From positions 1 through 64,000 of the forward strand of contig JAGTXO010000042.1 of assembly GCA_019448385.1 (NCBI GenBank): a stretch of DNA of 64,000 nucleotides, in the 5' to 3' direction. Each line of letters begins with the position of its first letter. Position 1 is the stretch's first letter. A program made the translations under genes and the position numbers. Positions 1 through 64,000 of this stretch are shown one piece after another. Origin of the DNA: Diacronema lutheri. Its lineage: Eukaryota; Haptophyta; Pavlovophyceae; Pavlovales; Pavlovaceae. The notes below the pieces were generated by a model, which saw nothing but the letters and a program-made list of their open reading frames with translations, was not told the origin of the DNA and did not search any database.

Positions 1-2
1 GC

Positions 3-199
3 ATGGCGCCCCGCCAACTGGCGCGGCTGCTGCGATGGCGCCCCCGCCAACTGGCGCGGCTGCTGCGATGGCGCCCCCGCCAACTGGCGCGGCTGCTGCG
101 ATGGCGCCCCCGCCAACTGGCGCGGCTGCTGCGATGGCGCCCCCGCCAACTGGCGCGGCTGCTGCGATGGCGCCCCCGCCAACTGGCGCGGCTGCTGCG
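3..199 (+). repeat. 33-bp tandem repeat, about six copies
   Basis: Six head-to-tail copies of a 33-bp unit beginning ATGGCGCCCCCGCCAACTGG. In one frame each unit encodes MAPPPTGAAAA. The first copy has four C where the others have five, so it is 32 bp and puts the array into another frame. The array probably continues left of the window. Confidence 0.9.
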
Positions 200-529
200 A
201 TGGCGGCTGCGGCCACGAGCGCCGCTCCGCGCGCGGACGGCACGCGCCTGCCACGCGTGGCTCCGGGCGGCGCGAGCACGCCGCGCACCAGCGGTGCTAC
301 GCCCCGCGCGTCTTCGCCGCCGCGTGTGCGCGCCACGTCACCCGCCCACCGCCCGCGCCGGCCAATGCGACCAGCACCACCGCCGCGCACAGCCACGCGC
401 GCCGACGGCGGGCGCGCACGCGCGCCGCGCGCGCGCGGTGCGCACGGCGTGGGCGTTGAGCGGCGTGCAATTGACACCGGTGGAGGCGAGCGGCATCTCC
501 ACTTCGGTGCTCCGCGCGATGGAGGCAGA

Positions 530-569
<40 letters not shown>

Positions 570-978
570 GTCGACGCCACAGGCGATGCGGCTGCGGCTG
601 CGGAGGTCGCGGGCGTACAAGGCTACGCGAGCGGGCTGCTTGCCAAGCCGTCGATGCAATCATTACAGCCGCGGCGCGCGCACGTCGCAGACCGGGCGAT
701 CTCGCCGCCCGGCCGCCGCGCGGCACTCGCGCGCGCGCGCGCGTCCTCGCCGCGCGCCGCCCTGCGCGCGCACGCCGGCGCGTCCGCAGACCTTCTGGCC
801 GACGCCGCCGACGCCGACGTTGGCAGTGCTGCTGCCCCCGCCCCCGTCCGGACGCCGTACGGTGCGCACACGCAACGCGAGGATGGGCGAGGGCAAGCCG
901 GAGGTGTGAATGATGTTGCGCAACCCGATGCGCGCGGGGGCACGCGCGCGCTCGACGCCGCGTCGGGCACGCCGCAGC

Positions 979-1009
<31 letters not shown>

Positions 1010-2309
1010 ATCGCAGCCGCAGCCGCAGCCGCCACAGCCGCCACGGCCGCAGCCGCCACAGCCGCCGCAGCCGCCGCAGCCACCGCAGCCACCTGGCGCA
1101 CTGCTCTGTCGATTCATGGACGAGGCGGGCAGCTGGCACGCCGCCTTCTTCCAGCCGAGCTTCTCGCCGCGACGCACCCTCGCCATCCACCGACCCGCCG
1201 CCGCGCCACCACCGCCGCCCGCCTCGGCAAAGGCGCGGCGCGGGTCGGCCCTTGCCGCGGATGCCGCCGCGGCCGTGGCGGCGCGCGCGCGCGAGGCGGC
1301 GCGGCAGGGTCGCGAGGAGTTGCGCGCGCCCGCCGGCCAGGGTGGCGGCGCGACGTGCCACGGCGCGTCGGCGCCCATGGGTACGCCCCGGTCGCTCGCG
1401 CGCGCGCCTCCGTTCGCCGTGTCCGCCGGCGCCGGCGGCGCGGCGGGCGGCGCGGCGGGCAACGCGAGCAGTCTGCGGGCGGGGGATGCACAAGGCGTCG
1501 ATGTGCGGCTGGCCAAGGTGCGCTACTCGTACGAGCAGGCGCGCGCCGCGGCGGTCGCAAGCGTGGCCGCACGGCTTCACGCATATGACGCTAGCCGGCC
1601 GCTCATCGCCGCGCTCAAGTCCGAAGCCCTCGCTGTCGCCGTGGGCGGCGCGGCGAGCGGCGCTGCCGGCGACGCCGTCGGCGAGATCAGAGGCGGCGGC
1701 GGCGGCGGTGGTAGCGGCGGTGGCGGCGATACGCGCGCCGCGCGCCCGCCGCTTACGAGCCCGCGCTACGAGACAGCGCTTACTGCTATGCGGCTAGGCG
1801 CCAGTCTGCGTGCGCGGCAGATTGTCACGGCGCATCGCACGATGGCGGCGGAGGCGGCGGAGAGAGCGCGCGCCGCAGCCGAGGCGGAGAGCGCGGCGGC
1901 AGGCGCAGATGCCGCGGCGCAGGCGCAGGCGCCGGCGGCGGCGCCGGCTGCGCGCGCGCGGCCGGGCGGCACGTGTCGCGTCACCATCAATGATGATGTC
2001 GCTGCTGCCGGAGCGGCCGGCGGCCGGCGACGGAGCTCGCGTGGGCGCGCTGGCGCGCCGCCGGACGTGCGGCGGCGGAGCTCGATTGCCGCGCAGGCGC
2101 TCGCGCTGCTCCGGACGCACTCGCCCGAGGGCAGCGCGGCTGAGCGCGGCGCGCTCGGCGGTGCGATCGAGCGCGCGCGCGCCGCGTCGCTCGCTCGGCG
2201 GATGCAGCAGAACGCGCACGTGTCCGCCGGCGTGGGCTTCAGCCAGGCGGCGGACGCGGCGCCAAGAGAGGCGTGGAGGCCGTCGGTGGGTGGCGGCGGC
2301 AACGGCTGA
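3..2309 (+). CDS. Hypothetical Ala/Pro/Ser-rich protein, 5' end uncertain
   Basis: I do not recognise this protein. The frame is open to the stop at 2307-2309. From about 450 onward it looks coding: an Ala/Gly stretch, a Ser-Pro/Gln-Pro tract (about 970-1095), a segment with GALLCRFMDEAGSWHAAFF, then Ala-rich helical segments and a Ser/Arg-rich C-terminus. Before about 330 the more protein-like reading is a different frame, starting at 35, where the 33-bp repeat encodes MAPPPTGAAAA. Two explanations fit: a small intron (candidate donor GTGCGC at 326, acceptors ending at 374 or 392, phases agreeing) or a single-base difference in the first repeat copy. The true start may lie outside the window. 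It ends 214 bp before the convergent rotatin stop, and that gap shows nothing notable. Confidence 0.5.
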
Positions 2310-2523
2310 TTGAACGTCTCGAGTCAGTTGATTGTAAACCACGTTTCAAAGTTGGGACCGCAATTGCGGCGAGCATCTCTGCGCGAGCGCGCATGCTGAC
2401 GAGCTGCGAGTCAGCCGTGCGGCGTTCAACGCGGCCTCGCTGCTCCGCGGATCCGCTTGGGACCCAGACGAGCACATGCTCGCGAATAAGGTCGCGTAAC
2501 AATCGTAAAAAGGTCGCGCGGCG

Positions 2524-4437
2524 TCACGTGGAGAGCAGCGCGCGCGCCGCCTGCACGTTGCGCACCGCCCGATCGACGTGCGGCCGGCGCGCGCGCTCGC
2601 GCACGTTGGCCGCACCACCGTGGCCAACGGTCGCCGCGTCCGCCGCGAGGGCGTGCAGCCTGCGCTCGGCGTCGACGAGCGCTTGGACGAGCGGCGCGCT
2701 CTTGAGCGCGGCCTTCGCCTTGGCCGAATCGCGCAGCAGCGCCCACAGCGCGCCCGACGCGTTCGCGGCGAGCAAGCCGCTCTCGTCGGCCGTCGAGAGC
2801 GCCGAGATGAGGGACGGGAGCGCGCGCTCGCTGGCGAGCACGTGCGCCTTCCCCTCTGCCGTCTGCGCGAGGTTGCGCACGGCGAGCGCCGCGATGGCCG
2901 CGAGCTCGAGCCGCCGCGACGCCCTGCCGCTTGACCCGGCGAGCACGCGCGCGAGGAGCACGAGCTTGCCGTCGGCGTGCGTCGCGCCAAGGAGGACATC
3001 CTCAAGGCTCGCAACGACGGAGGGCGCGGCTCGTAGGAGCGACGCGACGCCATCGTGCGCAAACGTCCAGTTGGCGAGCAGCTCGAGCGCGCCGCCGAGG
3101 GACACGTCGTCCGCGTCGCCGCGCAGCGCCGCGCGCAGGGCGCCCGCCGCCGCCGCGGCGAAGGCGAGCCGTTGCAGTGCCGCGCGCCCGTCCGTGTGGC
3201 TCGCGAGAGAGCGGGCGAGGGCCCACGAGAGGGCGCGCACGGAAGGCGCGACGGCGGCATTGTCGAGCGCGAGCGCGCAGATGGATGCGACGAGCGCCGC
3301 GCGCGCGCCTCCGCCTGCGCGGCCGCCTTCGTTCAGGAGCGCCGCCTTGGCCTCGTCACAATGCGCCTGGCGGGGTTGGAGGGGAGGGGGGAGGGGGGGG
3401 GGGGGGGGGAGGAGGGGGGGGGGGGGTTGAGAGGGGGGCAGGGCAGGGCAGGCAGGCTGGGCGGGCGGTGGCCGGTGCCGGGGCGGGCGGGATTGCATCA
3501 TGAAGAGAGAGTGTGTGCGCGCGCGCGCGCGCGCGCGTGTGTGTGTGGGTGGATGGGGGGGAAGGGGGGAGGGGGGGGGGCAGGGCAGGGGGGGGGCGGG
3601 GCAGGGCAGGGCAGGGCAGGGAAGGGCTGAGGTGAGCGCACGTCGCGTGCCTGGCGGCATGCACGCACCACCAGGTTGCACAGCGTGCCCAGCGCCTCGC
3701 ACGCGAGGGCGTCCGTCGAGGCGAGAAGGGGCCAGGCCCTGGGCAGCGCGGCGGGTCGGAGCGCGATGGGCACAATTCGGGCGATGGCGACGGCGCGGGC
3801 GCGGTGGGTGAGACATCCTGCGCGAAGGCAATGCGCGCCGCGCGCTCCGGCCCGCGCGGCGGGTAAAAGCGGCCAGCACTCCCATTGACGGGCTCGGCGT
3901 CGGGCGCGGCCAGCACTGGCAGCGCCCGTCGATGCGCTGCAGGCGCGTGCTCTCCGGACTTCAACCGTGAGCGAGCGTTCCACCTCCCATTCCCCTCCTC
4001 CTCTAAGTCCCCCCCCCCCCTCCCCTCCCCGCCCCTGCCCCTTCCCCCCCCCCCCCTCGCACCTACACCCCCCCCCCCCCCCCCCGGCTGCACGCACCTC
4101 GCAACAATGGCCGGCAGGTGGTGGCGCAACCAAACCCTCCCCTTCCTCCCCCCCTCCCCTCCCCCCCCCCCCCCCCCGGCTGCACGCACCTCGCAACAAT
4201 GGCCGGCAGGTGGTGGCGCAACCAAACCCTCCCCTCCCCCCCTCCCCCCCCCCCCCCCCCCTCCCCCCCCCCCCCCCCCCCCGGCTGCACGCACCTCGCA
4301 ACAATGGCCGGCAGGTGGTGGCGCAACCAAACCCTCCCCTCCCCCCCCCCCCCCCCCCCCGGCTGCACGCACCTCGCAACAATGGCCGGCAGGTGGTGGC
4401 GCAACCAAACCCTCCCCTTCCTCCCCCCCTCCCCTCC

Positions 4438-4471
<34 letters not shown>

Positions 4472-4603
4472 CTGCACGCACCTCGCAACAATGGCCGGCA
4501 GGTGGTGGCGCAACCAAACCCTCCCCTCCCCACCCCCCCCCCCCCCCCCCCGGCTGCACGCACCTCGCAACAATGGCCGGCAGGTGGTGGCGCAACCAAA
4601 CCC

Positions 4604-4641
<38 letters not shown>

Positions 4642-4716
4642 CTGCACGCACCTCGCAACAATGGCCGGCAGGTGGTGGCGCAACCAAACCCTCCCCTTCC
4701 TCCCCCCCTCCCCTCC

Positions 4717-4753
<37 letters not shown>

Positions 4754-4909
4754 CTGCACGCACCTCGCAACAATGGCCGGCAGGTGGTGGCGCAACCAAA
4801 CCCTCCCCTTCCTCCCCCCCCCCCCCCCCCCCCCCGGCTGCACGCACCTCGCAACAATGGCCTGCAGGTGGTGGCGCAACCAAACCCTCCCCTTCCTCCC
4901 CCCCTCCCC

Positions 4910-4941
<32 letters not shown>

Positions 4942-5014
4942 CCTGCACGCACCTCGCAACAATGGCCGGCAGGTGGTGGCGCAACCAAACCCTCCCCTTC
5001 CTCCCCCCCTACCC

Positions 5015-5055
<41 letters not shown>

Positions 5056-5132
5056 CTGCACGCACCTCGCAACAATGGCCGGCAGGTGGTGGCGCAACCA
5101 AACCCTCCCCTTCCTCCCCCCCTCCCCTCCCC

Positions 5133-5179
<47 letters not shown>

Positions 5180-8100
5180 CTGCACGCACCTCGCAACAAT
5201 GGCCGGCAGGTGGTGGCGCGCCGCCTCCGCCTTGGCGGCGGGCGAGCCGAGCAGCATCGCGCGCAGCAGCGCAAACTCGGCGCACAGCGCGCGCTCGAGG
5301 CTGCGCGCGGCGAGCGCGGCGGGCGCGTGCGCCGCGCGCGCCGCGTCCGCCGACGACGCCACGCACGCCGCGTCCGCAAGGCCACTGGCGAGCGAACGGC
5401 GGTCGGCGAGGAGAGGGAGCGGCTTGATCGGCTGCGCGCCGGGCGCGCGGACCGCGGGCGAGCGCGCGAGCGTCGCCGCGAGGAGGGCAGCCGCGTCCTC
5501 GACGCGGCGGAGTGTCGTCGGGATCATGCGCGCGTCGAGCGCCGCCGCCTTCGCCGAAGAGGACGCGGCGAGGAGCAGACGGAGGGCGCAGCTCAGCTCG
5601 AGCGCGGCGAGCGGCTCGGCGTCCGTCGCGTCCTCCGCCGCGTCGCGCTCGACGCCGCCGCCGTCAGATCTGCCCACCTCCGCGGCGGCGAGCGATGCGA
5701 GGAGCGAGCGCGCCATCGCACCGCCGCCCCCGCCCACCGCCGGCGGCGGCAGCGCGCGTGCCAGGGCCGCCGCGCGGCGCGCGTCGGCGGCGTCGGCACG
5801 CGCAACGAGCGCGTTGCCGCCGTCGAGCGCCAGCGCGTCGAGCGGCAGCGCGTCAAGCACGGCGGCGATGGCCGCGGGGTCCGCGGTGGCGCACAGCGCC
5901 ACGACGAGGCGACAGGCGGCGGCACGCAGCGCGCGCGGCGCGTCGGGCGCGAGGAAGGGCGCGAGCGACGGCACGAGCGCCGTGCTGCCGCTGCTGCGCG
6001 CGTGCACGCCCGGCGTTGCCGCGTCCTCGCCTGCCGCGCCGCTCTCCGCCGCCATCGCCGCCGCCGCCGCCGCCACCGCAGCCGTCGAGCGCTCGACGGC
6101 GCAGCTCCAGATTGCCGGCGCGGCCGTCGCGGGCGCGAGCGCGACAAGGGCGGTGAGGAAGCGAAGCGCCGCGCCGCGCGCGAGCGCGCGCGCCTCCGCG
6201 ACTGTGCCGTTGGGCGCGCGCTCGGCGCGCGTGAGAGCGCCGTCCAGCTCGGCGTGCGCGCGCAGGCCGGCGCGCCGCGCGCGCTCCGGCGGGCCACGCA
6301 CGTGCACGCCGGCGACGACGAGCTCAACGACGGTTTCGCGCCGGTCGGCACCGTTGATCAGGATGGCGGCCGCGCCGCGCAGCAGCTCCGTTCGGCGGAT
6401 GAGCGCCTCGGCGAGCGGCGCGTGCGGGCAGGCCTCGAGGGCTGCAACCGCCAAGCCAAGCGCGTACGCACGCGCCAGGTGCGCGTCGACGCCCGCCGCC
6501 GCCGTCCAGCCCGCCGCGAGCGCGCGGCGCGCGCGGTCGGTGAATTCCTCCTTGGACGCAACGGCCGGCGCGGCTGAGTCCCAAAAGGCGCGCAGGTGCA
6601 GCCATCGTGCGATCGCCGGCCAGGCGCCGAGTCCGCCCGCATCGTCGGCGCGCTGCCCGCCGCGCTCGCCGCCGCCGCCGTCGGCGGCGCCGTCGGCGCC
6701 GTCGGCGGTGGCGCGCTTTGCGCGCTCGGACGCGGGCGCCTCCCCGCCGCGCGCGTCCGGCGTCGCGGCGGACGCGGCGGGCGCGCGCGCGGCGAACAGC
6801 GCGAGCGCGCGCGCGCGCGCGACGGGCGGCGGCGCGCCTGCGATCGCGTTGCCGCCGAGGGCGCAAAGCGCGCGCACAAACGATGGCGGCGCGTCGGGCT
6901 CGGCGAGCAGCGCGGGCAGGGCGCGCAGCACGCCCTCGCCCTCGTCGTCGCTTACGCCGCCGCCGCCGTCGGCGTCGCCGCCGCCATCGAGCGCGCCGGG
7001 CGTGCGGCGACCCACCGGCGCGCTCGCGCGCGCGCCGACCGCGCCCGCGCCGTGCGCGCGCGCGCGGCCGCCATCGTTGTCCGCGGCGGCGGCGTCGTGC
7101 GCACCCGTTGGCGGCTCGGCGCACTCGGGCGTCGCGCCGCCCGCGGAGCGCGGCGAGCTCTGCGCGCAGCTGCCGTCGCTCGCGCCGAGCGGCGCGCCGG
7201 AGCTCGCCGCGCTCCGCGCGCCCCCGCCGCCGTCATCGCCGTCGCCGCACCCGCCGCTGCTGCACTCGCCGCGCCCGCCGCTGCCGCCAGCGCTGCCGCC
7301 GCGCGACGTGCCCGTCGCGGGCGACACCTTTGGCGTCAGCCGGTGCGTGACCGCCTCTGCAAGCGACGGGAAGGGCGTCGCGTTCTCATCGCGCGCGCGC
7401 GCGCGCGCGCCGAGCGCGGGCGTCGCCGGCGCGCCGCCGCCGCGCGCGCCGCCGCGCGCGCCCGCGCCGCGGGCGCCGCCGCGCAAGCGCGCGCGCGCCA
7501 TCTGCGGCGGCGGCGGCGACTTTGGGGCCGCCTCGCCGTGGCCGCACGCCGCGCCGGTGCGGGTGGCGGCGGGCGCGCCGTCTCCGCGCGCGGGCTCGTC
7601 GAGCGGCAGGGAGCACTGCGCGAGGAACGTGGCGGCCTCCGTACGCACGGTGTACAGCTCGACGCCCGACGTGTCCGCGACCGCGCGCGCGGCGAGCGCA
7701 GCGAGGCCGGGCGCCGCGGCCGCGAGCAGCGCGCGCGTGCACGGCAGCGCGAGCAGCGCCGCACAGCCAAACGCCGCGGCGCGCACGTCGGGCGAGCGGT
7801 CCGCCGCGAGGCGAAGGAGCCACGAGGCGCTCGCACCGTCCGCTTGGGCCGCGCCCGCGCCCGCCGCGCCCGCCGCGCGCAGCCACGCGCCCGCCGCGAG
7901 CGCGTCGAGGCCGAGCGCGGGCGCGCCGTCCGCGCGGGCGCCACGCGCGTCCGCGCCCGCGTCGGCACGCGCCGGCGCGGGCCGGCGGCACGCCATCGCC
8001 ACCATGCAGTCGCGCGCGCCGAGCGCGGCGAGCTCGCACGCGCCGCGGCGCAGCGCGTGCGAGGCGGGCGCGCGCGCGGGCTCGAGCGGGTCGTGCGCGC

Positions 8101-11100
8101 CTCGGCCGCCGCGCGCCGCGCCGCGCGCCGCGCCCGGGCCGTCGGCCGCGCCGAGCGGCTGCGCGAGCGCGCCGCCGCCAGAGCCGTGCGCGGCGATGTC
8201 GAGCAGCGCGGGCAGCAGCGGCGCGGCGAGGCGCTCGGTCTCCGCGTCCGCCGTGCGCGCGAGCTCGGCGGCGCACACGCGCGCGAGGCGCAGCGCGCGC
8301 GCGCTCGGCCGGCCGCGCTCGCGCGCGGCGCGCAGCGCGCGCGCGAGGACGGAGGAGAAGGGCGCGCGATCGACGCCGGCGCTCGCGGCGAGGAGGATGC
8401 GCGCGACGTGCGGCGCGAAGGCGACCGCCGCGCGCGCGAGCTCGAGCAGCTCGGACGCGAGCGTCGAGCGGAGCGACGCGCCGCCGAGCGCGGGGAGGGG
8501 CTCCACGCTGCCGCCGAGCGCGGCGGCGGCGGCGGCCGCCGCGCGCGCGCGCGCGCCGGCGCGCTGCTCGAGCTCGTCGGGCTCAAAGGGCGCGAGAAGG
8601 AGCAGCTCGTGCGCCGCCGCGCCGTCGCTCGCCGCGTGCGCCGCGTCCGCGAGCTGCTCGTCGCCGATCGCGTGCACGCCGACACACGTCAGCAGCTGCT
8701 CGACGGTCGCGAGCGCGCGCGGCGTGCGCGCCCAGCCCGCGCGGCGCGCGCCGCCGGCGCGGAGCGTGGCGGCGAGGAGGCGGACGAGGCGAAGAAGGAC
8801 GAGCCGGTCGCCGTCGCTCGCCGGCTGCACAGAGACGAGGCGCTCGAACACCGGGTTCGCGCCGGGCGCGAAGCGCTCGAGCGCCGCGAGGACAGGGTGC
8901 GCGCGCGCGCGCCCTGCGCCGCGCTCGGGCGTCATGCCGGCGCCGGCGCGGCGCGGCGCGTCGTGCGCGCGCAGCTCAAACGCGGCGTGCGCGCTCTCGA
9001 GCCGCTGAAGCAGCGCATGCACGCGCGCGTGCGAGGTCGCGCCGCTGAGCGCGCGCAGAGACTCTGTCGCAAGCGCAGCCGCGTCGAGCGACCGCCCGAC
9101 GGCCGTTACAGCCTGCCATTCGCCCATCGCCGCGTGTGCGTCGGCGTGCGGCAGCACGAGCGCGCTCGCGCCCGCGCCGCCGGCGCGCGCGTGCGCGCGC
9201 GCGTCCGAAGGCGCGGCGCGCGTCGCGACGAGCGCGAGCGCGCCTGCCTCGAGCGCGCGCGCGCGCGACGCGCCGGGCGCGCCCGCGCCTTCGCCGCCCG
9301 CCGCCACCGCCGCCGCCGCCGCCCCGCCGTCGAGCGGCCGCGCCGTCGCGCGGGCGAGGCGTACGGCAACCGCCTCCGCTGCCTCCGCCCACGGCCCAAA
9401 GTCGAGCGCGCGCGCACGCACGAGGAGCACCGACAATCGCACTTCGCCCGCGTCCGCGGCGCTGAGCACGACGCACCCGCCCTCGTCCACGCCGTCGTCG
9501 CCGCCATCCGCGCGATCGCCACCGCCGCTCAGCTCGCGACCGCCCACGCCGACGGCGCGCGCGTGCTCGGGCGGCAACCGCCCGCCCAGCGCGTCCGCGT
9601 CCACTGCGGTGAGCAGGAGCGTTGAACGCACCTCCGCCCGCACTTTTGCCGACGGATGAAACGCCGCCCGAAGCAGGCCGCTCGTCGCCTCAACGCTCCG
9701 ACCGAGGGCCGCGCGCGCGCGCGCGCTCGCGGCGACGAGCGCGCGGATGAGCGCCGCGCTCAGCTCGTCGAGCTCGAGCTCTGCGGGGCGCAGCGCCACG
9801 CCGCGCACCGCGCCGCGCGCCTCGTGATTGGCGTCGCGCGCGTCCGAGCGCTCGGCGCTGCCGACGGCGCCCGCCTCGGCGATCGTCTCGAGCGCGTGCG
9901 CGCGCGACGCGGCGTGCGAGAGGACCTCGAGCGCCGCCGCCATCGTGCGCGCGAGCAGCAGCGGCGTAACGGCCGCCTCGCGGGCGGCCGGGCGCGCGAG
10001 CGCCGCGCACGCCGCTGCCGCGTCGAAGAGCTGCGACGCCGCCGAGGCGCGCACGGCCGCGTCGACGCCACCGTTTGCGACGAGCGCGACGAGCGCGCTC
10101 GCGTTGGCGCTCACCGAGAGCGGATCCGCGGCGAGCGCGCCCAGCCCGAGCGTCGCGTCGCGCGCAGCCTCGGCGCTCGCCGCGGCGCGCGACCCGGACG
10201 GCTCGCGCGCGGCCGTGGCCGCGGCCGCACGCGCGACGCCCTGCGCGACGGGCGCGTGCGCGCGGCGGACGGGCGGCAGCGGCTCTTCGAAGGGCGCGGG
10301 CGCGTGCCCATCGTCGCCGCAAAAGGCCGCGGCCCACGCGCGCGGCACGCCGCGCGCGCCGCCGCCCGCCGCGAGCGCGTCGAGGGCGCCAACGCACAGC
10401 GCCGCGCCCTGCCGCTGGCGCTGCGTGCGCGCGTCGCACAAGGCGCGCGCGGCCTCGCCCAGCTCGCGCTGCGCGTGCGTGAGCGCGCGCGACGCGACGA
10501 TCCGCGCGAGCCGCGCGCACGCGTCAACGAGGCCGGCGCGCTCGGCCGCGGCGCGCGACGCCGCGCCGGCGGCGCACGCCACGTCGGCTGCGCGCACGGC
10601 TGCCACATCGGCTGCGCGCACGGCCGTCGCGTTTGGCGCATGCGGCGCCCGCGGCGGCGCGCGGTGCGCAAACTCGACGGTGCCGTGCAGCGGCGCGCCG
10701 ACATGCGGCATCGGCGCGCCGAGGCACTCGACGAGTGGCAAGTGTGCGCACAGCTCGCGCGGCACGTGCGACACGGGCGGGCGCGCGCCGGCGTGAACTG
10801 CGCGCGCGTTGGCGCCGCCGGGAGCGCCAGCGGCGCCATTGCCCTCGTCGCTTGCGGCCAGCTGCGCGTCGAGGCTGTCGACAAGGGCGGCAAGCAAAGC
10901 CGTCGCTAGCGCCGCCTCGTCTGCTGCCGCACCTGCCGCCTCGCCCTGGGCGACGCTGCCGCACGCGCGCGCAGGCCCAGCGCCGCCCGCGCCGCTCGCG
11001 CCGGCGGCGCGCGCGTCGCCGGAGGCGCCGTTGCCGCACAGCCCGAGCGCACAGCGCAAAGTCGCGCCAAACACCTCCGGCCCGGCGCTCAACCGTTGGA

Positions 11101-13168
11101 GCAGCGTCGAGTCGCCGCGCGCCGCGCCGCGCGCCGCGCCGCTCGAGCCTGCGCCCACGCCTCCGGCCGCGCGCGCGTGCGCGCACAGCAGCGTGAGCCA
11201 CGCGCGGCGCAATGGCACGTCCACCGAGCTGAGCGCGCGCAGCGCGAGCGCGCGGCACGCCGCGTCCGCCGCGCGCGACGGCGCGAGCGCGTCGGCGACG
11301 CGCGTCGCGCACGCGTCGCGCGCGGCGGCGAGCACGTGCACCGCCACCTGCTCGGCGATGGCGGGCTGACGGCACGCGGCGGCGACGCACTCGGCGAGCG
11401 CCGCGCAGCGCGCGACGAGCTCCTCCGCGCGCACCGCCGGCGCGCGCTCGCCCCATCGATTCGCAGGCTCGGCGGCGAGCGCGCGCGCGGCCGTGATGGC
11501 GCTCGCGTGCTCGTGCGCTGTCGACAGGGCGGCATCCATCGCTGGATCGAGCGGGCGGAGGTATGCGAGCAGCCTGCCGTCCGCAGCGCCGTCATCGCCG
11601 TCGTCATTCTCGTCGCCCTCGTCGCCACTGCCGTCGCCGCCGCCCCAAACGCCGTCGTTATCGCCCTCGCCGCCGCCGCGCCCGCGGCGCGCGCGCCGCA
11701 CCATCGCAACTCGAATCGCATCGTACGCCGCGGCGCGTGCGAGGAGGCGCGCGCAGGGCTCGGGCAGAGCGCGCGGCGCGAGGTCGGGCGGCAGGCGCAG
11801 CGCTAGCGCGATCGCAAGCTGGTGCAGCGCGCCGAGCTCCGCCGCGCCCATCGCCGCGGTGTCGTCCGCGCCGCCCGCGCCGCGCCAGCGGCCGAGCGCG
11901 CCGCGCGCGCCGCCGCCGTCGCCGTCGCTGTCGCCGTCGCCGTCGCCGCCGCCTTCGCCGTCGCCGTGCGGCACGTCGCCGTAAAAGTCGAGCGCGCTGG
12001 CGACCGCATCGAGGGGCTGCGCGAGCCCCTCGTCGAAGAGCAGCGCCGCCACGTGCGCGTCCGATGCGTTGGCTGCGCCGCCGGTGCCCCCGCGCGCGTC
12101 CGCCGGCGGGTCGCCGCGCGAGCGCAGGCCGCGCGGCAGAAGCGGGAGGAGCTGCGCCGCGAGCGCGCACGCCGCGGGCAGCCGCTCGCGCTCGCGCAGC
12201 AGCGGCGAGAGCGCCTCAAACGCGGCGCGTGCGAGGATGCTCGCCATGTCCGCGAGCCACGCGACACGCACGGCGGGCGGCGCGAGCGCCGCCGTGCGCG
12301 CCGACGCGGCGGCGGGGTCGGCGGCGCGGCGGAGCTCGGTCGCGAGCTTGCGGAAGAACAGCCCCAGCGCGTCGAGCGCCGCCGCCTCGACGCGCGGCTG
12401 CCCGGTGGCGTGGAGGAGCTGGAAGAGCCTAAAAATAGCGCGCCGGTCGAGCGCGAGCGAAACCGCCGGCAGCTCATGCAGCGCGCGCTCGCGCAGCTCG
12501 TCGAGAGCGCGGAGCACGGCGTGCGGACTCGCCAACCGGAGCGCCGCCGCAAGCTCGGAGAGCGCCGCGCCCTCCGCCGGCGTGAGCGGCGCGGGCACGA
12601 GCGCCTCGAGCACCGACGCGTCAAGCGGCAGGAAGAGCTGCTCGCCATCGCCGCGCGCAGCGTGAGGCGCGGTGGCAGCGGCGTGCGCGCGCGCCGCGGC
12701 GGGCAGCGCGGGCAGCAAAGCCGGTTCGGGCGGCTGCAACGCGTCCAGCCGCCGCCGCAGGCTCGCCTCGACGTCGGCCGCGTCGGCGCCCGGCGCGGCG
12801 GGAAAAATCGCCTCGCGCGGCACGCGGAAGAGGCGGTCGATGGCGGCGGCGGCGCGCTCGCGGACAGACGGGTCGGAGTCGACGGCCAGCTGCAGCGCGC
12901 TCACCGCGCCGAGCATCCCGAGCTGCCGCGCCGCGTGCGGATGCTCGGCGAGCGCGCCGACGAGGTCGATCGCGCCCGCGCGGAGCGACGGCTCGGCGCT
13001 CGGCAGGAGCTGCAGCAAGTTGTGCTGCAGCTCGCGCTCGTAGGCGAGGTCGGCCGGTACGAGCAGCCCGTCTGCCAGCTTCGACAGCAGCGCGCGCAGC
13101 GCGCGAGCCCGCACGTCTGCCAGCGGGTGCGCGAGCTTGAGCGGCAGCTCGCCGAGCGCGGCGGGCAT
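2524..13168 (-). CDS. RTTN: Rotatin-like centriole/basal-body protein (ARM/HEAT repeats)
   Basis: Rotatin (Ana3 in flies) is a large helical-repeat protein needed for centriole and basal-body assembly. The N-terminus from the Met at 13168 ([20 protein letters not shown] and the following [17 protein letters not shown]) follows the rotatin N-terminal domain. The rest is Leu/Ala-rich ARM/HEAT-like helices, with a C-terminal armadillo-like exon ([18 protein letters not shown]). Inferred exons: 13168-5190, 3738-3669 and 3366-2524, giving 2,963 residues. Phases agree (2, then 0) and the joined segment reads [19 protein letters not shown] followed by [11 protein letters not shown]. Met38 of the longer frame was chosen because it aligns with the family start. 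The protein is longer than animal rotatin (about 2,200) because of Gly/Asp/Ala-rich inserts. It lies 129 bp downstream of QSOX on the same strand. It implies a flagellated life stage. Confidence 0.82.
3739..5189 (-). other. Rotatin intron 1, built of duplicated 5' splice sites
   Basis: The donor is GCGAG|GTGCGTG at 5190/5189 and the inferred acceptor CTGCCCAG ends at 3739. Almost the whole left-to-middle part of the intron is a minisatellite whose unit contains the exon end, the donor and a G-run (sense strand). About 350 bp next to the acceptor (3739-4085) is not part of the array. Which copy of the donor is used cannot be told from sequence. Confidence 0.7.
4086..5220. repeat. 12-copy minisatellite with C-run spacers
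   Basis: Twelve near-identical copies of a core that reads CTGCACGCACCTCGCAACAA on the plus strand and continues with TGGCCGGCAGGTGGTGGCGC. They start near 4087, 4179, 4282, 4362, 4471, 4553, 4641, 4753, 4837, 4943, 5056 and 5180. Spacing runs from about 80 to 124 bp and varies with the length of C homopolymers between copies. Most copies are followed by CAACCAAACCCTCCCC. The copy near 4837 has CCTGCAGG for CCGGCAGG. The last copy joins directly to rotatin exon 1. Confidence 0.95.
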
Positions 13169-13297
13169 GGCCCCAAATGCGCGCGAAACCGGCCGCGGAA
13201 CACTGAACAAGTGAAAACTCGCCAAACGGGCGTCTTCCTCCATGGAGGTCACGCCGATGCGCGGTGCGATCCAACTCAACGCGGTCCGGCCTGCGCT

Positions 13298-16140
13298 TCA
13301 GCTCCACATTTCCGTCCCGGGCTGCTCAGGCAACCGCGCGTAGCCGCCAGGCCGGACGCCCGCGCCCGCGCCCGCAATCGCGGGCGCTCCCGCGCCGCCG
13401 CTCACTGGCGCCCAACGCGGCTGCTCAGGCGTGCGCGCTCCCACACCCGCCGCTGCCGCCTCCTTCTCTTCCGCCGCCGCCTCCGCCGCCTCCGCCGCCG
13501 CCGCCGCCTCGTCCGCCGCCGCCTCGCGATCGAGCTGCGCGCCCACCTTGCGGTCCTCAAGCGCCTCGAGCTCGAGCGAAAGGCGTTCGCAGCGCGAGCG
13601 GCACAGCCACGGCATGCCCGCGAGCAGGCAGCACAGCGCGCAGAAGACGAGCGCGAGCGCCGGCGCTTGCCAGCTGTCTCCGCGCGGCTCGATGGCCGGC
13701 CCCGCCACGACTGCGCTTGCGCGCTCGCGCGCACACCTGAAGTGCCCATCGCTCGACTCGCGCGAGCAGTACGTCTCGGCCAAGAAGCCGAGCACGCTGG
13801 GCACGATCCACTGCGTACGCGTCTCGTCGAGGCACGCGCCGCACGCGCGCGGCGACGGGAAGAGCTCCTTGGGGTGCGAGACGTCGACGGGCGCGCCCGC
13901 AGCCGCGGCGGCGCGCTGCTCGGCGGCGAGGCGGATATTGACTGAGTTGTGCCGCTGCCACAGCCACAGGATCGCCTCTTCGCGCAGGATGCCGCGCGCG
14001 AGCTGCGCGCGAGACGCGCGAGACGCGTCGCGCGCACGGGGTGAAGTGGGCTCGGTCGGGACGTGCACGCGAGTAGGGCCCTGCACGGGCGCGCGGGCCG
14101 TAGCCGAGGCGCAGCCCAGCGCCCCCCCCCCCCCCCCCCCACCCCAATGGCGCACACGAACCTTCCGTCCAGCGTGCACGCGCAGCGGCACGCGCGCGCA
14201 CGCCAGCGCACGTTGCTCTCGAGTTTGTCGGCTTGCACCATGGCCAAAAAGTGCGCCCGACACACCAAGCACGAGAAGAAGTGGGCGACGTAGCCGCGCA
14301 CGGCGCGCAGCGCATTCGCCGCCTCCCCAGCCGTGCCGCTGTTCGCAACGAGCGTGTGGAAGAGCAACCAGAGAGAGCACGGGTAGCCTCGCAGCTCCGG
14401 GCGCTCGCCCGCGCACTGCGACCACGCGCGCGCGCGCGCCGCGCCGCGCGACGCGCCGGCGCCCGCCACGGGCGGCGATGGCAGGTGGAAGCGACCGCCG
14501 CCATCGTTCGCGCCGAGCGCCGCGCGCCACACGCCAACCGTCAGGTTGGCGCCACGCGCGCGCACGCGCGCGAGCTTGTGCCGCGCGCGCTCGAGGACGG
14601 CGCGGTTCTCCGCGGCGGGGAACGACGAGGCGAGGGCGGCGAGGAAGGCGTCAAGCGCGGCGAGCGGCTCGGCGCCGAGCGCGCCGCCGGCCGCTCCGGC
14701 GATCGCGAGCGGCACCTCCGATTCGAATGCGTACTCCACGGCGGCGGTGAGGTCGGCCATGCTGACTGGCACCGCGCCGTCGCCATCCTGCGCGGCATCG
14801 TCGCCATCGTTGTCGTCGTCCGAAAACGACCAGCTGCCGCCATGGCCGCCGCTCGCATTCGTCGCGCTCGTGCCGCCTGCCGTGGCCGACGCGGCAGGCG
14901 GCGGCAGGTGCGTGTCGAGCCACACCTCGATCGGCCGCGGCCCGGCCGTGAAGCCGCCCACGTATTCCAAGTACGCGGGCGTGTCCGCCGCGCCGCGCGT
15001 GACCGCGCCCCCGCCCGCAGGCGAAGCAGCCGCGTCGGTCGGCGGCACGGCAGCGCGCGTGCGGCTCGCCGCCTTCTCCACGGCGAGCAGGCCGCTGCGC
15101 GAAGCGGTGAGCGCGCTGTCGTCCGCACCGCCGAGCGCGACGTTGGCGCGTGACGCGAGTCGACGGCGCGAGCGCCGGTCGGGTGCGGGCGCGCGGTGAG
15201 ATACGGCGGCCGCAGGGGACGCAGCGGTCGCCGCCGGTGCGGGCGCGGAGCCATCGTTCAGGATGGCGGGCAAGCTTTCAACGGGCAGCACGAAGAGCGC
15301 GGGCTCGAGGGTCGTCGTTGTCGCCGCCGCCGCCGCAACATGCGCGCCGCGCGCGGTTGAGACGCGCGGCGCGGCGCCGGGCGGGAGCGCGAGCGCCTCG
15401 AGAAGGCCCGGATGCGCAGGGTCGACGACGTGCGCGAACGCGGCGCGGCGGCCGAAGCGGTAGGCGAGCTGCTGCGCGTCAATGTTTGCGCCGAGCGTCT
15501 CCGGCCAGAAGAGCACCGCCGGCACGCGCCGCGTGCGCGCGCCGCCGAGCACGCGCGCGGCGGCCGCGCGGTCCGTAACCGACTGAAACAGACTCGGCAG
15601 TTTGGGCAGCAGCCAACTCGCGAGCTCGGCGGCGCTTTCAAAGCCGCCGACGTGCATGGGCGAGCCGTCAGTGGAGATGCCATCGCCGTCGGCCACGTCC
15701 GCGCTCGCGCCAACGCCGCCGCCACCGCCGCTCGCGTTGCGCGCGGACGGCGCGGCGGCGCCGTCCGCGGCCGCTCTTTCGCTTCCGCCACCGACTGCGT
15801 TCGGCCGCCAGACGAAGAGTGTGGGGAAGCCGGTGACGCCGAGCCCGAGGCACGCGTCAGTGTACGTCGCGCAGTCGATCGCGCCTATCGTCACGCTCTC
15901 CGTCCAGCTGCTCAGGTTTGCCGCGAGCGCCTCGTACGTTGGCGCAAACGCCTGGCAGTGGCCGCACCACGACGCGTACGCCTCGAGGACCCACGTGCGG
16001 TGCTGGTCGGCGCGGATGGCGTCGAGCTGATACGGGTGCAAACTCGCGACCGCCGAGCTCGCGCCGTACAGCTGCGCGCGGGCTGCCGCCGAGCAGAGCG
16101 CCAGGAGGCCGGCCATCTCGATCCGCCGCCGGCCCACCAT
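13298..16140 (-). CDS. QSOX: Quiescin sulfhydryl oxidase (QSOX)
   Basis: QSOX makes disulfides in secreted proteins by passing electrons from a PDI-like thioredoxin domain to an Erv/ALR flavin domain and then to oxygen. A signal peptide (MAGLLALCSAAARA within the first 22 residues) is followed by a thioredoxin domain with WCGHC (C59/C62 counted from 16140). The Erv domain shows SLWLLFHTLVANS and the redox CLVC followed by RAHF. Exon 2 continues with LWLWQRHNSVNIRLA, a CGAC pair and one transmembrane helix (LALVFCALCCLLAG), as in QSOX of animals and plants. Exons 16140-14212 and 14002-13298 join in phase 0 (ESN|LARGIL) to give 877 residues. The 209-bp intron holds a homopolymer at 14122-14141. 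The start could also be Met at 16116. It is expected in the ER/Golgi membrane or lumen, and is divergent from Rab11. Confidence 0.9.
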
Positions 16141-16282
16141 CACGCCGCCGTTCCGAGTTGGCCTTCCAACTCTTTTGGGCGGCACGATGGCGGCTTGGCG
16201 GCGGCTTGACGGAGGTGGTGACACTTTCGACTTTCTCCCCGGGGCACCCGACTGGGAGGGAGGAGGCCGCCGACAAGGCAGC
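16141..16282. promoter_or_regulatory. Shared upstream region of QSOX and Rab11
   Basis: A 142-bp gap between two divergent start codons must hold the 5' UTRs and promoters of both genes. I see no TATA-like box. Confidence 0.5.
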
Positions 16283-17085
16283 ATGGGCGCTGTTCGGTGC
16301 GCGCGGCGCGAGGCCCTGCGGGCGGGGGACGGTGGCAGTGTGGCTCGGCGCGTCGCGCCACCCAAGCGCCCCGCCTCGCCGCGCGCTCGCCGCGCGCGTG
16401 GCCCTGGCGGCGAGCGCCGCCGACCTGCCACGAATGCCGCCGCGCGCCGCCGCCGCGCAGCGCGGACGACGACTACGACTACCTGTTCAAGGTGGTGATC
16501 ATCGGTGACTCGGGCGTGGGCAAATCCAACCTGCTCTCGCGCTTCACGCGCAACGAGTTCCACCTCGACTCAAAGTCGACGATCGGCGTCGAGTTTGCGA
16601 CGCGCTCGATCCAGCACGACAACAAGATCATCAAGGCGCAGATCTGGGACACGGCGGGGCAGGAGCGGTATCGTGCGATCACGAGCGCGTACTATCGCGG
16701 CGCGGTCGGCGCCCTCCTCGTCTACGACATCTCGAAGAGGCTCACGTTCGACAATGTCGAGCGGTGGCTCAAGGAGCTGCGCACGCACGCCGACCCGTCG
16801 ATCGTCGTGATGCTCGTGGGCAACAAGTGCGACCTGAAGCACCTGCAGGCGGTGCTCACCGAGCATGCCAAGGGCTTTGCCGAGCGCGAGAAGCTCGCCT
16901 TCATTGAGACCTCCGCGCTTGATTCGACTAACGTCGACGTCGCGTTTGAATCGATCCTCGTCGACATTTACAACATCGTCACGCGCAAGGCGCTCGACCA
17001 GGGCGAGCCGCCCAAGCCGGCGCACAACACGATCTCGCTCAACGATCCCGCCGCGCCCGCGAAGAAGAGCGGCGGCTGCTGCTGA
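16283..17085 (+). CDS. RAB11: Rab11/RabA small GTPase
   Basis: A membrane-traffic GTPase of recycling endosomes and post-Golgi vesicles. All G boxes are present: GDSGVGKS (P-loop), the switch I threonine in [16 protein letters not shown] (switch II), NKCD and ETSAL. The N-terminal [15 protein letters not shown] and [11 protein letters not shown] are typical of Rab11. The C-terminus GGCC is a geranylgeranylation signal. The proposed start is ATG at 16283 with a 14-nt first exon (to 16296), a 164-bp intron (donor GTGCGC, acceptor ending at 16460) and exon 2 at 16461-17085. Phases agree and the N-terminus becomes MGAVRADDDYDY. The alternative unspliced reading adds an Arg-rich stretch that Rab proteins lack. 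Confidence 0.93.
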
Positions 17086-17394
17086 CCGCCCGCGCCGCCT
17101 AAAGCGCCCTCTCGCCGTCGCATGGCCCGGCGCGCGCGCTGCGCACTGCGCCGATGCTCGGCTTTGCGCCCGGAGCCGGGTGGTAGGGTGGCCTGCGCGG
17201 CCGCGCCGCTGCGCAGGCGAGGGCTGGCATCAGCGCATCATCGCGCGCGCGTGGCAGAGGACGTGTCACAGGCCACACGATAGGCAGCGCCGGGCACACG
17301 AAGCTGGGCCTTTCGTGAGGCTTTTCAGCTGGGACCAGGCCACAGGTGGAGCCGCCTCACTGGCGAGCTGACACTCGTCGGCATGCGGCCATGC
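17086..17394. other. Intergenic 3' regions of convergent Rab11 and ATM-like genes
   Basis: 309 bp between two stop codons. No ORF of note, no RNA gene and no clear AATAAA signal was seen. Confidence 0.5.
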
Positions 17395-20300
17395 CTAAAG
17401 CCATGCGCCCCAGCCGTGCTCCATCTCAGCCAGTCGAGCCGGGTCGATCGCCTCGGCGATGAGCCGCGCGACTTGTCCGCCCGCCGACAAAGGCTCGCTG
17501 CCCTCGACGCCATCGACTCTCTCTCGCGCGCGCGCAACCGCCGCCGCGCCCGCCGCGCCATTGTCCGCCGCGCCGAGCGCCCACTCGAGCAGCGGGTCGT
17601 GCTGCAAAACGGCCATCGCCGAGAGGAGCGCGCCGCGCGCGCCGCCGGCGCGCAGCGCGACAGCCGTCGCCTCGGCCGCGGCGCGGAAGCCGGCGCGGCC
17701 GCCGCCGTCGATGCCCGCAACGCCCAGGCAGTGGACGGTCTCGCGCGTCAATCGGAACGGCACCGCCTCTGCGCGCGCGCCCGCGTCGCCCGGCGCGCGC
17801 TCGCCAAGGCCGCAGTGCACCAGCCGCCCCGAGCGCGCGCATAGTCGAACGTTGCTCGCGGACCGACCTCCGAGCGCGAGCGCCCAGCCGCACACGGCGC
17901 CCGCCGCGGCGCTTGCGGCGAACTCGACGCGCGCGGCGTGCCAGCGCTGAGCGTCTGCCCACGCCTCGCTGAAGAAGAAGCGGAGCAGGGGTGGGCCACG
18001 CGCCCACGCCGCACGCAGCGCGGCCTCGCGCGAGCCGACGGTGCCGCCATTGCCGCCGCCGCCTTCGTCGCCCACGCACGCGGCGGCCGCGTCGCCGTCG
18101 TCGCCCGGCGCGGCGCGCTTGAGCGACGTGGCGCGCCCGCCGCGTGGCGACGCGCCGGTGCTGCCGCCGCCCGCCGCGCACGCCGCTCCGCCGTCGAGGC
18201 GCGCGAGCTCGGGCGCGCGCAAGGTCGGCTTCGCGCCGCCCGGCGCGAGCCGGCCGGCGGCCGAATCGAGCCAGTCGGACACGCGCGGCGCATCGGCGAC
18301 CCACTCGCGCACGCACACGCCGCGCGCGTGCCGCAGCAGCGCGCACCTCGGCGCCACCACGGCGAGCGCGCGCCGCGCGGCCGCGCGATCGTCGGCCAGT
18401 CCGCCGTTCAGAATACCCACCAAGAAGCGAGCGGCCTCCATGCGGCGCGCGCGCGCGGGCGCAGCGCTATCGACGCTCACGTGCAGCGCGACGGTGCGGC
18501 CGCGCGCGTCGAGTGCCCACACCAACGCCTCGAGCGCGCCGCCCACGCCGTCCGCCACCGCGCCGCCGCAGTCCGCGCGGTCCTCCAAGGCGCCGCCATC
18601 GTGCGCCTCCAGGGCGCCGCCATCGTGCGCCTCGCCATCGAAAGTGTGAGTGTCGGTGCGAGCGCGCACGATGCGGAGCGTGCCGGCGAAGCGCACGATG
18701 GCTGTGCATTCCCACTCGTGCGCCGAGCTGGCGCCGACCGCGCCGATGACGCTGGCATCGCCTCCGCCGTCGTCGTCATCGTCGTCGTATTCGCCGCCGC
18801 CGGCGCCCGCGCCGCGCGCGCGCACCGGCCCCATCCCCGCGCAGTCGCCGCCCTGGCGAGTGAGGGGGCTAGGCATCGCGATCCCGCGCAGCTCGTGCAG
18901 CTGCGCGCCCATCGGCACGCCCGCCGCACGCAGCGCGCGGCCGAGCGCGCCGCGCGCCGGGCCGCGTATGGCCGCCGCCGTCGCGCGCCGGCCGCGCGAT
19001 CCGGCCAGAGCCCCGGCGAGGTCAGCGCAGCCGCGCACGAGCGCGCGCGCGCCGGCGAGCAGAGGCGCGTTCGCTGCGCCAACGCGGTGAATCAGCGCCT
19101 CGATGGCGGGCTCGTGCACCGCCACCTGCCGCTCGCCGCTCGCCGTGCGCCCGTCGCCGCCGCCGCCGTCCACGCCGCCGCCGCCGCCGCCGTCGTCGCC
19201 GCCGTCGCCGCCGCCGTCGCCGCCGTCCACGCCGCCGTCGGCCTCGAGCGCCAGAAGGGCGTACAGACACGGCGCGAGCGCTGTGAGCGCGCCGTGGAGG
19301 AGCAGCGACTCGACCATCGGCCGCATCACCGCCGCCAGCGGCACGCACTGCGCCCCATTGCGCCCGCCCTCGCCCTCGCCCTCAGCTGCACCAGCGTCGG
19401 CAGCGCCCGCGCGGCGCCGCGCGATGGCGGCCGCGCGCGCGGCTGCAGCCGAGCCGCGCGCCGAGAGTAGGGCGGCGAGCGGGGGCAGGTGCGGCGCGAA
19501 GGGCGCGAGCGGCTGCACGGGCGCAGCCGCGCTCGGGTCGACGAGCAGCGTGCGCAGCTGCCGTGCCATGTCTCCATCGCTCGCGCCATGTGCGAGCATG
19601 AGTTGGATGATACGGCCGGCGCGCGCGCTCGCGCCCGCGGCGGAGGATGGCAGCGCGGCGCGCGCGCCGCCCGTGGCGATGGCGGGTGCGCTCGCCTGCG
19701 CGCCGAGTCGCAGTGCGTGCAGGTTTGCACTCAGCTCAGTCACGCGTAAAGAGGCCAATGCTCCGCTCGCGCCCGCGCCCGCGCTCACGCCCGCATCTCC
19801 CGCCGTCGACGCTGACGACGCGCGCAGCTCGTCGAGCTTCTTGGAGAGCGCCTGCTTGTGCGAGGCGAGCGCGTGCCGCGTGCGCCGGTCGAGCGGCGCC
19901 GGCGCCGGCTGCGGCTGCGGCTGCGCGAGCGAAAGCGCACGAGAGCCCGCAGGCGGCGGCGCCGAGTCGCGTTTGCCCGCGCCTCGACCGGTGCCGCCGC
20001 CTGCGCCGACGCGGCCGCCAGCGCCCCCATTGCCGCCGGCGCTCGTGTCCGCGCCGCTGCCCGTCGAGCCCCCGCCCTCGCCGCCAGCCGCAGAGCTTGC
20101 CGCTGGCGGCGCGGGCCGAAGCAGCGCGTCGACGGCGGCAAGCTCTGCGGCCAGCCGCGCCTCGAGCGCGCGCCGCCCCCTCACGTCCGCAGACGCGGCC
20201 TCCGCCTCCGCGGCCGCGGTCGCGTCGGCGCAAAAATCGGCGAGCGCACACAGCGCCTCGCACCGCGCACCGAGCGCGCGCCGCTCGGCCGCGCCCGCGC

Positions 20301-22415
20301 CCGGCACGCCCGCCGCGAGTGCCGCGCGCGCGGCTCGGTGCACATCCGCCGAATCCGCCACCGCAGGCTGCAAAAAGTCGGTTTGCACTGCTGCCGCGCC
20401 TGCGGATCGGGTCGTCACGTTCCACTGCGCGCAGCGCACGCGCGCGCGCACGAGCAGGCACGCAATGTCGGTCTGGGTCTCAAGCGCGCTGCGGCCACCG
20501 CCGCCGCCGCCACCAGCCGCCGCCGCGCTAAGCGCGAGCAACGCCGCGCCGCCTCCGCCGCCCGCCGCGCTCGCGGCGAGGCGTCCGTCCGCCTCGAGCG
20601 AGCGAATCAGCTCGCGCAGCTTTGCGATTGCGTCCGAAGCGCCCGCGCCGCACGGGCCGCCAAACCCGCCGCCACCGCCGCCATCGCCATCGGAGCCGCC
20701 GCCGCGTCCGCCGCCGCCACCACCGCTCGCAAAGACGCCGCCGCCGTCGCCGCCGCCGCAGCCGCCAGCACCACCGATGCCGCCACCACCCGCCGCCGCC
20801 GCCCACATGAGCTCCGCCTGCTCGAGATGCCACGCGGCCACCGCGACGCCTCCTTCCTCGGGGGCGAGTCGGCGCGCCTCGAAGAGCATTCGCACGGACA
20901 GCCCGTCCGCGCCGCCCGCGCGCGCAAGCCGGGCGCGTTCGAGCGCGCACGCCGCCGCTTGCCGCTCGGCACCCAGCGCGCGTAGCAGCGCGCCGTGGAG
21001 TGCGAGGACCGGCTCGGCGAGCGAGAGCGGTGCCGGCCCAAGCGTGCGCGCGCACGCCTCACAGCGCGCGCCGAGCGCCTGGCGTGCGCCGCGCGGCGCG
21101 TGGGCGAGCGTGAACGCGTCGACGCTGCCGTCGGCGCCATCGGGCGCGACGCCGCCGAGCGCGCCGCCGAGCGCACCGCCGTCAACGTCGCTGTTGGCGC
21201 GGTAGCCGCCCCACAGGAGCGCGCCGAGCGCGCTAAGCTCCGCCGTGAGCGCGAGCGCGGTGAGCCGCCGCCCGCCGAGCGCGCAATTCGCCTCGCCGCC
21301 CGTCGCGCGCGACACGGCGCCCAGCTCAACGCCAAGCATGCGGTGCGCGCTCTCGGCCTCCGCCCAGAAGGACGCGCGCTCGCCGCGGCACAGAGCGCGC
21401 GCGCACGCGAAGATGCGCGCGTGCGCGCCCGCACGCGCCCCGGGTGGCGGCGGCGGGTAGCCCCACAAGCCGATCCGCCATGCTGCCTCGTACGCCGCCT
21501 CCTCCGCGAAAGTGCCGCAGCCCATCTCGTCCGCGCCATCGTAGCGCATCGCGTGCGGGCGGCCGCTCTCCGGCACGCCTGCTGCCGCCTCGCCCGCCGC
21601 GCCGACGCTCGCGTCGAGCTGTGGCGCCACGATCGACAGCAGCGCGTGCAAGCCGAGGTCCTGCATCGCCCTGAGGGCATGCGCGCCACCGCCGCGCGCG
21701 CGCGAGGCGGCAACGCCGAGCGCGGCCGCTTGCGCGTGCGCGTCCAAGGCGCGCAGCCTGCCCACCGCAGCCCACTCGCCAGCCTCCGCGTGGAGCCCAA
21801 AGTCCAGTTCGCTCAAGCCGCCGCCGTCGCCGCCGCCGCCATCGCCGCCGCCGCCATCGCCGTCGCCGTCGTCGTTACACGCGTCGAGCATGCCAAACGA
21901 GGCCGTAACGCCCCTGCCGTCGGCCGTGTCCTCGTGCGCGCCGCCCTCGTCGGCACACGCGCCTAGCGCATGCATGGTCTCTGCGTCCCATGCATCCCCT
22001 GCGTCCCCGCCGTAACACCCGTCCTGCTCGGCGGCGGTCGCATCCGCATCGCAGCCGTGGCCCGCGCCTGCGTCCGCGCCGGCCGTGCGCGCCGCGAGCA
22101 CGCGCAGCGCGCGACGCGCCAGCCTCTCTGCCTCCACCTTGGCCCCCGCGCGCGCCCCCGCCCCGCCCGTCGCGCGGTACGAGCCCGCACACAGCTCCAA
22201 GTAGCGCAGCGCGCGTGTGGCCATCCCACAATCGAGCGCTGCGCGCGCGGCCGCGCACAAATCGATGGCTTCCCAGAAGGCGGCAGCGCCAGCGGGCCCG
22301 ATTGGTAGCACGCGCACGCCAGACGATAGTGGCGGGCCACCATTCGCACCTCCTCCGCCGCCCCTGCCGCCGAACCCATCGCCGCCACCGCCGCCGCCGT
22401 CGCCGCCGTCGCCGC

Positions 22416-22446
<31 letters not shown>

Positions 22447-25400
22447 ATGCGCGTGCGGCATCGCGTGCGCGTGGCGGCACGGCGGCGCTGTCTCCCACAC
22501 GGCGTCGAGAGAGTGAAGCACGCTCGACGCAAGCTCGCCACCAGCCGGCGCTACACCGAGGAGCGCGCCGAGCGCGCCGCCCAGCCGCCGGCTCACGCTG
22601 CTGTGCCGCAGCGCGCTCAGCAGAAGCAGCGACCACACCGCCGCCGCCGCGCTCGGCGCGCGCGCGGACACGCCGTCGTGGCGCGCGCACGCCTCGACGA
22701 ACGGGCTGTCGGACGCCACGCCCATGCCCGCGAGCGCGCGCGCGAGCGGCGCAAGGCTCGCGCCGCCCTCACCGTCGACGGTCGGAGCATCGGCCGCGTC
22801 GGCGCGCGCCCACGACGAGGCGCGCGCCTCCGCCGCGCCGCACGCGTCAGCGCGCGCCGAGCCGCCGGCGCCGAGGCTTTTGGCCACTGCCGCGTCCCAC
22901 GCCGGCTGCGACCAGCGCGGCGACTGCCATGCGAGCGGCGCGCCCGCGCGCGTGCCCGCACGCGCGCCCGCGCTTCCCGCGTGGGCGCCTGGCGTGCCGT
23001 CGGCGCCGCAAGTTTCCGGAAAATGCGCCTGCGAGGCGGTGGCGGACGCGGCGGCGAGCGCGACGGCGCCATGCTCCGCGACCGCGTCGAGCGAGCCGGC
23101 GTAAAGTCGCGCGGCGTGCGCGAGCGCGCGCGCCGAGCCGCCGAGCGCCGCGGCATCCGCCTCGTCGGCCTCCGCAGGCTCAAGCGCTCGCGCCGCGCCG
23201 CGCCGGCCGCCAATTGCGGCGCGGCCGCGATCGCCTGCGGCATCGCCCGCTGCGTCGTCGAGCTCGGGCCACCACGGCTCGACGCCGGCAGCATCGTCCA
23301 TGCCCAAATCGGCGCTGCCGTCCACGCACTCGCTCGCGCCCGCCGAGCCCGCCGCGGCGCGCGCAGCCGCGCCGTCTGCCGCAGTCGCGGCGCGCTCCGC
23401 GTCTGCCGCGGCGCGCACCGCCGCGCGCGCACACGCGTCCGTCGCAAACGCGCGGAGCGAGCGGTCGGCGGCTCGCGCGAGGAGCACGTCGGCCGCGCAC
23501 AGCGCCGCGTGGCAGTAGTGTCCAAGTCCGACGAGCAGCCGCGCGCGCTCGCACTCAACCGGGCTGCGAGCGCCGCCGCCGCCGCCAGCCGCCGAAGCGC
23601 CGTCGGCCGTGGGCGCGCGAGGCGGCGCACTCGTCGCGCCCACACGCGCCCACTCCTCGGCGCGCGCGTGCACGCGCGCCGCGTCTGCCGGCACGTGCCC
23701 GCTCGCAGCGCCAACTTGGCGTGCGGCCGCGAGCGCGCACGCCGCTTCGCCAAGCGATGGCAGCGCGCGCGCGTCGCACGCGCCGGGGCTCGCGAGGATG
23801 CGCAGGAGAGAAAGGCAGTCGGCGACGAGCGAAGCGCCCGGCGCGCTCGCGCACAGCGCCGCGAGCCCATCGGGCGGCGCGACGCGCAGCGCGGCGGCGA
23901 GCGCGCGCGCGTGCGCTGCAATCGGCTGCGCTGATGGCAAGCGACCGCACGGCCAGCACGCGGCCGGCACGCGCGCGCGCACGGCGCGCGCAAAAGCGCG
24001 CAGCGCGGCGGCGGGCGCGGGCGAGCCGACGCCGGCCTGCGCGCGCAACGCGAGCTGCTGCGCCGCGAGCGGCGCGAGTGCGTCGTTGCCCGCGCCGCGC
24101 GCGTGCGCGAGCACGGTGGCCGGCAAGCGCGCGGCGATCGGGGGTAGGATGCGAAGCGTCGCGCGCATCGCGCCTGCCGCGGCGCGCGCCGCGGCGGCCT
24201 CGCGCAAGGCGCCGGCGCCGGCGTGCGCGCTCGCCGGTTCGATCGCGCCCTCGTCGAGCACCGCTCGTAGCAGCGGAGGCGCGCCGAGCGCGGCGGCGAG
24301 AGCGCGCCCGCCGCGCGCGCCCGCCGCGTCAGCGGCGGCGAGCTCTGCGAGCAGGCAGTCGCCGACGGCGAGCGCGACGCTCGCGCGCTGCTCGGCGCCG
24401 AGCGGTGCGCGCGCCGGCTGCGTGTCGGCCCGAGCGCCGCGCGCGCGCGGCGGCGGTGGCGGCGGCGGCAGCAGCAGCCGAGCGAGAACGCGCAACGCAG
24501 GGTGCCACTCGCCCTCTCGCGCGCGCGCGTCCGCGCCGTCCGCGTCGCCGTCCGCGCCGCCGTCCGCGTGCTCAGGCGGGAGCGGCACGGCCACGCCGTC
24601 GAGCAGCGCGCGCACGAGCGGCGCGACGGTCGTTGGCAGGGCGCGCAGCCGCGGCGCCGCGATCGCCGCGAGCGCGCACAGCGCGTCGAGGCCCGCGCGC
24701 CGGCGCGCGGCGGAGGGCGCGCGCAGCGCCGCGCGCGCGCGCAGCGTGAGGCGGACGAGGCGCGCGCGCGGCGCGGTCACCAGCACGATGGCCTCGACGC
24801 CTTGGCGGCGAGCGATCGCGGCGAGCGTCGCGGCAACGACGCGCGCGCCCGCGGGCAGGTACGCGCCGCCGTCCGGCGGCGCCGCCGCGCACGCGCCCGC
24901 GAAGCCGGCCGTATCGCCCACGCCGCCGACGGCAGCCGCCGCCTCCGCCGACGGCTCGGCAAACGGCGCTCCGCCGCGCAGGCCAAGCGCGTGCGCGAGC
25001 ACCTCGGCGCCGCGCTCGCGCGCGAGAGCGGCCACGCGCTGCGCACCAACGCATGCTTCGAGCGCGCGCATGCCGCCGTCGCCGGCGCCGAGCGCGCCCG
25101 CGCGGACGCACAGGACGAACGTGCGCGAGAAGTGGGCCTCAAGAAGCGCGCGCACGGCCGCGGACGCGTCGGGCGCACGCGCGCACGCGCCAACGGGCGG
25201 CGCAGGCGCGGGCGCGTGCGCGTGCGCGAGGGTGGGGATGGACGGCTGCGTCTGCGATCGCGACTCGACGCCAAGGTCGCGCGGCCCGCCCGCCGCTCGT
25301 TGCTCGGACGAGGAGCCGTCGCGCCGCTCGCCGCCGCCGCCGTCGCCACCGCTGTCTCCCACGCCACCGCCACCGCCATCGCCGTCGGCCTGCGCGGCGC

Positions 25401-28400
25401 CGCTTGCGAGCACGCGCGCGAGCGAGCGCAGGCCGCGCTCGTCGCCGCGCAGCAGCAGCTGGCCGACGACGTCGGCCGCAACCGCGCGCAGGAGCTGACG
25501 CTGCGAGGCGAAGCCGCAGAGCGCGGCGGGGAGGGCCTCAAGCGCGCGCGCTGGCTCGGCAGTAGCACAGAGCGCGCCGAGCAGCGCGGGCGCGACCGCG
25601 GCCGTGAGCGCAGCTGCCGAGCCGTGCCCGTGCGCCGCGCCCAGAGTGGCATACGCCGTGCACAGCCCGCGGTGCACCGCGAGGCGGCCCACTCCGCCGC
25701 CGCTGACGCCACCGCCACCGCCACCGCCACCGCCACCGCCACCGCCACCGAAGTTGTCGTCGTTGCGTCCGCCTGCAGCGCGGGCCGCCAGCGCGCGCGG
25801 CGCGTGCGCCGCCGGGTGCGCGAGGCAAAATCGCGCGGCGGCGAGCCCGGCCTCGGCGGAGACGGCGCCGAGCCGCCAAGCAGCACCGCTCGTCGTCAGC
25901 GCCCAAGCGACGGACGGCTGCGCGCCACCGCCTCCGCCGCCGCCGCCTCCTCCGCTGCCGCCACCGCTGGCACCCGCGCCTGCGCCCGCGCGCGCGTAGC
26001 CAACATCCATGCCGCCTGTGGCCGCGCCAGCGACGGGCGGCGCGCCAACAAACGTCTCGAAGACGCCCGCCGAGCCCTCATACACGTCGAGCAGCGCAGG
26101 GCACGCGTCCGCGGCGCGCTCGCGCGCGAGAGCGCACGGGTCGGACGCGAGCTCAACCAAAAGCTGCGCGAGAGCGCTTTCCACCACCTCCTCTTCCTCT
26201 TCCTGCTGCTGCTGCTGAGGGCCGGTGTCGGCACCGCCGGCAGCCGTCGCGCGCGCGCTTCCTGCGCCGGCGCGCCCGGCCCCTCGACCGCCACCATCGG
26301 CATCGTCGTCAGCGTCGGCGCCCACCGACGGCAGGTTTCGGCGCTGCGCGGCCTGCCTCCAGCCGCCCGTGGTACCAGCCGCGCCCGCGCCCGCCAGCGC
26401 GCCAGCGCCGTCTTCGGAATCCGTCTCAGCCGCGAGCACCTGCGTGTCCCTCGTGCCGCCGTCGCCGTCGCCATCGCCGCCGCTACCGCCGCCGCCAGCG
26501 CGCGCGCGCGCGCCGTCCGCGCGCGGCGCTGGTGGCGCGGGCGCACGGCACACGCGCAGATGCTCGCCGATGAGCGCGCCGAGGAGCGCGCGCACATAGC
26601 GCGTGCAGGCAAAGCGCGCCCATTCCGGCCCACCCGCTCCGCCACCGCCCGCACCGCTGCTGCCGCCACCGCCGCCGGCACGAACGCCGAGGATCGCGGA
26701 CGTGGGTGGGGCTCGGTGCAGGGTGGGCGGGAGTGCGTGCGCCCACTGCGACACTGCGTGTGTGTACGGCAGCAGCGCGTCGCGAGGCAGCCCGCCGCCG
26801 CCTGCCACACCGCCCGCGGCGGCTGCGGCGCGCGCGCACGCCAGCTTGGCCTCCGGGCCGCCCAGCACATGCGCCACGGCCCAGAGGGAGCGCAGGTGCT
26901 CGCCAGCCGCCCACTCGGCATACAGCAACGCGCCACTCGCGTCGCCCGCGCGGCCGCGCGAGCGCCGCGCGCGCTCCGAAGCCTCCGCGAGCGCAGCCGC
27001 GCGCAGCGCGGCGGTCGATGGCGCGACGAGCGCGTCGCACGCGGCGCGCAGCGCACCGGCCTCGCCGAGCAGCAGCGCGCAGCGGAGGAGGAGGAGCTGA
27101 CCGTGCGCGCTCTCGCCGGGCGCACACAGTGCGAGCGCGCGTGCCACCGCCGCCGACACCTCGGGCTCTAACGGGCACGCGCGCTGTGCGGACGCGGACG
27201 CAGGCAACACGCCGCCGCCACCCGCGGGCAGCGCGCCGACGGCCGGCGCGCGCGCCGCGCCGCCGACGGGCGCAAGCGCCGCGCAGCGCAGCGCGGCAAG
27301 CAGCGCGCCGTAGACGCGATGGGCGCATGCATAGCCCTCGGCCGTGCTCGCGCCCGCCGTGCGCGCCACGCCGCGCACGTCTGCGACGCAGAAGTCCGCA
27401 TCGTCCACCGCGTCGTCGATCGCGCCGCTGCCGCCACCGCCGCGCGCCGCCGCGCGAGCACCGTCGTACCCGCCCGCGCCGGCCGTGGCGATCGCGCCAA
27501 AGTCAGCCGGTGCGGGCGCGCAGCTGCCGGAGTAGCCGTGACCTCCGGACGCGGCACAATCGAAGCCGCCTTCGGGCCTGTCGCTGTTCAAGCCGCCGCC
27601 GCCGCTGCCGCCGTCCGCGCCACCAGCCGCGCCCTCGCCCGCCACGCCTGCTCCCGCCGCCTTCGCGCGCTCGACGGCGGGCCAGCCGGCGTCCGGCACG
27701 GTCAGCAGCCGCGCGCACAGCCGCGCGACCGTACGCGAGAGCGCACTCAGAGCGTCCGCCACTGGCCCCTCGACAAGCATGCCGCCGACGCCACCGCCGT
27801 CGCCATTGCCACCGCCGCTGAAGACCGCGCCGCGCGTGCCGCCTGCGAAGGCCGCAATCCCACCACCGCCACCGCCGCCACCGCCGGCGAAAGTGTCGAC
27901 GGGCAGGCCGCCAGATACTGTGCCCGCCACACCCGCCGCGCCCGCCGCGCCAAGCGCCGCGCCAAGCGCGCTCGGCAGCGCAAGCAGCTCGGCCAGCGCG
28001 TCGGCGAGCGCGCTTACCTCCGCGCGCGCGTCCGCGGCGGTGAGGGCGCGCAGCGTGTCTGCGTCCGCGCCGAGCAGCGCGCCGAGCTGCACGCGCACGG
28101 CAGAGATCATCCCGTGCGCGCGCGAGAGCCAGCGCAGGGGCACACCTCCGCAAAAGGCCGGCGCGGCGGACGCGCCGACCGCCGCACCAGCCGCGCCCGC
28201 GAGATCGCCCCAGCCCGCTGCGTGCGGCGCACCCGCGCCCACGTCACCCGACGACGCGGACCGCGCCGCCCAGAGCACGCAGACGAGCTGGCTTGCTGCG
28301 CGCGCGAGCGCCGCAAGCGCCCAGATCGACTCGGCGCGCTCAAGCCGCCATGTCGCCTCTGGTGCGCCATGCGACGCGTGACCGTCGCGACGGCCAAGCG

Positions 28401-31400
28401 CCGCGCCGCCAAGCTCGCGCGAGGTGGCAGCGGCGCATCCGCCGCGCACAGCGCCGGCGCGGCGGCCGGCGCCGAGACCACCAACGCCAAACGCTGCATC
28501 CTCCGCATCCGCTCGCGCCTCCGCCTCCATCTCCGCGTCCGCGTCCGCCTCGGCGCGCGCGGCCGCGGCTGCAGCGGCAGCTGCAACTGTCAAAGGCCGC
28601 GCCGCGCGCAGCGCGAGCGACTCGGCCTCGAAGGAGAGGGCGACGGCGTGCCAGTGGCGCGCAAGGCTCGGCTCGGCGAGTACGCTGAGCAACGACGCGC
28701 CCTGGCCCGCCTCACCCGCCGGCCGCTGCGCATTCCAAGTGCCGACACGCGCTCGAGCGCGGCGCGCGCGGCGTGCGCACGCGCCGCGCTCGCCGCCTTC
28801 GTCAGCGCTGCCGGCCGCGTCCACGTCGCTCCCGCTCTCGCTCGTGCTCAGCTCGCCCGCGCCGCTCGGCCGCGCGCGAAGCGTGCCGCGCTCGCGCAAA
28901 GCGCTTCCGCTGCCGCCATCGCCGCACGCGGCTGTGCTCTCAGCGGCCGCCGGCTGCACGCCTGCGCTGCCAGTCGCCGCACCCACTTCGCACTCGAGCC
29001 AATGAAGCGCGGCCATTTGGCCCGCGAGGAATGCGGGGCGCGACACGTCGGCCGCGGCTGGCGGCGGCAGCAGCCCTGGAGCGCGCGCGCCGCTCGGCAG
29101 CGCGGCGTCCACCGGCGGCGCGCGCGCGAGCCGTGCGCGTCGTGCGGGCGGCGGCCCACGTGCGCGCGCGCGCGCGATCGCGCCTGCGCGCGTGCCAAGA
29201 CCCGCGGCGTTGAGCTCGGCGGCGAGCGGCGGTGGTAGCGAGCATGCGGCCTCGGCGCACGCGAGCGCGACGAGCGCCGCCGCGGCGAGGCGGAGCGCGC
29301 AGCCGCCGAGACCGCCGCCGTCCGCTGGAATCTCAGTGGCTGGCGCGAGAGCACTCAGCGGGCTGAGCGCGCGCGCGCTCGGCGGCGTCGCGCCGTCGAG
29401 CGCGCCGCCGGGCTGCGCTGCGGCATCGGCGAGCGCGCACGCGGCGGGCGCGAGCACCGCCGCGGCGAGTGGCGAGGTGACGAGTCCGGGCGCGAGCAGG
29501 ACAGCGAAACCGCCGATCGCGCACGCGCCATACCCGCCGTAGCCGACGGCTGCGCCGCGCGAGCTCGCGCCGTCGGCCGAGCGTGCGCGCACGCTCAGTA
29601 GCCACTCCACCGCAGCCGCGCGGCACGGCGCGTCGAACGCGCGCGCGAGCGTCGCGAGGCCGCTGCCCGTGCCGCCGGTGCGCGTGCCCGAGCGCCACGC
29701 GCCCGCCGAGCGACGGCCGCCGTCGCCCGACGCGCACCCGTCGCTGCGACCAGCTGCCGCACCGTCGGCTGTCACGGAAGGCGATGGCTGGGCCGGACAC
29801 GCCACGTTCGGCAGCGCCGCCGCCTCGCGGGGCGGCTGCGCGCGGCGTGCGACCCCGCCGCTGCCCGCGGTGGGTTCGCCGCGCCGCGCCGCCGTTGCGG
29901 CGGTCGCAAGGCGCGCGAGCAGGCAGGTGGCGCAGTGGAGCGCGGAGAGGCGGAGCGCGGGCAGACCCGCGCCACCCGGGCCGCCCGCCGCGCGCGCGAC
30001 GAGCGAGAAACGCGCGGACGGCGGCCGCACGTGCGGACACGCCCAGAAAGCTGGGAGCGATGCAGCAATGGCTGCGGCGCTCACGAGGCGCAGTTGCACG
30101 AGCGCGCGCAGGCAATAGTAGGCAAGATCCGCGCCCACGACCTGCGCCACCGCCGCCGAGTGCGCGCCCGACGACGCGCCGCCACCGCCCGGCGCGCAGC
30201 CGCCGGCGCGCGTGCCGCCGCCGAACGTGCCAAGTGCAGCCGCGCCCGCGCCTGCGCCGAGCGGCGCCGCGCTGCCGAGCAGCGCGACGAGGTCCGCCCA
30301 CAGCGCGTCAGCCCACGGCAAGAGCGGGTCGCCGTCGGACGCCGGCAGCGCGGTCCGTGCGCTGTGCGTCGCCGCGCCCCACGCGTCGCGCGCGCCGCGC
30401 GCCGCGCGCGTGCGCACGCGGCCGCGCGGCCGCGCGCGCGCGCGCGCGCGCGCGGCGACGCGCGGGGCAGCGCCCGCCAAGCCCATCATCTCGTCCTCGT
30501 CCTCGTCATCGTCGTCACCGCCATCACCCGCCGCGTCCTGCCCCTCGCCATCGCCCTCGCCTTCATCATCCTCCTCGCAGCTCGAGCTTATGCCGCGCCC
30601 GCCACCGCCGCGCGCGCGCACTTCCGCGCGCGCAGCCGCCTCGAGCGCGGCGGCGGCGCTCAAGCAGTGTGCGAGGGCGTAGAGCAGCGCGAGCAGGCCG
30701 CCGAGTCCTCCACCGTCGCCGACCAGCGCGCTGCCGCCGCCGAGCCCGACGCCGCCGCCCGCGCGCACGCCGCCGCCCGCACCTGCGCGCGCGCCGCAGC
30801 CGCCGCCGCCGCCGCCGCCGTCGCCGTCGCCCGACGCGGCGCGCGCGTCCGCGACGAGGGTGCAGAGCTGCCGGATGAGGAGGTGGTACTGCGCGCGGCT
30901 CGCCCACTCGCCGCCCCATCGCTGAGCCAGCCCGCCAACGAGCACGAGCGCCCACACGCGCCGCGCGCCCGCCTCCGCGCCAGCCGCGCCCGCACGCGAG
31001 GGCGCGCGGGCGCGCCAGCCCGCGCCCGCCACGCCGCCGTGCGGCGCGCGCGGCAAGTCGGCGCCAAGCGCCTCGAGCAGCTCAGCGCACAGGCCGTCGC
31101 CCACGCCCTCCCACGCCGGCTCCGCGCCGCCATCAACGTTGCGCCGGCGCTTGGCCGCGGGCTGCGCGGCAGAGCCGCCGGCGGCCGCGCCAGCCTCACC
31201 AGGCGCGTCGCCGCCGCCGGCGCCGCCGCCTTCGTCGTCGTCGGCAGCGACGGCTTCATCGAGCGCGCTCTCCACCTCCTCCGCCGCGCGCGCTTCGCCC
31301 GCCGCGCCCGCCGCGAGCGCGTCGACGGCCGCCTCAAGCACCGCAATCGCGCGCCACGCATCCAGCCCGCCGCCCGCGCCGACCACGCCGCCCGCGCCGC

Positions 31401-32826
31401 CCGCGCCGTCCGACTCAGCGGCGGCGGCGGCGGCGGCGGCGACGCCCGCGGGCGTGCCGAAGTATGGCGGCGCGCGCAGCAGCAGGTGCAGCTCTCGCAG
31501 GAGCGCGCGCGCGTGCGTCGTGTGCGCGCTGAGGAGGAGCGGCCGCCACCGGCGGGCGTGCGCGCGCGCGCCGTCCGCTGCGCCGTCGGCGGTCGCGACG
31601 CGGTGGCACGCGAGCGCGATGCGCAGAAAAGCCGCCACCTCGTCCACCGCCTGCCGCTGCGACCACAGCGCCGCGGCCGCCGCCTGCAGCCCGGGCGCCG
31701 CGCAGAGCGACGCGCACAGCTCGAGGTGGTCGGTAGCGTGCCGATAGAGAAAATTGTTGAGTGGCTGCCAGAAGGCAGAGAGGCGGCGGAGCCCGGCGAC
31801 GTCGACCGTCGGCGTGCCCGCGTACCCGCACCCGCCAAACCCCTCGTCGCCTTCGCCCTCGCCCTCGCCTTCGCCCTCGCCCTCGCCCGCGGGCGCAGGC
31901 GCGCGTGCGCGCGAGCGCGCGCCGGTGAGCGCGCGCGCGAGCTGCTCGGCAGAGGAGAGGAACGCGCGAACGGTCTTGGACGGGAGGTCCTGGTCGCGCG
32001 CGGCAAAGAGCTCGGCAAGAATCTGCGCGTGGCACGCGGCGAGCTGCTCGGACACCGGCCGCGTCTTGCCCGCCGCGCTCGAGAGCAGTGGCGGTCTGCG
32101 GATCAGCGCGCATGCCTGTACGACGAGGCGATGCGCGAGCGGTGTCGGCAGGCGGCACGCGTACTGCGGCACGGAGAGCGTCGCGCGCAGCATCTCGGCG
32201 TAGTCGTAGTGCACCTCCGACACGACGGACGCGACGCCACGCGACGCGCCCGCACCGCCGGCGGACGCGGCGGCGCAGCCGCCAGTGCCGGCGCCCGCGC
32301 AGGTTGTCGACGCCGAGCGCGCGTCTGCGCCGCCGGCCAATGGCTGCGCGGGCATGGAGGACGACGAGATGAAGACGGCGATGAGGTGTGCGAGGAGCGC
32401 CTCGGCCACAGGCAAGAGCTGCAGGCCCGGCTGCGAGAGCGCGCTCGCGAGCACGCCGCGCATCCGCTCCGCCTCGGCGTGCCGTAGCCCGCCCTTGCCG
32501 CGCGCCTCCTCGTGCTCGGCGAGCTTGACCAGCCGCGGGACGACATGCCGCCAATGTACGCGGTGGCGCGAGGCGTGGTCGAGCGAGCGCACTGCGGCCG
32601 ACGCCGCCGAGCCGACGAGCATTCCGGCGAGCGCGGCGAGCGCCGCCTTGCGCGCGGTCACGGTGTGGTCCGCGCTCGCGATCACGCCGAGCTGCTCGTG
32701 GATGGCCGCGTTGCACTCAGCCGCGGTCTCGGGCGCGCGCGGCGCAGCGGTCGCGCCATCGCCGTCGTCGGCACCGCCATCGTCCGCGCCCGTCGCGCGC
32801 GACGCAGCCGCGCGCCTCGGCGGCAT
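17395..32826 (-). CDS. ATM-like PIKK with degenerate kinase site (predicted pseudokinase)
   Basis: A single open frame of 5,144 codons. The start at 32826 (MPPRRAAASRATG) precedes an ATM-type N-terminal domain. The FAT domain shows YEAAWRIGLWGYP. The end holds a kinase-like C-lobe (EAVPFRLTRETVHCLGVAGI, then LQHDPLLEWAL) and a FATC domain (GGQVARLIAEAIDPARL, last residues GWGAWL) of ATM type. ATM kinases need GDRHxxN and DLG/DFG motifs. Here the loop reads GGRSASN (Gly4987 for Asp, Ser for His) and HCGLG (Gly5006 for Asp), and the GRDDLRQD stretch of the N-lobe is not recognisable. The fold seems kept and catalysis lost, as in TRRAP, but the FATC end is ATM-like. Gly/Asp/Ala-rich inserts explain a length far above human ATM (3,056). 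The only frame is clean over 15 kb, which argues against a decayed gene. Confidence 0.85.
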
Positions 32827-32939
32827 CGCGCCAAGCCGTGCGACACGCGCCGCGAGCCAAGGCGGAGCTTTTGGACGGGCTAGAACTTTTGCGCGCCGCG
32901 GGCCTGGGCGCGCCAGCAAGCAGAGGGGCTGCGTGGGCC
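32827..32939. promoter_or_regulatory. Shared upstream region of the ATM-like gene and MOCOS
   Basis: 113 bp between divergent starts (32826 minus, 32940 plus). If MOCOS starts at 32838 the gap is only 11 bp. No recognisable motif was seen. Confidence 0.4.
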
Positions 32940-35900
32940 ATGCGGCGCGCATGGCTGGCGATCGGCGCGGTCGCGGCGGCGGCGCTCGCGCTCGCGCGCG
33001 CGCGCGCGCGGCGTCGGCGGCGGCGGCTGCTCGCCACACAGCAAGAGCAGCCTAGCATCGCCGCCGCCGCCGCCGCGACCGCCGCACGCAAGGCCGACTT
33101 TGTCCGGCGCGCGGGCGCGGCATACGGATATGGCGAGTCGGCCGCCGGGCACATTGACGGCTGGCGCGCGCGCGAGCTGCCGGGGCTCGTGCCGCCCATC
33201 GGCGCACCGCCCAGTGCTGCGCGCGCGTCCGGCCCGCGCGCCTCCGCCAGCGCTCTGCCCGTGCCGTCCGCGCCCATCGTGTATCTCGACTGGGCGGGCG
33301 CCGCGCTGCCGCTCGCGTCACAGCTCGCCGCCGGTGCCGCCGCCGCCGGCGCGGCGGTGTTGGGCAACCCGCATTCGACGGGGCCGGCGGCGAGCGCATC
33401 GGCGCGGCATGCCGAGCACGCGCGCCAACGCCTCCTGGCCCATTTTTGCGGCGAGCGCGCGCACGAGTTTGAACTCATCTTCACGAGCGGCGCGACCGCG
33501 GCGCTCGCGCTCGTCGCGGCCTCCTTCCCGTTCAGGCGCGGCTCGAGGTTCGTGTACGCGGCGGAGGCGCACACGTCGGTGATAGGGATGCGCGCGCCCG
33601 CGCTCGCAGCCGGCGCCGCGTTCGCCGCCCTCCCGCCCGACGCGCCGCCCGATGCCTGGGCGCGCGCGGCGGACGGGCCGGCGGCGCGCGGCGCGGCCGG
33701 CAGCGGCGGCGACGACGGCGCGCACGCCGACGTCGGCGGCGTGGTGGTGGACCACCTCGCCGCCGTGCCGCTCGAGTCCAACTTTGACGGGCGCACGTAC
33801 GACGTGCGCGCGATCGTCGACGCGCTGCTCGCGGCGTCCGCCGCCGAGCGCGCGCACGCGGACGGCGGCGCCGGCGCGGCCGTCAGCGCCGGCGCCGGCG
33901 CCGGCCGCGCCGCGGGCGAGGGCCGCTGGTGGGTGCTCGTCGACATCGCCAAGGCGGCGGCGAGCGGGCCCGTCGACGTTCCCGCGCTCGGTGCCGACTT
34001 TGCCGTCTTCTCGCTGTACAAGGTCTTCGGCGCTCCAACCGGTGTCGGCTGTCTCCTCGCACGCAAAATGGCGGCGCGCGCGGTGCTCCGGCGGCCGGCG
34101 CACGCCTACTTTGGCGGCGGCTCGGTCGCGGCCGTGCTCGCCGGCGCCGACTTCGCACGCGCGCGCGCCGCGCCGGCGGCTGCGCTCGCGGACGGCACGC
34201 CAAACTTCCGCGCGTTCGCCGAGGTGCCCGCCGGCCTCGACGCGCTCGAGCGCGTGGGCGGCATGGCCGTCGTCGCGCGGCACGCGCGCGCGCTCGGCGC
34301 CGAGCTGCGCGCGCGCCTGCGCGCGCTCACGCACCACGGCGGTGCGCGCGCGGTCGTGCTGTACGAGGAAGGTGGCGTTGGCGCCGCCGGCGGTCCGCGC
34401 GCGCAAGATGGCAGCGCCAGCGCCGACGCGCCGCGCGACGGCGAGCGCGCGCGCGCGCCGACAGTTGCGTTCAACGTGCTCGGCGCGGATGGCAAGTACA
34501 TCTCCGCCGCGGAGGTCGTGCGGCTCGCAGCGGGCGCGCGCCCGCCGCTGCAGCTGCGCGCGGGCTGCTTCTGCGCGCCGGGCGCGTGTCAGCGCGCGCT
34601 CGGCCTGAGCGACGCCGCTATCCTTGCCGCGCTCGCTGCCGGGCACGTGTGCGGCGACGATCACGACATCTCGCCGACGGACGGCGCGCCGCTCGGCGCC
34701 GTCCGCGCGTCGGTTGGCAGCTGGTCGACGTGGGAGGACGTGGAAGCGCTCGTCACCTTCGTACACGCCACGTTCGTCGCCGACGACGCTGGCGATGCGG
34801 CGCGCGACGGCAGCGCGCACCGGCGCGCCGGCGAGCGCGCACGGCTGCGCGCGCGGCCGCCCGCGCGCGCGCTCCGCGCGCCGCGCGCACGGCGTCCGCC
34901 TGCGGCCGCGGGCGCGCACCGTCTGGCCTTGCTGTACGTGTTCCCGATCAAGTCGTGCGGCGCGATGGCCGTGTCACGCTGGCCCGTCTGCGCGACGACG
35001 CGCCGGCTGCTGCTTGACCGCGAGTGGGCGCTGGTGGATGCGTGTGGGGACGCGATGCGGTTACGCCAGCACCCAGCGATGGCTCTTCTTGTGCCGACGG
35101 TCGACTTGCGTGCGGGCACGCTCACGGTGCGGTGCGAGAAGATGCGCACGCCGCTCGTGCTGAGCATCGAGCCGCCCGGAGACGGTGCCGGCCGCTCGAC
35201 GAGGGCGCCGTCTGGCGCCGCCGCGGCCGGCGCGGGCGATCCGAGCGATGGCGGCGGCGGACCAGAGCCTCTGTCGGTGTGCGGCGAGCCGTGTGCGGGC
35301 AGGCTCGCGGGCGGCGGCGCCGCGGCCGCCTGGTTCAGCCAAGCCCTCGGCGTGCAGTGCGCGCTGATGCGCGCCGCGCCGCTCCGCGCGCCGTCAGCCG
35401 CCGCGCCGGCGCGCGCGAGAGACCGCGCGGCGGGCGGACGCGCCGAGGGCGATGACTGCGCTGTGAGGATGCACGGCCGGTTTCACGATGGCGCCGCCGC
35501 CGGCGTCGACGCCCGCGTGGCGCGGTGCGAGGACGGCGCGGCCGGCGCGGCGGCGGCTGCGAGCGTGGCGGCGGCCGCCCTGCGCGAGCGCGCGGCCGAG
35601 CGGCGCGAGCGGCTGGGGTTTTCAAATGAGGCGCCACTGCTCCTCATCGCGCAACCGGCTGTGGACGAGCTCAACTGTGCGCTGCGCGGGCTGGGCGGTG
35701 CGCCCGTTGAGGCGCGCCACTTCCGGCCCAACCTGGTCGTCGAACCGTGCCACACGGACGACAGGTGCGGCGGCACGCCGGCAGGCGCGGACGGCGAGAA
35801 GGACTCGGAGGAGGACGCGGGGGACGTGGCGTGCTCGGACGGCTCGGGCGATGAGATGGATCGGCGGGAATGGCAGCGCGCGGTCGGCCACGAGGAGGAC

Positions 35901-36536
35901 GAATGGACGGCGCTCCGCATCGAATGCCACACGCCGCCATCGCCTCCGCCGCAAACGCGGGTCCGCGCGCCACGTGCTGGAGCCGCCCCGTCGACTCCGC
36001 TCGTCTCACCCCTCGGCAGTGCGGACGCGGCGGGCGTCTCGACGCCGCCCTCTTCCGCTTTGTCGTCCGCTTCGACATCGCCGCCCGCCTCCGGCTCGGA
36101 GCGCGAGCCGAGCCCTCCACGCGCCGCGCGCCGCGCCGCCGTACCAGTCGACCGCGCACATGGCCCGCGCGAGCTGCGCTTGCGCGTGGTTGGCCCGTGC
36201 GCGCGCTGTGCAATGATCGACGTGGATCCGAGCGCTGGCGTCGCGAATGGCGCGGCGCTGCGCACGCTCGCGCGGTACCGCCGCGTGGGCAAGGAGGTAC
36301 GCTTTGGCATCTTCCTCGCGCACGACGGGCCGGTCGAGCCGCACGCGGCCAGCGGCGCGCCCGGAGGCGGGCAGCGCACGAGCGGCAAGCGCGACGCCGA
36401 CGCCAACGGTGCCGACGATGGCGGCGAGGTGCGCGTTGGCGCGGCGCGCTGGCCCGTCGTCTGCTGGCTCGAGGTGGGCGCGCGCGTGCACCCAACAGTT
36501 GGCACAGACCGCGCGCGCACGATGGCGCCGCGCTGA
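32940..36536 (+). CDS. MOCOS: Molybdenum cofactor sulfurase
   Basis: MOCOS uses a PLP-dependent NifS-like domain to take sulfur from cysteine and add the terminal sulfido ligand to Moco for xanthine dehydrogenase and aldehyde oxidase. The aminotransferase fold shows YLDWAGAALPLASQL near the N-terminus, GNPHSTGPAASAS, and the PLP lysine in FSLYKVFGAPTG (K361). The persulfide cysteine sits in RAGCFCAPGACQRALGL. The C-terminal half has the MOSC N-terminal barrel (LLYVFPIKSCGAM) and a MOSC domain (FRPNLVV, VGPCARCAMIDVDP, and KEVRFGIFLAH near the end). Intronless, 1,198 residues, longer than human (888) through low-complexity inserts. The frame is also open to an ATG at 32838. The start at 32940 opens with a hydrophobic stretch (WLAIGAVAAAALALA) that could anchor it to a membrane, unusual for this family. 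Confidence 0.93.
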   Translation: MRRAWLAIGAVAAAALALARARARRRRRRLLATQQEQPSIAAAAAATAARKADFVRRAGAAYGYGESAAGHIDGWRARELPGLVPPIGAPPSAARASGPRASASALPVPSAPIVYLDWAGAALPLASQLAAGAAAAGAAVLGNPHSTGPAASASARHAEHARQRLLAHFCGERAHEFELIFTSGATAALALVAASFPFRRGSRFVYAAEAHTSVIGMRAPALAAGAAFAALPPDAPPDAWARAADGPAARGAAGSGGDDGAHADVGGVVVDHLAAVPLESNFDGRTYDVRAIVDALLAASAAERAHADGGAGAAVSAGAGAGRAAGEGRWWVLVDIAKAAASGPVDVPALGADFAVFSLYKVFGAPTGVGCLLARKMAARAVLRRPAHAYFGGGSVAAVLAGADFARARAAPAAALADGTPNFRAFAEVPAGLDALERVGGMAVVARHARALGAELRARLRALTHHGGARAVVLYEEGGVGAAGGPRAQDGSASADAPRDGERARAPTVAFNVLGADGKYISAAEVVRLAAGARPPLQLRAGCFCAPGACQRALGLSDAAILAALAAGHVCGDDHDISPTDGAPLGAVRASVGSWSTWEDVEALVTFVHATFVADDAGDAARDGSAHRRAGERARLRARPPARALRAPRARRPPAAAGAHRLALLYVFPIKSCGAMAVSRWPVCATTRRLLLDREWALVDACGDAMRLRQHPAMALLVPTVDLRAGTLTVRCEKMRTPLVLSIEPPGDGAGRSTRAPSGAAAAGAGDPSDGGGGPEPLSVCGEPCAGRLAGGGAAAAWFSQALGVQCALMRAAPLRAPSAAAPARARDRAAGGRAEGDDCAVRMHGRFHDGAAAGVDARVARCEDGAAGAAAAASVAAAALRERAAERRERLGFSNEAPLLLIAQPAVDELNCALRGLGGAPVEARHFRPNLVVEPCHTDDRCGGTPAGADGEKDSEEDAGDVACSDGSGDEMDRREWQRAVGHEEDEWTALRIECHTPPSPPPQTRVRAPRAGAAPSTPLVSPLGSADAAGVSTPPSSALSSASTSPPASGSEREPSPPRAARRAAVPVDRAHGPRELRLRVVGPCARCAMIDVDPSAGVANGAALRTLARYRRVGKEVRFGIFLAHDGPVEPHAASGAPGGGQRTSGKRDADANGADDGGEVRVGAARWPVVCWLEVGARVHPTVGTDRARTMAPR

Positions 36537-37126
36537 GATGGCCGTTGGATGGGTGCGTGCGGTTGCGGGATCCCGGCTGATCTTGCGCTTTGGCGGCGTA
36601 GAGCGCCTAAGCGAGGCCGCTGTGGACCAAGGCGCCGCTGTGGACCAAGGCGAACAAGCCGCTCGTGCTGCGCACATTGGCACGTCGTTTGCCGCCGCAG
36701 GTGCGCAGCAGCGCTCGATCGCTTTGGCGCGCTGCATTCGCCCTGCAGCCGCGGGGGGGATGACGAGTCCGGGATTGCGACAGGCAGGCGGCATGCAACG
36801 CCAGCCCGCCTCTGCGCGTACCACACTCAATGGATCCTACCGACCCCCTGTGCAGCCGCCGCAGCGCCGCTGCACGCCCGCCACACGCTGCCAGCAGCAG
36901 CGGAGCGCAGCAGCGCGGCGCAGCAGCGCGGCGCATGCCTCAATGCCCTTCCCTCTTCCGCGCGCCCAACCCCGTCGCCCTCGTCACTCCCCGCTTGCAG
37001 GCATCGTTGGCATGCTACGGACGAGTGCATGCAAAAGGCAGCAAAGAAGCTGATGTGCGCACTGATCAGACGCACACCCTGACATGCATTCGCTGTGACT
37101 GTGACACGCGCACGCGCACTCATGCA
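36537..37126. other. Intergenic region between convergent genes
   Basis: 590 bp after the MOCOS stop. It holds two small direct repeats (GCTGTGGACCAAGGCG twice at about 36619-36652, and GCAGCAGCGCGGC units near 36905-36935) and a somewhat AT-richer end (37020-37126). No gene or RNA was recognised. Confidence 0.5.
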
Positions 37127-39069
37127 TCATTCACTCTTTGCGGGTGTGTCGCCGTCCGCCAGCAGGGCGAGGACGCGTGCGAGGACGAGGGCGGGCCGCT
37201 CGTTGGCCCGGCGCGCCTCGTCGCGCAGCGCGGCGACGAGCGCGCACGCGTCGTCGACGGCGTGCAGCGCGAGCTCGACGTCCGCTTCGTCGCCCAGCTT
37301 GAGCCGCACCTTCTCGCGCAACGGCGCGAGCGCCTCTCGAGTGCGGAGCGCGGCTTGCGCGAGCGCGCCCGCTGTCGACGGCGTGGGCGCACGGCCGGAG
37401 GGCGACGGCGCGCGCAGCCCGAGCGCGAGCGCGAGCGCGGCGGCGTCGTTCATGGGCAGTGCGCGCGCTGTGGCAGGCTGAAGCGGGACCGCGCCTCCGC
37501 GGCAGCCGGCGGGCGCGGGTGGGCCGTTTGGCGCGGGCGACCGCCGAACGAGCGTTGGCGAGCTCAGTTGGGAGGCGGCGCTGCTTCGCGTCCACGGGAG
37601 CGGCGTGCGCGGCGCGGGGCGGTCGGCGGCGGCGGAGGCTGCAAAGCCCGTACCAAAGCCCGCCTCCGCCGCCGCGGCGAGCGCGCACGCGCGTGCACGC
37701 GGTCCGGTGGAGCGGCTGCGGCCGCGCGCCCCGCCGGCAGCAACCCGCGCGCCGGCCGCAGTCGGATCGCTCTCCTCGGCGTCGCGCGCGCCACGCGGCG
37801 TGCGTGTGCGCGCCGTCGAGTCCGGCTCGGCCGTCGAGTCCGGATCGGTCGTTGCCTCTGCCAGCGCGGCCACGGCGCCGCGCTGAATCAGCCAGTATGT
37901 GGTCCCACAGCTCTGACCGAGGCGTGCGCTCGAAACGCGAAGCGTCGCCGCCGCGGCCGCGCACTGCGTGACCGCAGCGTCGAGCTCGACCCATGCGGCG
38001 TGCGCGGGCGTGAGCGGGCTGGCGACCTCGGCGATGGCCGCGGCGGCGCGAGCCGCCGCCGCCGCGCTGGAATGCTGCTGCCGTCGTCCGCGCGAGCGCG
38101 GCTGCATCGGCTGCTTTGGCTGCAGCGGTGGCCCAACAGTCGAGCCTGCGCCCGCGGCCATTGCTGCCGCGCTGGCGGGCGCGGCGGGTGGCAGCGGCGG
38201 CGGCGGCGGCGGCGGCGGCGGTGGAGCCAGCGGTGCCGGCAGCTGCTCGAGCGCAAAGTGCCGTAGGCGCAGCGAGAGCCCGACGGCGAACGCGCGCTCC
38301 GCGAGCTCCGCCATCGTGCGCGCCCCCGGGGCCGGTGGTGCGGGCACCGGCGGTGGTGCACGCGAGCCCTCGCGTAGAGATGACGAGGCGGGCTGGAGAG
38401 CAGGTGACGGCGCGCGCGCAGCTGCGGCGGCAGCGGCGGTCAGATCAGCTGGCGCCTCGCTCGGCGCGGTGGCGAGCGCGTCCGCGGGCACCGCCGCGAC
38501 GCGGCGCGCAGACGGCGACGGCGGCGCGGCAGGCGGCGCGCCCTCATTGGCCGGCGGCAGCTCGGCCGGCGAGCGCAGCGGCGCGTGCCGCGTTGGTTGG
38601 ACGTTGGGCGGCGCGTTGAGCGCGGCCGCAAGCCGCGCGGCGGTTGATGGCGCAAGGATGCGATGCGGCCGGCCGTGCGCCGTCGCTTCGCCCGTCGGCG
38701 CGCCCGAGGCGTGCTCGTCAGGCGCCGGCCTCGGCTGGCGCGGCGGCGACGCGAGCGCGCGCAGCGCCGGCGGTGGCAGCAACTCGGCGGCCAAAGCATC
38801 CTCGCCGCCGGCGTGCTGTTGCCCACTTCCACCCGCCGCCTCGTCGTCCTTGCAAGCGGGTGGAGGGTGCGGCAGCAGCAGTGCGGCGCGCGCGCGGGGG
38901 CTGGGCGCCTGGCTCTGCGCACGCGTGGGCGCGGCGGACGCGAGATGGGACGGACGTTGCGACATGCTGCCAAGCTGAATCGCCATCGCGCTCGGGACCG
39001 CGCGGCCTACTGCGGACGCGCCCAAGTGCGCGGACGTCGACGGCTGCGGCATGGCGGCGAGGTGATCAA

Positions 39070-39101
<32 letters not shown>

Positions 39102-41053
39102 ACGCCGCCGGTCGCCGCGCCGCCCGCCGCCGCGCCACCGGCTGCCGCGCCGCCGCCGCGCCGTCCGCCCCACGGCGACGGCAGCCGCCCGCCGGGCGTA
39201 GCGAGCAGCGGCGCGCGCGCGCCCACACGCGCCACACGGTGGCTTGCCGATACGGCCGGCGGCAGCGACGACAGCGCGCCAAAGGCAATTGCGCCGCGCG
39301 CGCCGCTGCCAAGCGTCAACGCGCGACGAAGCGACGCGGGCGGCGGCCGACCGCCGTCCGTGTCCGCCGCACCGCCGCGTGCGGACAAGCAGGCTGGCGG
39401 GTGGGGCAGCGGAAGAGACCGGCGGCGCTCGGTGGGCGCGTCCGGCGCGAGCTCGGCGGTAGCGAGCGCCAACGGGGCGAGGACGGGCGCAGAGACTGGT
39501 GGAGCGGCGGCGCGCGCGCACGCACCGCGCGGCGGCCCCGTTCCCGTTAGGGCGGCAGCTGCACATCCGCCGGGCATGTCGGACGACGCCATGGCAGCAG
39601 CGTGCGCCTGCGCGCGCGCGGCCAAACAGGCGGCCGCGCCGCGCGTCGCGCCCGCGCCGCGCGCCGCCGGCGCAAGCTCGGCAATGCCGCGAGGGTCGCG
39701 CAGCGCGAACGGAACCAGGGGCGGCGATGCCGGCTTGAAGGTGTGGGGCGCGCCGGCCGCGCCCGGCGGCGGAGCACACGCGTCGGTCGGTACGGCGCGG
39801 CGCGGCGCGGTCGGCGACGAGGCGGGCGCGCGCGATGGTCCGGCTGGCAGAGCGATGGCAGCGCTTGCGAAGCGCGCAATGGCCGCGCCCGCGCTCGCGC
39901 CCTCGGACGCGGCGCGCGCGTCAACCGGACCGGACGCACTGCGCGAATCGCAAAGTGTCGAGCGGCGCGTCGGCGCTGGTGGCTCGTGCGGTGCGGCATG
40001 TGGCGCGAGCCACGGCTGGCGCGGCGCGCTGACCGACGGCGGCGGCGCGAGAGTCGGATGCGGCGTAGAGACACGCCGGTAGAAGCCGCCTTCGCCGCCC
40101 GCGTCAGCGCCCGCATCGTCGCCCGTGCCGCTGCCGCTGCCGCTGCGGCTCCCGACGGGCAGGCCGCGCCAGTCGGACGCGCCGGCGCCATCGTTCTCGC
40201 CAGCCAAGGCTTGCCCGTTCGAACGAGACCACGGCCGATTCCGCGCCGGCGCGCCCGCCGCTGCGTACGCGGCGGTCGCAGCGGCGCACAGCGGCGCGCC
40301 CGACGGCGCGCCGAGCGCGCCGCCGATACGTGTGCGCATGAGCGGGCGGCTCGGGGCGTTAGGATGGCTGCCGACGCCGCCATGAGCAGCGCCGCCACTG
40401 CCGCCACCGGATGGCTGCCGCTCCCACACCGGCGCACGCGGCGGCGACGCCGGCACGCTGGCCGAGTGGCGCGGCGCGAGCGAGGGGAGCGCCGCGCCGC
40501 GCCGCGCGAGCGAGCGCGGCGACGAGAGTAGGCGGAGGCCTCGTCGCGACATCTTGATGACGTGCTTTGGCGAGGCGGGCGCCGAGACGTGCGTGCCGCG
40601 CGCCCGCGGGAGTAGCTCGCGCCCGTCGTTGAAGCAGCGAACGGGCGAGAGGGGCGCAGCCGCGAGCGGCGCGGCCGGCGGTGCGGCGGAGCCACACGGC
40701 GCACGCTCGGCGGGCGCGGCGGGCGCGGCGCCGCCACGAAGCGAAGGTGAGCGCGGTGAGGGGCGCGCGCAAACGTGCACGGACGCCGACGCGAGCTGCG
40801 CCTCCGCCGCGATCAGGCTAGCGTCCGCCGCTGCTGGCGCCTCGGATGGCGCGTGGCGCGCGCGGCCGCCGCCGGCTGCCCGCTCGCGCGGCGGGCTCTC
40901 GGGCTCGTCGAAGCGGTCGCCGCCAGACTTGGCCGCGACAGCGAGCGCGTCGGAGCGCGTGTCGAAGACCGGATGCGCGGGGCCGTACGTCACGTCCACG
41001 CTCAGCGCCCCGCCCTTGTACCTCATCTGCCCGTGCCGGCCGGGATGACCCAA
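37127..41053 (-). CDS. Large low-complexity hypothetical protein
   Basis: Intronless, 1,308 residues, not recognised. The N-terminus (RYKGGALSVDVTYGPAHPVF, then DTRSDALAVAAKSGGDRFDE) is the least repetitive part and looks conserved in character. The middle is Ala/Pro/Ser-rich and probably disordered, with a Gly-Gly-Ala repeat near 39080-39160 and a Pro run near 38190-38225. A helical segment (TMAELAERAFAVGLSLRLRH) precedes the Pro run. A Ser/Cys-bearing segment QSCGTTYWLIQRGA lies near 37900. The C-terminus is a charged helix (REKVRLKLGDEADVELALHA). The start could be Met10 (41026). It may be a scaffold or cytoskeletal regulator, but nothing in the sequence proves this. Divergent from the gene at 41401. 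Confidence 0.65.
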
Positions 41054-41400
41054 CTTTCCAACTGCTGGATCGTCGTAAACGGTGTGACAATTTCGGACAA
41101 TTTCGCGGCGTTTTCGCGGTCAACATCGTACCGAACCCACCTTACTACCTCGCTCAAGGACCGATTTTAAAACGCGCGCCCCACCGGGCAATTTCGCGGC
41201 GTTCTCAACGACAGAACGAGGTCCGGCTCGCAGCCGGTCGCGCACCCCGGCGGGGCCCTGATGGGCTTGAATACACTTGCTCGGAAGGGGGCATAATCGC
41301 CGCGCATGCTGCACGCGAGCGTGCTGACTCCTCACGCACTGGAGGTGTCGAACACACGACGCCGCGCCCAAGACCTTCCTTTGAAAAGCGGGCACCGACC
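41054..41400. promoter_or_regulatory. Divergent promoter region with 15-bp direct repeat
   Basis: 347 bp between divergent genes, less GC-rich than its surroundings. CAATTTCGCGGCGTT occurs twice (41098-41112 and 41189-41203), with a further related GACAATTTCGG just before the first. This could be a paired factor site. Promoter role is inferred from position. Confidence 0.45.
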
Positions 41401-41985
41401 ATGCTGCTCGCCGCCATGCTGCTCGTGCCCGGCGTCGGACCATTGCCCGGGAGCGTCTGCGGGCCGTCGGCCGCCGGCGGCGCCGCGCTGGCGCACCACC
41501 TCGCAGCTCGATGGTGCGTGCACCCGCGTGCTCGAGCGTTGCTGTTGGTTGGGGCGGGCGACCCGGTCCGCGCGGGCAAGCGCGCGCCGATTGAGCCATT
41601 GGCGATCAACGCGATCGTCGCCGGGCTCACGCTTGCGGCGGGCGCGGACGCGGCCGTGCTTGTGGACGAGCTGGTGGCCAAGCGCGCGCGCGACCCTGAC
41701 GCCGCCCTACTGGCCGACGAGGAGCGCGTGCTTCGCGCGTGGGTTGCAGGCGCGCTCGGACGCCAGGACACGTACCGCGCCGCGCTCGGCGAGCTCGCCA
41801 GATCCGAGCCGTGGCTTGAGAGCGAGCTCGGCGTGGGTGCGGACAGCAACCCGTACGTGATGCTCTGCCGCGCCGAGTGCATGCTCGCTCTCTTCCTCCT
41901 GCGCGACGCGGACGCGGACGCGCGGAGAACGGTCGCGTTCATCGACGCTGACAGGCTGGAGGTCCTTTCGCGCGTGGCCGCGTAG
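41401..41985 (+). CDS. Small hypothetical protein with hydrophobic N-terminus
   Basis: 194 residues from an ATG in a good context (GACCATGC). The frame stays open upstream to about 40846, but that part overlaps the opposite gene and is not protein-like. The N-terminus (MLLAAMLLVPGVGPLPG) is hydrophobic and could be a signal or transit peptide. The rest is well-mixed helical sequence with charged motifs (DELVAKRARDPDAALLADEE; SEPWLESELGVG; NPYVMLCRAECMLALFLLRD), unlike the low-complexity neighbour. No family recognised. The 211 bp after its stop (41986-42196) lie between convergent genes and show nothing. Confidence 0.6.
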   Translation: MLLAAMLLVPGVGPLPGSVCGPSAAGGAALAHHLAARWCVHPRARALLLVGAGDPVRAGKRAPIEPLAINAIVAGLTLAAGADAAVLVDELVAKRARDPDAALLADEERVLRAWVAGALGRQDTYRAALGELARSEPWLESELGVGADSNPYVMLCRAECMLALFLLRDADADARRTVAFIDADRLEVLSRVAA

Positions 41986-42196
41986 GCCCGGCCCTGAGCG
42001 CGCCACGGCTGAGCGCGCCACGGCGTCTGTTTTCACAGTCTCGCGCGGCATTCCCTTGCATTCTCAGTGAGTGGCACGGAATCTGTGGGGGGGCTTAGGG
42101 CGAGATGAGTGCGCAGCGGCATGGCTTCGCCGTGCGGCGCACACAGCACGAGCAGCCTCCGACACGGCCTCAGAACACCGCCGCGTGCACGAGCGC

Positions 42197-44138
42197 TCAC
42201 GCAACGCCCGCAAGAAAATGCTTCAGCCGCGGCCGACACTCCACCGACACGTCCGCCGGGCCAACGTGCGGCGCGAACGAGGCGATGAGCAAGTGGACGG
42301 ACGAACGGAGCGCGCCCGTCACGCGCGCGTGCGCGTGCGCGAGCTGCTCGGACGCGTGCGTCGGCTGCACGGGCAGGCGCGCGTCCCGCGCGGGAGGGGA
42401 GGGGAGTTGGGAAGTGGGGGGGGAAGGGGGGGGGGGGGGGGGGTGGTCACGCGGCTGGTCGGCTGCGGCAGGCGGCATGCGCGCGCAACGCGCTGGACAG
42501 CGTGCGAGCGCGTGCGCGCACCTTGCGCGCGGGCAGCAGGGCAGAGAGGCGCCGCTGCTGCGGCGTATCGCCCGCCGCGCACGCGCCGCCACCACCGCCC
42601 GCGCGCGCAGCGCCGCCGCGTGCCTGCGGCAGCAGCGCGCGCAGTGCGGGCGTCTCGAGCGCATCGAGGGCCGCGACGAGCGCGTTGAGCGCCGTGCCGA
42701 CAAGCCCGGCGCTCTGCGCCGTGCCGAGCCGGTCCTCGGCGCGCGACGCGCTGAGCAGCGCGCCGAGCGCGTTCGCCGCCCAGCACGCGCCGTCCGCGGG
42801 CAACACGATGGCGTCCGCGCACAGCCGCGCGTAGACGGCGCGCTGCCAGTGCACCCACAGCGCCGCCGGGAGGCCAATGGGAGGCACGCCGGTGCCGCCG
42901 GCGGCGGCGTACGCGCCGAGCGCGCGCGCGCGCTCGCGCACGGCCGTCAGCGCGCCGACGCACACGCTCACCGTTTGGTGCAGCCCCGCCCCAGCGCGGT
43001 TTGCGAAGAGGGGCGCTCGGCGGCGTGGCTCCAAGCGCGCGAGCAGCGCAAGATCGAGAAACGCGAGGTGCTGCGTGAGCGGCGGAGCGATGGGACGGAG
43101 CGCGCCGAGGAGCAGCAGCGCGCCCTCGCCCTCGCCGCCGCCGCCGCCGCCTGCCGCGCGCGCGCGCGAGAGCGGCGCGCGGCGCGTGTAGGCGACTCGA
43201 ACGAGCACGAGGCTTGCGTGCCAGCCGGCGGAAAAGACCGCACCGGCGAGGATGAGGCGTAGCCAGTGCTCGAGCGGCACGAGCAGCAGCGCGCGCGCAC
43301 CTGCCGCCGGCAGCGCCAGGTGCGCCGGCGGCGCGCGCCGAACGCGCAGCGCGTGCAGCGCGCGCGCCGCGGGCGCGAGAGCGCTCACCGGGATGAGCGT
43401 CGCGGCCGCGACGAGCAGGGCGGCGGCGCGCGCGCTCGCGCGGCCGGCGCGCGCGAGCGTGGGCAGCGCGCGCGGCCGCAACCGCAGGAAGAGGTCCTGC
43501 TGTAGCAGCGGCCAGCGCAGCCGCGCGCGCGCGTCGCTGTACGCGCACAACGAGCCGGCCGCGCAGACGATCACCCACGCCGCCGCGAGGGCGAGCTCTG
43601 GCGCATAGCACGTGTGCGTGGGCGCGGCGGTGCCCTTGGCGGCGTCAAACGCCCCGACGCCATCACCACCGCCGCTGCCGGCCGTGCCACCGCCGTCAGT
43701 CGGCGTGCATGCCGTCACCCACGGCGCCGGCGTGTCAACCCCGGCGCCGGCGCGTCCGCCGGCTTCGAGCGCGAGCAGCTCGCGCACGGCGACGGACGCG
43801 GCGAGGAGAGCGGCGGGCGCGAGGCGCGCGCGTGTGTAGAGCTCGCGCACGAGCGCCGAGCGCATCGCTGCCCACGCCGACGGCGGCTCGGCCGGCGCGG
43901 CAATCGGCACGAGGAGCGAGAGCGCGATGCGGCGGTGCTGCGCGAGCACGATCGCGAGCGCGGCAAACGTCTTGGTCGCGCGGAGCGGCGTGGCCGCGAG
44001 CGACGCGAGCGGCGCGCCGAGCACGAGCTGCGCCGCCAGGAAGCACGCGCACACGCACGCGTACAGGTACGCGAGGCACGCGAACATGTGCTCCCGGTCG
44101 CGCGCGCTCGACCACTGCGCGTGCGCGTCGGGCGGCAT
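42197..44138 (-). CDS. NDC1: Nuclear pore membrane protein NDC1
   Basis: NDC1 anchors the nuclear pore (and the spindle pole body in fungi) in the nuclear envelope. The N-terminal half has about six hydrophobic helices (MFACLAYLYACVCACFLAA; LALAAAWVIVCAAGSL; LLVAAATLIPVSALA; LILAGAVFSAGWHASLVLVR). The soluble half has the family motif LAFLDLALLARLEPRRRAPLF-like stretch followed by a helical region. Exon 1 44138-42522 ends at RK|GTGCGC. Exon 2 begins at 42364 (or 42343) and ends SSVHLLIASFAPHV...RPRLKHFLAGVA, matching the NDC1 C-terminus. Phase 0, about 594 residues (human 674). The intron has a homopolymer at 42419-42441. The start may be Met18 (44087). Divergent from UTP15. Confidence 0.75.
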
Positions 44139-44164
44139 GCTGTCGTGCAGACGACGCGCAAAGC
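44139..44164. promoter_or_regulatory. 26-bp gap between divergent NDC1 and UTP15 starts
   Basis: Only 26 bp separate the two candidate start codons (77 bp if NDC1 starts at 44087). The 5' UTRs are either extremely short or overlap the opposite coding sequence. Confidence 0.45.
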
Positions 44165-46059
44165 ATGGGCGACTACGTGCCCGTGCCGATCCGGCGTCTG
44201 CCCGCCGTCGGGCGCGAGCTGACGCCCGAGGCGCGGTACTGGCGCAAGTTCAAGCCGGTGGTGACGCTCAAGCACCTCGCGACGCCGACGACGATCGCGC
44301 TCTCGTCCTCGTCGCCGCACCAGTTCGCCGTCAACGCGTCGATGCACGTGACGATCTACGACCTGCCGAGCTGCCGCGAGGCGCGCACACTCAACTGCTT
44401 CAAGTCGCCGGTGCACTCGCTCGCGTTCCGGCGCGACGGCCTGCTGCTCGGCGCAGGCGACGATGTCGGCGACGTGCACCTACTGCAGCCCACCAAGCGC
44501 ACCGCGCTCGCGATCATGAAGGGCGGGCACACGCGCGCCGTGCACGCGCTCGCGTGGGCAGGTGACTCGACGCAGCACCTCGCGTCCGGCGCGGACGACG
44601 GGCAGATCGTCGTGTGGGACGTGGGCGCGCGCGCCGTGCGCACCCGTCTCGCCGGACACACGGACAGGATCCGCGCGCTTTCCGGCTACGAGGCGGAGAG
44701 CGCGCTGCTCGCGTCATGCGGGCACGACCACACCGCGCGGCTGTGGGACGCGCGCTCGGGCAAGGCGGTGATGACGCTGCAGCACGCGCACCCGGTCGAG
44801 GCGGTGCTCGTGCTGCCCGGCGGTGCGCTCGTCGCGACCGCCGCGGGCAACGGCGTGCACGTGTGGGACCTGGTCGCCGGCGGGCGCGCCGTCGCATCGA
44901 GCGCCAACCACGCGAAGACGGTGATGGCGCTCTGTCTCACCGCCGACCGCCGCTCGCTGCTCTCCGCCGGGCTGGACGGGCAGCTCAAGGTGTACGACGT
45001 CGGCGATTTCAACGTGCAGGCCTCCACCCGCCTCGGCGCGCCGTGCCTCGCTGCCATACTCACCCCCGCTGACACGCACCTCCTCACCGCACACTCCGAC
45101 ACGAGCGTCGTCGTCCGCCGGCGCGGCGTGGGCGCGAGCGCGGGCGCGGCGGGAGGGGACGGCGCGCTCTTGGGCCTGCCTGCGAGCACGGGCGTCACGC
45201 CTGGCGCCGCCGAGCGCCTCGCCGGCTTTGGCGGCGTGCCGGGCGCGGTTGTGCCACCGCGGGCGCGCTCGGAGCAGCACCTCGGCACAAACCCGGGCAC
45301 TTACCGTTACTTTCTGCGCGGCGGCCGCCATCTGCCCGCGCAAGGCGACTTTGTCGTCGGCGCGCGCAAGGAGGCACGCCTCGCGCCCTACGACCGGTCG
45401 CTGCGCAAGTTTAGGCGAGCAGCGCGGCCGGCGCACCCCACCACACAGCCGCGCGCAACCCCCGCGCCCCGGGCTCCCTCCCCCCCCCCCCCCCCCCCAC
45501 CCCCCCCCCCCCTCCCCCCCCCCCCCCCCCCCCCCCGCGCCCCGGGGTGCTTTGCTCCTTCAACTCGTGGCGCGCGCGCTCTCATCTCGCGCGCCCTCCG
45601 CCCTCCGCCCTTCGCTTTGCCCGCCATTTTCCTTACCGTGCATCGAGCAGGTACAAGGAAGCGCTTGACGAAGCGCTCAAGGCGCACGAGCCAGCCATCG
45701 TCGCCGCGGTCATCGAGGAGCTCGTGCAGCGCGGCGGCCTGCGCCTCGCGCTCTCGAGCCGCGACGACCTCTCACTCGAGCCCATGCTGCGATTCCTCGC
45801 GCGCAACGTGGCCAGCCCGAACCTGGCGCGCACGTGCGCGCGCGTCGCCAACCTCCTCCTCGAGCTGTACGACGAGAGCGCGTGGGGCTCGGAGATGAAC
45901 TCGAGCCTCCTTCTCCGCCTGCGTCACGTCATCGAGCAGGAGCTCGCGTCGCAGCAGGCGCTCACGCGCCTTGCCGGGGCGATCGAGGCGCTGGTCGCGA
46001 ATGCCACGCCCACCGGCGCAGGCCCGTCAGGCAACTCGCTGGCCCCGCTGTCAATGTAA
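44165..46059 (+). CDS. UTP15: U3 snoRNP/SSU processome protein UTP15
   Basis: UTP15 is a WD40 subunit of the t-UTP/UtpA complex that starts 18S pre-rRNA processing in the nucleolus. The N-terminus MGDYVPVPIRRLP and the following WRKFKPV match the family, then come seven WD repeats (for example SGADDGQIVVWDVGA; SCGHDHTARLWDARSG; SAGLDGQLKVYDV). The C-terminal UTP15_C helical domain is in exon 2 (EALDEALKAHEPAIVAAVIE). Exons 44165-45414 and 45651-46059 give 552 residues (human 518). The join reads YDRSLRKFR followed by YKEALDEAL, colinear with human and plant UTP15, but it needs a GC donor. The polyadenylation signal AATAAA is at 46095-46100. Confidence 0.94.
45415..45650 (+). other. GC-AG intron of UTP15 with long C tract
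   Basis: The donor reads TTTAG|GCGAGC and the acceptor GAGCAG|G after a pyrimidine-rich stretch TTTTCCTTACCG. Nearly all of 45479-45537 is C. A GT alternative two codons earlier (AA|GTTTAG, intron from 45409) also keeps the frame, but it deletes the Phe-Arg of the conserved KFR motif. Confidence 0.6.
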
Positions 46060-46164
46060 ATCTACGCCGCAAGCTAGCTGAGCGCCTAGTGTTGGAATAA
46101 ATCTGCTACTCTATCGCAACACCTAGTGCAGCGAGATCTCACTTTGACGTGAGCTCGCGCACGC
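46060..46164. terminator. Shared 3' region of UTP15 and the cyclase gene
   Basis: 105 bp between two convergent stops. AATAAA on the plus strand at 46095-46100. CCTAGTG is found at 46084, 46121 and 46164; the last two continue as CAGCG, and the last contains the cyclase stop codon. Confidence 0.5.
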
Positions 46165-49100
46165 CTAGTGCAGCGTGGGCGCGCGAGGGGTATTGAGGTT
46201 GAGGGAGGGGCCAGGGGCGCAAGGCGTCAGAGCAGCGCAGAACGCACGGCCGCCGGCGACGAAGCCCGCGCGCCACAGTTCGCGTCGCGCCCCCGGTGCG
46301 CGGGCGGCGCGCATGCGCGCACCACTCCAGGCCGGTGGCGCTTTCAAGTCTCGCCTCGCAAGGTACTCCATCAGCGTTGTGGTCGGCCCGTCATCCGGCA
46401 GGATCTGCTTGCACCTGCCAAATAGCGCATGCGCCTCGAGCCAACTGCCCGCAAAGTACAAGCCCAGAGCCCGCTCCCAAATTTGGAGGAATTCGAAAGT
46501 CGTGGTCCTGCGGAGCGCGTACATGGCGGCGGTGCGGCGGAAGGTGCGCACCTCGCGCTCGAGCTCCTCGAGCGCCTCGCGCTCCGCGTCGAGCAGCGCC
46601 GGGTCCGACGCGTCCGCAGGCGCAAGCTCAGCGTGTGCTCTCTGCACGTTGAACAGCTCGAGCGCGGTCGCCTCGTCCTCGGGCAACGAGCCGCCCGTCG
46701 GGTCCAGCTTCTCGCCAGCGCGCACGGTCTCGTCGTCCTCGGCGATGTCGAGCGTGTACAGCGTGAGCGGCCGCGCAGAGCCCTTGACCGTCACGCGGTC
46801 CACCTTGCGCAGGCATGCCTGGGGGGGCAGCGCGCGGCGCGGCGCGAGGCGCGCACAGCGGCGCGACGCGGCGGTGGACGCGGACGCGGCGGACGCGCGA
46901 GGGTAAGTTTGCGCCCCTTGGCACCCTCAGCGCGCGCGGTCACAAATGAAAGCGTTGGTGCCGCGCGGCGTCGTGCGCCCCCAGGCCGTGCGCACGGGGT
47001 CACGCCCGCGCCGTCACGCGCCATCACGCTCGCCGCGCGCGGCGCGCGCGGCACCTTGCACTTTGCGGACATGACGGAGACGACCTGCTCCGAGAGGAGG
47101 ATGCGTACGCCATACTGCTTGGTCGCCGCCTCGAGGCGCGAGGCGAGGTTGACGTTGGGCGAGAGATACGACGCGTCAATCTTTAAATCGGAGCCAATCG
47201 CGCCTTCGATCGCCCAGCCCATGTGCAGCCCGTAGCCCGTGTTGACGGCAAAACCAGGATGGAGGCGCTGGAGCAGCTCGTTCTGGCAGAGCTGCCTGAG
47301 CTGCTTGTTCGCCTTGAGCAGCAGCACACAGAGCGCAAACCCAGCGACCGCACAGTCGGCGGTTGTGAAACCGTCGTGCGCATGCGGCTGCGGCGCGTAC
47401 GGCACCTCCGCTGCCTCGGCGCGCGAGCCGAGCGACGGTGGCCTGGTCAGGCGCTTCGCGACGCGAACAGCCTGCCTCGGCGACTCGGCGGGCGATGACT
47501 CCGGCGTCGAGCGGCAATCAGCAACGTCAATCGCAGGCGGGGCGCTGCCATGCGCATTCGACGCGCCCGCGCCGCCGGCGTCGCCAGCATCGCCGGCGCG
47601 CGCGTCGCCAAAGCGCGAGCGCGCAAACGACGACGCATCGCGACTGAAGCCGATCGGCCGCGCGGGCGGTGGCCACCAGTGGGGCGGCTCGTCCGCAGCG
47701 TGATCAGACGCGCGCGAGCTGCAGCGGCCGACGTCACGCGCGCCGCCCACGCCGCCGTCCGCGGGCAATGGCGGGAACGCGCCCGCGACGCGCGGCTGTG
47801 AGGCGCAGCGGGAGAAGGCGGGCCGCTGCGGGATGTCGGGCTCGTCGGAGAGGGGCAGCGGGGCTGCCAGCGGCTGCTGCACGGTGGTTCGCGAGCCGGC
47901 GCGAGTGAATGCGGGCGCGCGCTGGGACAGCTCAAGCGGATCGGCGAGCAGGGGCGGCGTGGCGGCGTGCAGCACGTTGCCGCGCGACGAGCCGCGGCTG
48001 AAACTCGTGCGCCGCTGCGGCACGTCGGGCTCGTCGGAGAGGAGGGGCGGCGAGCCTCCGGCGGCCAGCGGCAGCTGGCAGGACAACGAGGCGGCGCTCA
48101 GCGGCGGGCGCGCAGGCGCGCTGGCGCTGGGCTCCGAGCTGCCGGCTTGCATGGCCCAGCGCTGCGGCATGTCGGGCTTCTCGGAGAGGGGCAGCGGGGG
48201 CGACGTGGGCTGCTGCACGGTGGCGCGCGAGCCGGCACGAATGAACGCGGGCGGGCGCTGGGACAGCTCAAGCGGATCGGCGAGTTGCGTCACCGCCGGT
48301 GGCGCGCCCCTCCTCTTGCGCGCGGCGCCTCGCGCGAAGAGGCTCGACGTCCCCTTGATCGACCCGCCCAGGGCCTGCGCCCTGCCAAAGGCGCCGTACG
48401 GCGCGACAGCCACGCGGCCGGCCGCGAGCCCGCCGCGCGACTCGCGGCCAGCGGACGCGCGCCGCTCCCAGGTCGACCGTTCGCTCTGGTCGCCCATGCC
48501 CGAGCTGTGCGTGTCGCCCGAGCCGCGCCGGCCGTCAGCCACGCGGCCCGCTCGCCCGCCCGCGACGCTCGAGTGCCCCGAGCCGCGCCGCTCGGCCCAC
48601 GGCCCGCCGGCCGCGCCTCCGTCGGCGCAACTGCAGCCGCGGGCGGTTGAGAAGCGGGCGGTTGAGAAGCGGGCGGTTGAGAAGCGGGCGGTTGAGAATC
48701 CGCGCGCGCCTCGGAAAGGCGATGCCTTACTCGGCGACGGCGGGCGCGGGCCCGGCGAGTGCTGCCGAGCGTCGCCCTGCAACGGGTCTGCGGACGCGCG
48801 CCGCCTGTCGAGCTGCTGCCGCTTCTCCGTGTGGTGCTCCAGCGGCCACACCATCAAGAAGGCCTCGCCAATGTTCTTGTTGATCGCGCCCGCAAACTCG
48901 TGCACGCACGCATGCACGATGGCGGCGACGCGGTTGACGTAGAGCATCACGCCCTCGCGCAGAGCCTCGGTCGTGTCGCCAAAGGAGAAGATGACGACGA
49001 AACCGAAGAGCCCGACCATCCTGCGCCCGGCGCTCATCGGGTTGATCTCGCCGCCCTGCGCGAGATTCGCGCCGATGATCGCCGCGCCCGCCTCGCCAAA

Positions 49101-50913
49101 GCCGATCTGCAGCAGCGACGCGATCTTGCCGATCGACTGCACCAGGTTTGACGTGTCCTGGTGCACACCGCGCGCCGCCCATCCGCCCGCGCCCGCGCCC
49201 GCGCGCATCTTTGCGAGCGGGTTTGCGGAGAAATCGCGCACCATTTGCATGATCGATTCGATAGGCTGGATGCAGTAGGTGTTCGACACGCGCTTGAAGA
49301 CGAAGACGGACGTGCCGAGCATCAGCGCGACAAAGGTCGTGATCGCCATCGAGAAGCGCGCGCGCAGCCGCGAGTCGGCGGACACGTCGAAGGTGACCTC
49401 GGCGGACCACGCGCGCGCCGCCGCACCGTCACCAGCGGTGACGTGCACGCGCACGACGTCGGTCTCCTCGCCCGGCCGCAGCGCGGCGAAGCGCGCCGCT
49501 TCGTTGATCACCAAGCCGGGTAGATCGAGCCGTATCACGTTCCAGAAGGAACGCAGCCGCTCGGCGAGGACGGCAAGCGTCGCCGCGTCCGCGCGCGCGC
49601 CGCCGGCGCCCGCGACGAGCGCGAGCGCGTCTCGCGCGACGTGCAGCTCGTGGTCGAGGCGGTGGCGCTCAACGCGCACGTTGAGCAGCGGGTAGACGAG
49701 CACGAAAAGCAGCACACCCGCCACCGTCTGCTTGGTGATCTTCTCCGACAAGATCTGCCCCGCCTGCGACGCTGCCGCGACGCGAGCGCGCGGCGCCTGC
49801 GCGCCGCTCAGCCGCGACTTGAGCTCCGTCGGGTTTGGCACCCAGTCCGGCACGGCCTGGCGGCGCTTGCCCGGCTGCGCGAGGCCACGCGCGAGCTGCG
49901 CGCCCTTGCGCAGCAGCCGCACGAGCCGGCCGACGCGCACGAGCCGCAGCGCGCGGATCGCGCGCGCGACCCGGACCGCACGCACGCTCGCGAGCACGCT
50001 CGCCCCCGCGCGCTCGTCCGCGGTCGAGGTGGCCGAGCGCTCGTCGTGCGCGGCGTCGGGCGCGGCGGATCGCGCGATCGGCCGGTAGATCTGTGGGATG
50101 TCCAGCGTGAGCGAGAGCGTGCCGACCAAATCGAGCCACCAAAAGAGCGAGAAGGTGAAGCCCGGCTTGGCCCACGTATTTAAAAGGAGCTCCAGCCCGC
50201 ACACCGCAAAGCATACGGCGTGCAGCGCGGCGAAGGCGTCGTCGTCCGGCCGGCTGTAGAGCGCAAGGCGCACGTCGTTGGCGTACATGGCGAAGAGCGT
50301 CGCGCACACCATCACGATCTGCGCCGGCCGGCGCGGCGCGACGCGGCGAGGCGGCGTGAGCGGCGGCGGCGCGCGCGCGGAGCGACTCACGAGCAGCGCG
50401 CGGCCCGGCCGTGACGGCGCGCGCGGCCGGAGGGCGCGGCCAGCGGCAAATGCGGCGCACTGTCACAAGCGCGCCTTCGAGGAAGGCGTTCGTGTGCCAC
50501 TGGAAGTAGCCGTTCCACGTGACCTCGTCCTCGTCCTGCTCGCGCCGCGCCCGGGGTTGGGGGGAGGGGGCTCAGGCCGCGTGAGGCGCGCATGTGGGCG
50601 AGGGAACGCCATGCTGCGAGCGGCAGGCGGCGCTAAGCACAACCCGATGAGCCTGCACGCGCTGCACGAAGACACAGCCGCCGTCTCGACGGCCGCAGGC
50701 TGGCCGCGCCGCGCGTGCGCGCGCGCGCGCCGGGCGCACATCGTAATCATCCCACTCGTCCGAGTAGAAGGAGCGCTCGTCCTCGAGCTCGGCCGAGGCA
50801 TCCTCCGAAGCCGGCAGGTCGAGCTGCAGATCCGACCGCCTCTGATGCGACGGCCTGACGATTCCTGCCGCCGCCGCCGCTTCCGCGGGCGGCTCGTGCG
50901 GACCAACTCGCAT
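46165..50913 (-). CDS. Voltage-sensor-like membrane protein with C-terminal class III cyclase domain
   Basis: Four inferred exons: 50913-50740, 50535-50467, 50318-47055 and 46818-46165, all phase 0, giving 1,386 residues. An acidic N-terminus (SFYSDEWDDYD) leads into TWNGYFQWHTNAFLEGAL, then transmembrane helices (MVCATLFAMYANDVRL; LHAVCFAVCGLELLL) and an S4-like helix with regular arginines (RVARAIRALRLVRVGRLVRL). After a large loop domain comes another membrane helix (FSMAITTFVALMLGTSVFVF) and the cyclase domain typical of algal and protist channel-cyclases (SLLQIGFGEAGAAIIG; KIDASYLSPNVNLASRLEAA). The last join reads SAKCK then ACLRKVDRVTVKG, as in that family. Val523 replaces the first metal-binding Asp and Glu566 the second, so activity is doubtful. 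A low-complexity linker (about 47450-48700) splits the cyclase domain. Ends tail to tail with UTP15. Confidence 0.78.
48639..48698. repeat. Four 15-bp tandem repeats in the cyclase linker
   Basis: GCGGGCGGTTGAGAA four times without change. On the coding strand it encodes FSTAR-type pentapeptides in the disordered linker inside the cyclase domain. Confidence 0.9.
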
Positions 50914-50957
50914 GGACGCCAACTGATCTGAGCGATCTTGACCAGGAAAAAAACCTG

Positions 50958-50999
50958 GGGAGTTCCGTACTTTTCGACGTTTCAAACTTTGCCTCCGTA
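50958..50999 (+). repeat. Left terminal inverted repeat
   Basis: 42 bp identical to the reverse complement of 51588-51629. Confidence 0.9.
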
Positions 51000-51089
51000 C
51001 TTTTCGACAATTCGTCGAAAAGTACGGAGGCGCCGTCGAAAAGTACGGAGGCGCCGTACTTTTCGACGTGTCATTCCGTACTTTTCGAC
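50965..51089. repeat. Six copies of CCGTACTTTTCGAC in alternating orientation
   Basis: Plus-orientation copies at 50965, 50995, 51054 and 51076; inverse copies at 51014 and 51035. Adjacent opposite copies make two perfect hairpins (50993-51029 with a short AATTC loop, and 51035-51067 with loop AGGCG). Two further inverse copies lie near the right end (51514-51527 and 51609-51622). Confidence 0.9.
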
Positions 51090-51101
51090 GCGCAGCTGAA
51101 C

Positions 51102-51431
51102 TCACTTAGCTCTCTGCTGCTTGAGCTCCGGGCAGCTCCTCTTGTTATGCCCGGGCCTCCCGCACTGCTTGCAGCAGTTCTGCTTCCGCGCGTTCACTTC
51201 GCCATGCGGCTGCTGCTGCGCGCCCATGCTTGTCTTGCGGCGCTTTTTGGGAACGTCTTCAGACGAATCATCGTAGTCCTCCCAGCCCTCCTCGCCGCCG
51301 GCCGGAGGGGGCGCCGGCGCCGGCGAGCCGGCCACAGCAAAGCAGTGGTCGCACAGGTAGTCGCCGTCGCCCTCGCCGTTGCAGACCTTGTCGCAGAAGA
51401 TGGCCGTGTGGATATTTTGAATCGACGACAT
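51102..51431 (-). CDS. Small zinc-knuckle protein inside the TIR element
   Basis: 109 residues. The N-terminus has a possible zinc site (FCDKVCNGEGDGDYLCDHC). An acidic middle (GWEDYDDSSEDV) is followed by a basic nuclear-localisation-like KKRRK. The C-terminus is a CCHC zinc knuckle (CKQCGRPGHNKRSC, spacing C-x2-C-x4-H-x4-C). Such knuckles bind nucleic acid and often end MULE-type transposases. No catalytic domain is present, so this may be an accessory or captured protein, or the remnant C-terminus of a transposase. The ORF fits exactly between the TIR arrays. Confidence 0.7.
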   Translation of the reverse strand: MSSIQNIHTAIFCDKVCNGEGDGDYLCDHCFAVAGSPAPAPPPAGGEEGWEDYDDSSEDVPKKRRKTSMGAQQQPHGEVNARKQNCCKQCGRPGHNKRSCPELKQQRAK

Positions 51432-51587
51432 TGGTGGCTACTCGATTCCCCCGCAGCTGGTGCTGACCCCGCTGTCCTGACGTAAGCGCCGTTAGTATAT
51501 TTTTGGGTCCAGCGTCGAAAAGTACGGAGTCCGGGCGGAGTCCGGGCGAAAGTTTGCAAACACTTTGGAATTGTCTAAAAGTACCCA

Positions 51588-51629
51588 TACGGAGGCAAAG
51601 TTTGAAACGTCGAAAAGTACGGAACTCCC
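51588..51629 (-). repeat. Right terminal inverted repeat
   Basis: 42 bp, exact inverse of 50958-50999, ending GGAACTCCC at 51629. Confidence 0.9.
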
Positions 51630-52044
51630 AAAAAACTATGTATAGATGGTCAAGCCAAATCCGATCAGGGGCACGATCGCGCCCCGAGTGCAGCGCGGGC
51701 CGTTCGGAAGGACGTCCTTGTGAGGGAGCTCTTCGCGTTTGGCGAGCGGGGGAGCACGACGCGCAGCGTTGCTGCGGCGGCGTGCGGGCGGCGAGCAGCG
51801 GTCGGGCTGCTCGCGACGAGGCCGGAGCAGACGGCGCCGTGGCCGCCGGCGCAGGTGACGCGCGCCGACGAGCCGTAGCGAGCGTCCGTGATCCGCACGG
51901 CGGTTGGAGCGGGCCGGCTGGTGCGGCGCGCTCGGCCACGGGTGGCGGCGTGCACGGTCGTGCCGCGCGCGGCACGCGTCGCCAGCCGCGCGCGACCTGG
52001 GCAGAGCCCGCAAAGCGTCGACCGCTGCGCGGCTCGGCCGTGCG
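51630..52044 (-). other. 415 bp between TIR element and Fanzor stop; candidate omega-RNA site
   Basis: Downstream of the Fanzor coding end on the same strand. In Fanzor and TnpB systems the guide (omega) RNA usually comes from this position, overlapping the 3' end of the gene. I see no definite structure by eye and cannot fold it here. No other gene is supported. The first 40 bp are AT-rich. Confidence 0.25.
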
Positions 52045-55000
52045 TCAACGCCGGCCGCGCTTCGGCCCGCGCGCGCTGCCGCCGCCGGCACTGGCGCTGG
52101 CAGCTCCGCGGGCGGGGGTGCGGGCGCGAGAGCCGCCGCCGCCACCGCCGCCGCGCCCGCCGCCGTCGTCGCCACCGCCGTCGCCGCCGCCGCCTCCCCC
52201 GCCGTCATCGTCGTCGTCGCCGCCGCCGCCTCCGTCGCCGTCGCCGTCGCCGTCGCCCTCGCCGCCGCCGCCGTCGCCGCTGCCATCGTCGTCGTCGTCG
52301 TCGTCGCCCTCGTCGTCGCCCTCGTCGTCGCCGTCGCACTCGTCGTCGCAGTCGTCGCCCTCGCCGTGCACCATGCGCTCCTCACGCTCCCACACCTCGC
52401 CGCGCGCCCACCAGGCGAGCACGAGGGCAAAGCGCTCAGGCGTCGACGTGGTGTCGCGCCCGGCCGCGTGCGCCGCCATGTCGTGCACGTCGTAGAAGAT
52501 GTTGCGCGCGGCGTTGTAGTCGCGGTGCACGGGCTTCTTGCCGCCGTTGCACGCCGGGCAGATGACGAGCGCGTGCACCGTGCGCGTGCCGCCCTTTGCC
52601 ACGGGCAGGCGCGGGTTCTGCGCGAGCTCCGCGCCGCAGCGCTGCAGCCTGCCGCCCTTGGCGAGCCGCGGCATCGAGCAGTGCATCGACGTGTACGGCT
52701 CGGGCACGAAGACGGCCGCGACGCCGCGCCGCCGCAGCTCGCGCAGCAGCCCCACCTGGAAGGCGGGCGGCGCGCCCTTGGGCTGCGCGCCCTTGTGGTC
52801 GCGCAGCCACTTGCCCACGCACACGAGCAGCCGGTCGCGCGTCACGCCGTCGACACAGTGCGCCGCGATGAGCGCCTCGGCGACGCGCGCCGCGTTGGAC
52901 CGCCCGCCGCTGTCGCGCCGCCAGCGCTCCTTCCGGCGCGCCGGCGCGTCGTACACGTGCTCGGCGGCGCGCTCGCGCACCCGCGCGCTCTCGCGGTGGA
53001 AGGCGTGGAACTCGCCCTCGCCGAGCACCTTGGCGCTGTGCGCCTCGCCAAGCCGCGCCTCGTCCGCCTCCACGCTGAACTCCTCGCCGCGCCCGTCCTT
53101 GCGCACGCGCCGCCGCGCCGCGTTGGTCTTGGCCGTCTCGCGCGCAAAGCCCGCGGCGCGCGCGCGCGCGCGCTGCGTGAACTGCCGCCAGACGGCCGCC
53201 CGCCCGACGTGCGCAGAGTAGGTGGTGATGTTGCCCATGTTCGGGTCGGCCGCGACGACGACCGCCGCCTCGACGTCGATCGCCCGCCGCAGCTCGGAGC
53301 CGAGCGCGACGGCGATGCGCCCGTCCGGCCGGCGCCAGCGGTGCAGGACGCCCGAGCCGCCGGCCGGCGCCTGCGCCTTCGGCACGAGGACGGTCCCGAC
53401 GGCGTGCACGGCGACGCCATCTGTCACCACCGACTTGACGGGCTGCCGGCCCGGGAGCGGCACGCGCGGCAGCGGCGCGAGGCCAACCCACGAGCGCCGC
53501 GCGTGCCACGGCAGATCGGCCGGCGGCCGCTCGCGCCCGGCGTAGTCGAAGACGCGGTTGGAGATGTCGAAGCGCGTCGCAAAGACCGCGTACCTGACGC
53601 GCACGTCCGACATCGGCGGGGTGTTGCCGTTTGTGCCTGTCCACTTGATCGGCTCGCCATCGTGGTCGCGCAGGTCCAGCGCCTTGAGCCGCGCGCGCAG
53701 CTCCTTGCGCTCGTCATCCGAAAGCGTCACCCAGATGGCGCTCGCGGCGAGGCGCACGTTGCGCGGCACCTGCGCGCAGCGCGCGGCGCGCGAGCGCGCG
53801 GGCGCGTGACCAACCTGGCCGCGGGGCGGCGCGCACGGCGGCGGCGCGCGCGCTTGGGCGCTCGGCGGCGGCAGCGGCAGCCACGCCTCGCGCGCACATT
53901 GTGCGTGCGCAGCGGCGCCACATTGTACCGCGGCGGCCGTCCGGTCAGCTGCGTGTGGATGTGCGCGAGCCGGCAGAGCAGCGCCTGCCCCTCGGCCACG
54001 TGCTGCAGGGTGCGGATCTGCACGAGGAAGTAGCGCGTCGTGTGCCGGTCGTAGTTCCACCTTTTCGTGGGCGTGCACTTGTAGTCGATCTTGTGGAGGA
54101 CCATGTCGGGCAGGTGGCGGTCGAGCGCGGCGGGGCAGCCGACGCGCGCGCCCTCCACGTCGCCGCGCAGCAGCCGCTCGCACAGCTCGCGCACGCGCGC
54201 GTTTCGCTGCATCTCGGGCAGCGCGACGAGCGCCTCGTCGCGCTCGACTGCCGCGCGGACGACGTCGCGGAGCAGCCCGTTCACGACGCGCGATGGATGC
54301 ATCAGGCACGCGGTGGACACCTGCGTCGCCTCCGCCTCGAGGATCTCCGTGAGGCCCACCGCGCAGACGGGCTGGACGCCCTCGGCCATCTCGCCGACGG
54401 CGCGCGCCGTCGCCGCCTTGGTCTGCGCGGCGGCTTGCTCGGCGGGCTTGCCTCGGGGCGCTGCACCGTACGTGCTCTCGTCCTTGTGCCAGCCGATGGC
54501 CGAGAAGATCGCACGGACGGTTCCCTTGTCCATCGTGGTCGACGTGTGCACGCTGGTCGACGGGCCGCCCGACGCCGCGCCGACGGCCTGCGCGCTCGCC
54601 ACCGCAGCCTCGTCGCGCACCACCTTGTTGATGACGCGGTACGCCTGTGTCGTGAGCCTGTGCACGGCCGCCGCGATGCGCCGCAGCTCCTTCCGCGCAC
54701 CGGGCTGCGCCGTCACCGCCTGCGGCCCCGCGTTGAGCGTCGAGCGCTTGACCACGAAGCCCGGGAGCACGCTGACGCGCGTGCGCGCCGTCGCGCCGCC
54801 GGCGGCGCGCGCGCTCGGCGCAGCGGGCTCGTCCACGCGCGCGCGCTCGACGCCGCGCGCGCGGGGAACGCTCGGCGCGCGCGCGCCCGCGGCGTCGCGC
54901 GCGCTCGCGGCGGCACCCGCCGCGGCGCGCTTGCCCGCGGCGCCCGACTCGCCGTGCGCGCGAAGCGGCGCCGACGCCAATGCCGACGCCGCGCCCGCGC

Positions 55001-58000
55001 CGCCGCTGCCGCTGCCCGATACGCCCGCGCGCCGCTTCTGCTCGTCGCGCGTCTTGCGGAACTGGGCGACGAGGTCGCTGCTCACGTTGGCCTCAGGCTC
55101 CCACGTGTCGGCGCTCTCGTCGTAGCCCCGCCACCTGATCCGGAACTGGAACGTCACCTTCTTGCCCGCCTTGCGGCGCTCGTCGACGACCGCCTCGACC
55201 TCGTACGTGCGCGCCTCCTCGTCGACGCTCGCGCCCGCCGCGCTCGCGCCCGTGTCCGGCCACCCAGCGACCGTGCCGCCCAGCCTCTCGGCGGCCGCGC
55301 GCAGCTGCCGCTCGCGCTGGGCGGCCGCGGCGCCTCGCGCGACCAGCGCGGGCAGCATGCCCGCGCCGCCCGCGAGGCCGTGCGCGCCGACGCTGGCGGT
55401 CATCAGCGCGTCGAGGCACGCGAACGTTGCGAGCGCACGCGCGCCATCGTCGCCGCCGCGCGGCTGCGAGCGCACGACGGGCGATGGCCGCGGCTCCCCC
55501 TCGGCCGCGAGCAGCGGCCAGATCGCACTGGCCAGCGCGACGGCATGCGCGCCGACCGCGACGGCCACGTCCGCGTCGAGCGGCGCAAAGTCGTAGCGCA
55601 CGAGCGCGGCCGGGCGCGAGTCGTCCGTCGGCCGGTCGGCGACGAGCAGCCCGACCGGGCGCGGCGGCTCGCCGGACGGCGCGGCGACGGGCACGCAGAG
55701 GAGCACGACGAGCAGGCGCGGCGTGCCGCCGAGCAGCGCGCGCGCGGCATCCGCCCCGTCGGCTCCGCCGCGCGCGGCCGCGGCGAGCAGCTCGGCCGCG
55801 CGCGTCGGGCCCAGCGCCGTGCGCGCGTCCTTGCGCGCGCGTGCGCGGGCCGTGTACGCGGCGCAGGCGTCGTCGAGCACCGCCGCGCTGGGCGCGGTGC
55901 CAGTCGTCGCCCACGCGCGCAGCGCGTCGCGCACCCGCGTGACGATCGCCTGGTCGACCGCCGCCTCGCCGGCAGCGTGCGCCGGCGCGCACGCCGGCGG
56001 TGCGGCGGCAGGCGCGAGCGCGGGCGCGCCGTCGGCGCCGTCAACGCCGACGGCGCCGTCGGCGCGCCGCCACGCGAGCTTCGCCTCGATCTGCTGCCGG
56101 ACGGCGTGGCAGTGCCGGTCGATGCCGCGCGCGTCGTCGAGCGCGGCCAGCGCGTCCTCAGCGGCGGGACGGCCGCTCGCGTCCGCGACGGCCTGCAGGC
56201 AGAGCAGCGCGGCCGCACGCGCGTTGCACGCGCTCTGCGGCTCGGGCGCGAGCGCGAGCTCGAGCTCGAGCGGCGACGCGCCTCGCGCCGCGGCGATCGC
56301 GTCCATCAGCACGTCCAACCGCTGCACCAGCGCCCTGTGCGCGTCGCGCGGCGCGCCCGTCGACGGCGCGCGCGAGCGCGTCGCCACGAGCCCGAGCGCG
56401 CGCGCCGGCGCGCCCGCCGGCGTGTGCAGCACGAGCAGCGCCGCGCCCGCCAAGCTCGCGTTGCGCGTGACGAGCGCGAAGATGCGCGTCGCCTCGTGCG
56501 CGCCCACCGACGCCCAGATCGCAGCGCGATCGGCGTCCGTCTGCGCGTCGCACAGGTCGCGCACGTCGTCCGGCGCGAGCAGCGCGCCGCCGCCGGCGGA
56601 GCGCGCGACGATCGCCCGCGCCTCCGCCACGAAGACGGCCTGCGGCAGGTCGGCGTGGCGCGCGTCGACGATGGCGCGCGTCGCGTGCACGCCGAGCTCC
56701 ACGCCGCGGTAGAAGGCGCGCGCGTTGGCCGCGCGCGCGTGCGCCGGCCGTCCGTCCGCGTTGCGCCTCGCGCGCGCCTGCTTGCTCGTGCGCGCGAGGC
56801 CGTCGCGTGGCGGTGGCGGCAGCGTGGCGAGGAAGCGCGCGGCGGGCGGCGGCGCGCGCACGCCGCGCTGCCGCCGTGCGATGGCCGCGAGCCGCCGGCC
56901 CGCCGCGCTGCCGCCCGCGCCGACGTGCTGCCGGCGGCCGAGCGCCGCCGGTGGCGGCGGCGGCGGCGGCGCGGCGGCGGGCGGCGGCGCGACGGCGGGC
57001 GGCGGCGCGGCGGCGGGCGGCGGCGCGGCGGTGGGCGGCGGCGCGGCGGCGGGCGGCGGCGCGGCGGCGGGCGGCAGCGGCGGCGGCGCGGCGGCGACGG
57101 CAGCACCAGTCGGCTTGTCCGCCCACGCACCCGAGACTCTGTCCCAGACCTTGCCCCATGGCGCGCGCCCACGCGGCCGCGCGAACTGCCCCGGCTCGAG
57201 CGCCTGGCCGCGCTTGGCGGCGGCGGCGGCGGCAGGGGGCGGGCGGCCGGCGCGCCAGTCGAAGACAGGTGCAACCGTGGCGGCAGGCGCCGAGTGCCGC
57301 GCGTCGGTCACAGAGCGCGTGGTGCGCGCGGCGACCGTGGCACGCCTGGCGGGCGGGCGGTGAGCAGCGCCCGCCGGCGCGCCGGCGGGCGCGGCCGCCT
57401 CGAGCCCGGCGGAGGCGCCGCGCTTGCGCTTGCGCGTGCCGCCGCGCGTGCGCCTGCGCGCGCGCCCGCCGCGCGCCCGTTCGGCCTGCGCGTCGCCAGC
57501 CGCGTCGCCGGCCGCGTCGCCGCGCCGCACGTAGACGACCGCGAACGCCTCCTCGCCGGTCCCGTCGACGCCGCCGCGCGCGCGGCGCAGGACCGACCGC
57601 CACTGCAGCCGCCGCGCGCGGCCGGGCTCGCACGCAAACCAGCGCCCACCGCGCCTGACGACGGCCACAAAGTCGTCGTCGCGCCGCCCGCGCCGGCGCG
57701 TGCGCAGCAGCACGCACTGCACGTCGAGCCAGCCCTCGTGCCAGTCGGCCGTGCTGGGGGCGACGCGAATCGACTGCGGGAGCTCGACGCCAAAGCCGGC
57801 GAGGCGCACGATGTGCGCGACGATGACGCTCGAAATGGCGGGGGCGCTCGACGGGTCGCCCGCTGCAGCGAGCACCGCCCCGCCCCAGTGCTCACGCGTG
57901 ACGCAATCCGCGTCCTCGACGTGCACGTGCGCCACGCTCGCGCCGAGCTGGTGCAGCAACGCGCAGATGTCGGCGTCGACCGTCCTCTCCTCCTCGGCCG

Positions 58001-61000
58001 CCTCGGCCGTGCCGCGGGCGGCGGCGTCGCCTGCCGGCTGCCCGAGGTACGCGATCGCCCGCTCGACGGCCGCGCGCTCCGCACGCGCTGCGCTGTCGAT
58101 CGCCGCATTGCCGACGGGCGCGCGCAGCGCCGCGATCGCGTCTTGCAACGCCGTCGCGTCGCCCGTCGCCGCCGCCGCCGTCACCGCCGCCGCGCTCGCG
58201 GTGCCGTGCGCGACGGCGTGCAGCGCGGCGGCGCGCGCGGCGGGGATGCGCCCGTCCAGCGCGAGCACGAGCGGCGGCCCGGCCGGCGTCTGCTGCCGCC
58301 GGTGCCGCCGGCTCGCAGCCGGGTGGTCGGCGCGCGCGCGCTCGAGCCGCGCGCGCCGCTCGACGACGCGCGCCCAGAAGGCCTGCACCCTCGGCTGCGC
58401 GAATGCAAGCCAGCCGGCGCCGCGCGTCACGACGTGCACGACGATCCGGTCCTCGTGCCTGAGGTACTGCACGTAGAGCGCTTTGCTCACGCCGAGGACG
58501 TGCATGCCGAGCTGCAGCTGATCGCGGTGCGGCTGCGGCGGCCCGTCCTCGTGCGCCGTGGCGCCCGCCTTGGTGAGCGTCTTCACCTCGACGAGGACCT
58601 GCTCGTTGTTTTCGGGGAGGATGGCGAGCCCGTCCGGCGAGAAGGCGAACGGCGCGCTCTTGTCGTGCGGGTCCGCACGCACCATCGGCAGGTTGCACAC
58701 GACGGTGATGCCGTACGCGGCCGCCAGCTTGCGCAGCGCGACGGCCTCGCCGAGGATGCCCGCGGTCGTCGCCTTGGTCCGCACCTCGCGCCGCCGCCGG
58801 TGCACGTACTCGTCGGTGAGCGTCTCGTGCGCGACGCCGGCGTTGTCGTTCACGACGTCGCCAACCTTGCTGCCCGTGACCTCCTCCCATCGCTCGTCGT
58901 GCCAGCGCGGGCTGCGCTGCGCGGGCGCGCCCGCGCCGACGGCGTCGAGCACGCGGCGCAGCGCTGTGCCGTCGGGCGCAGCAGGCACGCGCGCGCGGTC
59001 CTGGGCCTCGCGAGCGTCGAGGACGCGGCCCGTAGTGGAATCTTGGGGTAGGTCGAGCTTGCTCGCCTCGCCGTAGCGGCTCTCCAGCTGGCGCGGTGCG
59101 TCGGCAGGGCCGCCGTCCGTGCGCGCACCCGACGCGCCCGCCAGTGCACGCGGCGCAGCGTCCGAGGCGCCCGCCGCGCCCGCGCCGCCGCCAATCGCGC
59201 CAGCGCACGCGCGCGCCGCGACCTGCGGACGGCCAGCCGCAGGGACCTCGTCCGCTCGGCCGGCCGCTGCGTCGGCCGTCCGCTTGGCCACCTCGCGCAC
59301 GTCTCCGAGCGCGAGCGTGGCTGGCGCCGTCCAGCTCCCGTTGCGTTTGTCCCAACATTTGAGCAGCCCGCCAAGGAAGGGCGTGCCCGTCGGGCGGTCC
59401 TCGGGCACCTCCGCCAGGATCGCGTCGACGCGCAGCGCGGCCGCCACATCGCAGAACGCGCGCGCGGCGCGCGCCATCCGCTCGGCGCGCGCGCCGCCGT
59501 CGTCCGCCGCGCGGCGGATGGCGTGGCTCACGTGCGCGACGCGGAGCGAGACGACGGCGTGCGCCGGCGCGTCGGCGCCCGTGCCGAGCGTGTGCCGCCG
59601 GATGGCCAGCTGCCCATCGCCCATGCGCGGCGGCAGCGACGCGCACGCCGCGACGGTCGTCGTGCCGGCCGCGCTGTCGCACAGCCAGCTCGCCTCGCCG
59701 CCGCCCGCAAACTCAAAGGTCGCGAAGCCCTCGCGGCCGAAAAGCGCGACGAAGTGGTCGAGCACCGCCTTGTTGATCGCGCGCGCCGCCGGCCGCGTCG
59801 ATGCGCCGCGGGCAGCGCCACCCGCCGCGCCGCGCGCATCGCTGCACGTCGCAGGGCAGGTGCAGCCGGACGCGCGCACGCCGTCCGACCGCGTCCGCGG
59901 CAGCTCGAGCTCGCGCACCTTGGGGCAGAACCAGAGCGGGTTGGACGCCTCGAGGCACAGCACGACGAGCCGCCCGTCCGTGCCGGCCAGCGCGCGCGCG
60001 TCGCGCAGCAGCTCGACGGCGAGCTCGGACGTCGCCGCGTGCACCGCCGGCTCGCCCGTCGCGCGGTCGGGCGGGAAGAGGCCGCCGCCGACGAGCGGGC
60101 TGGGGCAGCGGCCGAGCATCACGAGAAGCGGCGGCGGCGGCGTCTGCGGCGCCTGCTGCCCGACCGCAGCCGCCGTCAGCCCGGCCAGGTCGGAGCTCGT
60201 GCGGAGGGCCTTGAGCGCGACGCGCGAGCCGGTGCCCGCCTGCTCGGAAAACGTGGCGAGCATGGCGCACGTGCTCGCCCTCGCGCCGCACTGCCAGCTG
60301 ACGCGCGCGAGGAGGCCTTCCAGCGTGTCGTTTTCGCGCGGCCGCGTGACCGCGTCGAGCGCCGCCGGGCCGAGCTGGAGGCTGCCGGGCGTGACGCACA
60401 GCACCGCCTCGTGGTAGGCGCGCAGCAGCTCCCTCGGCAGCTGCTCGGCGGGCGTCGCCGCCTGCCCGCCCACCCACCGTGCACCGTGGCCGCCGTCGCC
60501 CGCGCCCGCGAGCCGGACCGCCGGCCCGCCCGTGATCGCCGAGGTCGGTGGCGTGCCGAGCGCGTCGACGAGCGCGCGCACGGGCGCGACACGCCTGCGC
60601 GCAGCGTCCGCGCCGACGGCGAGCGCGGCGATCTGAGCGCCGTCCCATGCGCGCTCCCTCGCGTCGTCCCGCGCGGCCGCCGGCGCGGCGCCCGGCCGCG
60701 CGCCGGGCGGCACCGCGCACGCCGCCGCGACGACCTCCGCGCGCGCGCCGGCGGCGTCGGGCGCGTGCAGCTGCGCGAGCGCGCCAAAGAGCGCGGCGGC
60801 CGAGCGGTAGCGGCCGTGCGCCGCGACGAGCGCGTAGAGCACGCGCAGCGCGGCCACGCCCGCCTGGTCGGGCGCGTCGCCAGCGATTTGCTCGACCTCC
60901 CACGTGCGCGTGGGCGGCGGGCTGCCGTCGGCCGGGTCCGGACGCAGCGCCCACGCGCGCTCGACGATCGCGTTGAACACGCCGTGCGCGGCGCCCTCGT

Positions 61001-62618
61001 CAAACTCGGCGGCGCCCGCCGCGTGCGCGCACCACCCGTGCACGCGCGACGTGGGCGCGTCCACGGCGCGCTGCACGACGAGCACCGCCGGCCGGTCGAC
61101 GCAGCCGAGGCTCACCGCCGCGTGCTTGCCCTCGAGCAGCGCCGCCGCCGCAGCCTCGACCAAGGCGTCATCAGGCGCGTCGCCGACGACGACGGCACAG
61201 CCGTCGCCGTACTCGGCCTGCATCGCGGCGACGCACGACGCGACAAAGTCGCCGCCCGCGGCCGCCGCGTGTCGCGCCGCCAGCATCCGGCGCGCGATGG
61301 CAAGCCAGACGTACTCGGCCGGCGCGCGCGCGGCGCGCGCGCGAGGCGCGCCGGCCGCGCCGCGTGCGCCCGCGCGTGCGCCTCCAGCGGCCGCAACGGC
61401 CGAGGCGGCTGGAGCGGCGGTGAGCGTGCGCCGCGCGCGCTTCGCCGGCCGCGTGATGGGCGATGCACCCGCCATCGCACCGCCCGCAGCAGCCGGTGCG
61501 GCCGCCACAGCGCCCGCCGCAACGCCACTCGTCACGACGCCCGTGGCGGGCGGCGCGGCGGCGGACGTGGCCGCCTCGACGGGCGTCGCGCAACTACCGC
61601 CAGCGGTCGCGGACGCGCCCGGCGACGCGTCGGCGAGGAGGTGGCGCAGCACGCCGCGCGCGAGCGCGACTCGCACGGCGAGCGTCAGCGCGCGCAGGCG
61701 GTCGGAAGGCGAGGCGTCGCGCTCGGCGTCGGCGGACGTGGCGGCAGCAGGCGGGGCGGCGGGCGGCACGGCGGCGGGCTGGGCGGCCGTCGGCGCAACC
61801 TCGTCGGCCTTGGCCAGCCAGACGAGCCCGGCGACTGCGAGCACGACGCTGTACGCGCCGACATCGTCACCCGCAACGCGCGCCAGCCGGGCGTGGGCGT
61901 CGGCCTCGGACACGGCGACGTGGAAGAGCACGTCGTCGCGGGCAGCTTGCTCGGCAAACTGACGCAGCTGCTTGGCCATCGTCACGCCGGCGACGCACGC
62001 CTCGCCCGCCTCTGCCTCGACCTGCTCGTCCTGGCCGATGGCGGACGCGCCGGCCTCGGCGCCAGCGTCGAGTGTCCGGCGGCGCTCGAGGGCGAAGCCA
62101 CGCACACAGACGCGCTGGAGGCCGCCGAGCGCGCCCGCCTTCTCGTGCAGCGCGCACGACAGCTCGACCACCGAGTCCACGCGCCTCGCGGCGGCGCCCC
62201 CCCGCTCGCCGCGCGTGGCCGCGCGCACGACGAACACCGTGAATTGCGCGCGCTTCGCCGCGCGCGCCGACGCGCACGCGTGCTTCAGGAGCCGGCAAAG
62301 CGCGGGCCTTTGCGCCGCTGCGCCCCGCGTGCACAGCAGCAGTTGGCCGCGCTCGTCGCCCAGCTCCTGCTCGACGGCGGCCTCGAGCGCGTCGTCCGTC
62401 AAATCGCCGTGCTCCGTCGAGGCGAGCGCGCGCGCAGCCGCGAGCGCCAGCTCGCCTGCGCCCGCGCGCCGCCGGCGGCGCGCACCGGCGGGCGCGTGCG
62501 GCGCCGACGCGTGTGACGACGCCGCCGCGTCCGCGCGCGCACACGCGGCGCGCAACGCCTCACGCGCCGAGGCGGCCGCGCGCGCCCTGGGCGCGAGCTT
62601 CAAGAACGTGCGCGCGGC

Positions 62619-62691
<73 letters not shown>

Positions 62692-63722
62692 TCGCCCGCG
62701 TCGCCGGCCGGCGGCGGCGGTGGCGGCGGTGGCGGCGCGGCCACGGCGGCGGCAGCAGCGGCGGCGGCGGCGGTGGCGGCGGCGGCGGCGCCCAGCGCGG
62801 GCGGCGGCGGCGTGGCGGCGGCGGTGGCGGCGGCGGTGACGCCAGCGGCGGCCTTGGCGCCGCGCGTCTGCGGCGGCGTTTCGGCGCCATCGGGGCTGCC
62901 CCCGCCGCGCACCGCGCTCGTGACCGCGCAGACGCCGCCCGGCGCACGATCGCTGGCCGCGCCGGTCAGCGCGACGCGGAGGCGCTCGCCGACAGAGTAC
63001 ATGTCCGCCACGCTGAACGTGCGCGGCGCGGACGAGCAGCCCGCCGCGGCGAGCGCGTCGTTGAGCGCGCCCACTATCGCGAGGCCGCACGTCGCGCCAC
63101 GCTGCGCCGCCTCGTTGAGCAGCAGCGCGCGGCGCACGCGCGAAATGTCGAGACCCGCCGCGTGCAGCGTGGCAGTTATCGCCTTGGCGAGCATGAGCGC
63201 CTGCCTGCAGGGCGACGCGAGCGTGTCGACGAGCACCGCGTCGTAGCGATGCTCGCCCGCGCGCGCGACGCGCACAAGGCGCAACGCGGTGAAATGGCCG
63301 GAGGCGAGCTGCGCGCCGTCGTCACCGCCCGCGCCGCCGCGCTCGTCCGACGGGCTCCACACGCCGATGACAGCCTGCGTTGTCGCCTCGCTGCGCAGGC
63401 GGTGCAGCAGCGCGGCGCGCTCGGCGTCGTCCTGAAACACCGCGGGTTGCGCGGCGAGCGGCACGTGGCAGACATGCCCGCCGCCGGCCTGCCCGTGCAC
63501 GCGCAGCACGACCTCGCAGCACGCGTCGACGGTTGAGGCGAGCATGTCGCCGCTGGCGATGCGCTCCACCTCTGCCTGCGGGAGGCCGGCGCTCGCGGCG
63601 GCGGCGGCCAGCCGGCGCGCAGCCGCGTCGCCCGCCCACGCAAGCAGCGCCGAGTTGGCGGGTTGGAGGGGAAGCTCAAGGGCGGCTGGTTCGGTGGCGG
63701 TAGCCTCGTTGGCAACGGGCAC
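52045..63722 (-). CDS. Giant Ulp1 - YqaJ nuclease - chromodomain - Fanzor fusion protein, 5' end open
   Basis: Exon 1 runs from at least 63722 to 53898 and exon 2 from 53769 to 52045. The 128-bp intron (donor AAT|GTGCGC, acceptor CGCGCAG) is phase 0 and lies inside the Fanzor fold (APLRTHN|VPRNVRLAAS). At least 3,849 residues; the frame stays open to the window edge, so the start is not certain. In order: Ulp1-like protease (about 140-220; H143, D166, Q207, C212); Ala and Pro low complexity; further weak Ulp-like stretches; YqaJ/lambda-exonuclease-type nuclease (about 1,600-1,790; D1697, E1712, K1714); a USP-like strand pair (about 2,015-2,070); PPPAAA repeats; chromodomain (about 2,837-2,893); Fanzor (about 3,010 to the end). 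It looks whole. Whether it acts as one chain, is cleaved by its own protease or is made from several transcripts is unknown. Confidence 0.75.
52440..54700 (-). mobile_element. Fanzor (eukaryotic TnpB-like) RNA-guided nuclease module
   Basis: Fanzors are RuvC nucleases spread by transposons and viruses, and several are RNA-guided DNA cutters. The N-terminal helical part shows IAAAVHRLTTQAYRVINKVV, then PTKRWNYDRHTTRYFLVQIR and PPRYNVAPLRT. RuvC-I is AADPNMGNITTY (D3450), RuvC-II is VFVPEPYTSMHCS (E3632) and RuvC-III is HRDYNAARNIF (D3692), numbered from 63722. A zinc site is formed by the Cys after TSMH, LQRCG, and ICPAC. All three acidic residues are kept, so the nuclease is predicted active. 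The tail beyond about 52440 is an unusual acidic Asp/Gly run ending in a basic GPKRGRR. Confidence 0.85.
55045..55215 (-). other. Chromodomain
   Basis: EVEAVVDERRKAGKKVTFQF followed by RIRWRGYDESADTWEPEANV gives the full chromodomain pattern with its aromatic residues (Y/F, W and the Trp of DTWEPE). Such domains bind methylated histone tails and steer several mobile elements into heterochromatin. The order here is chromodomain about 120 residues before the Fanzor start. Confidence 0.88.
56960..57095. repeat. 18-bp repeats encoding PPPAAA
   Basis: About seven copies of a GGCGGGCGGCGGCGCGGC-like unit. On the minus strand they encode a Pro/Ala linker between the USP-like and later modules. Confidence 0.85.
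58370..58930 (-). other. YqaJ / lambda-exonuclease-type nuclease module
   Basis: SPRWHDERWEEVTGSKVGDV is the family start (W..R...tGS). The PD-(D/E)XK core is FAFSPDGLAILPENNEQVLV continued by EVKTLTK (D1697, E1712, K1714). HRDQLQLGMHVLG supplies the Gln of the last motif. Enzymes of this group resect DNA ends for recombination. All expected catalytic residues are present. Confidence 0.85.
62620..62835. repeat. GCG trinucleotide tracts encoding Ala and Pro runs
   Basis: An almost pure GGC/GCG array at about 62620-62695, with interrupted continuation to 62835. In the coding frame it gives a long poly-Ala with Pro stretches, directly after the Ulp1-like module. Confidence 0.9.
63060..63320 (-). 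other. Ulp1-like (C48) cysteine protease module
   Basis: SGHFTALRLVRV (His143), VLVDTLASP (Asp166) and NEAAQRGATCGLAIVGAL (Gln207, Cys212) give the His-Asp-Gln-Cys order and near-standard spacing (22 and 45 residues between; yeast Ulp1 has about 17 and 49). Such proteases act on SUMO or process transposon and virus proteins. Later stretches of the same frame (about 60,850, 56,210 and 55,420) look like degenerate relatives. Confidence 0.65.
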
Positions 63723-63749
63723 GTTGGCGGTGCGCGCGTTGGCGGCGGG

Positions 63750-64000
63750 CGCGGCGGCGATGGCTGGTGGGGCGGAAGACGCGCCCGCGGCGGCGGGCGC
63801 GGACGCGGCAGCGGCAGCGGCTAGTGGGGCGGGGAAAACGCCGTCGGTGGCAGGCGCGGAGGCGAATGCAGGAGCAACTAGTGGGGCGGGAAAATCGGCG
63901 GCAGGCGCGAAGGCGGATGCAGCAGCGGCTAGTGCGGCGGGGAAAACACCGTCGGCGGCAGGCGCGAAGGCGGATGCAGGAGCGCCCAGCGGGGCGCAGA
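63750..64000. repeat. Imperfect repeats of about 50-57 bp at the right edge
   Basis: Units with CTAGTGSGGCGGG, AAAA and GGCAGGCGCG start near 63821, 63878 and 63929, with a partial one near 63984. No stop of the giant minus-strand frame falls here, so the array may be coding and the gene may extend beyond the window. Confidence 0.7.

Follow-up and report, generated by a model that had tools for sequence, protein, structure and literature searches.

In IS200/IS605 elements, the guide of the nuclease TnpB comes from the right end of the element. This RNA-guided nuclease is thought to retain its element by cutting element-free sites, as outlined in the available text of PMC10432273. For Fanzors, the available sections of PMC3627910 define the motif D-X(125,275)-[TS][TS]-XX-C4-X(5,50)-RD, report members in viruses and in Fanzor1-bearing Helitron2 families, and describe the Chlamydomonas Helitron2 elements CRe-1/2/3, algal elements with Fanzor cargo that have no ordinary inverted repeats and usually no target duplication. 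A YqaJ exonuclease domain, in turn, is encoded by ISL2EU (PHIS) transposons, whose autonomous members average ~4.8 kb and, in the accessible part of PMC4482050, are reported only from animals. The assignment of YqaJ nucleases to recombination systems, as made in a first-pass annotation of the DNA studied here, is thus incomplete.

The window analysed in this work comprises 64,000 nucleotides of Diacronema lutheri DNA (positions 1 to 64,000 of contig C43, to which all coordinates refer). Its giant gene belongs to a repeat of ~31 kb, of which it forms the 3′ part and which extends on the minus strand from 51640 to ~82627, with 51640-64000 lying inside the window. Like TnpB, the Fanzor encoded by this repeat would be an RNA-guided nuclease of an element; unlike IS200/IS605, the D. 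lutheri element is eukaryotic and giant, has its own exonuclease and helicase, and yielded no TnpA-like enzyme. It is algal, carries a Fanzor and lacks ordinary inverted repeats, as do CRe-1/2/3, and differs from them in its length of 31 kb, its TATA-type site, a PIF1 helicase without recognised Rep, the addition of exonuclease, chromodomain and protease domains, and end hairpins without demonstrated significance. Compared with ISL2EU transposons, it shares the element-encoded YqaJ exonuclease domain, whereas DDE and THAP domains were not found in the frames scanned, GG-starting inverted repeats are missing and the ends carry TA instead of AT.

The search for related copies and element ends proposed in the first-pass annotation, which had not recorded the high-copy nature of the ~31-kb repeat, uncovered ~200 copies with defined ends. 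Genome-wide, 226 termini of the 3′ type and 202 of the 5′ type were detected, compared with none for a reversed-pattern control. Matching 100 listed 3′ places with 91 of the 100 places listed for the 5′ end yielded 66 terminus pairs, 30 of them at ~31.0 kb, and the 3′ homology boundary fell at 51638-51643 (within 5 bp) in all ten copies fetched with their 3′ side. By extrapolation, the element may make up about one tenth of this small, long-read-assembled genome, and its many similar copies point to recent activity. The element reads TATATA[C/G]GGCG ... CCATCTATAC, with T as its first base, and lies in TATA-rich insertion sites that differ beyond the TATA core. With the ends taken as TATATA[C/G]...TATAC, an abutting duplication of at least 8 bp was absent in 26 of 27 flank pairs, one copy showing an exact 13-bp duplication, while a 2-bp TA duplication is compatible with the flanks. 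A 5-bp TATAC duplication was rejected, given that TAACG or TAAAC stands in two of the 27 right flanks, paired with TATATA[C/G] in the left one. Several contigs start or stop no more than a few bases from an end of the element; telomere targeting was likewise rejected, as both orientations occur, and these contig ends are explained by the 31-kb repeat exceeding the read N50 of the assembly (23.458 kb; PMC8379373).

The stop-free frame at the core of the gene comprises 4,513 codons on the minus strand. Its exon part within the window (53898..64000) continues upstream to 67268, and its last 56 codons read through a GT-AG intron of 128 bp in phase 0 (53770..53897, minus strand) and then enter the last exon in another frame. 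The intron junction (LRTHN/VPRNV) also occurs in the annotated D. lutheri protein KFE25_006464, which derives from another locus. The last exon (52048..53769, minus strand), with its TGA at 52047-52045, contributes 574 codons that contain the C-terminal half of the Fanzor and a D/G-rich tail. The open frame and intron noted in the first-pass annotation are therefore both present, although the frame does not start near 63722, as had been assumed. In 102 of 146 family chromodomain matches (150 scored of 260 candidates), the frame is 4,000 codons or longer. Sixty family frames fall at 4,477-4,521 codons, and the 23 different lengths among them are what one would expect from in-frame length changes. 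Between young copies, the observed-over-expected N/S was 0.98 for the last exon, 1.43 for the chromodomain part, 0.67 for the N-terminal part and 2.31 for an upstream ORF (66931-70965), with no clear sign of purifying selection in most parts.

The arrangement of start codons bears on how many proteins this frame may encode. No in-frame ATG occurs between codons 3971 and 4246, and hence none between the chromodomain (codon 4022) and the start of the Fanzor (codon 4166), so that the two are predicted to form one protein, barring a non-ATG start or an unseen splice. The proposed fusion of these two modules is thus supported. A separate chromodomain-Fanzor start is permitted by Met codons 3655, 3956 and 3971, and the domains that precede this last codon may be parts of other proteins. 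The Ulp1-like and YqaJ parts are tied to the Fanzor solely by the open frame, and a single polypeptide for all domains is inferred. Chromodomain, linker and Fanzor would form the end of one giant protein, or of a set of tightly linked proteins, with the RecE/YqaJ-type exonuclease earlier in the frame.

The last exon matches PF07282 above the cut-off (2e-6) and specifies a RuvC-like nuclease with D/E/D residues and a C4 zinc finger (codon 175 for D, at ~53247; codon 357 for E, at ~52701; C364/C378/C404/C407; RD at 416-417). In the spliced protein, the Fanzor motif is satisfied as D473-X184-TS-MH-C4-...HRD; its relative P0002 does not match this pattern, yet its D, E and RD residues align. A four-sequence profile retrieved SpuFz1 of Spizellomyces punctatus (2.7e-8) and Parasitella Fanzor 1 (0.016) from the PDB, whereas neither of these solved Fanzors was found by the last exon alone or by profile A1, which combined it with P0001 and P0002. 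Motif, profile and nearest solved structures confirm the predicted nuclease as a Fanzor, probably of Fanzor1 type. The N-terminal half of the Fanzor (53898..54773, minus strand), assigned by position in a Met-free frame and without a profile of its own, shares its last part and the intron junction with relative P0003. AlphaFold models of the last exon from three sequences had a mean pLDDT of 35 and were unusable. SpuFz1 thus resembles the D. lutheri protein in its RuvC residues, C4 finger and motif spacing, but in the latter a chromodomain precedes the Fanzor by ~90 residues in a shared frame, and both lie behind an exonuclease. In the available text of open-licence Fanzor papers, no chromodomain-Fanzor fusion is described.

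The chromodomain itself (55044..55205, minus strand) matches PF00385 (E=3.9e-12) and HP1/CDYL structures. Farther upstream in the frame, a RecE/YqaJ/lambda-type exonuclease domain (58419..58913, minus strand) displays GE, PD and EVK motifs and RecE-like PHROG matches (4.2e-15 and, for phrog_434, 4.3e-12), while its similarity to PF09588 (YqaJ; 0.022) and to the lambda-exonuclease family TIGR03033 of NCBIfam (2.1e-5; 24.7 against a cut-off of 68 bits) stays below the respective cut-offs. Near it lies an uncharacterised region (codons 2336-2760; 58989..60263, minus strand), which is near-identical (419/425) to P0004, a protein predicted from a second data set of Pavlova lutheri. A PHROG scan of 59259-60308 gave no match, and a protein search with 749 codons covering the YqaJ and uncharacterised parts returned only P0004, with no relative from another organism. 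A putative Ulp1-like segment (63039..63512, minus strand) shows H, D, Q and C in plausible order by eye, but produced no Pfam match to E=10, no PHROG match and no relevant PDB match. Of the modules originally proposed, the chromodomain, the YqaJ-type nuclease and the Fanzor with its key residues have consequently held up, whereas the Ulp1-like (C48) protease and the associated protein processing lack profile support; the UCH protease domain encoded upstream (4.3e-8) is of a different type. The upstream part of the element also encodes a PIF1 helicase (1.8e-24). Its N-terminus may be similar to DUF5871, a name for which a literature look-up leads to one paper, on a haptophyte virus. The other products of the element are proteins of no recognised kind.

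Taken together, these features are consistent with a new giant Fanzor-carrying mobile DNA element in which Fanzor cutting, resection and PIF1-assisted synthesis could favour copying and the chromodomain could hold the enzyme at existing copies, a reading that we regard as evenly poised between acceptance and doubt. In such a scheme, an enzyme that was not recognised here would insert the element at sites containing TATA. The Fanzor, guided by an RNA from the 3′ end, would then cut chromosomes without the element; the RecE/YqaJ-type exonuclease would resect the break, and host recombination would copy 31 kb into it, with the element's PIF1 helping over the long tract. Through the chromodomain, the enzyme would stay on chromatin with methylated histones, at the places of existing copies. 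The guide RNA, cutting, resection, copying and choice of chromatin are all proposed. As a candidate guide RNA source, the 3′ non-coding end (51640..52044, minus strand) shows 2 differing cells of 4,047, a low variation common to the adjoining coding stretch. It contains a subterminal palindrome (GGGGCGC-GATC-GTGCCCC; 51668..51685, minus strand), 28 bp from the 3′ end, that pairs in the RNA fold and not in the DNA fold. No Rfam match was obtained in the window at gathering scores. Pif1 has been linked to break-induced replication in the available text of PMC4199488, and it is tempting to speculate that the element spreads without a classical transposase: the Fanzor would break DNA beside a TATA-type motif, the fused or linked exonuclease would generate 3′ tails, PIF1 would drive break-induced-replication-like copying of the 31 kb, and the chromodomain would choose the chromatin. 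We consider this extension improbable. Against the preferred scheme itself counts that the sites of insertion are not alike outside their TATA core, so that homology copying accounts more readily for how the element is kept than for its arrival at new places.

How the element inserts could also be explained by more familiar machinery. A conventional transposon, for example of the DDE type with a TA duplication, whose accessory genes are expressed separately and in which only chromodomain and Fanzor form one protein, is possible but unlikely: TA in all 28 left and all 27 right flanks, the YqaJ protein carried by ISL2EU transposons and the internal Met codons fit this idea, but no DDE or THAP domain was detected in the frames scanned, and inverted repeats are absent, the two terminal 100-bp segments matching each other locally less well than shuffled sequences do on average. 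In addition, the frame stays open over 4,513 codons here and over 4,000 or more in 102 of 146 family matches, and it includes 732 codons without Met (2923-3654). We find it rather doubtful that the element is a rolling-circle, Helitron2-like element, with PIF1 as the helicase half, a Rep that either escaped recognition or is provided in trans, and the Fanzor as cargo. The lack of inverted repeats, the first base T, the mostly missing target duplication, the PIF1 gene, the precedent of Fanzor1-bearing Helitron2 families and palindromes near both ends of a copy on contig C71 speak in its favour, whereas the copy in the window has no 5′ palindrome and the end hairpins are not clearly better than shuffles (DNA-fold z -0.66 for the 3′ end and -1.66 for the 5′ end, for which 11/200 shuffles were as good), which weakens the comparison. 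Moreover, the insertion site differs from TTTT, and the ends are not of the Helitron1 form 5′-TC ... CTRR-3′. No Helitron_like_N domain was found at E<=1 in six frames of 70-82.7 kb or in the minus frames below, and the single match genome-wide, on contig C63, has no similarity to the element in 3 kb, so that, unlike in Helitron and Helitron2, no HUH Rep domain joined to PIF1 was found at the element. The element is similarly set apart from Crypton and other tyrosine-recombinase elements, with none of the 16 PF00589 matches in the genome falling within 51640-82627, although a very divergent enzyme would escape this search.

Large DNA viruses are known to contain PIF1, proteases, YqaJ and Fanzor proteins. 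An endogenous virus or virus-derived element of Polinton-like or giant-virus type would match this gene set and the size of the element, but capsid, DNA polymerase, packaging ATPase and integrase domains were all absent from the frames scanned, and IMG/VR scans, whose reach is limited to close relatives, gave 4, 11, 4 and 6 pattern matches for the Fanzor, two PIF1 frames and YqaJ but no confirmed relative. Considering also the ~200 copies with defined ends, a viral origin, as raised in the first-pass annotation, is very unlikely. The domain scans of the element, which covered six frames of 70-82.7 kb and, below that, the minus frames together with one plus-strand frame of 51.6-64 kb, recognised neither a transposase nor a Helitron Rep nor a tyrosine recombinase; of the suggested self-contained mobile system, the mobile element therefore stands, while its self-containment does not. 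Strongly disfavoured, to the point of being negligible, is an assembly artefact or a chance open frame in DNA of 76-78% G+C. Such a composition favours long frames, and contigs often stop where an element ends, but among 200 order-2 Markov sequences as long as the element no stop-free frame exceeded 1,396 codons, the contiguous chromodomain-Fanzor stretch is kept in 10/10 other copies, and a near-identical protein is predicted from the second P. lutheri data set.

Collectively, the D. lutheri element offers a natural system for asking what role Fanzors play for eukaryotic mobile DNA, as near-identical copies with readable ends and flanks are available in a small algal genome assembled from long reads. 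The joining of the Fanzor to a chromodomain and its linkage with an exonuclease and PIF1 suggest a concrete and testable division of labour. If true, the break-and-copy reading would describe a machine of eukaryotes that could 'cut, resect and copy' and is contained in one element. A naturally chromatin-tethered RNA-guided nuclease would, moreover, be of interest for genome-editing work.

The giant frame lies on the minus strand, within a repeated element of about 31 kb (C43:51640 to about 82627, where C43 is contig JAGTXO010000042.1) and runs from position 67268 to 53730, spanning 4,513 codons without a stop. The first-pass annotation was right that a giant open frame exists but gave it too short an extent, since the frame passes the window end; the gene is therefore bigger than first reported and continues outside the window. 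The proposed phase-0 intron is present, occupying 128 bp (53897-53770, minus strand, GT...AG) directly after codon 4457, and the last exon, which comprises 574 codons on the same strand and encodes the C-terminal half of a Fanzor, ends at a TGA at 52045. The resulting junction, LRTHN|VPRNV, also occurs in the annotated D. lutheri protein KFE25_006464, which is encoded at a different locus; according to the genome paper, RNA-seq was used for the gene models of this species (PMC8379373). In KFE25_006464 (contig C69), a Fanzor fragment stands in frame with SAM domains, and this protein may represent a host-transposon chimera.

Long frames are frequent in DNA of 76% GC. Among 200 control sequences generated with an order-2 Markov model at the same length as the element, the longest stop-free frame reached 1,396 codons, as against 4,513. 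The other members of the family were approached through their chromodomains: 150 of 260 candidate matches were scored, the top four were excluded because of different scores and other frames, and the remaining 146 were assigned to the family by their near-identical scores, with 13 of them, besides the window's own copy, compared base by base. Frames of at least 4,000 codons are found at 102 of these 146 matches, and 60 of the frames measure 4,477-4,521 codons and take 23 different values, the pattern anticipated where changes in length preserve the frame. Outside the element, the minus strand of the window also holds a stretch of 5,218 codons without a stop (17395-33051), which exceeds the giant frame as reported, and a 1,223-codon frame (46791-50462) that by eye resembles a class III adenylate/guanylate cyclase.

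The four modules attributed to this gene fared differently. The chromodomain is borne out by a PF00385 match of 3.9e-12 at codons 4022-4075. The Fanzor is likewise confirmed, as it matches the TNB/zinc-ribbon profile (2e-6), contains the published motif in full and retrieves the Fanzor of Spizellomyces at 2.7e-8 with a profile of four sequences (its own exon, its relative P0002 and loci L060 and L062); this Fanzor was missed in a PDB search when the profile held fewer sequences. Aligned with a profile of two other Fanzor lineages from the same genome, it scores 98.6% in hhalign, and its motif and profile matches are of the Fanzor1 type. The catalytic D, E and D are retained in P0002, whose identity of 45-46% suggests that further relatives exist. 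The YqaJ-type nuclease is upheld in part: a RecE-like PHROG profile matches the in-window frame at 4.2e-15 and the domain alone at 4.3e-12, but the match to the YqaJ family of Pfam (0.022) and that to the lambda-exonuclease family of NCBIfam (2.1e-5) lie under their curated cut-offs, and a search of the domain against the PDB gave no relevant match. For the Ulp1-like protease, the residues H, D, Q and C can be picked out by eye, as they can in a second segment upstream; neither segment is supported by any profile library searched, and their mutual alignment (E=0.039 over 17 residues) is unconvincing, and this claim is left unsupported.

The same genome harbours two or more additional Fanzor lineages that are clearly distinct, namely L060/L061 (C9:376500-386400 and C71:708500-716500) and L062 (C86:1016500-1024500), which are 44% identical. 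Their Fanzor frames span 1,329-1,681 codons, TNB is the sole domain that Pfam finds in L060 and L062, and the L060 lineage comprises 13 matches sharing an identical score.

The claim that all modules form a single fusion can be sustained for one part of the gene. Methionine codons occur at 3956 and 3971, and the next one only at 4246. Since the chromodomain starts at codon 4022 and the Fanzor at about codon 4166, the two would therefore lie in one protein, barring a non-ATG start or an unseen splice. The YqaJ and Ulp1-like parts, by comparison, are joined to the chromodomain-Fanzor portion solely through the unbroken frame, in which codons 2923-3654 lack methionine. Among the titles and opening lines of abstracts found in open-licence papers, such an architecture is not described.

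Further upstream, ahead of the giant frame, the element encodes a PIF1 helicase (1.8e-24), which probably has introns because its parts fall in different frames, and a UCH-type domain (4.3e-8). Pfam scans at E<=1 covered C43:70-82.7 kb in all six frames, 64-70 kb in the three minus frames, and 51.6-64 kb in the remaining two minus frames and one of the three plus frames; they revealed no further domain above its own cut-off. All ten of the other copies for which the 3' side was retrieved end at C43:51638-51643, and comparison with the copy on contig C71 placed the 5' end at about 82627. The adjoining gene, whose end lies at 82688, looks by eye like a dynein heavy chain.

With at most one mismatch, the terminal patterns occur 226 (3') and 202 (5') times genome-wide, compared with 0 for the reversed-pattern control. 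Pairing of 100 3' and 91 5' places, among the first 100 listed of each, yielded at least 66 pairs, of which 30 lie near 31.0 kb, 13 at 21.5-22 kb, 7 at 26-27 kb, 9 at 29-29.5 kb and 7 elsewhere between 12.6 and 32.5 kb. In two copies, of which one falls in the 26.5-kb class, the PIF1 region and the beginning of the giant frame are retained and the middle is replaced; one 12.6-kb copy is an internal deletion; and one representative of the 21.5-kb class shows 86% similarity across a matching 2.2 kb, the remainder of the 4.5 kb read being different. Applied to every one of the 226 3' ends, the 66% pairing rate and the mean length of 27.9 kb extrapolate to a family total of about 4.2 Mb, or one tenth of the genome. 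The assembly searched comprises 43,492,796 bases in 103 contigs (longest contig seen, 3,042,068 bases); the paper on strain NIVA-4/92 gives 43,502,671 bp, 103 contigs, a longest contig of 3.042 Mb and 73.25% GC (PMC8379373). A number of contig ends (for example C1:1, C5:1, C12:1, C32:1 and C43:332690) coincide with element ends to within a few bases, in both orientations, so that the 31-kb repeat has probably caused some of the breaks in this published assembly.

Left junctions were read in 28 copies, 20 drawn from the 66 pairs and 8 from a first set of 11 (in the other three of this set, the 5' end lay outside the fetched stretch), and right junctions in 27. The left junction reads [C20 G6 T2]-TATATA[C/G]-GGCGCGG and the right one CCATC followed by TATAC (25 copies), TAAAC (1) or TAACG (1), with G as the next base in 16 of 27. 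A TA duplication is compatible with every one of the 28 left and 27 right flanks, although this TA may also be element sequence. With ends as defined by the junction reads, 26 of 27 copies lack an abutting duplication of at least 8 bp; the remaining one carries an exact duplication of 13 bp that abuts the element on either side, and re-paired flanks gave a match of at least 13 in 7.8% of trials in a test that counted matches anywhere in the flanks and ignored the abutting position. Terminal inverted repeats are absent: when aligned locally, the two 100-bp ends score under the shuffled mean. Palindromes are found close to the 3' end and, on the C71 copy, close to the 5' end as well; folded as single-stranded DNA, the 3' end is no better than shuffles (z -0.66) and the 5' end weakly better (z -1.66). 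Assignments as a Helitron, an ISL2EU or a tyrosine-recombinase element were each rejected because at least one defining feature failed when tested. The genome's only Helitron_like_N match (8.3e-23) lies at C63:35738-36019. A second, very abundant repeat ending in ...GCGTCGTTAG-TATA (741 matches with at most two mismatches, control 0) is found at about 51440-51510 of the window and in the flanks of several element copies (L085, C75:950k and L101), and two element copies sit precisely where this repeat ends in TATA.

Where pieces longer than 150 bp were aligned, the other copies are 98-100% identical, internal repeat matches apart. When copies are compared with one another, the ratio of nonsynonymous to silent differences, relative to neutral expectation, is 0.98 for the last exon, 1.43 for the chromodomain part, 2.31 for the upstream ORF and 0.67 for the N-terminal part. 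Such values would result from recent spread and subsequent neutral drift, and they do not indicate constraint. In the 405 bp of 3' non-coding sequence, 2 of 4,047 cells differ between copies, against 130 of 39,381 at 55300-52045, a figure inflated by extra copies read upstream. In the same copies, 47 of 12,000 cells differ at 53500-52301, 45 of them within one 300-bp block, and none of 3,000 at 52600-52301. Because the adjoining coding stretch is similarly invariant, the low variation of the non-coding end lends at most weak support to a candidate guide RNA.

TnpB-type cutting of element-free chromosomes is discussed as a means of element retention and copying (PMC10432273), and PIF1 helicase is known from break-induced replication (PMC4199488). 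By analogy with TnpB, the Fanzor may cut chromosomes that lack the element, such that the element would be retained and copied, with the RecE/YqaJ exonuclease, which would make 3' tails, and the PIF1 helicase as candidates for the accessory activities that such copying would need.
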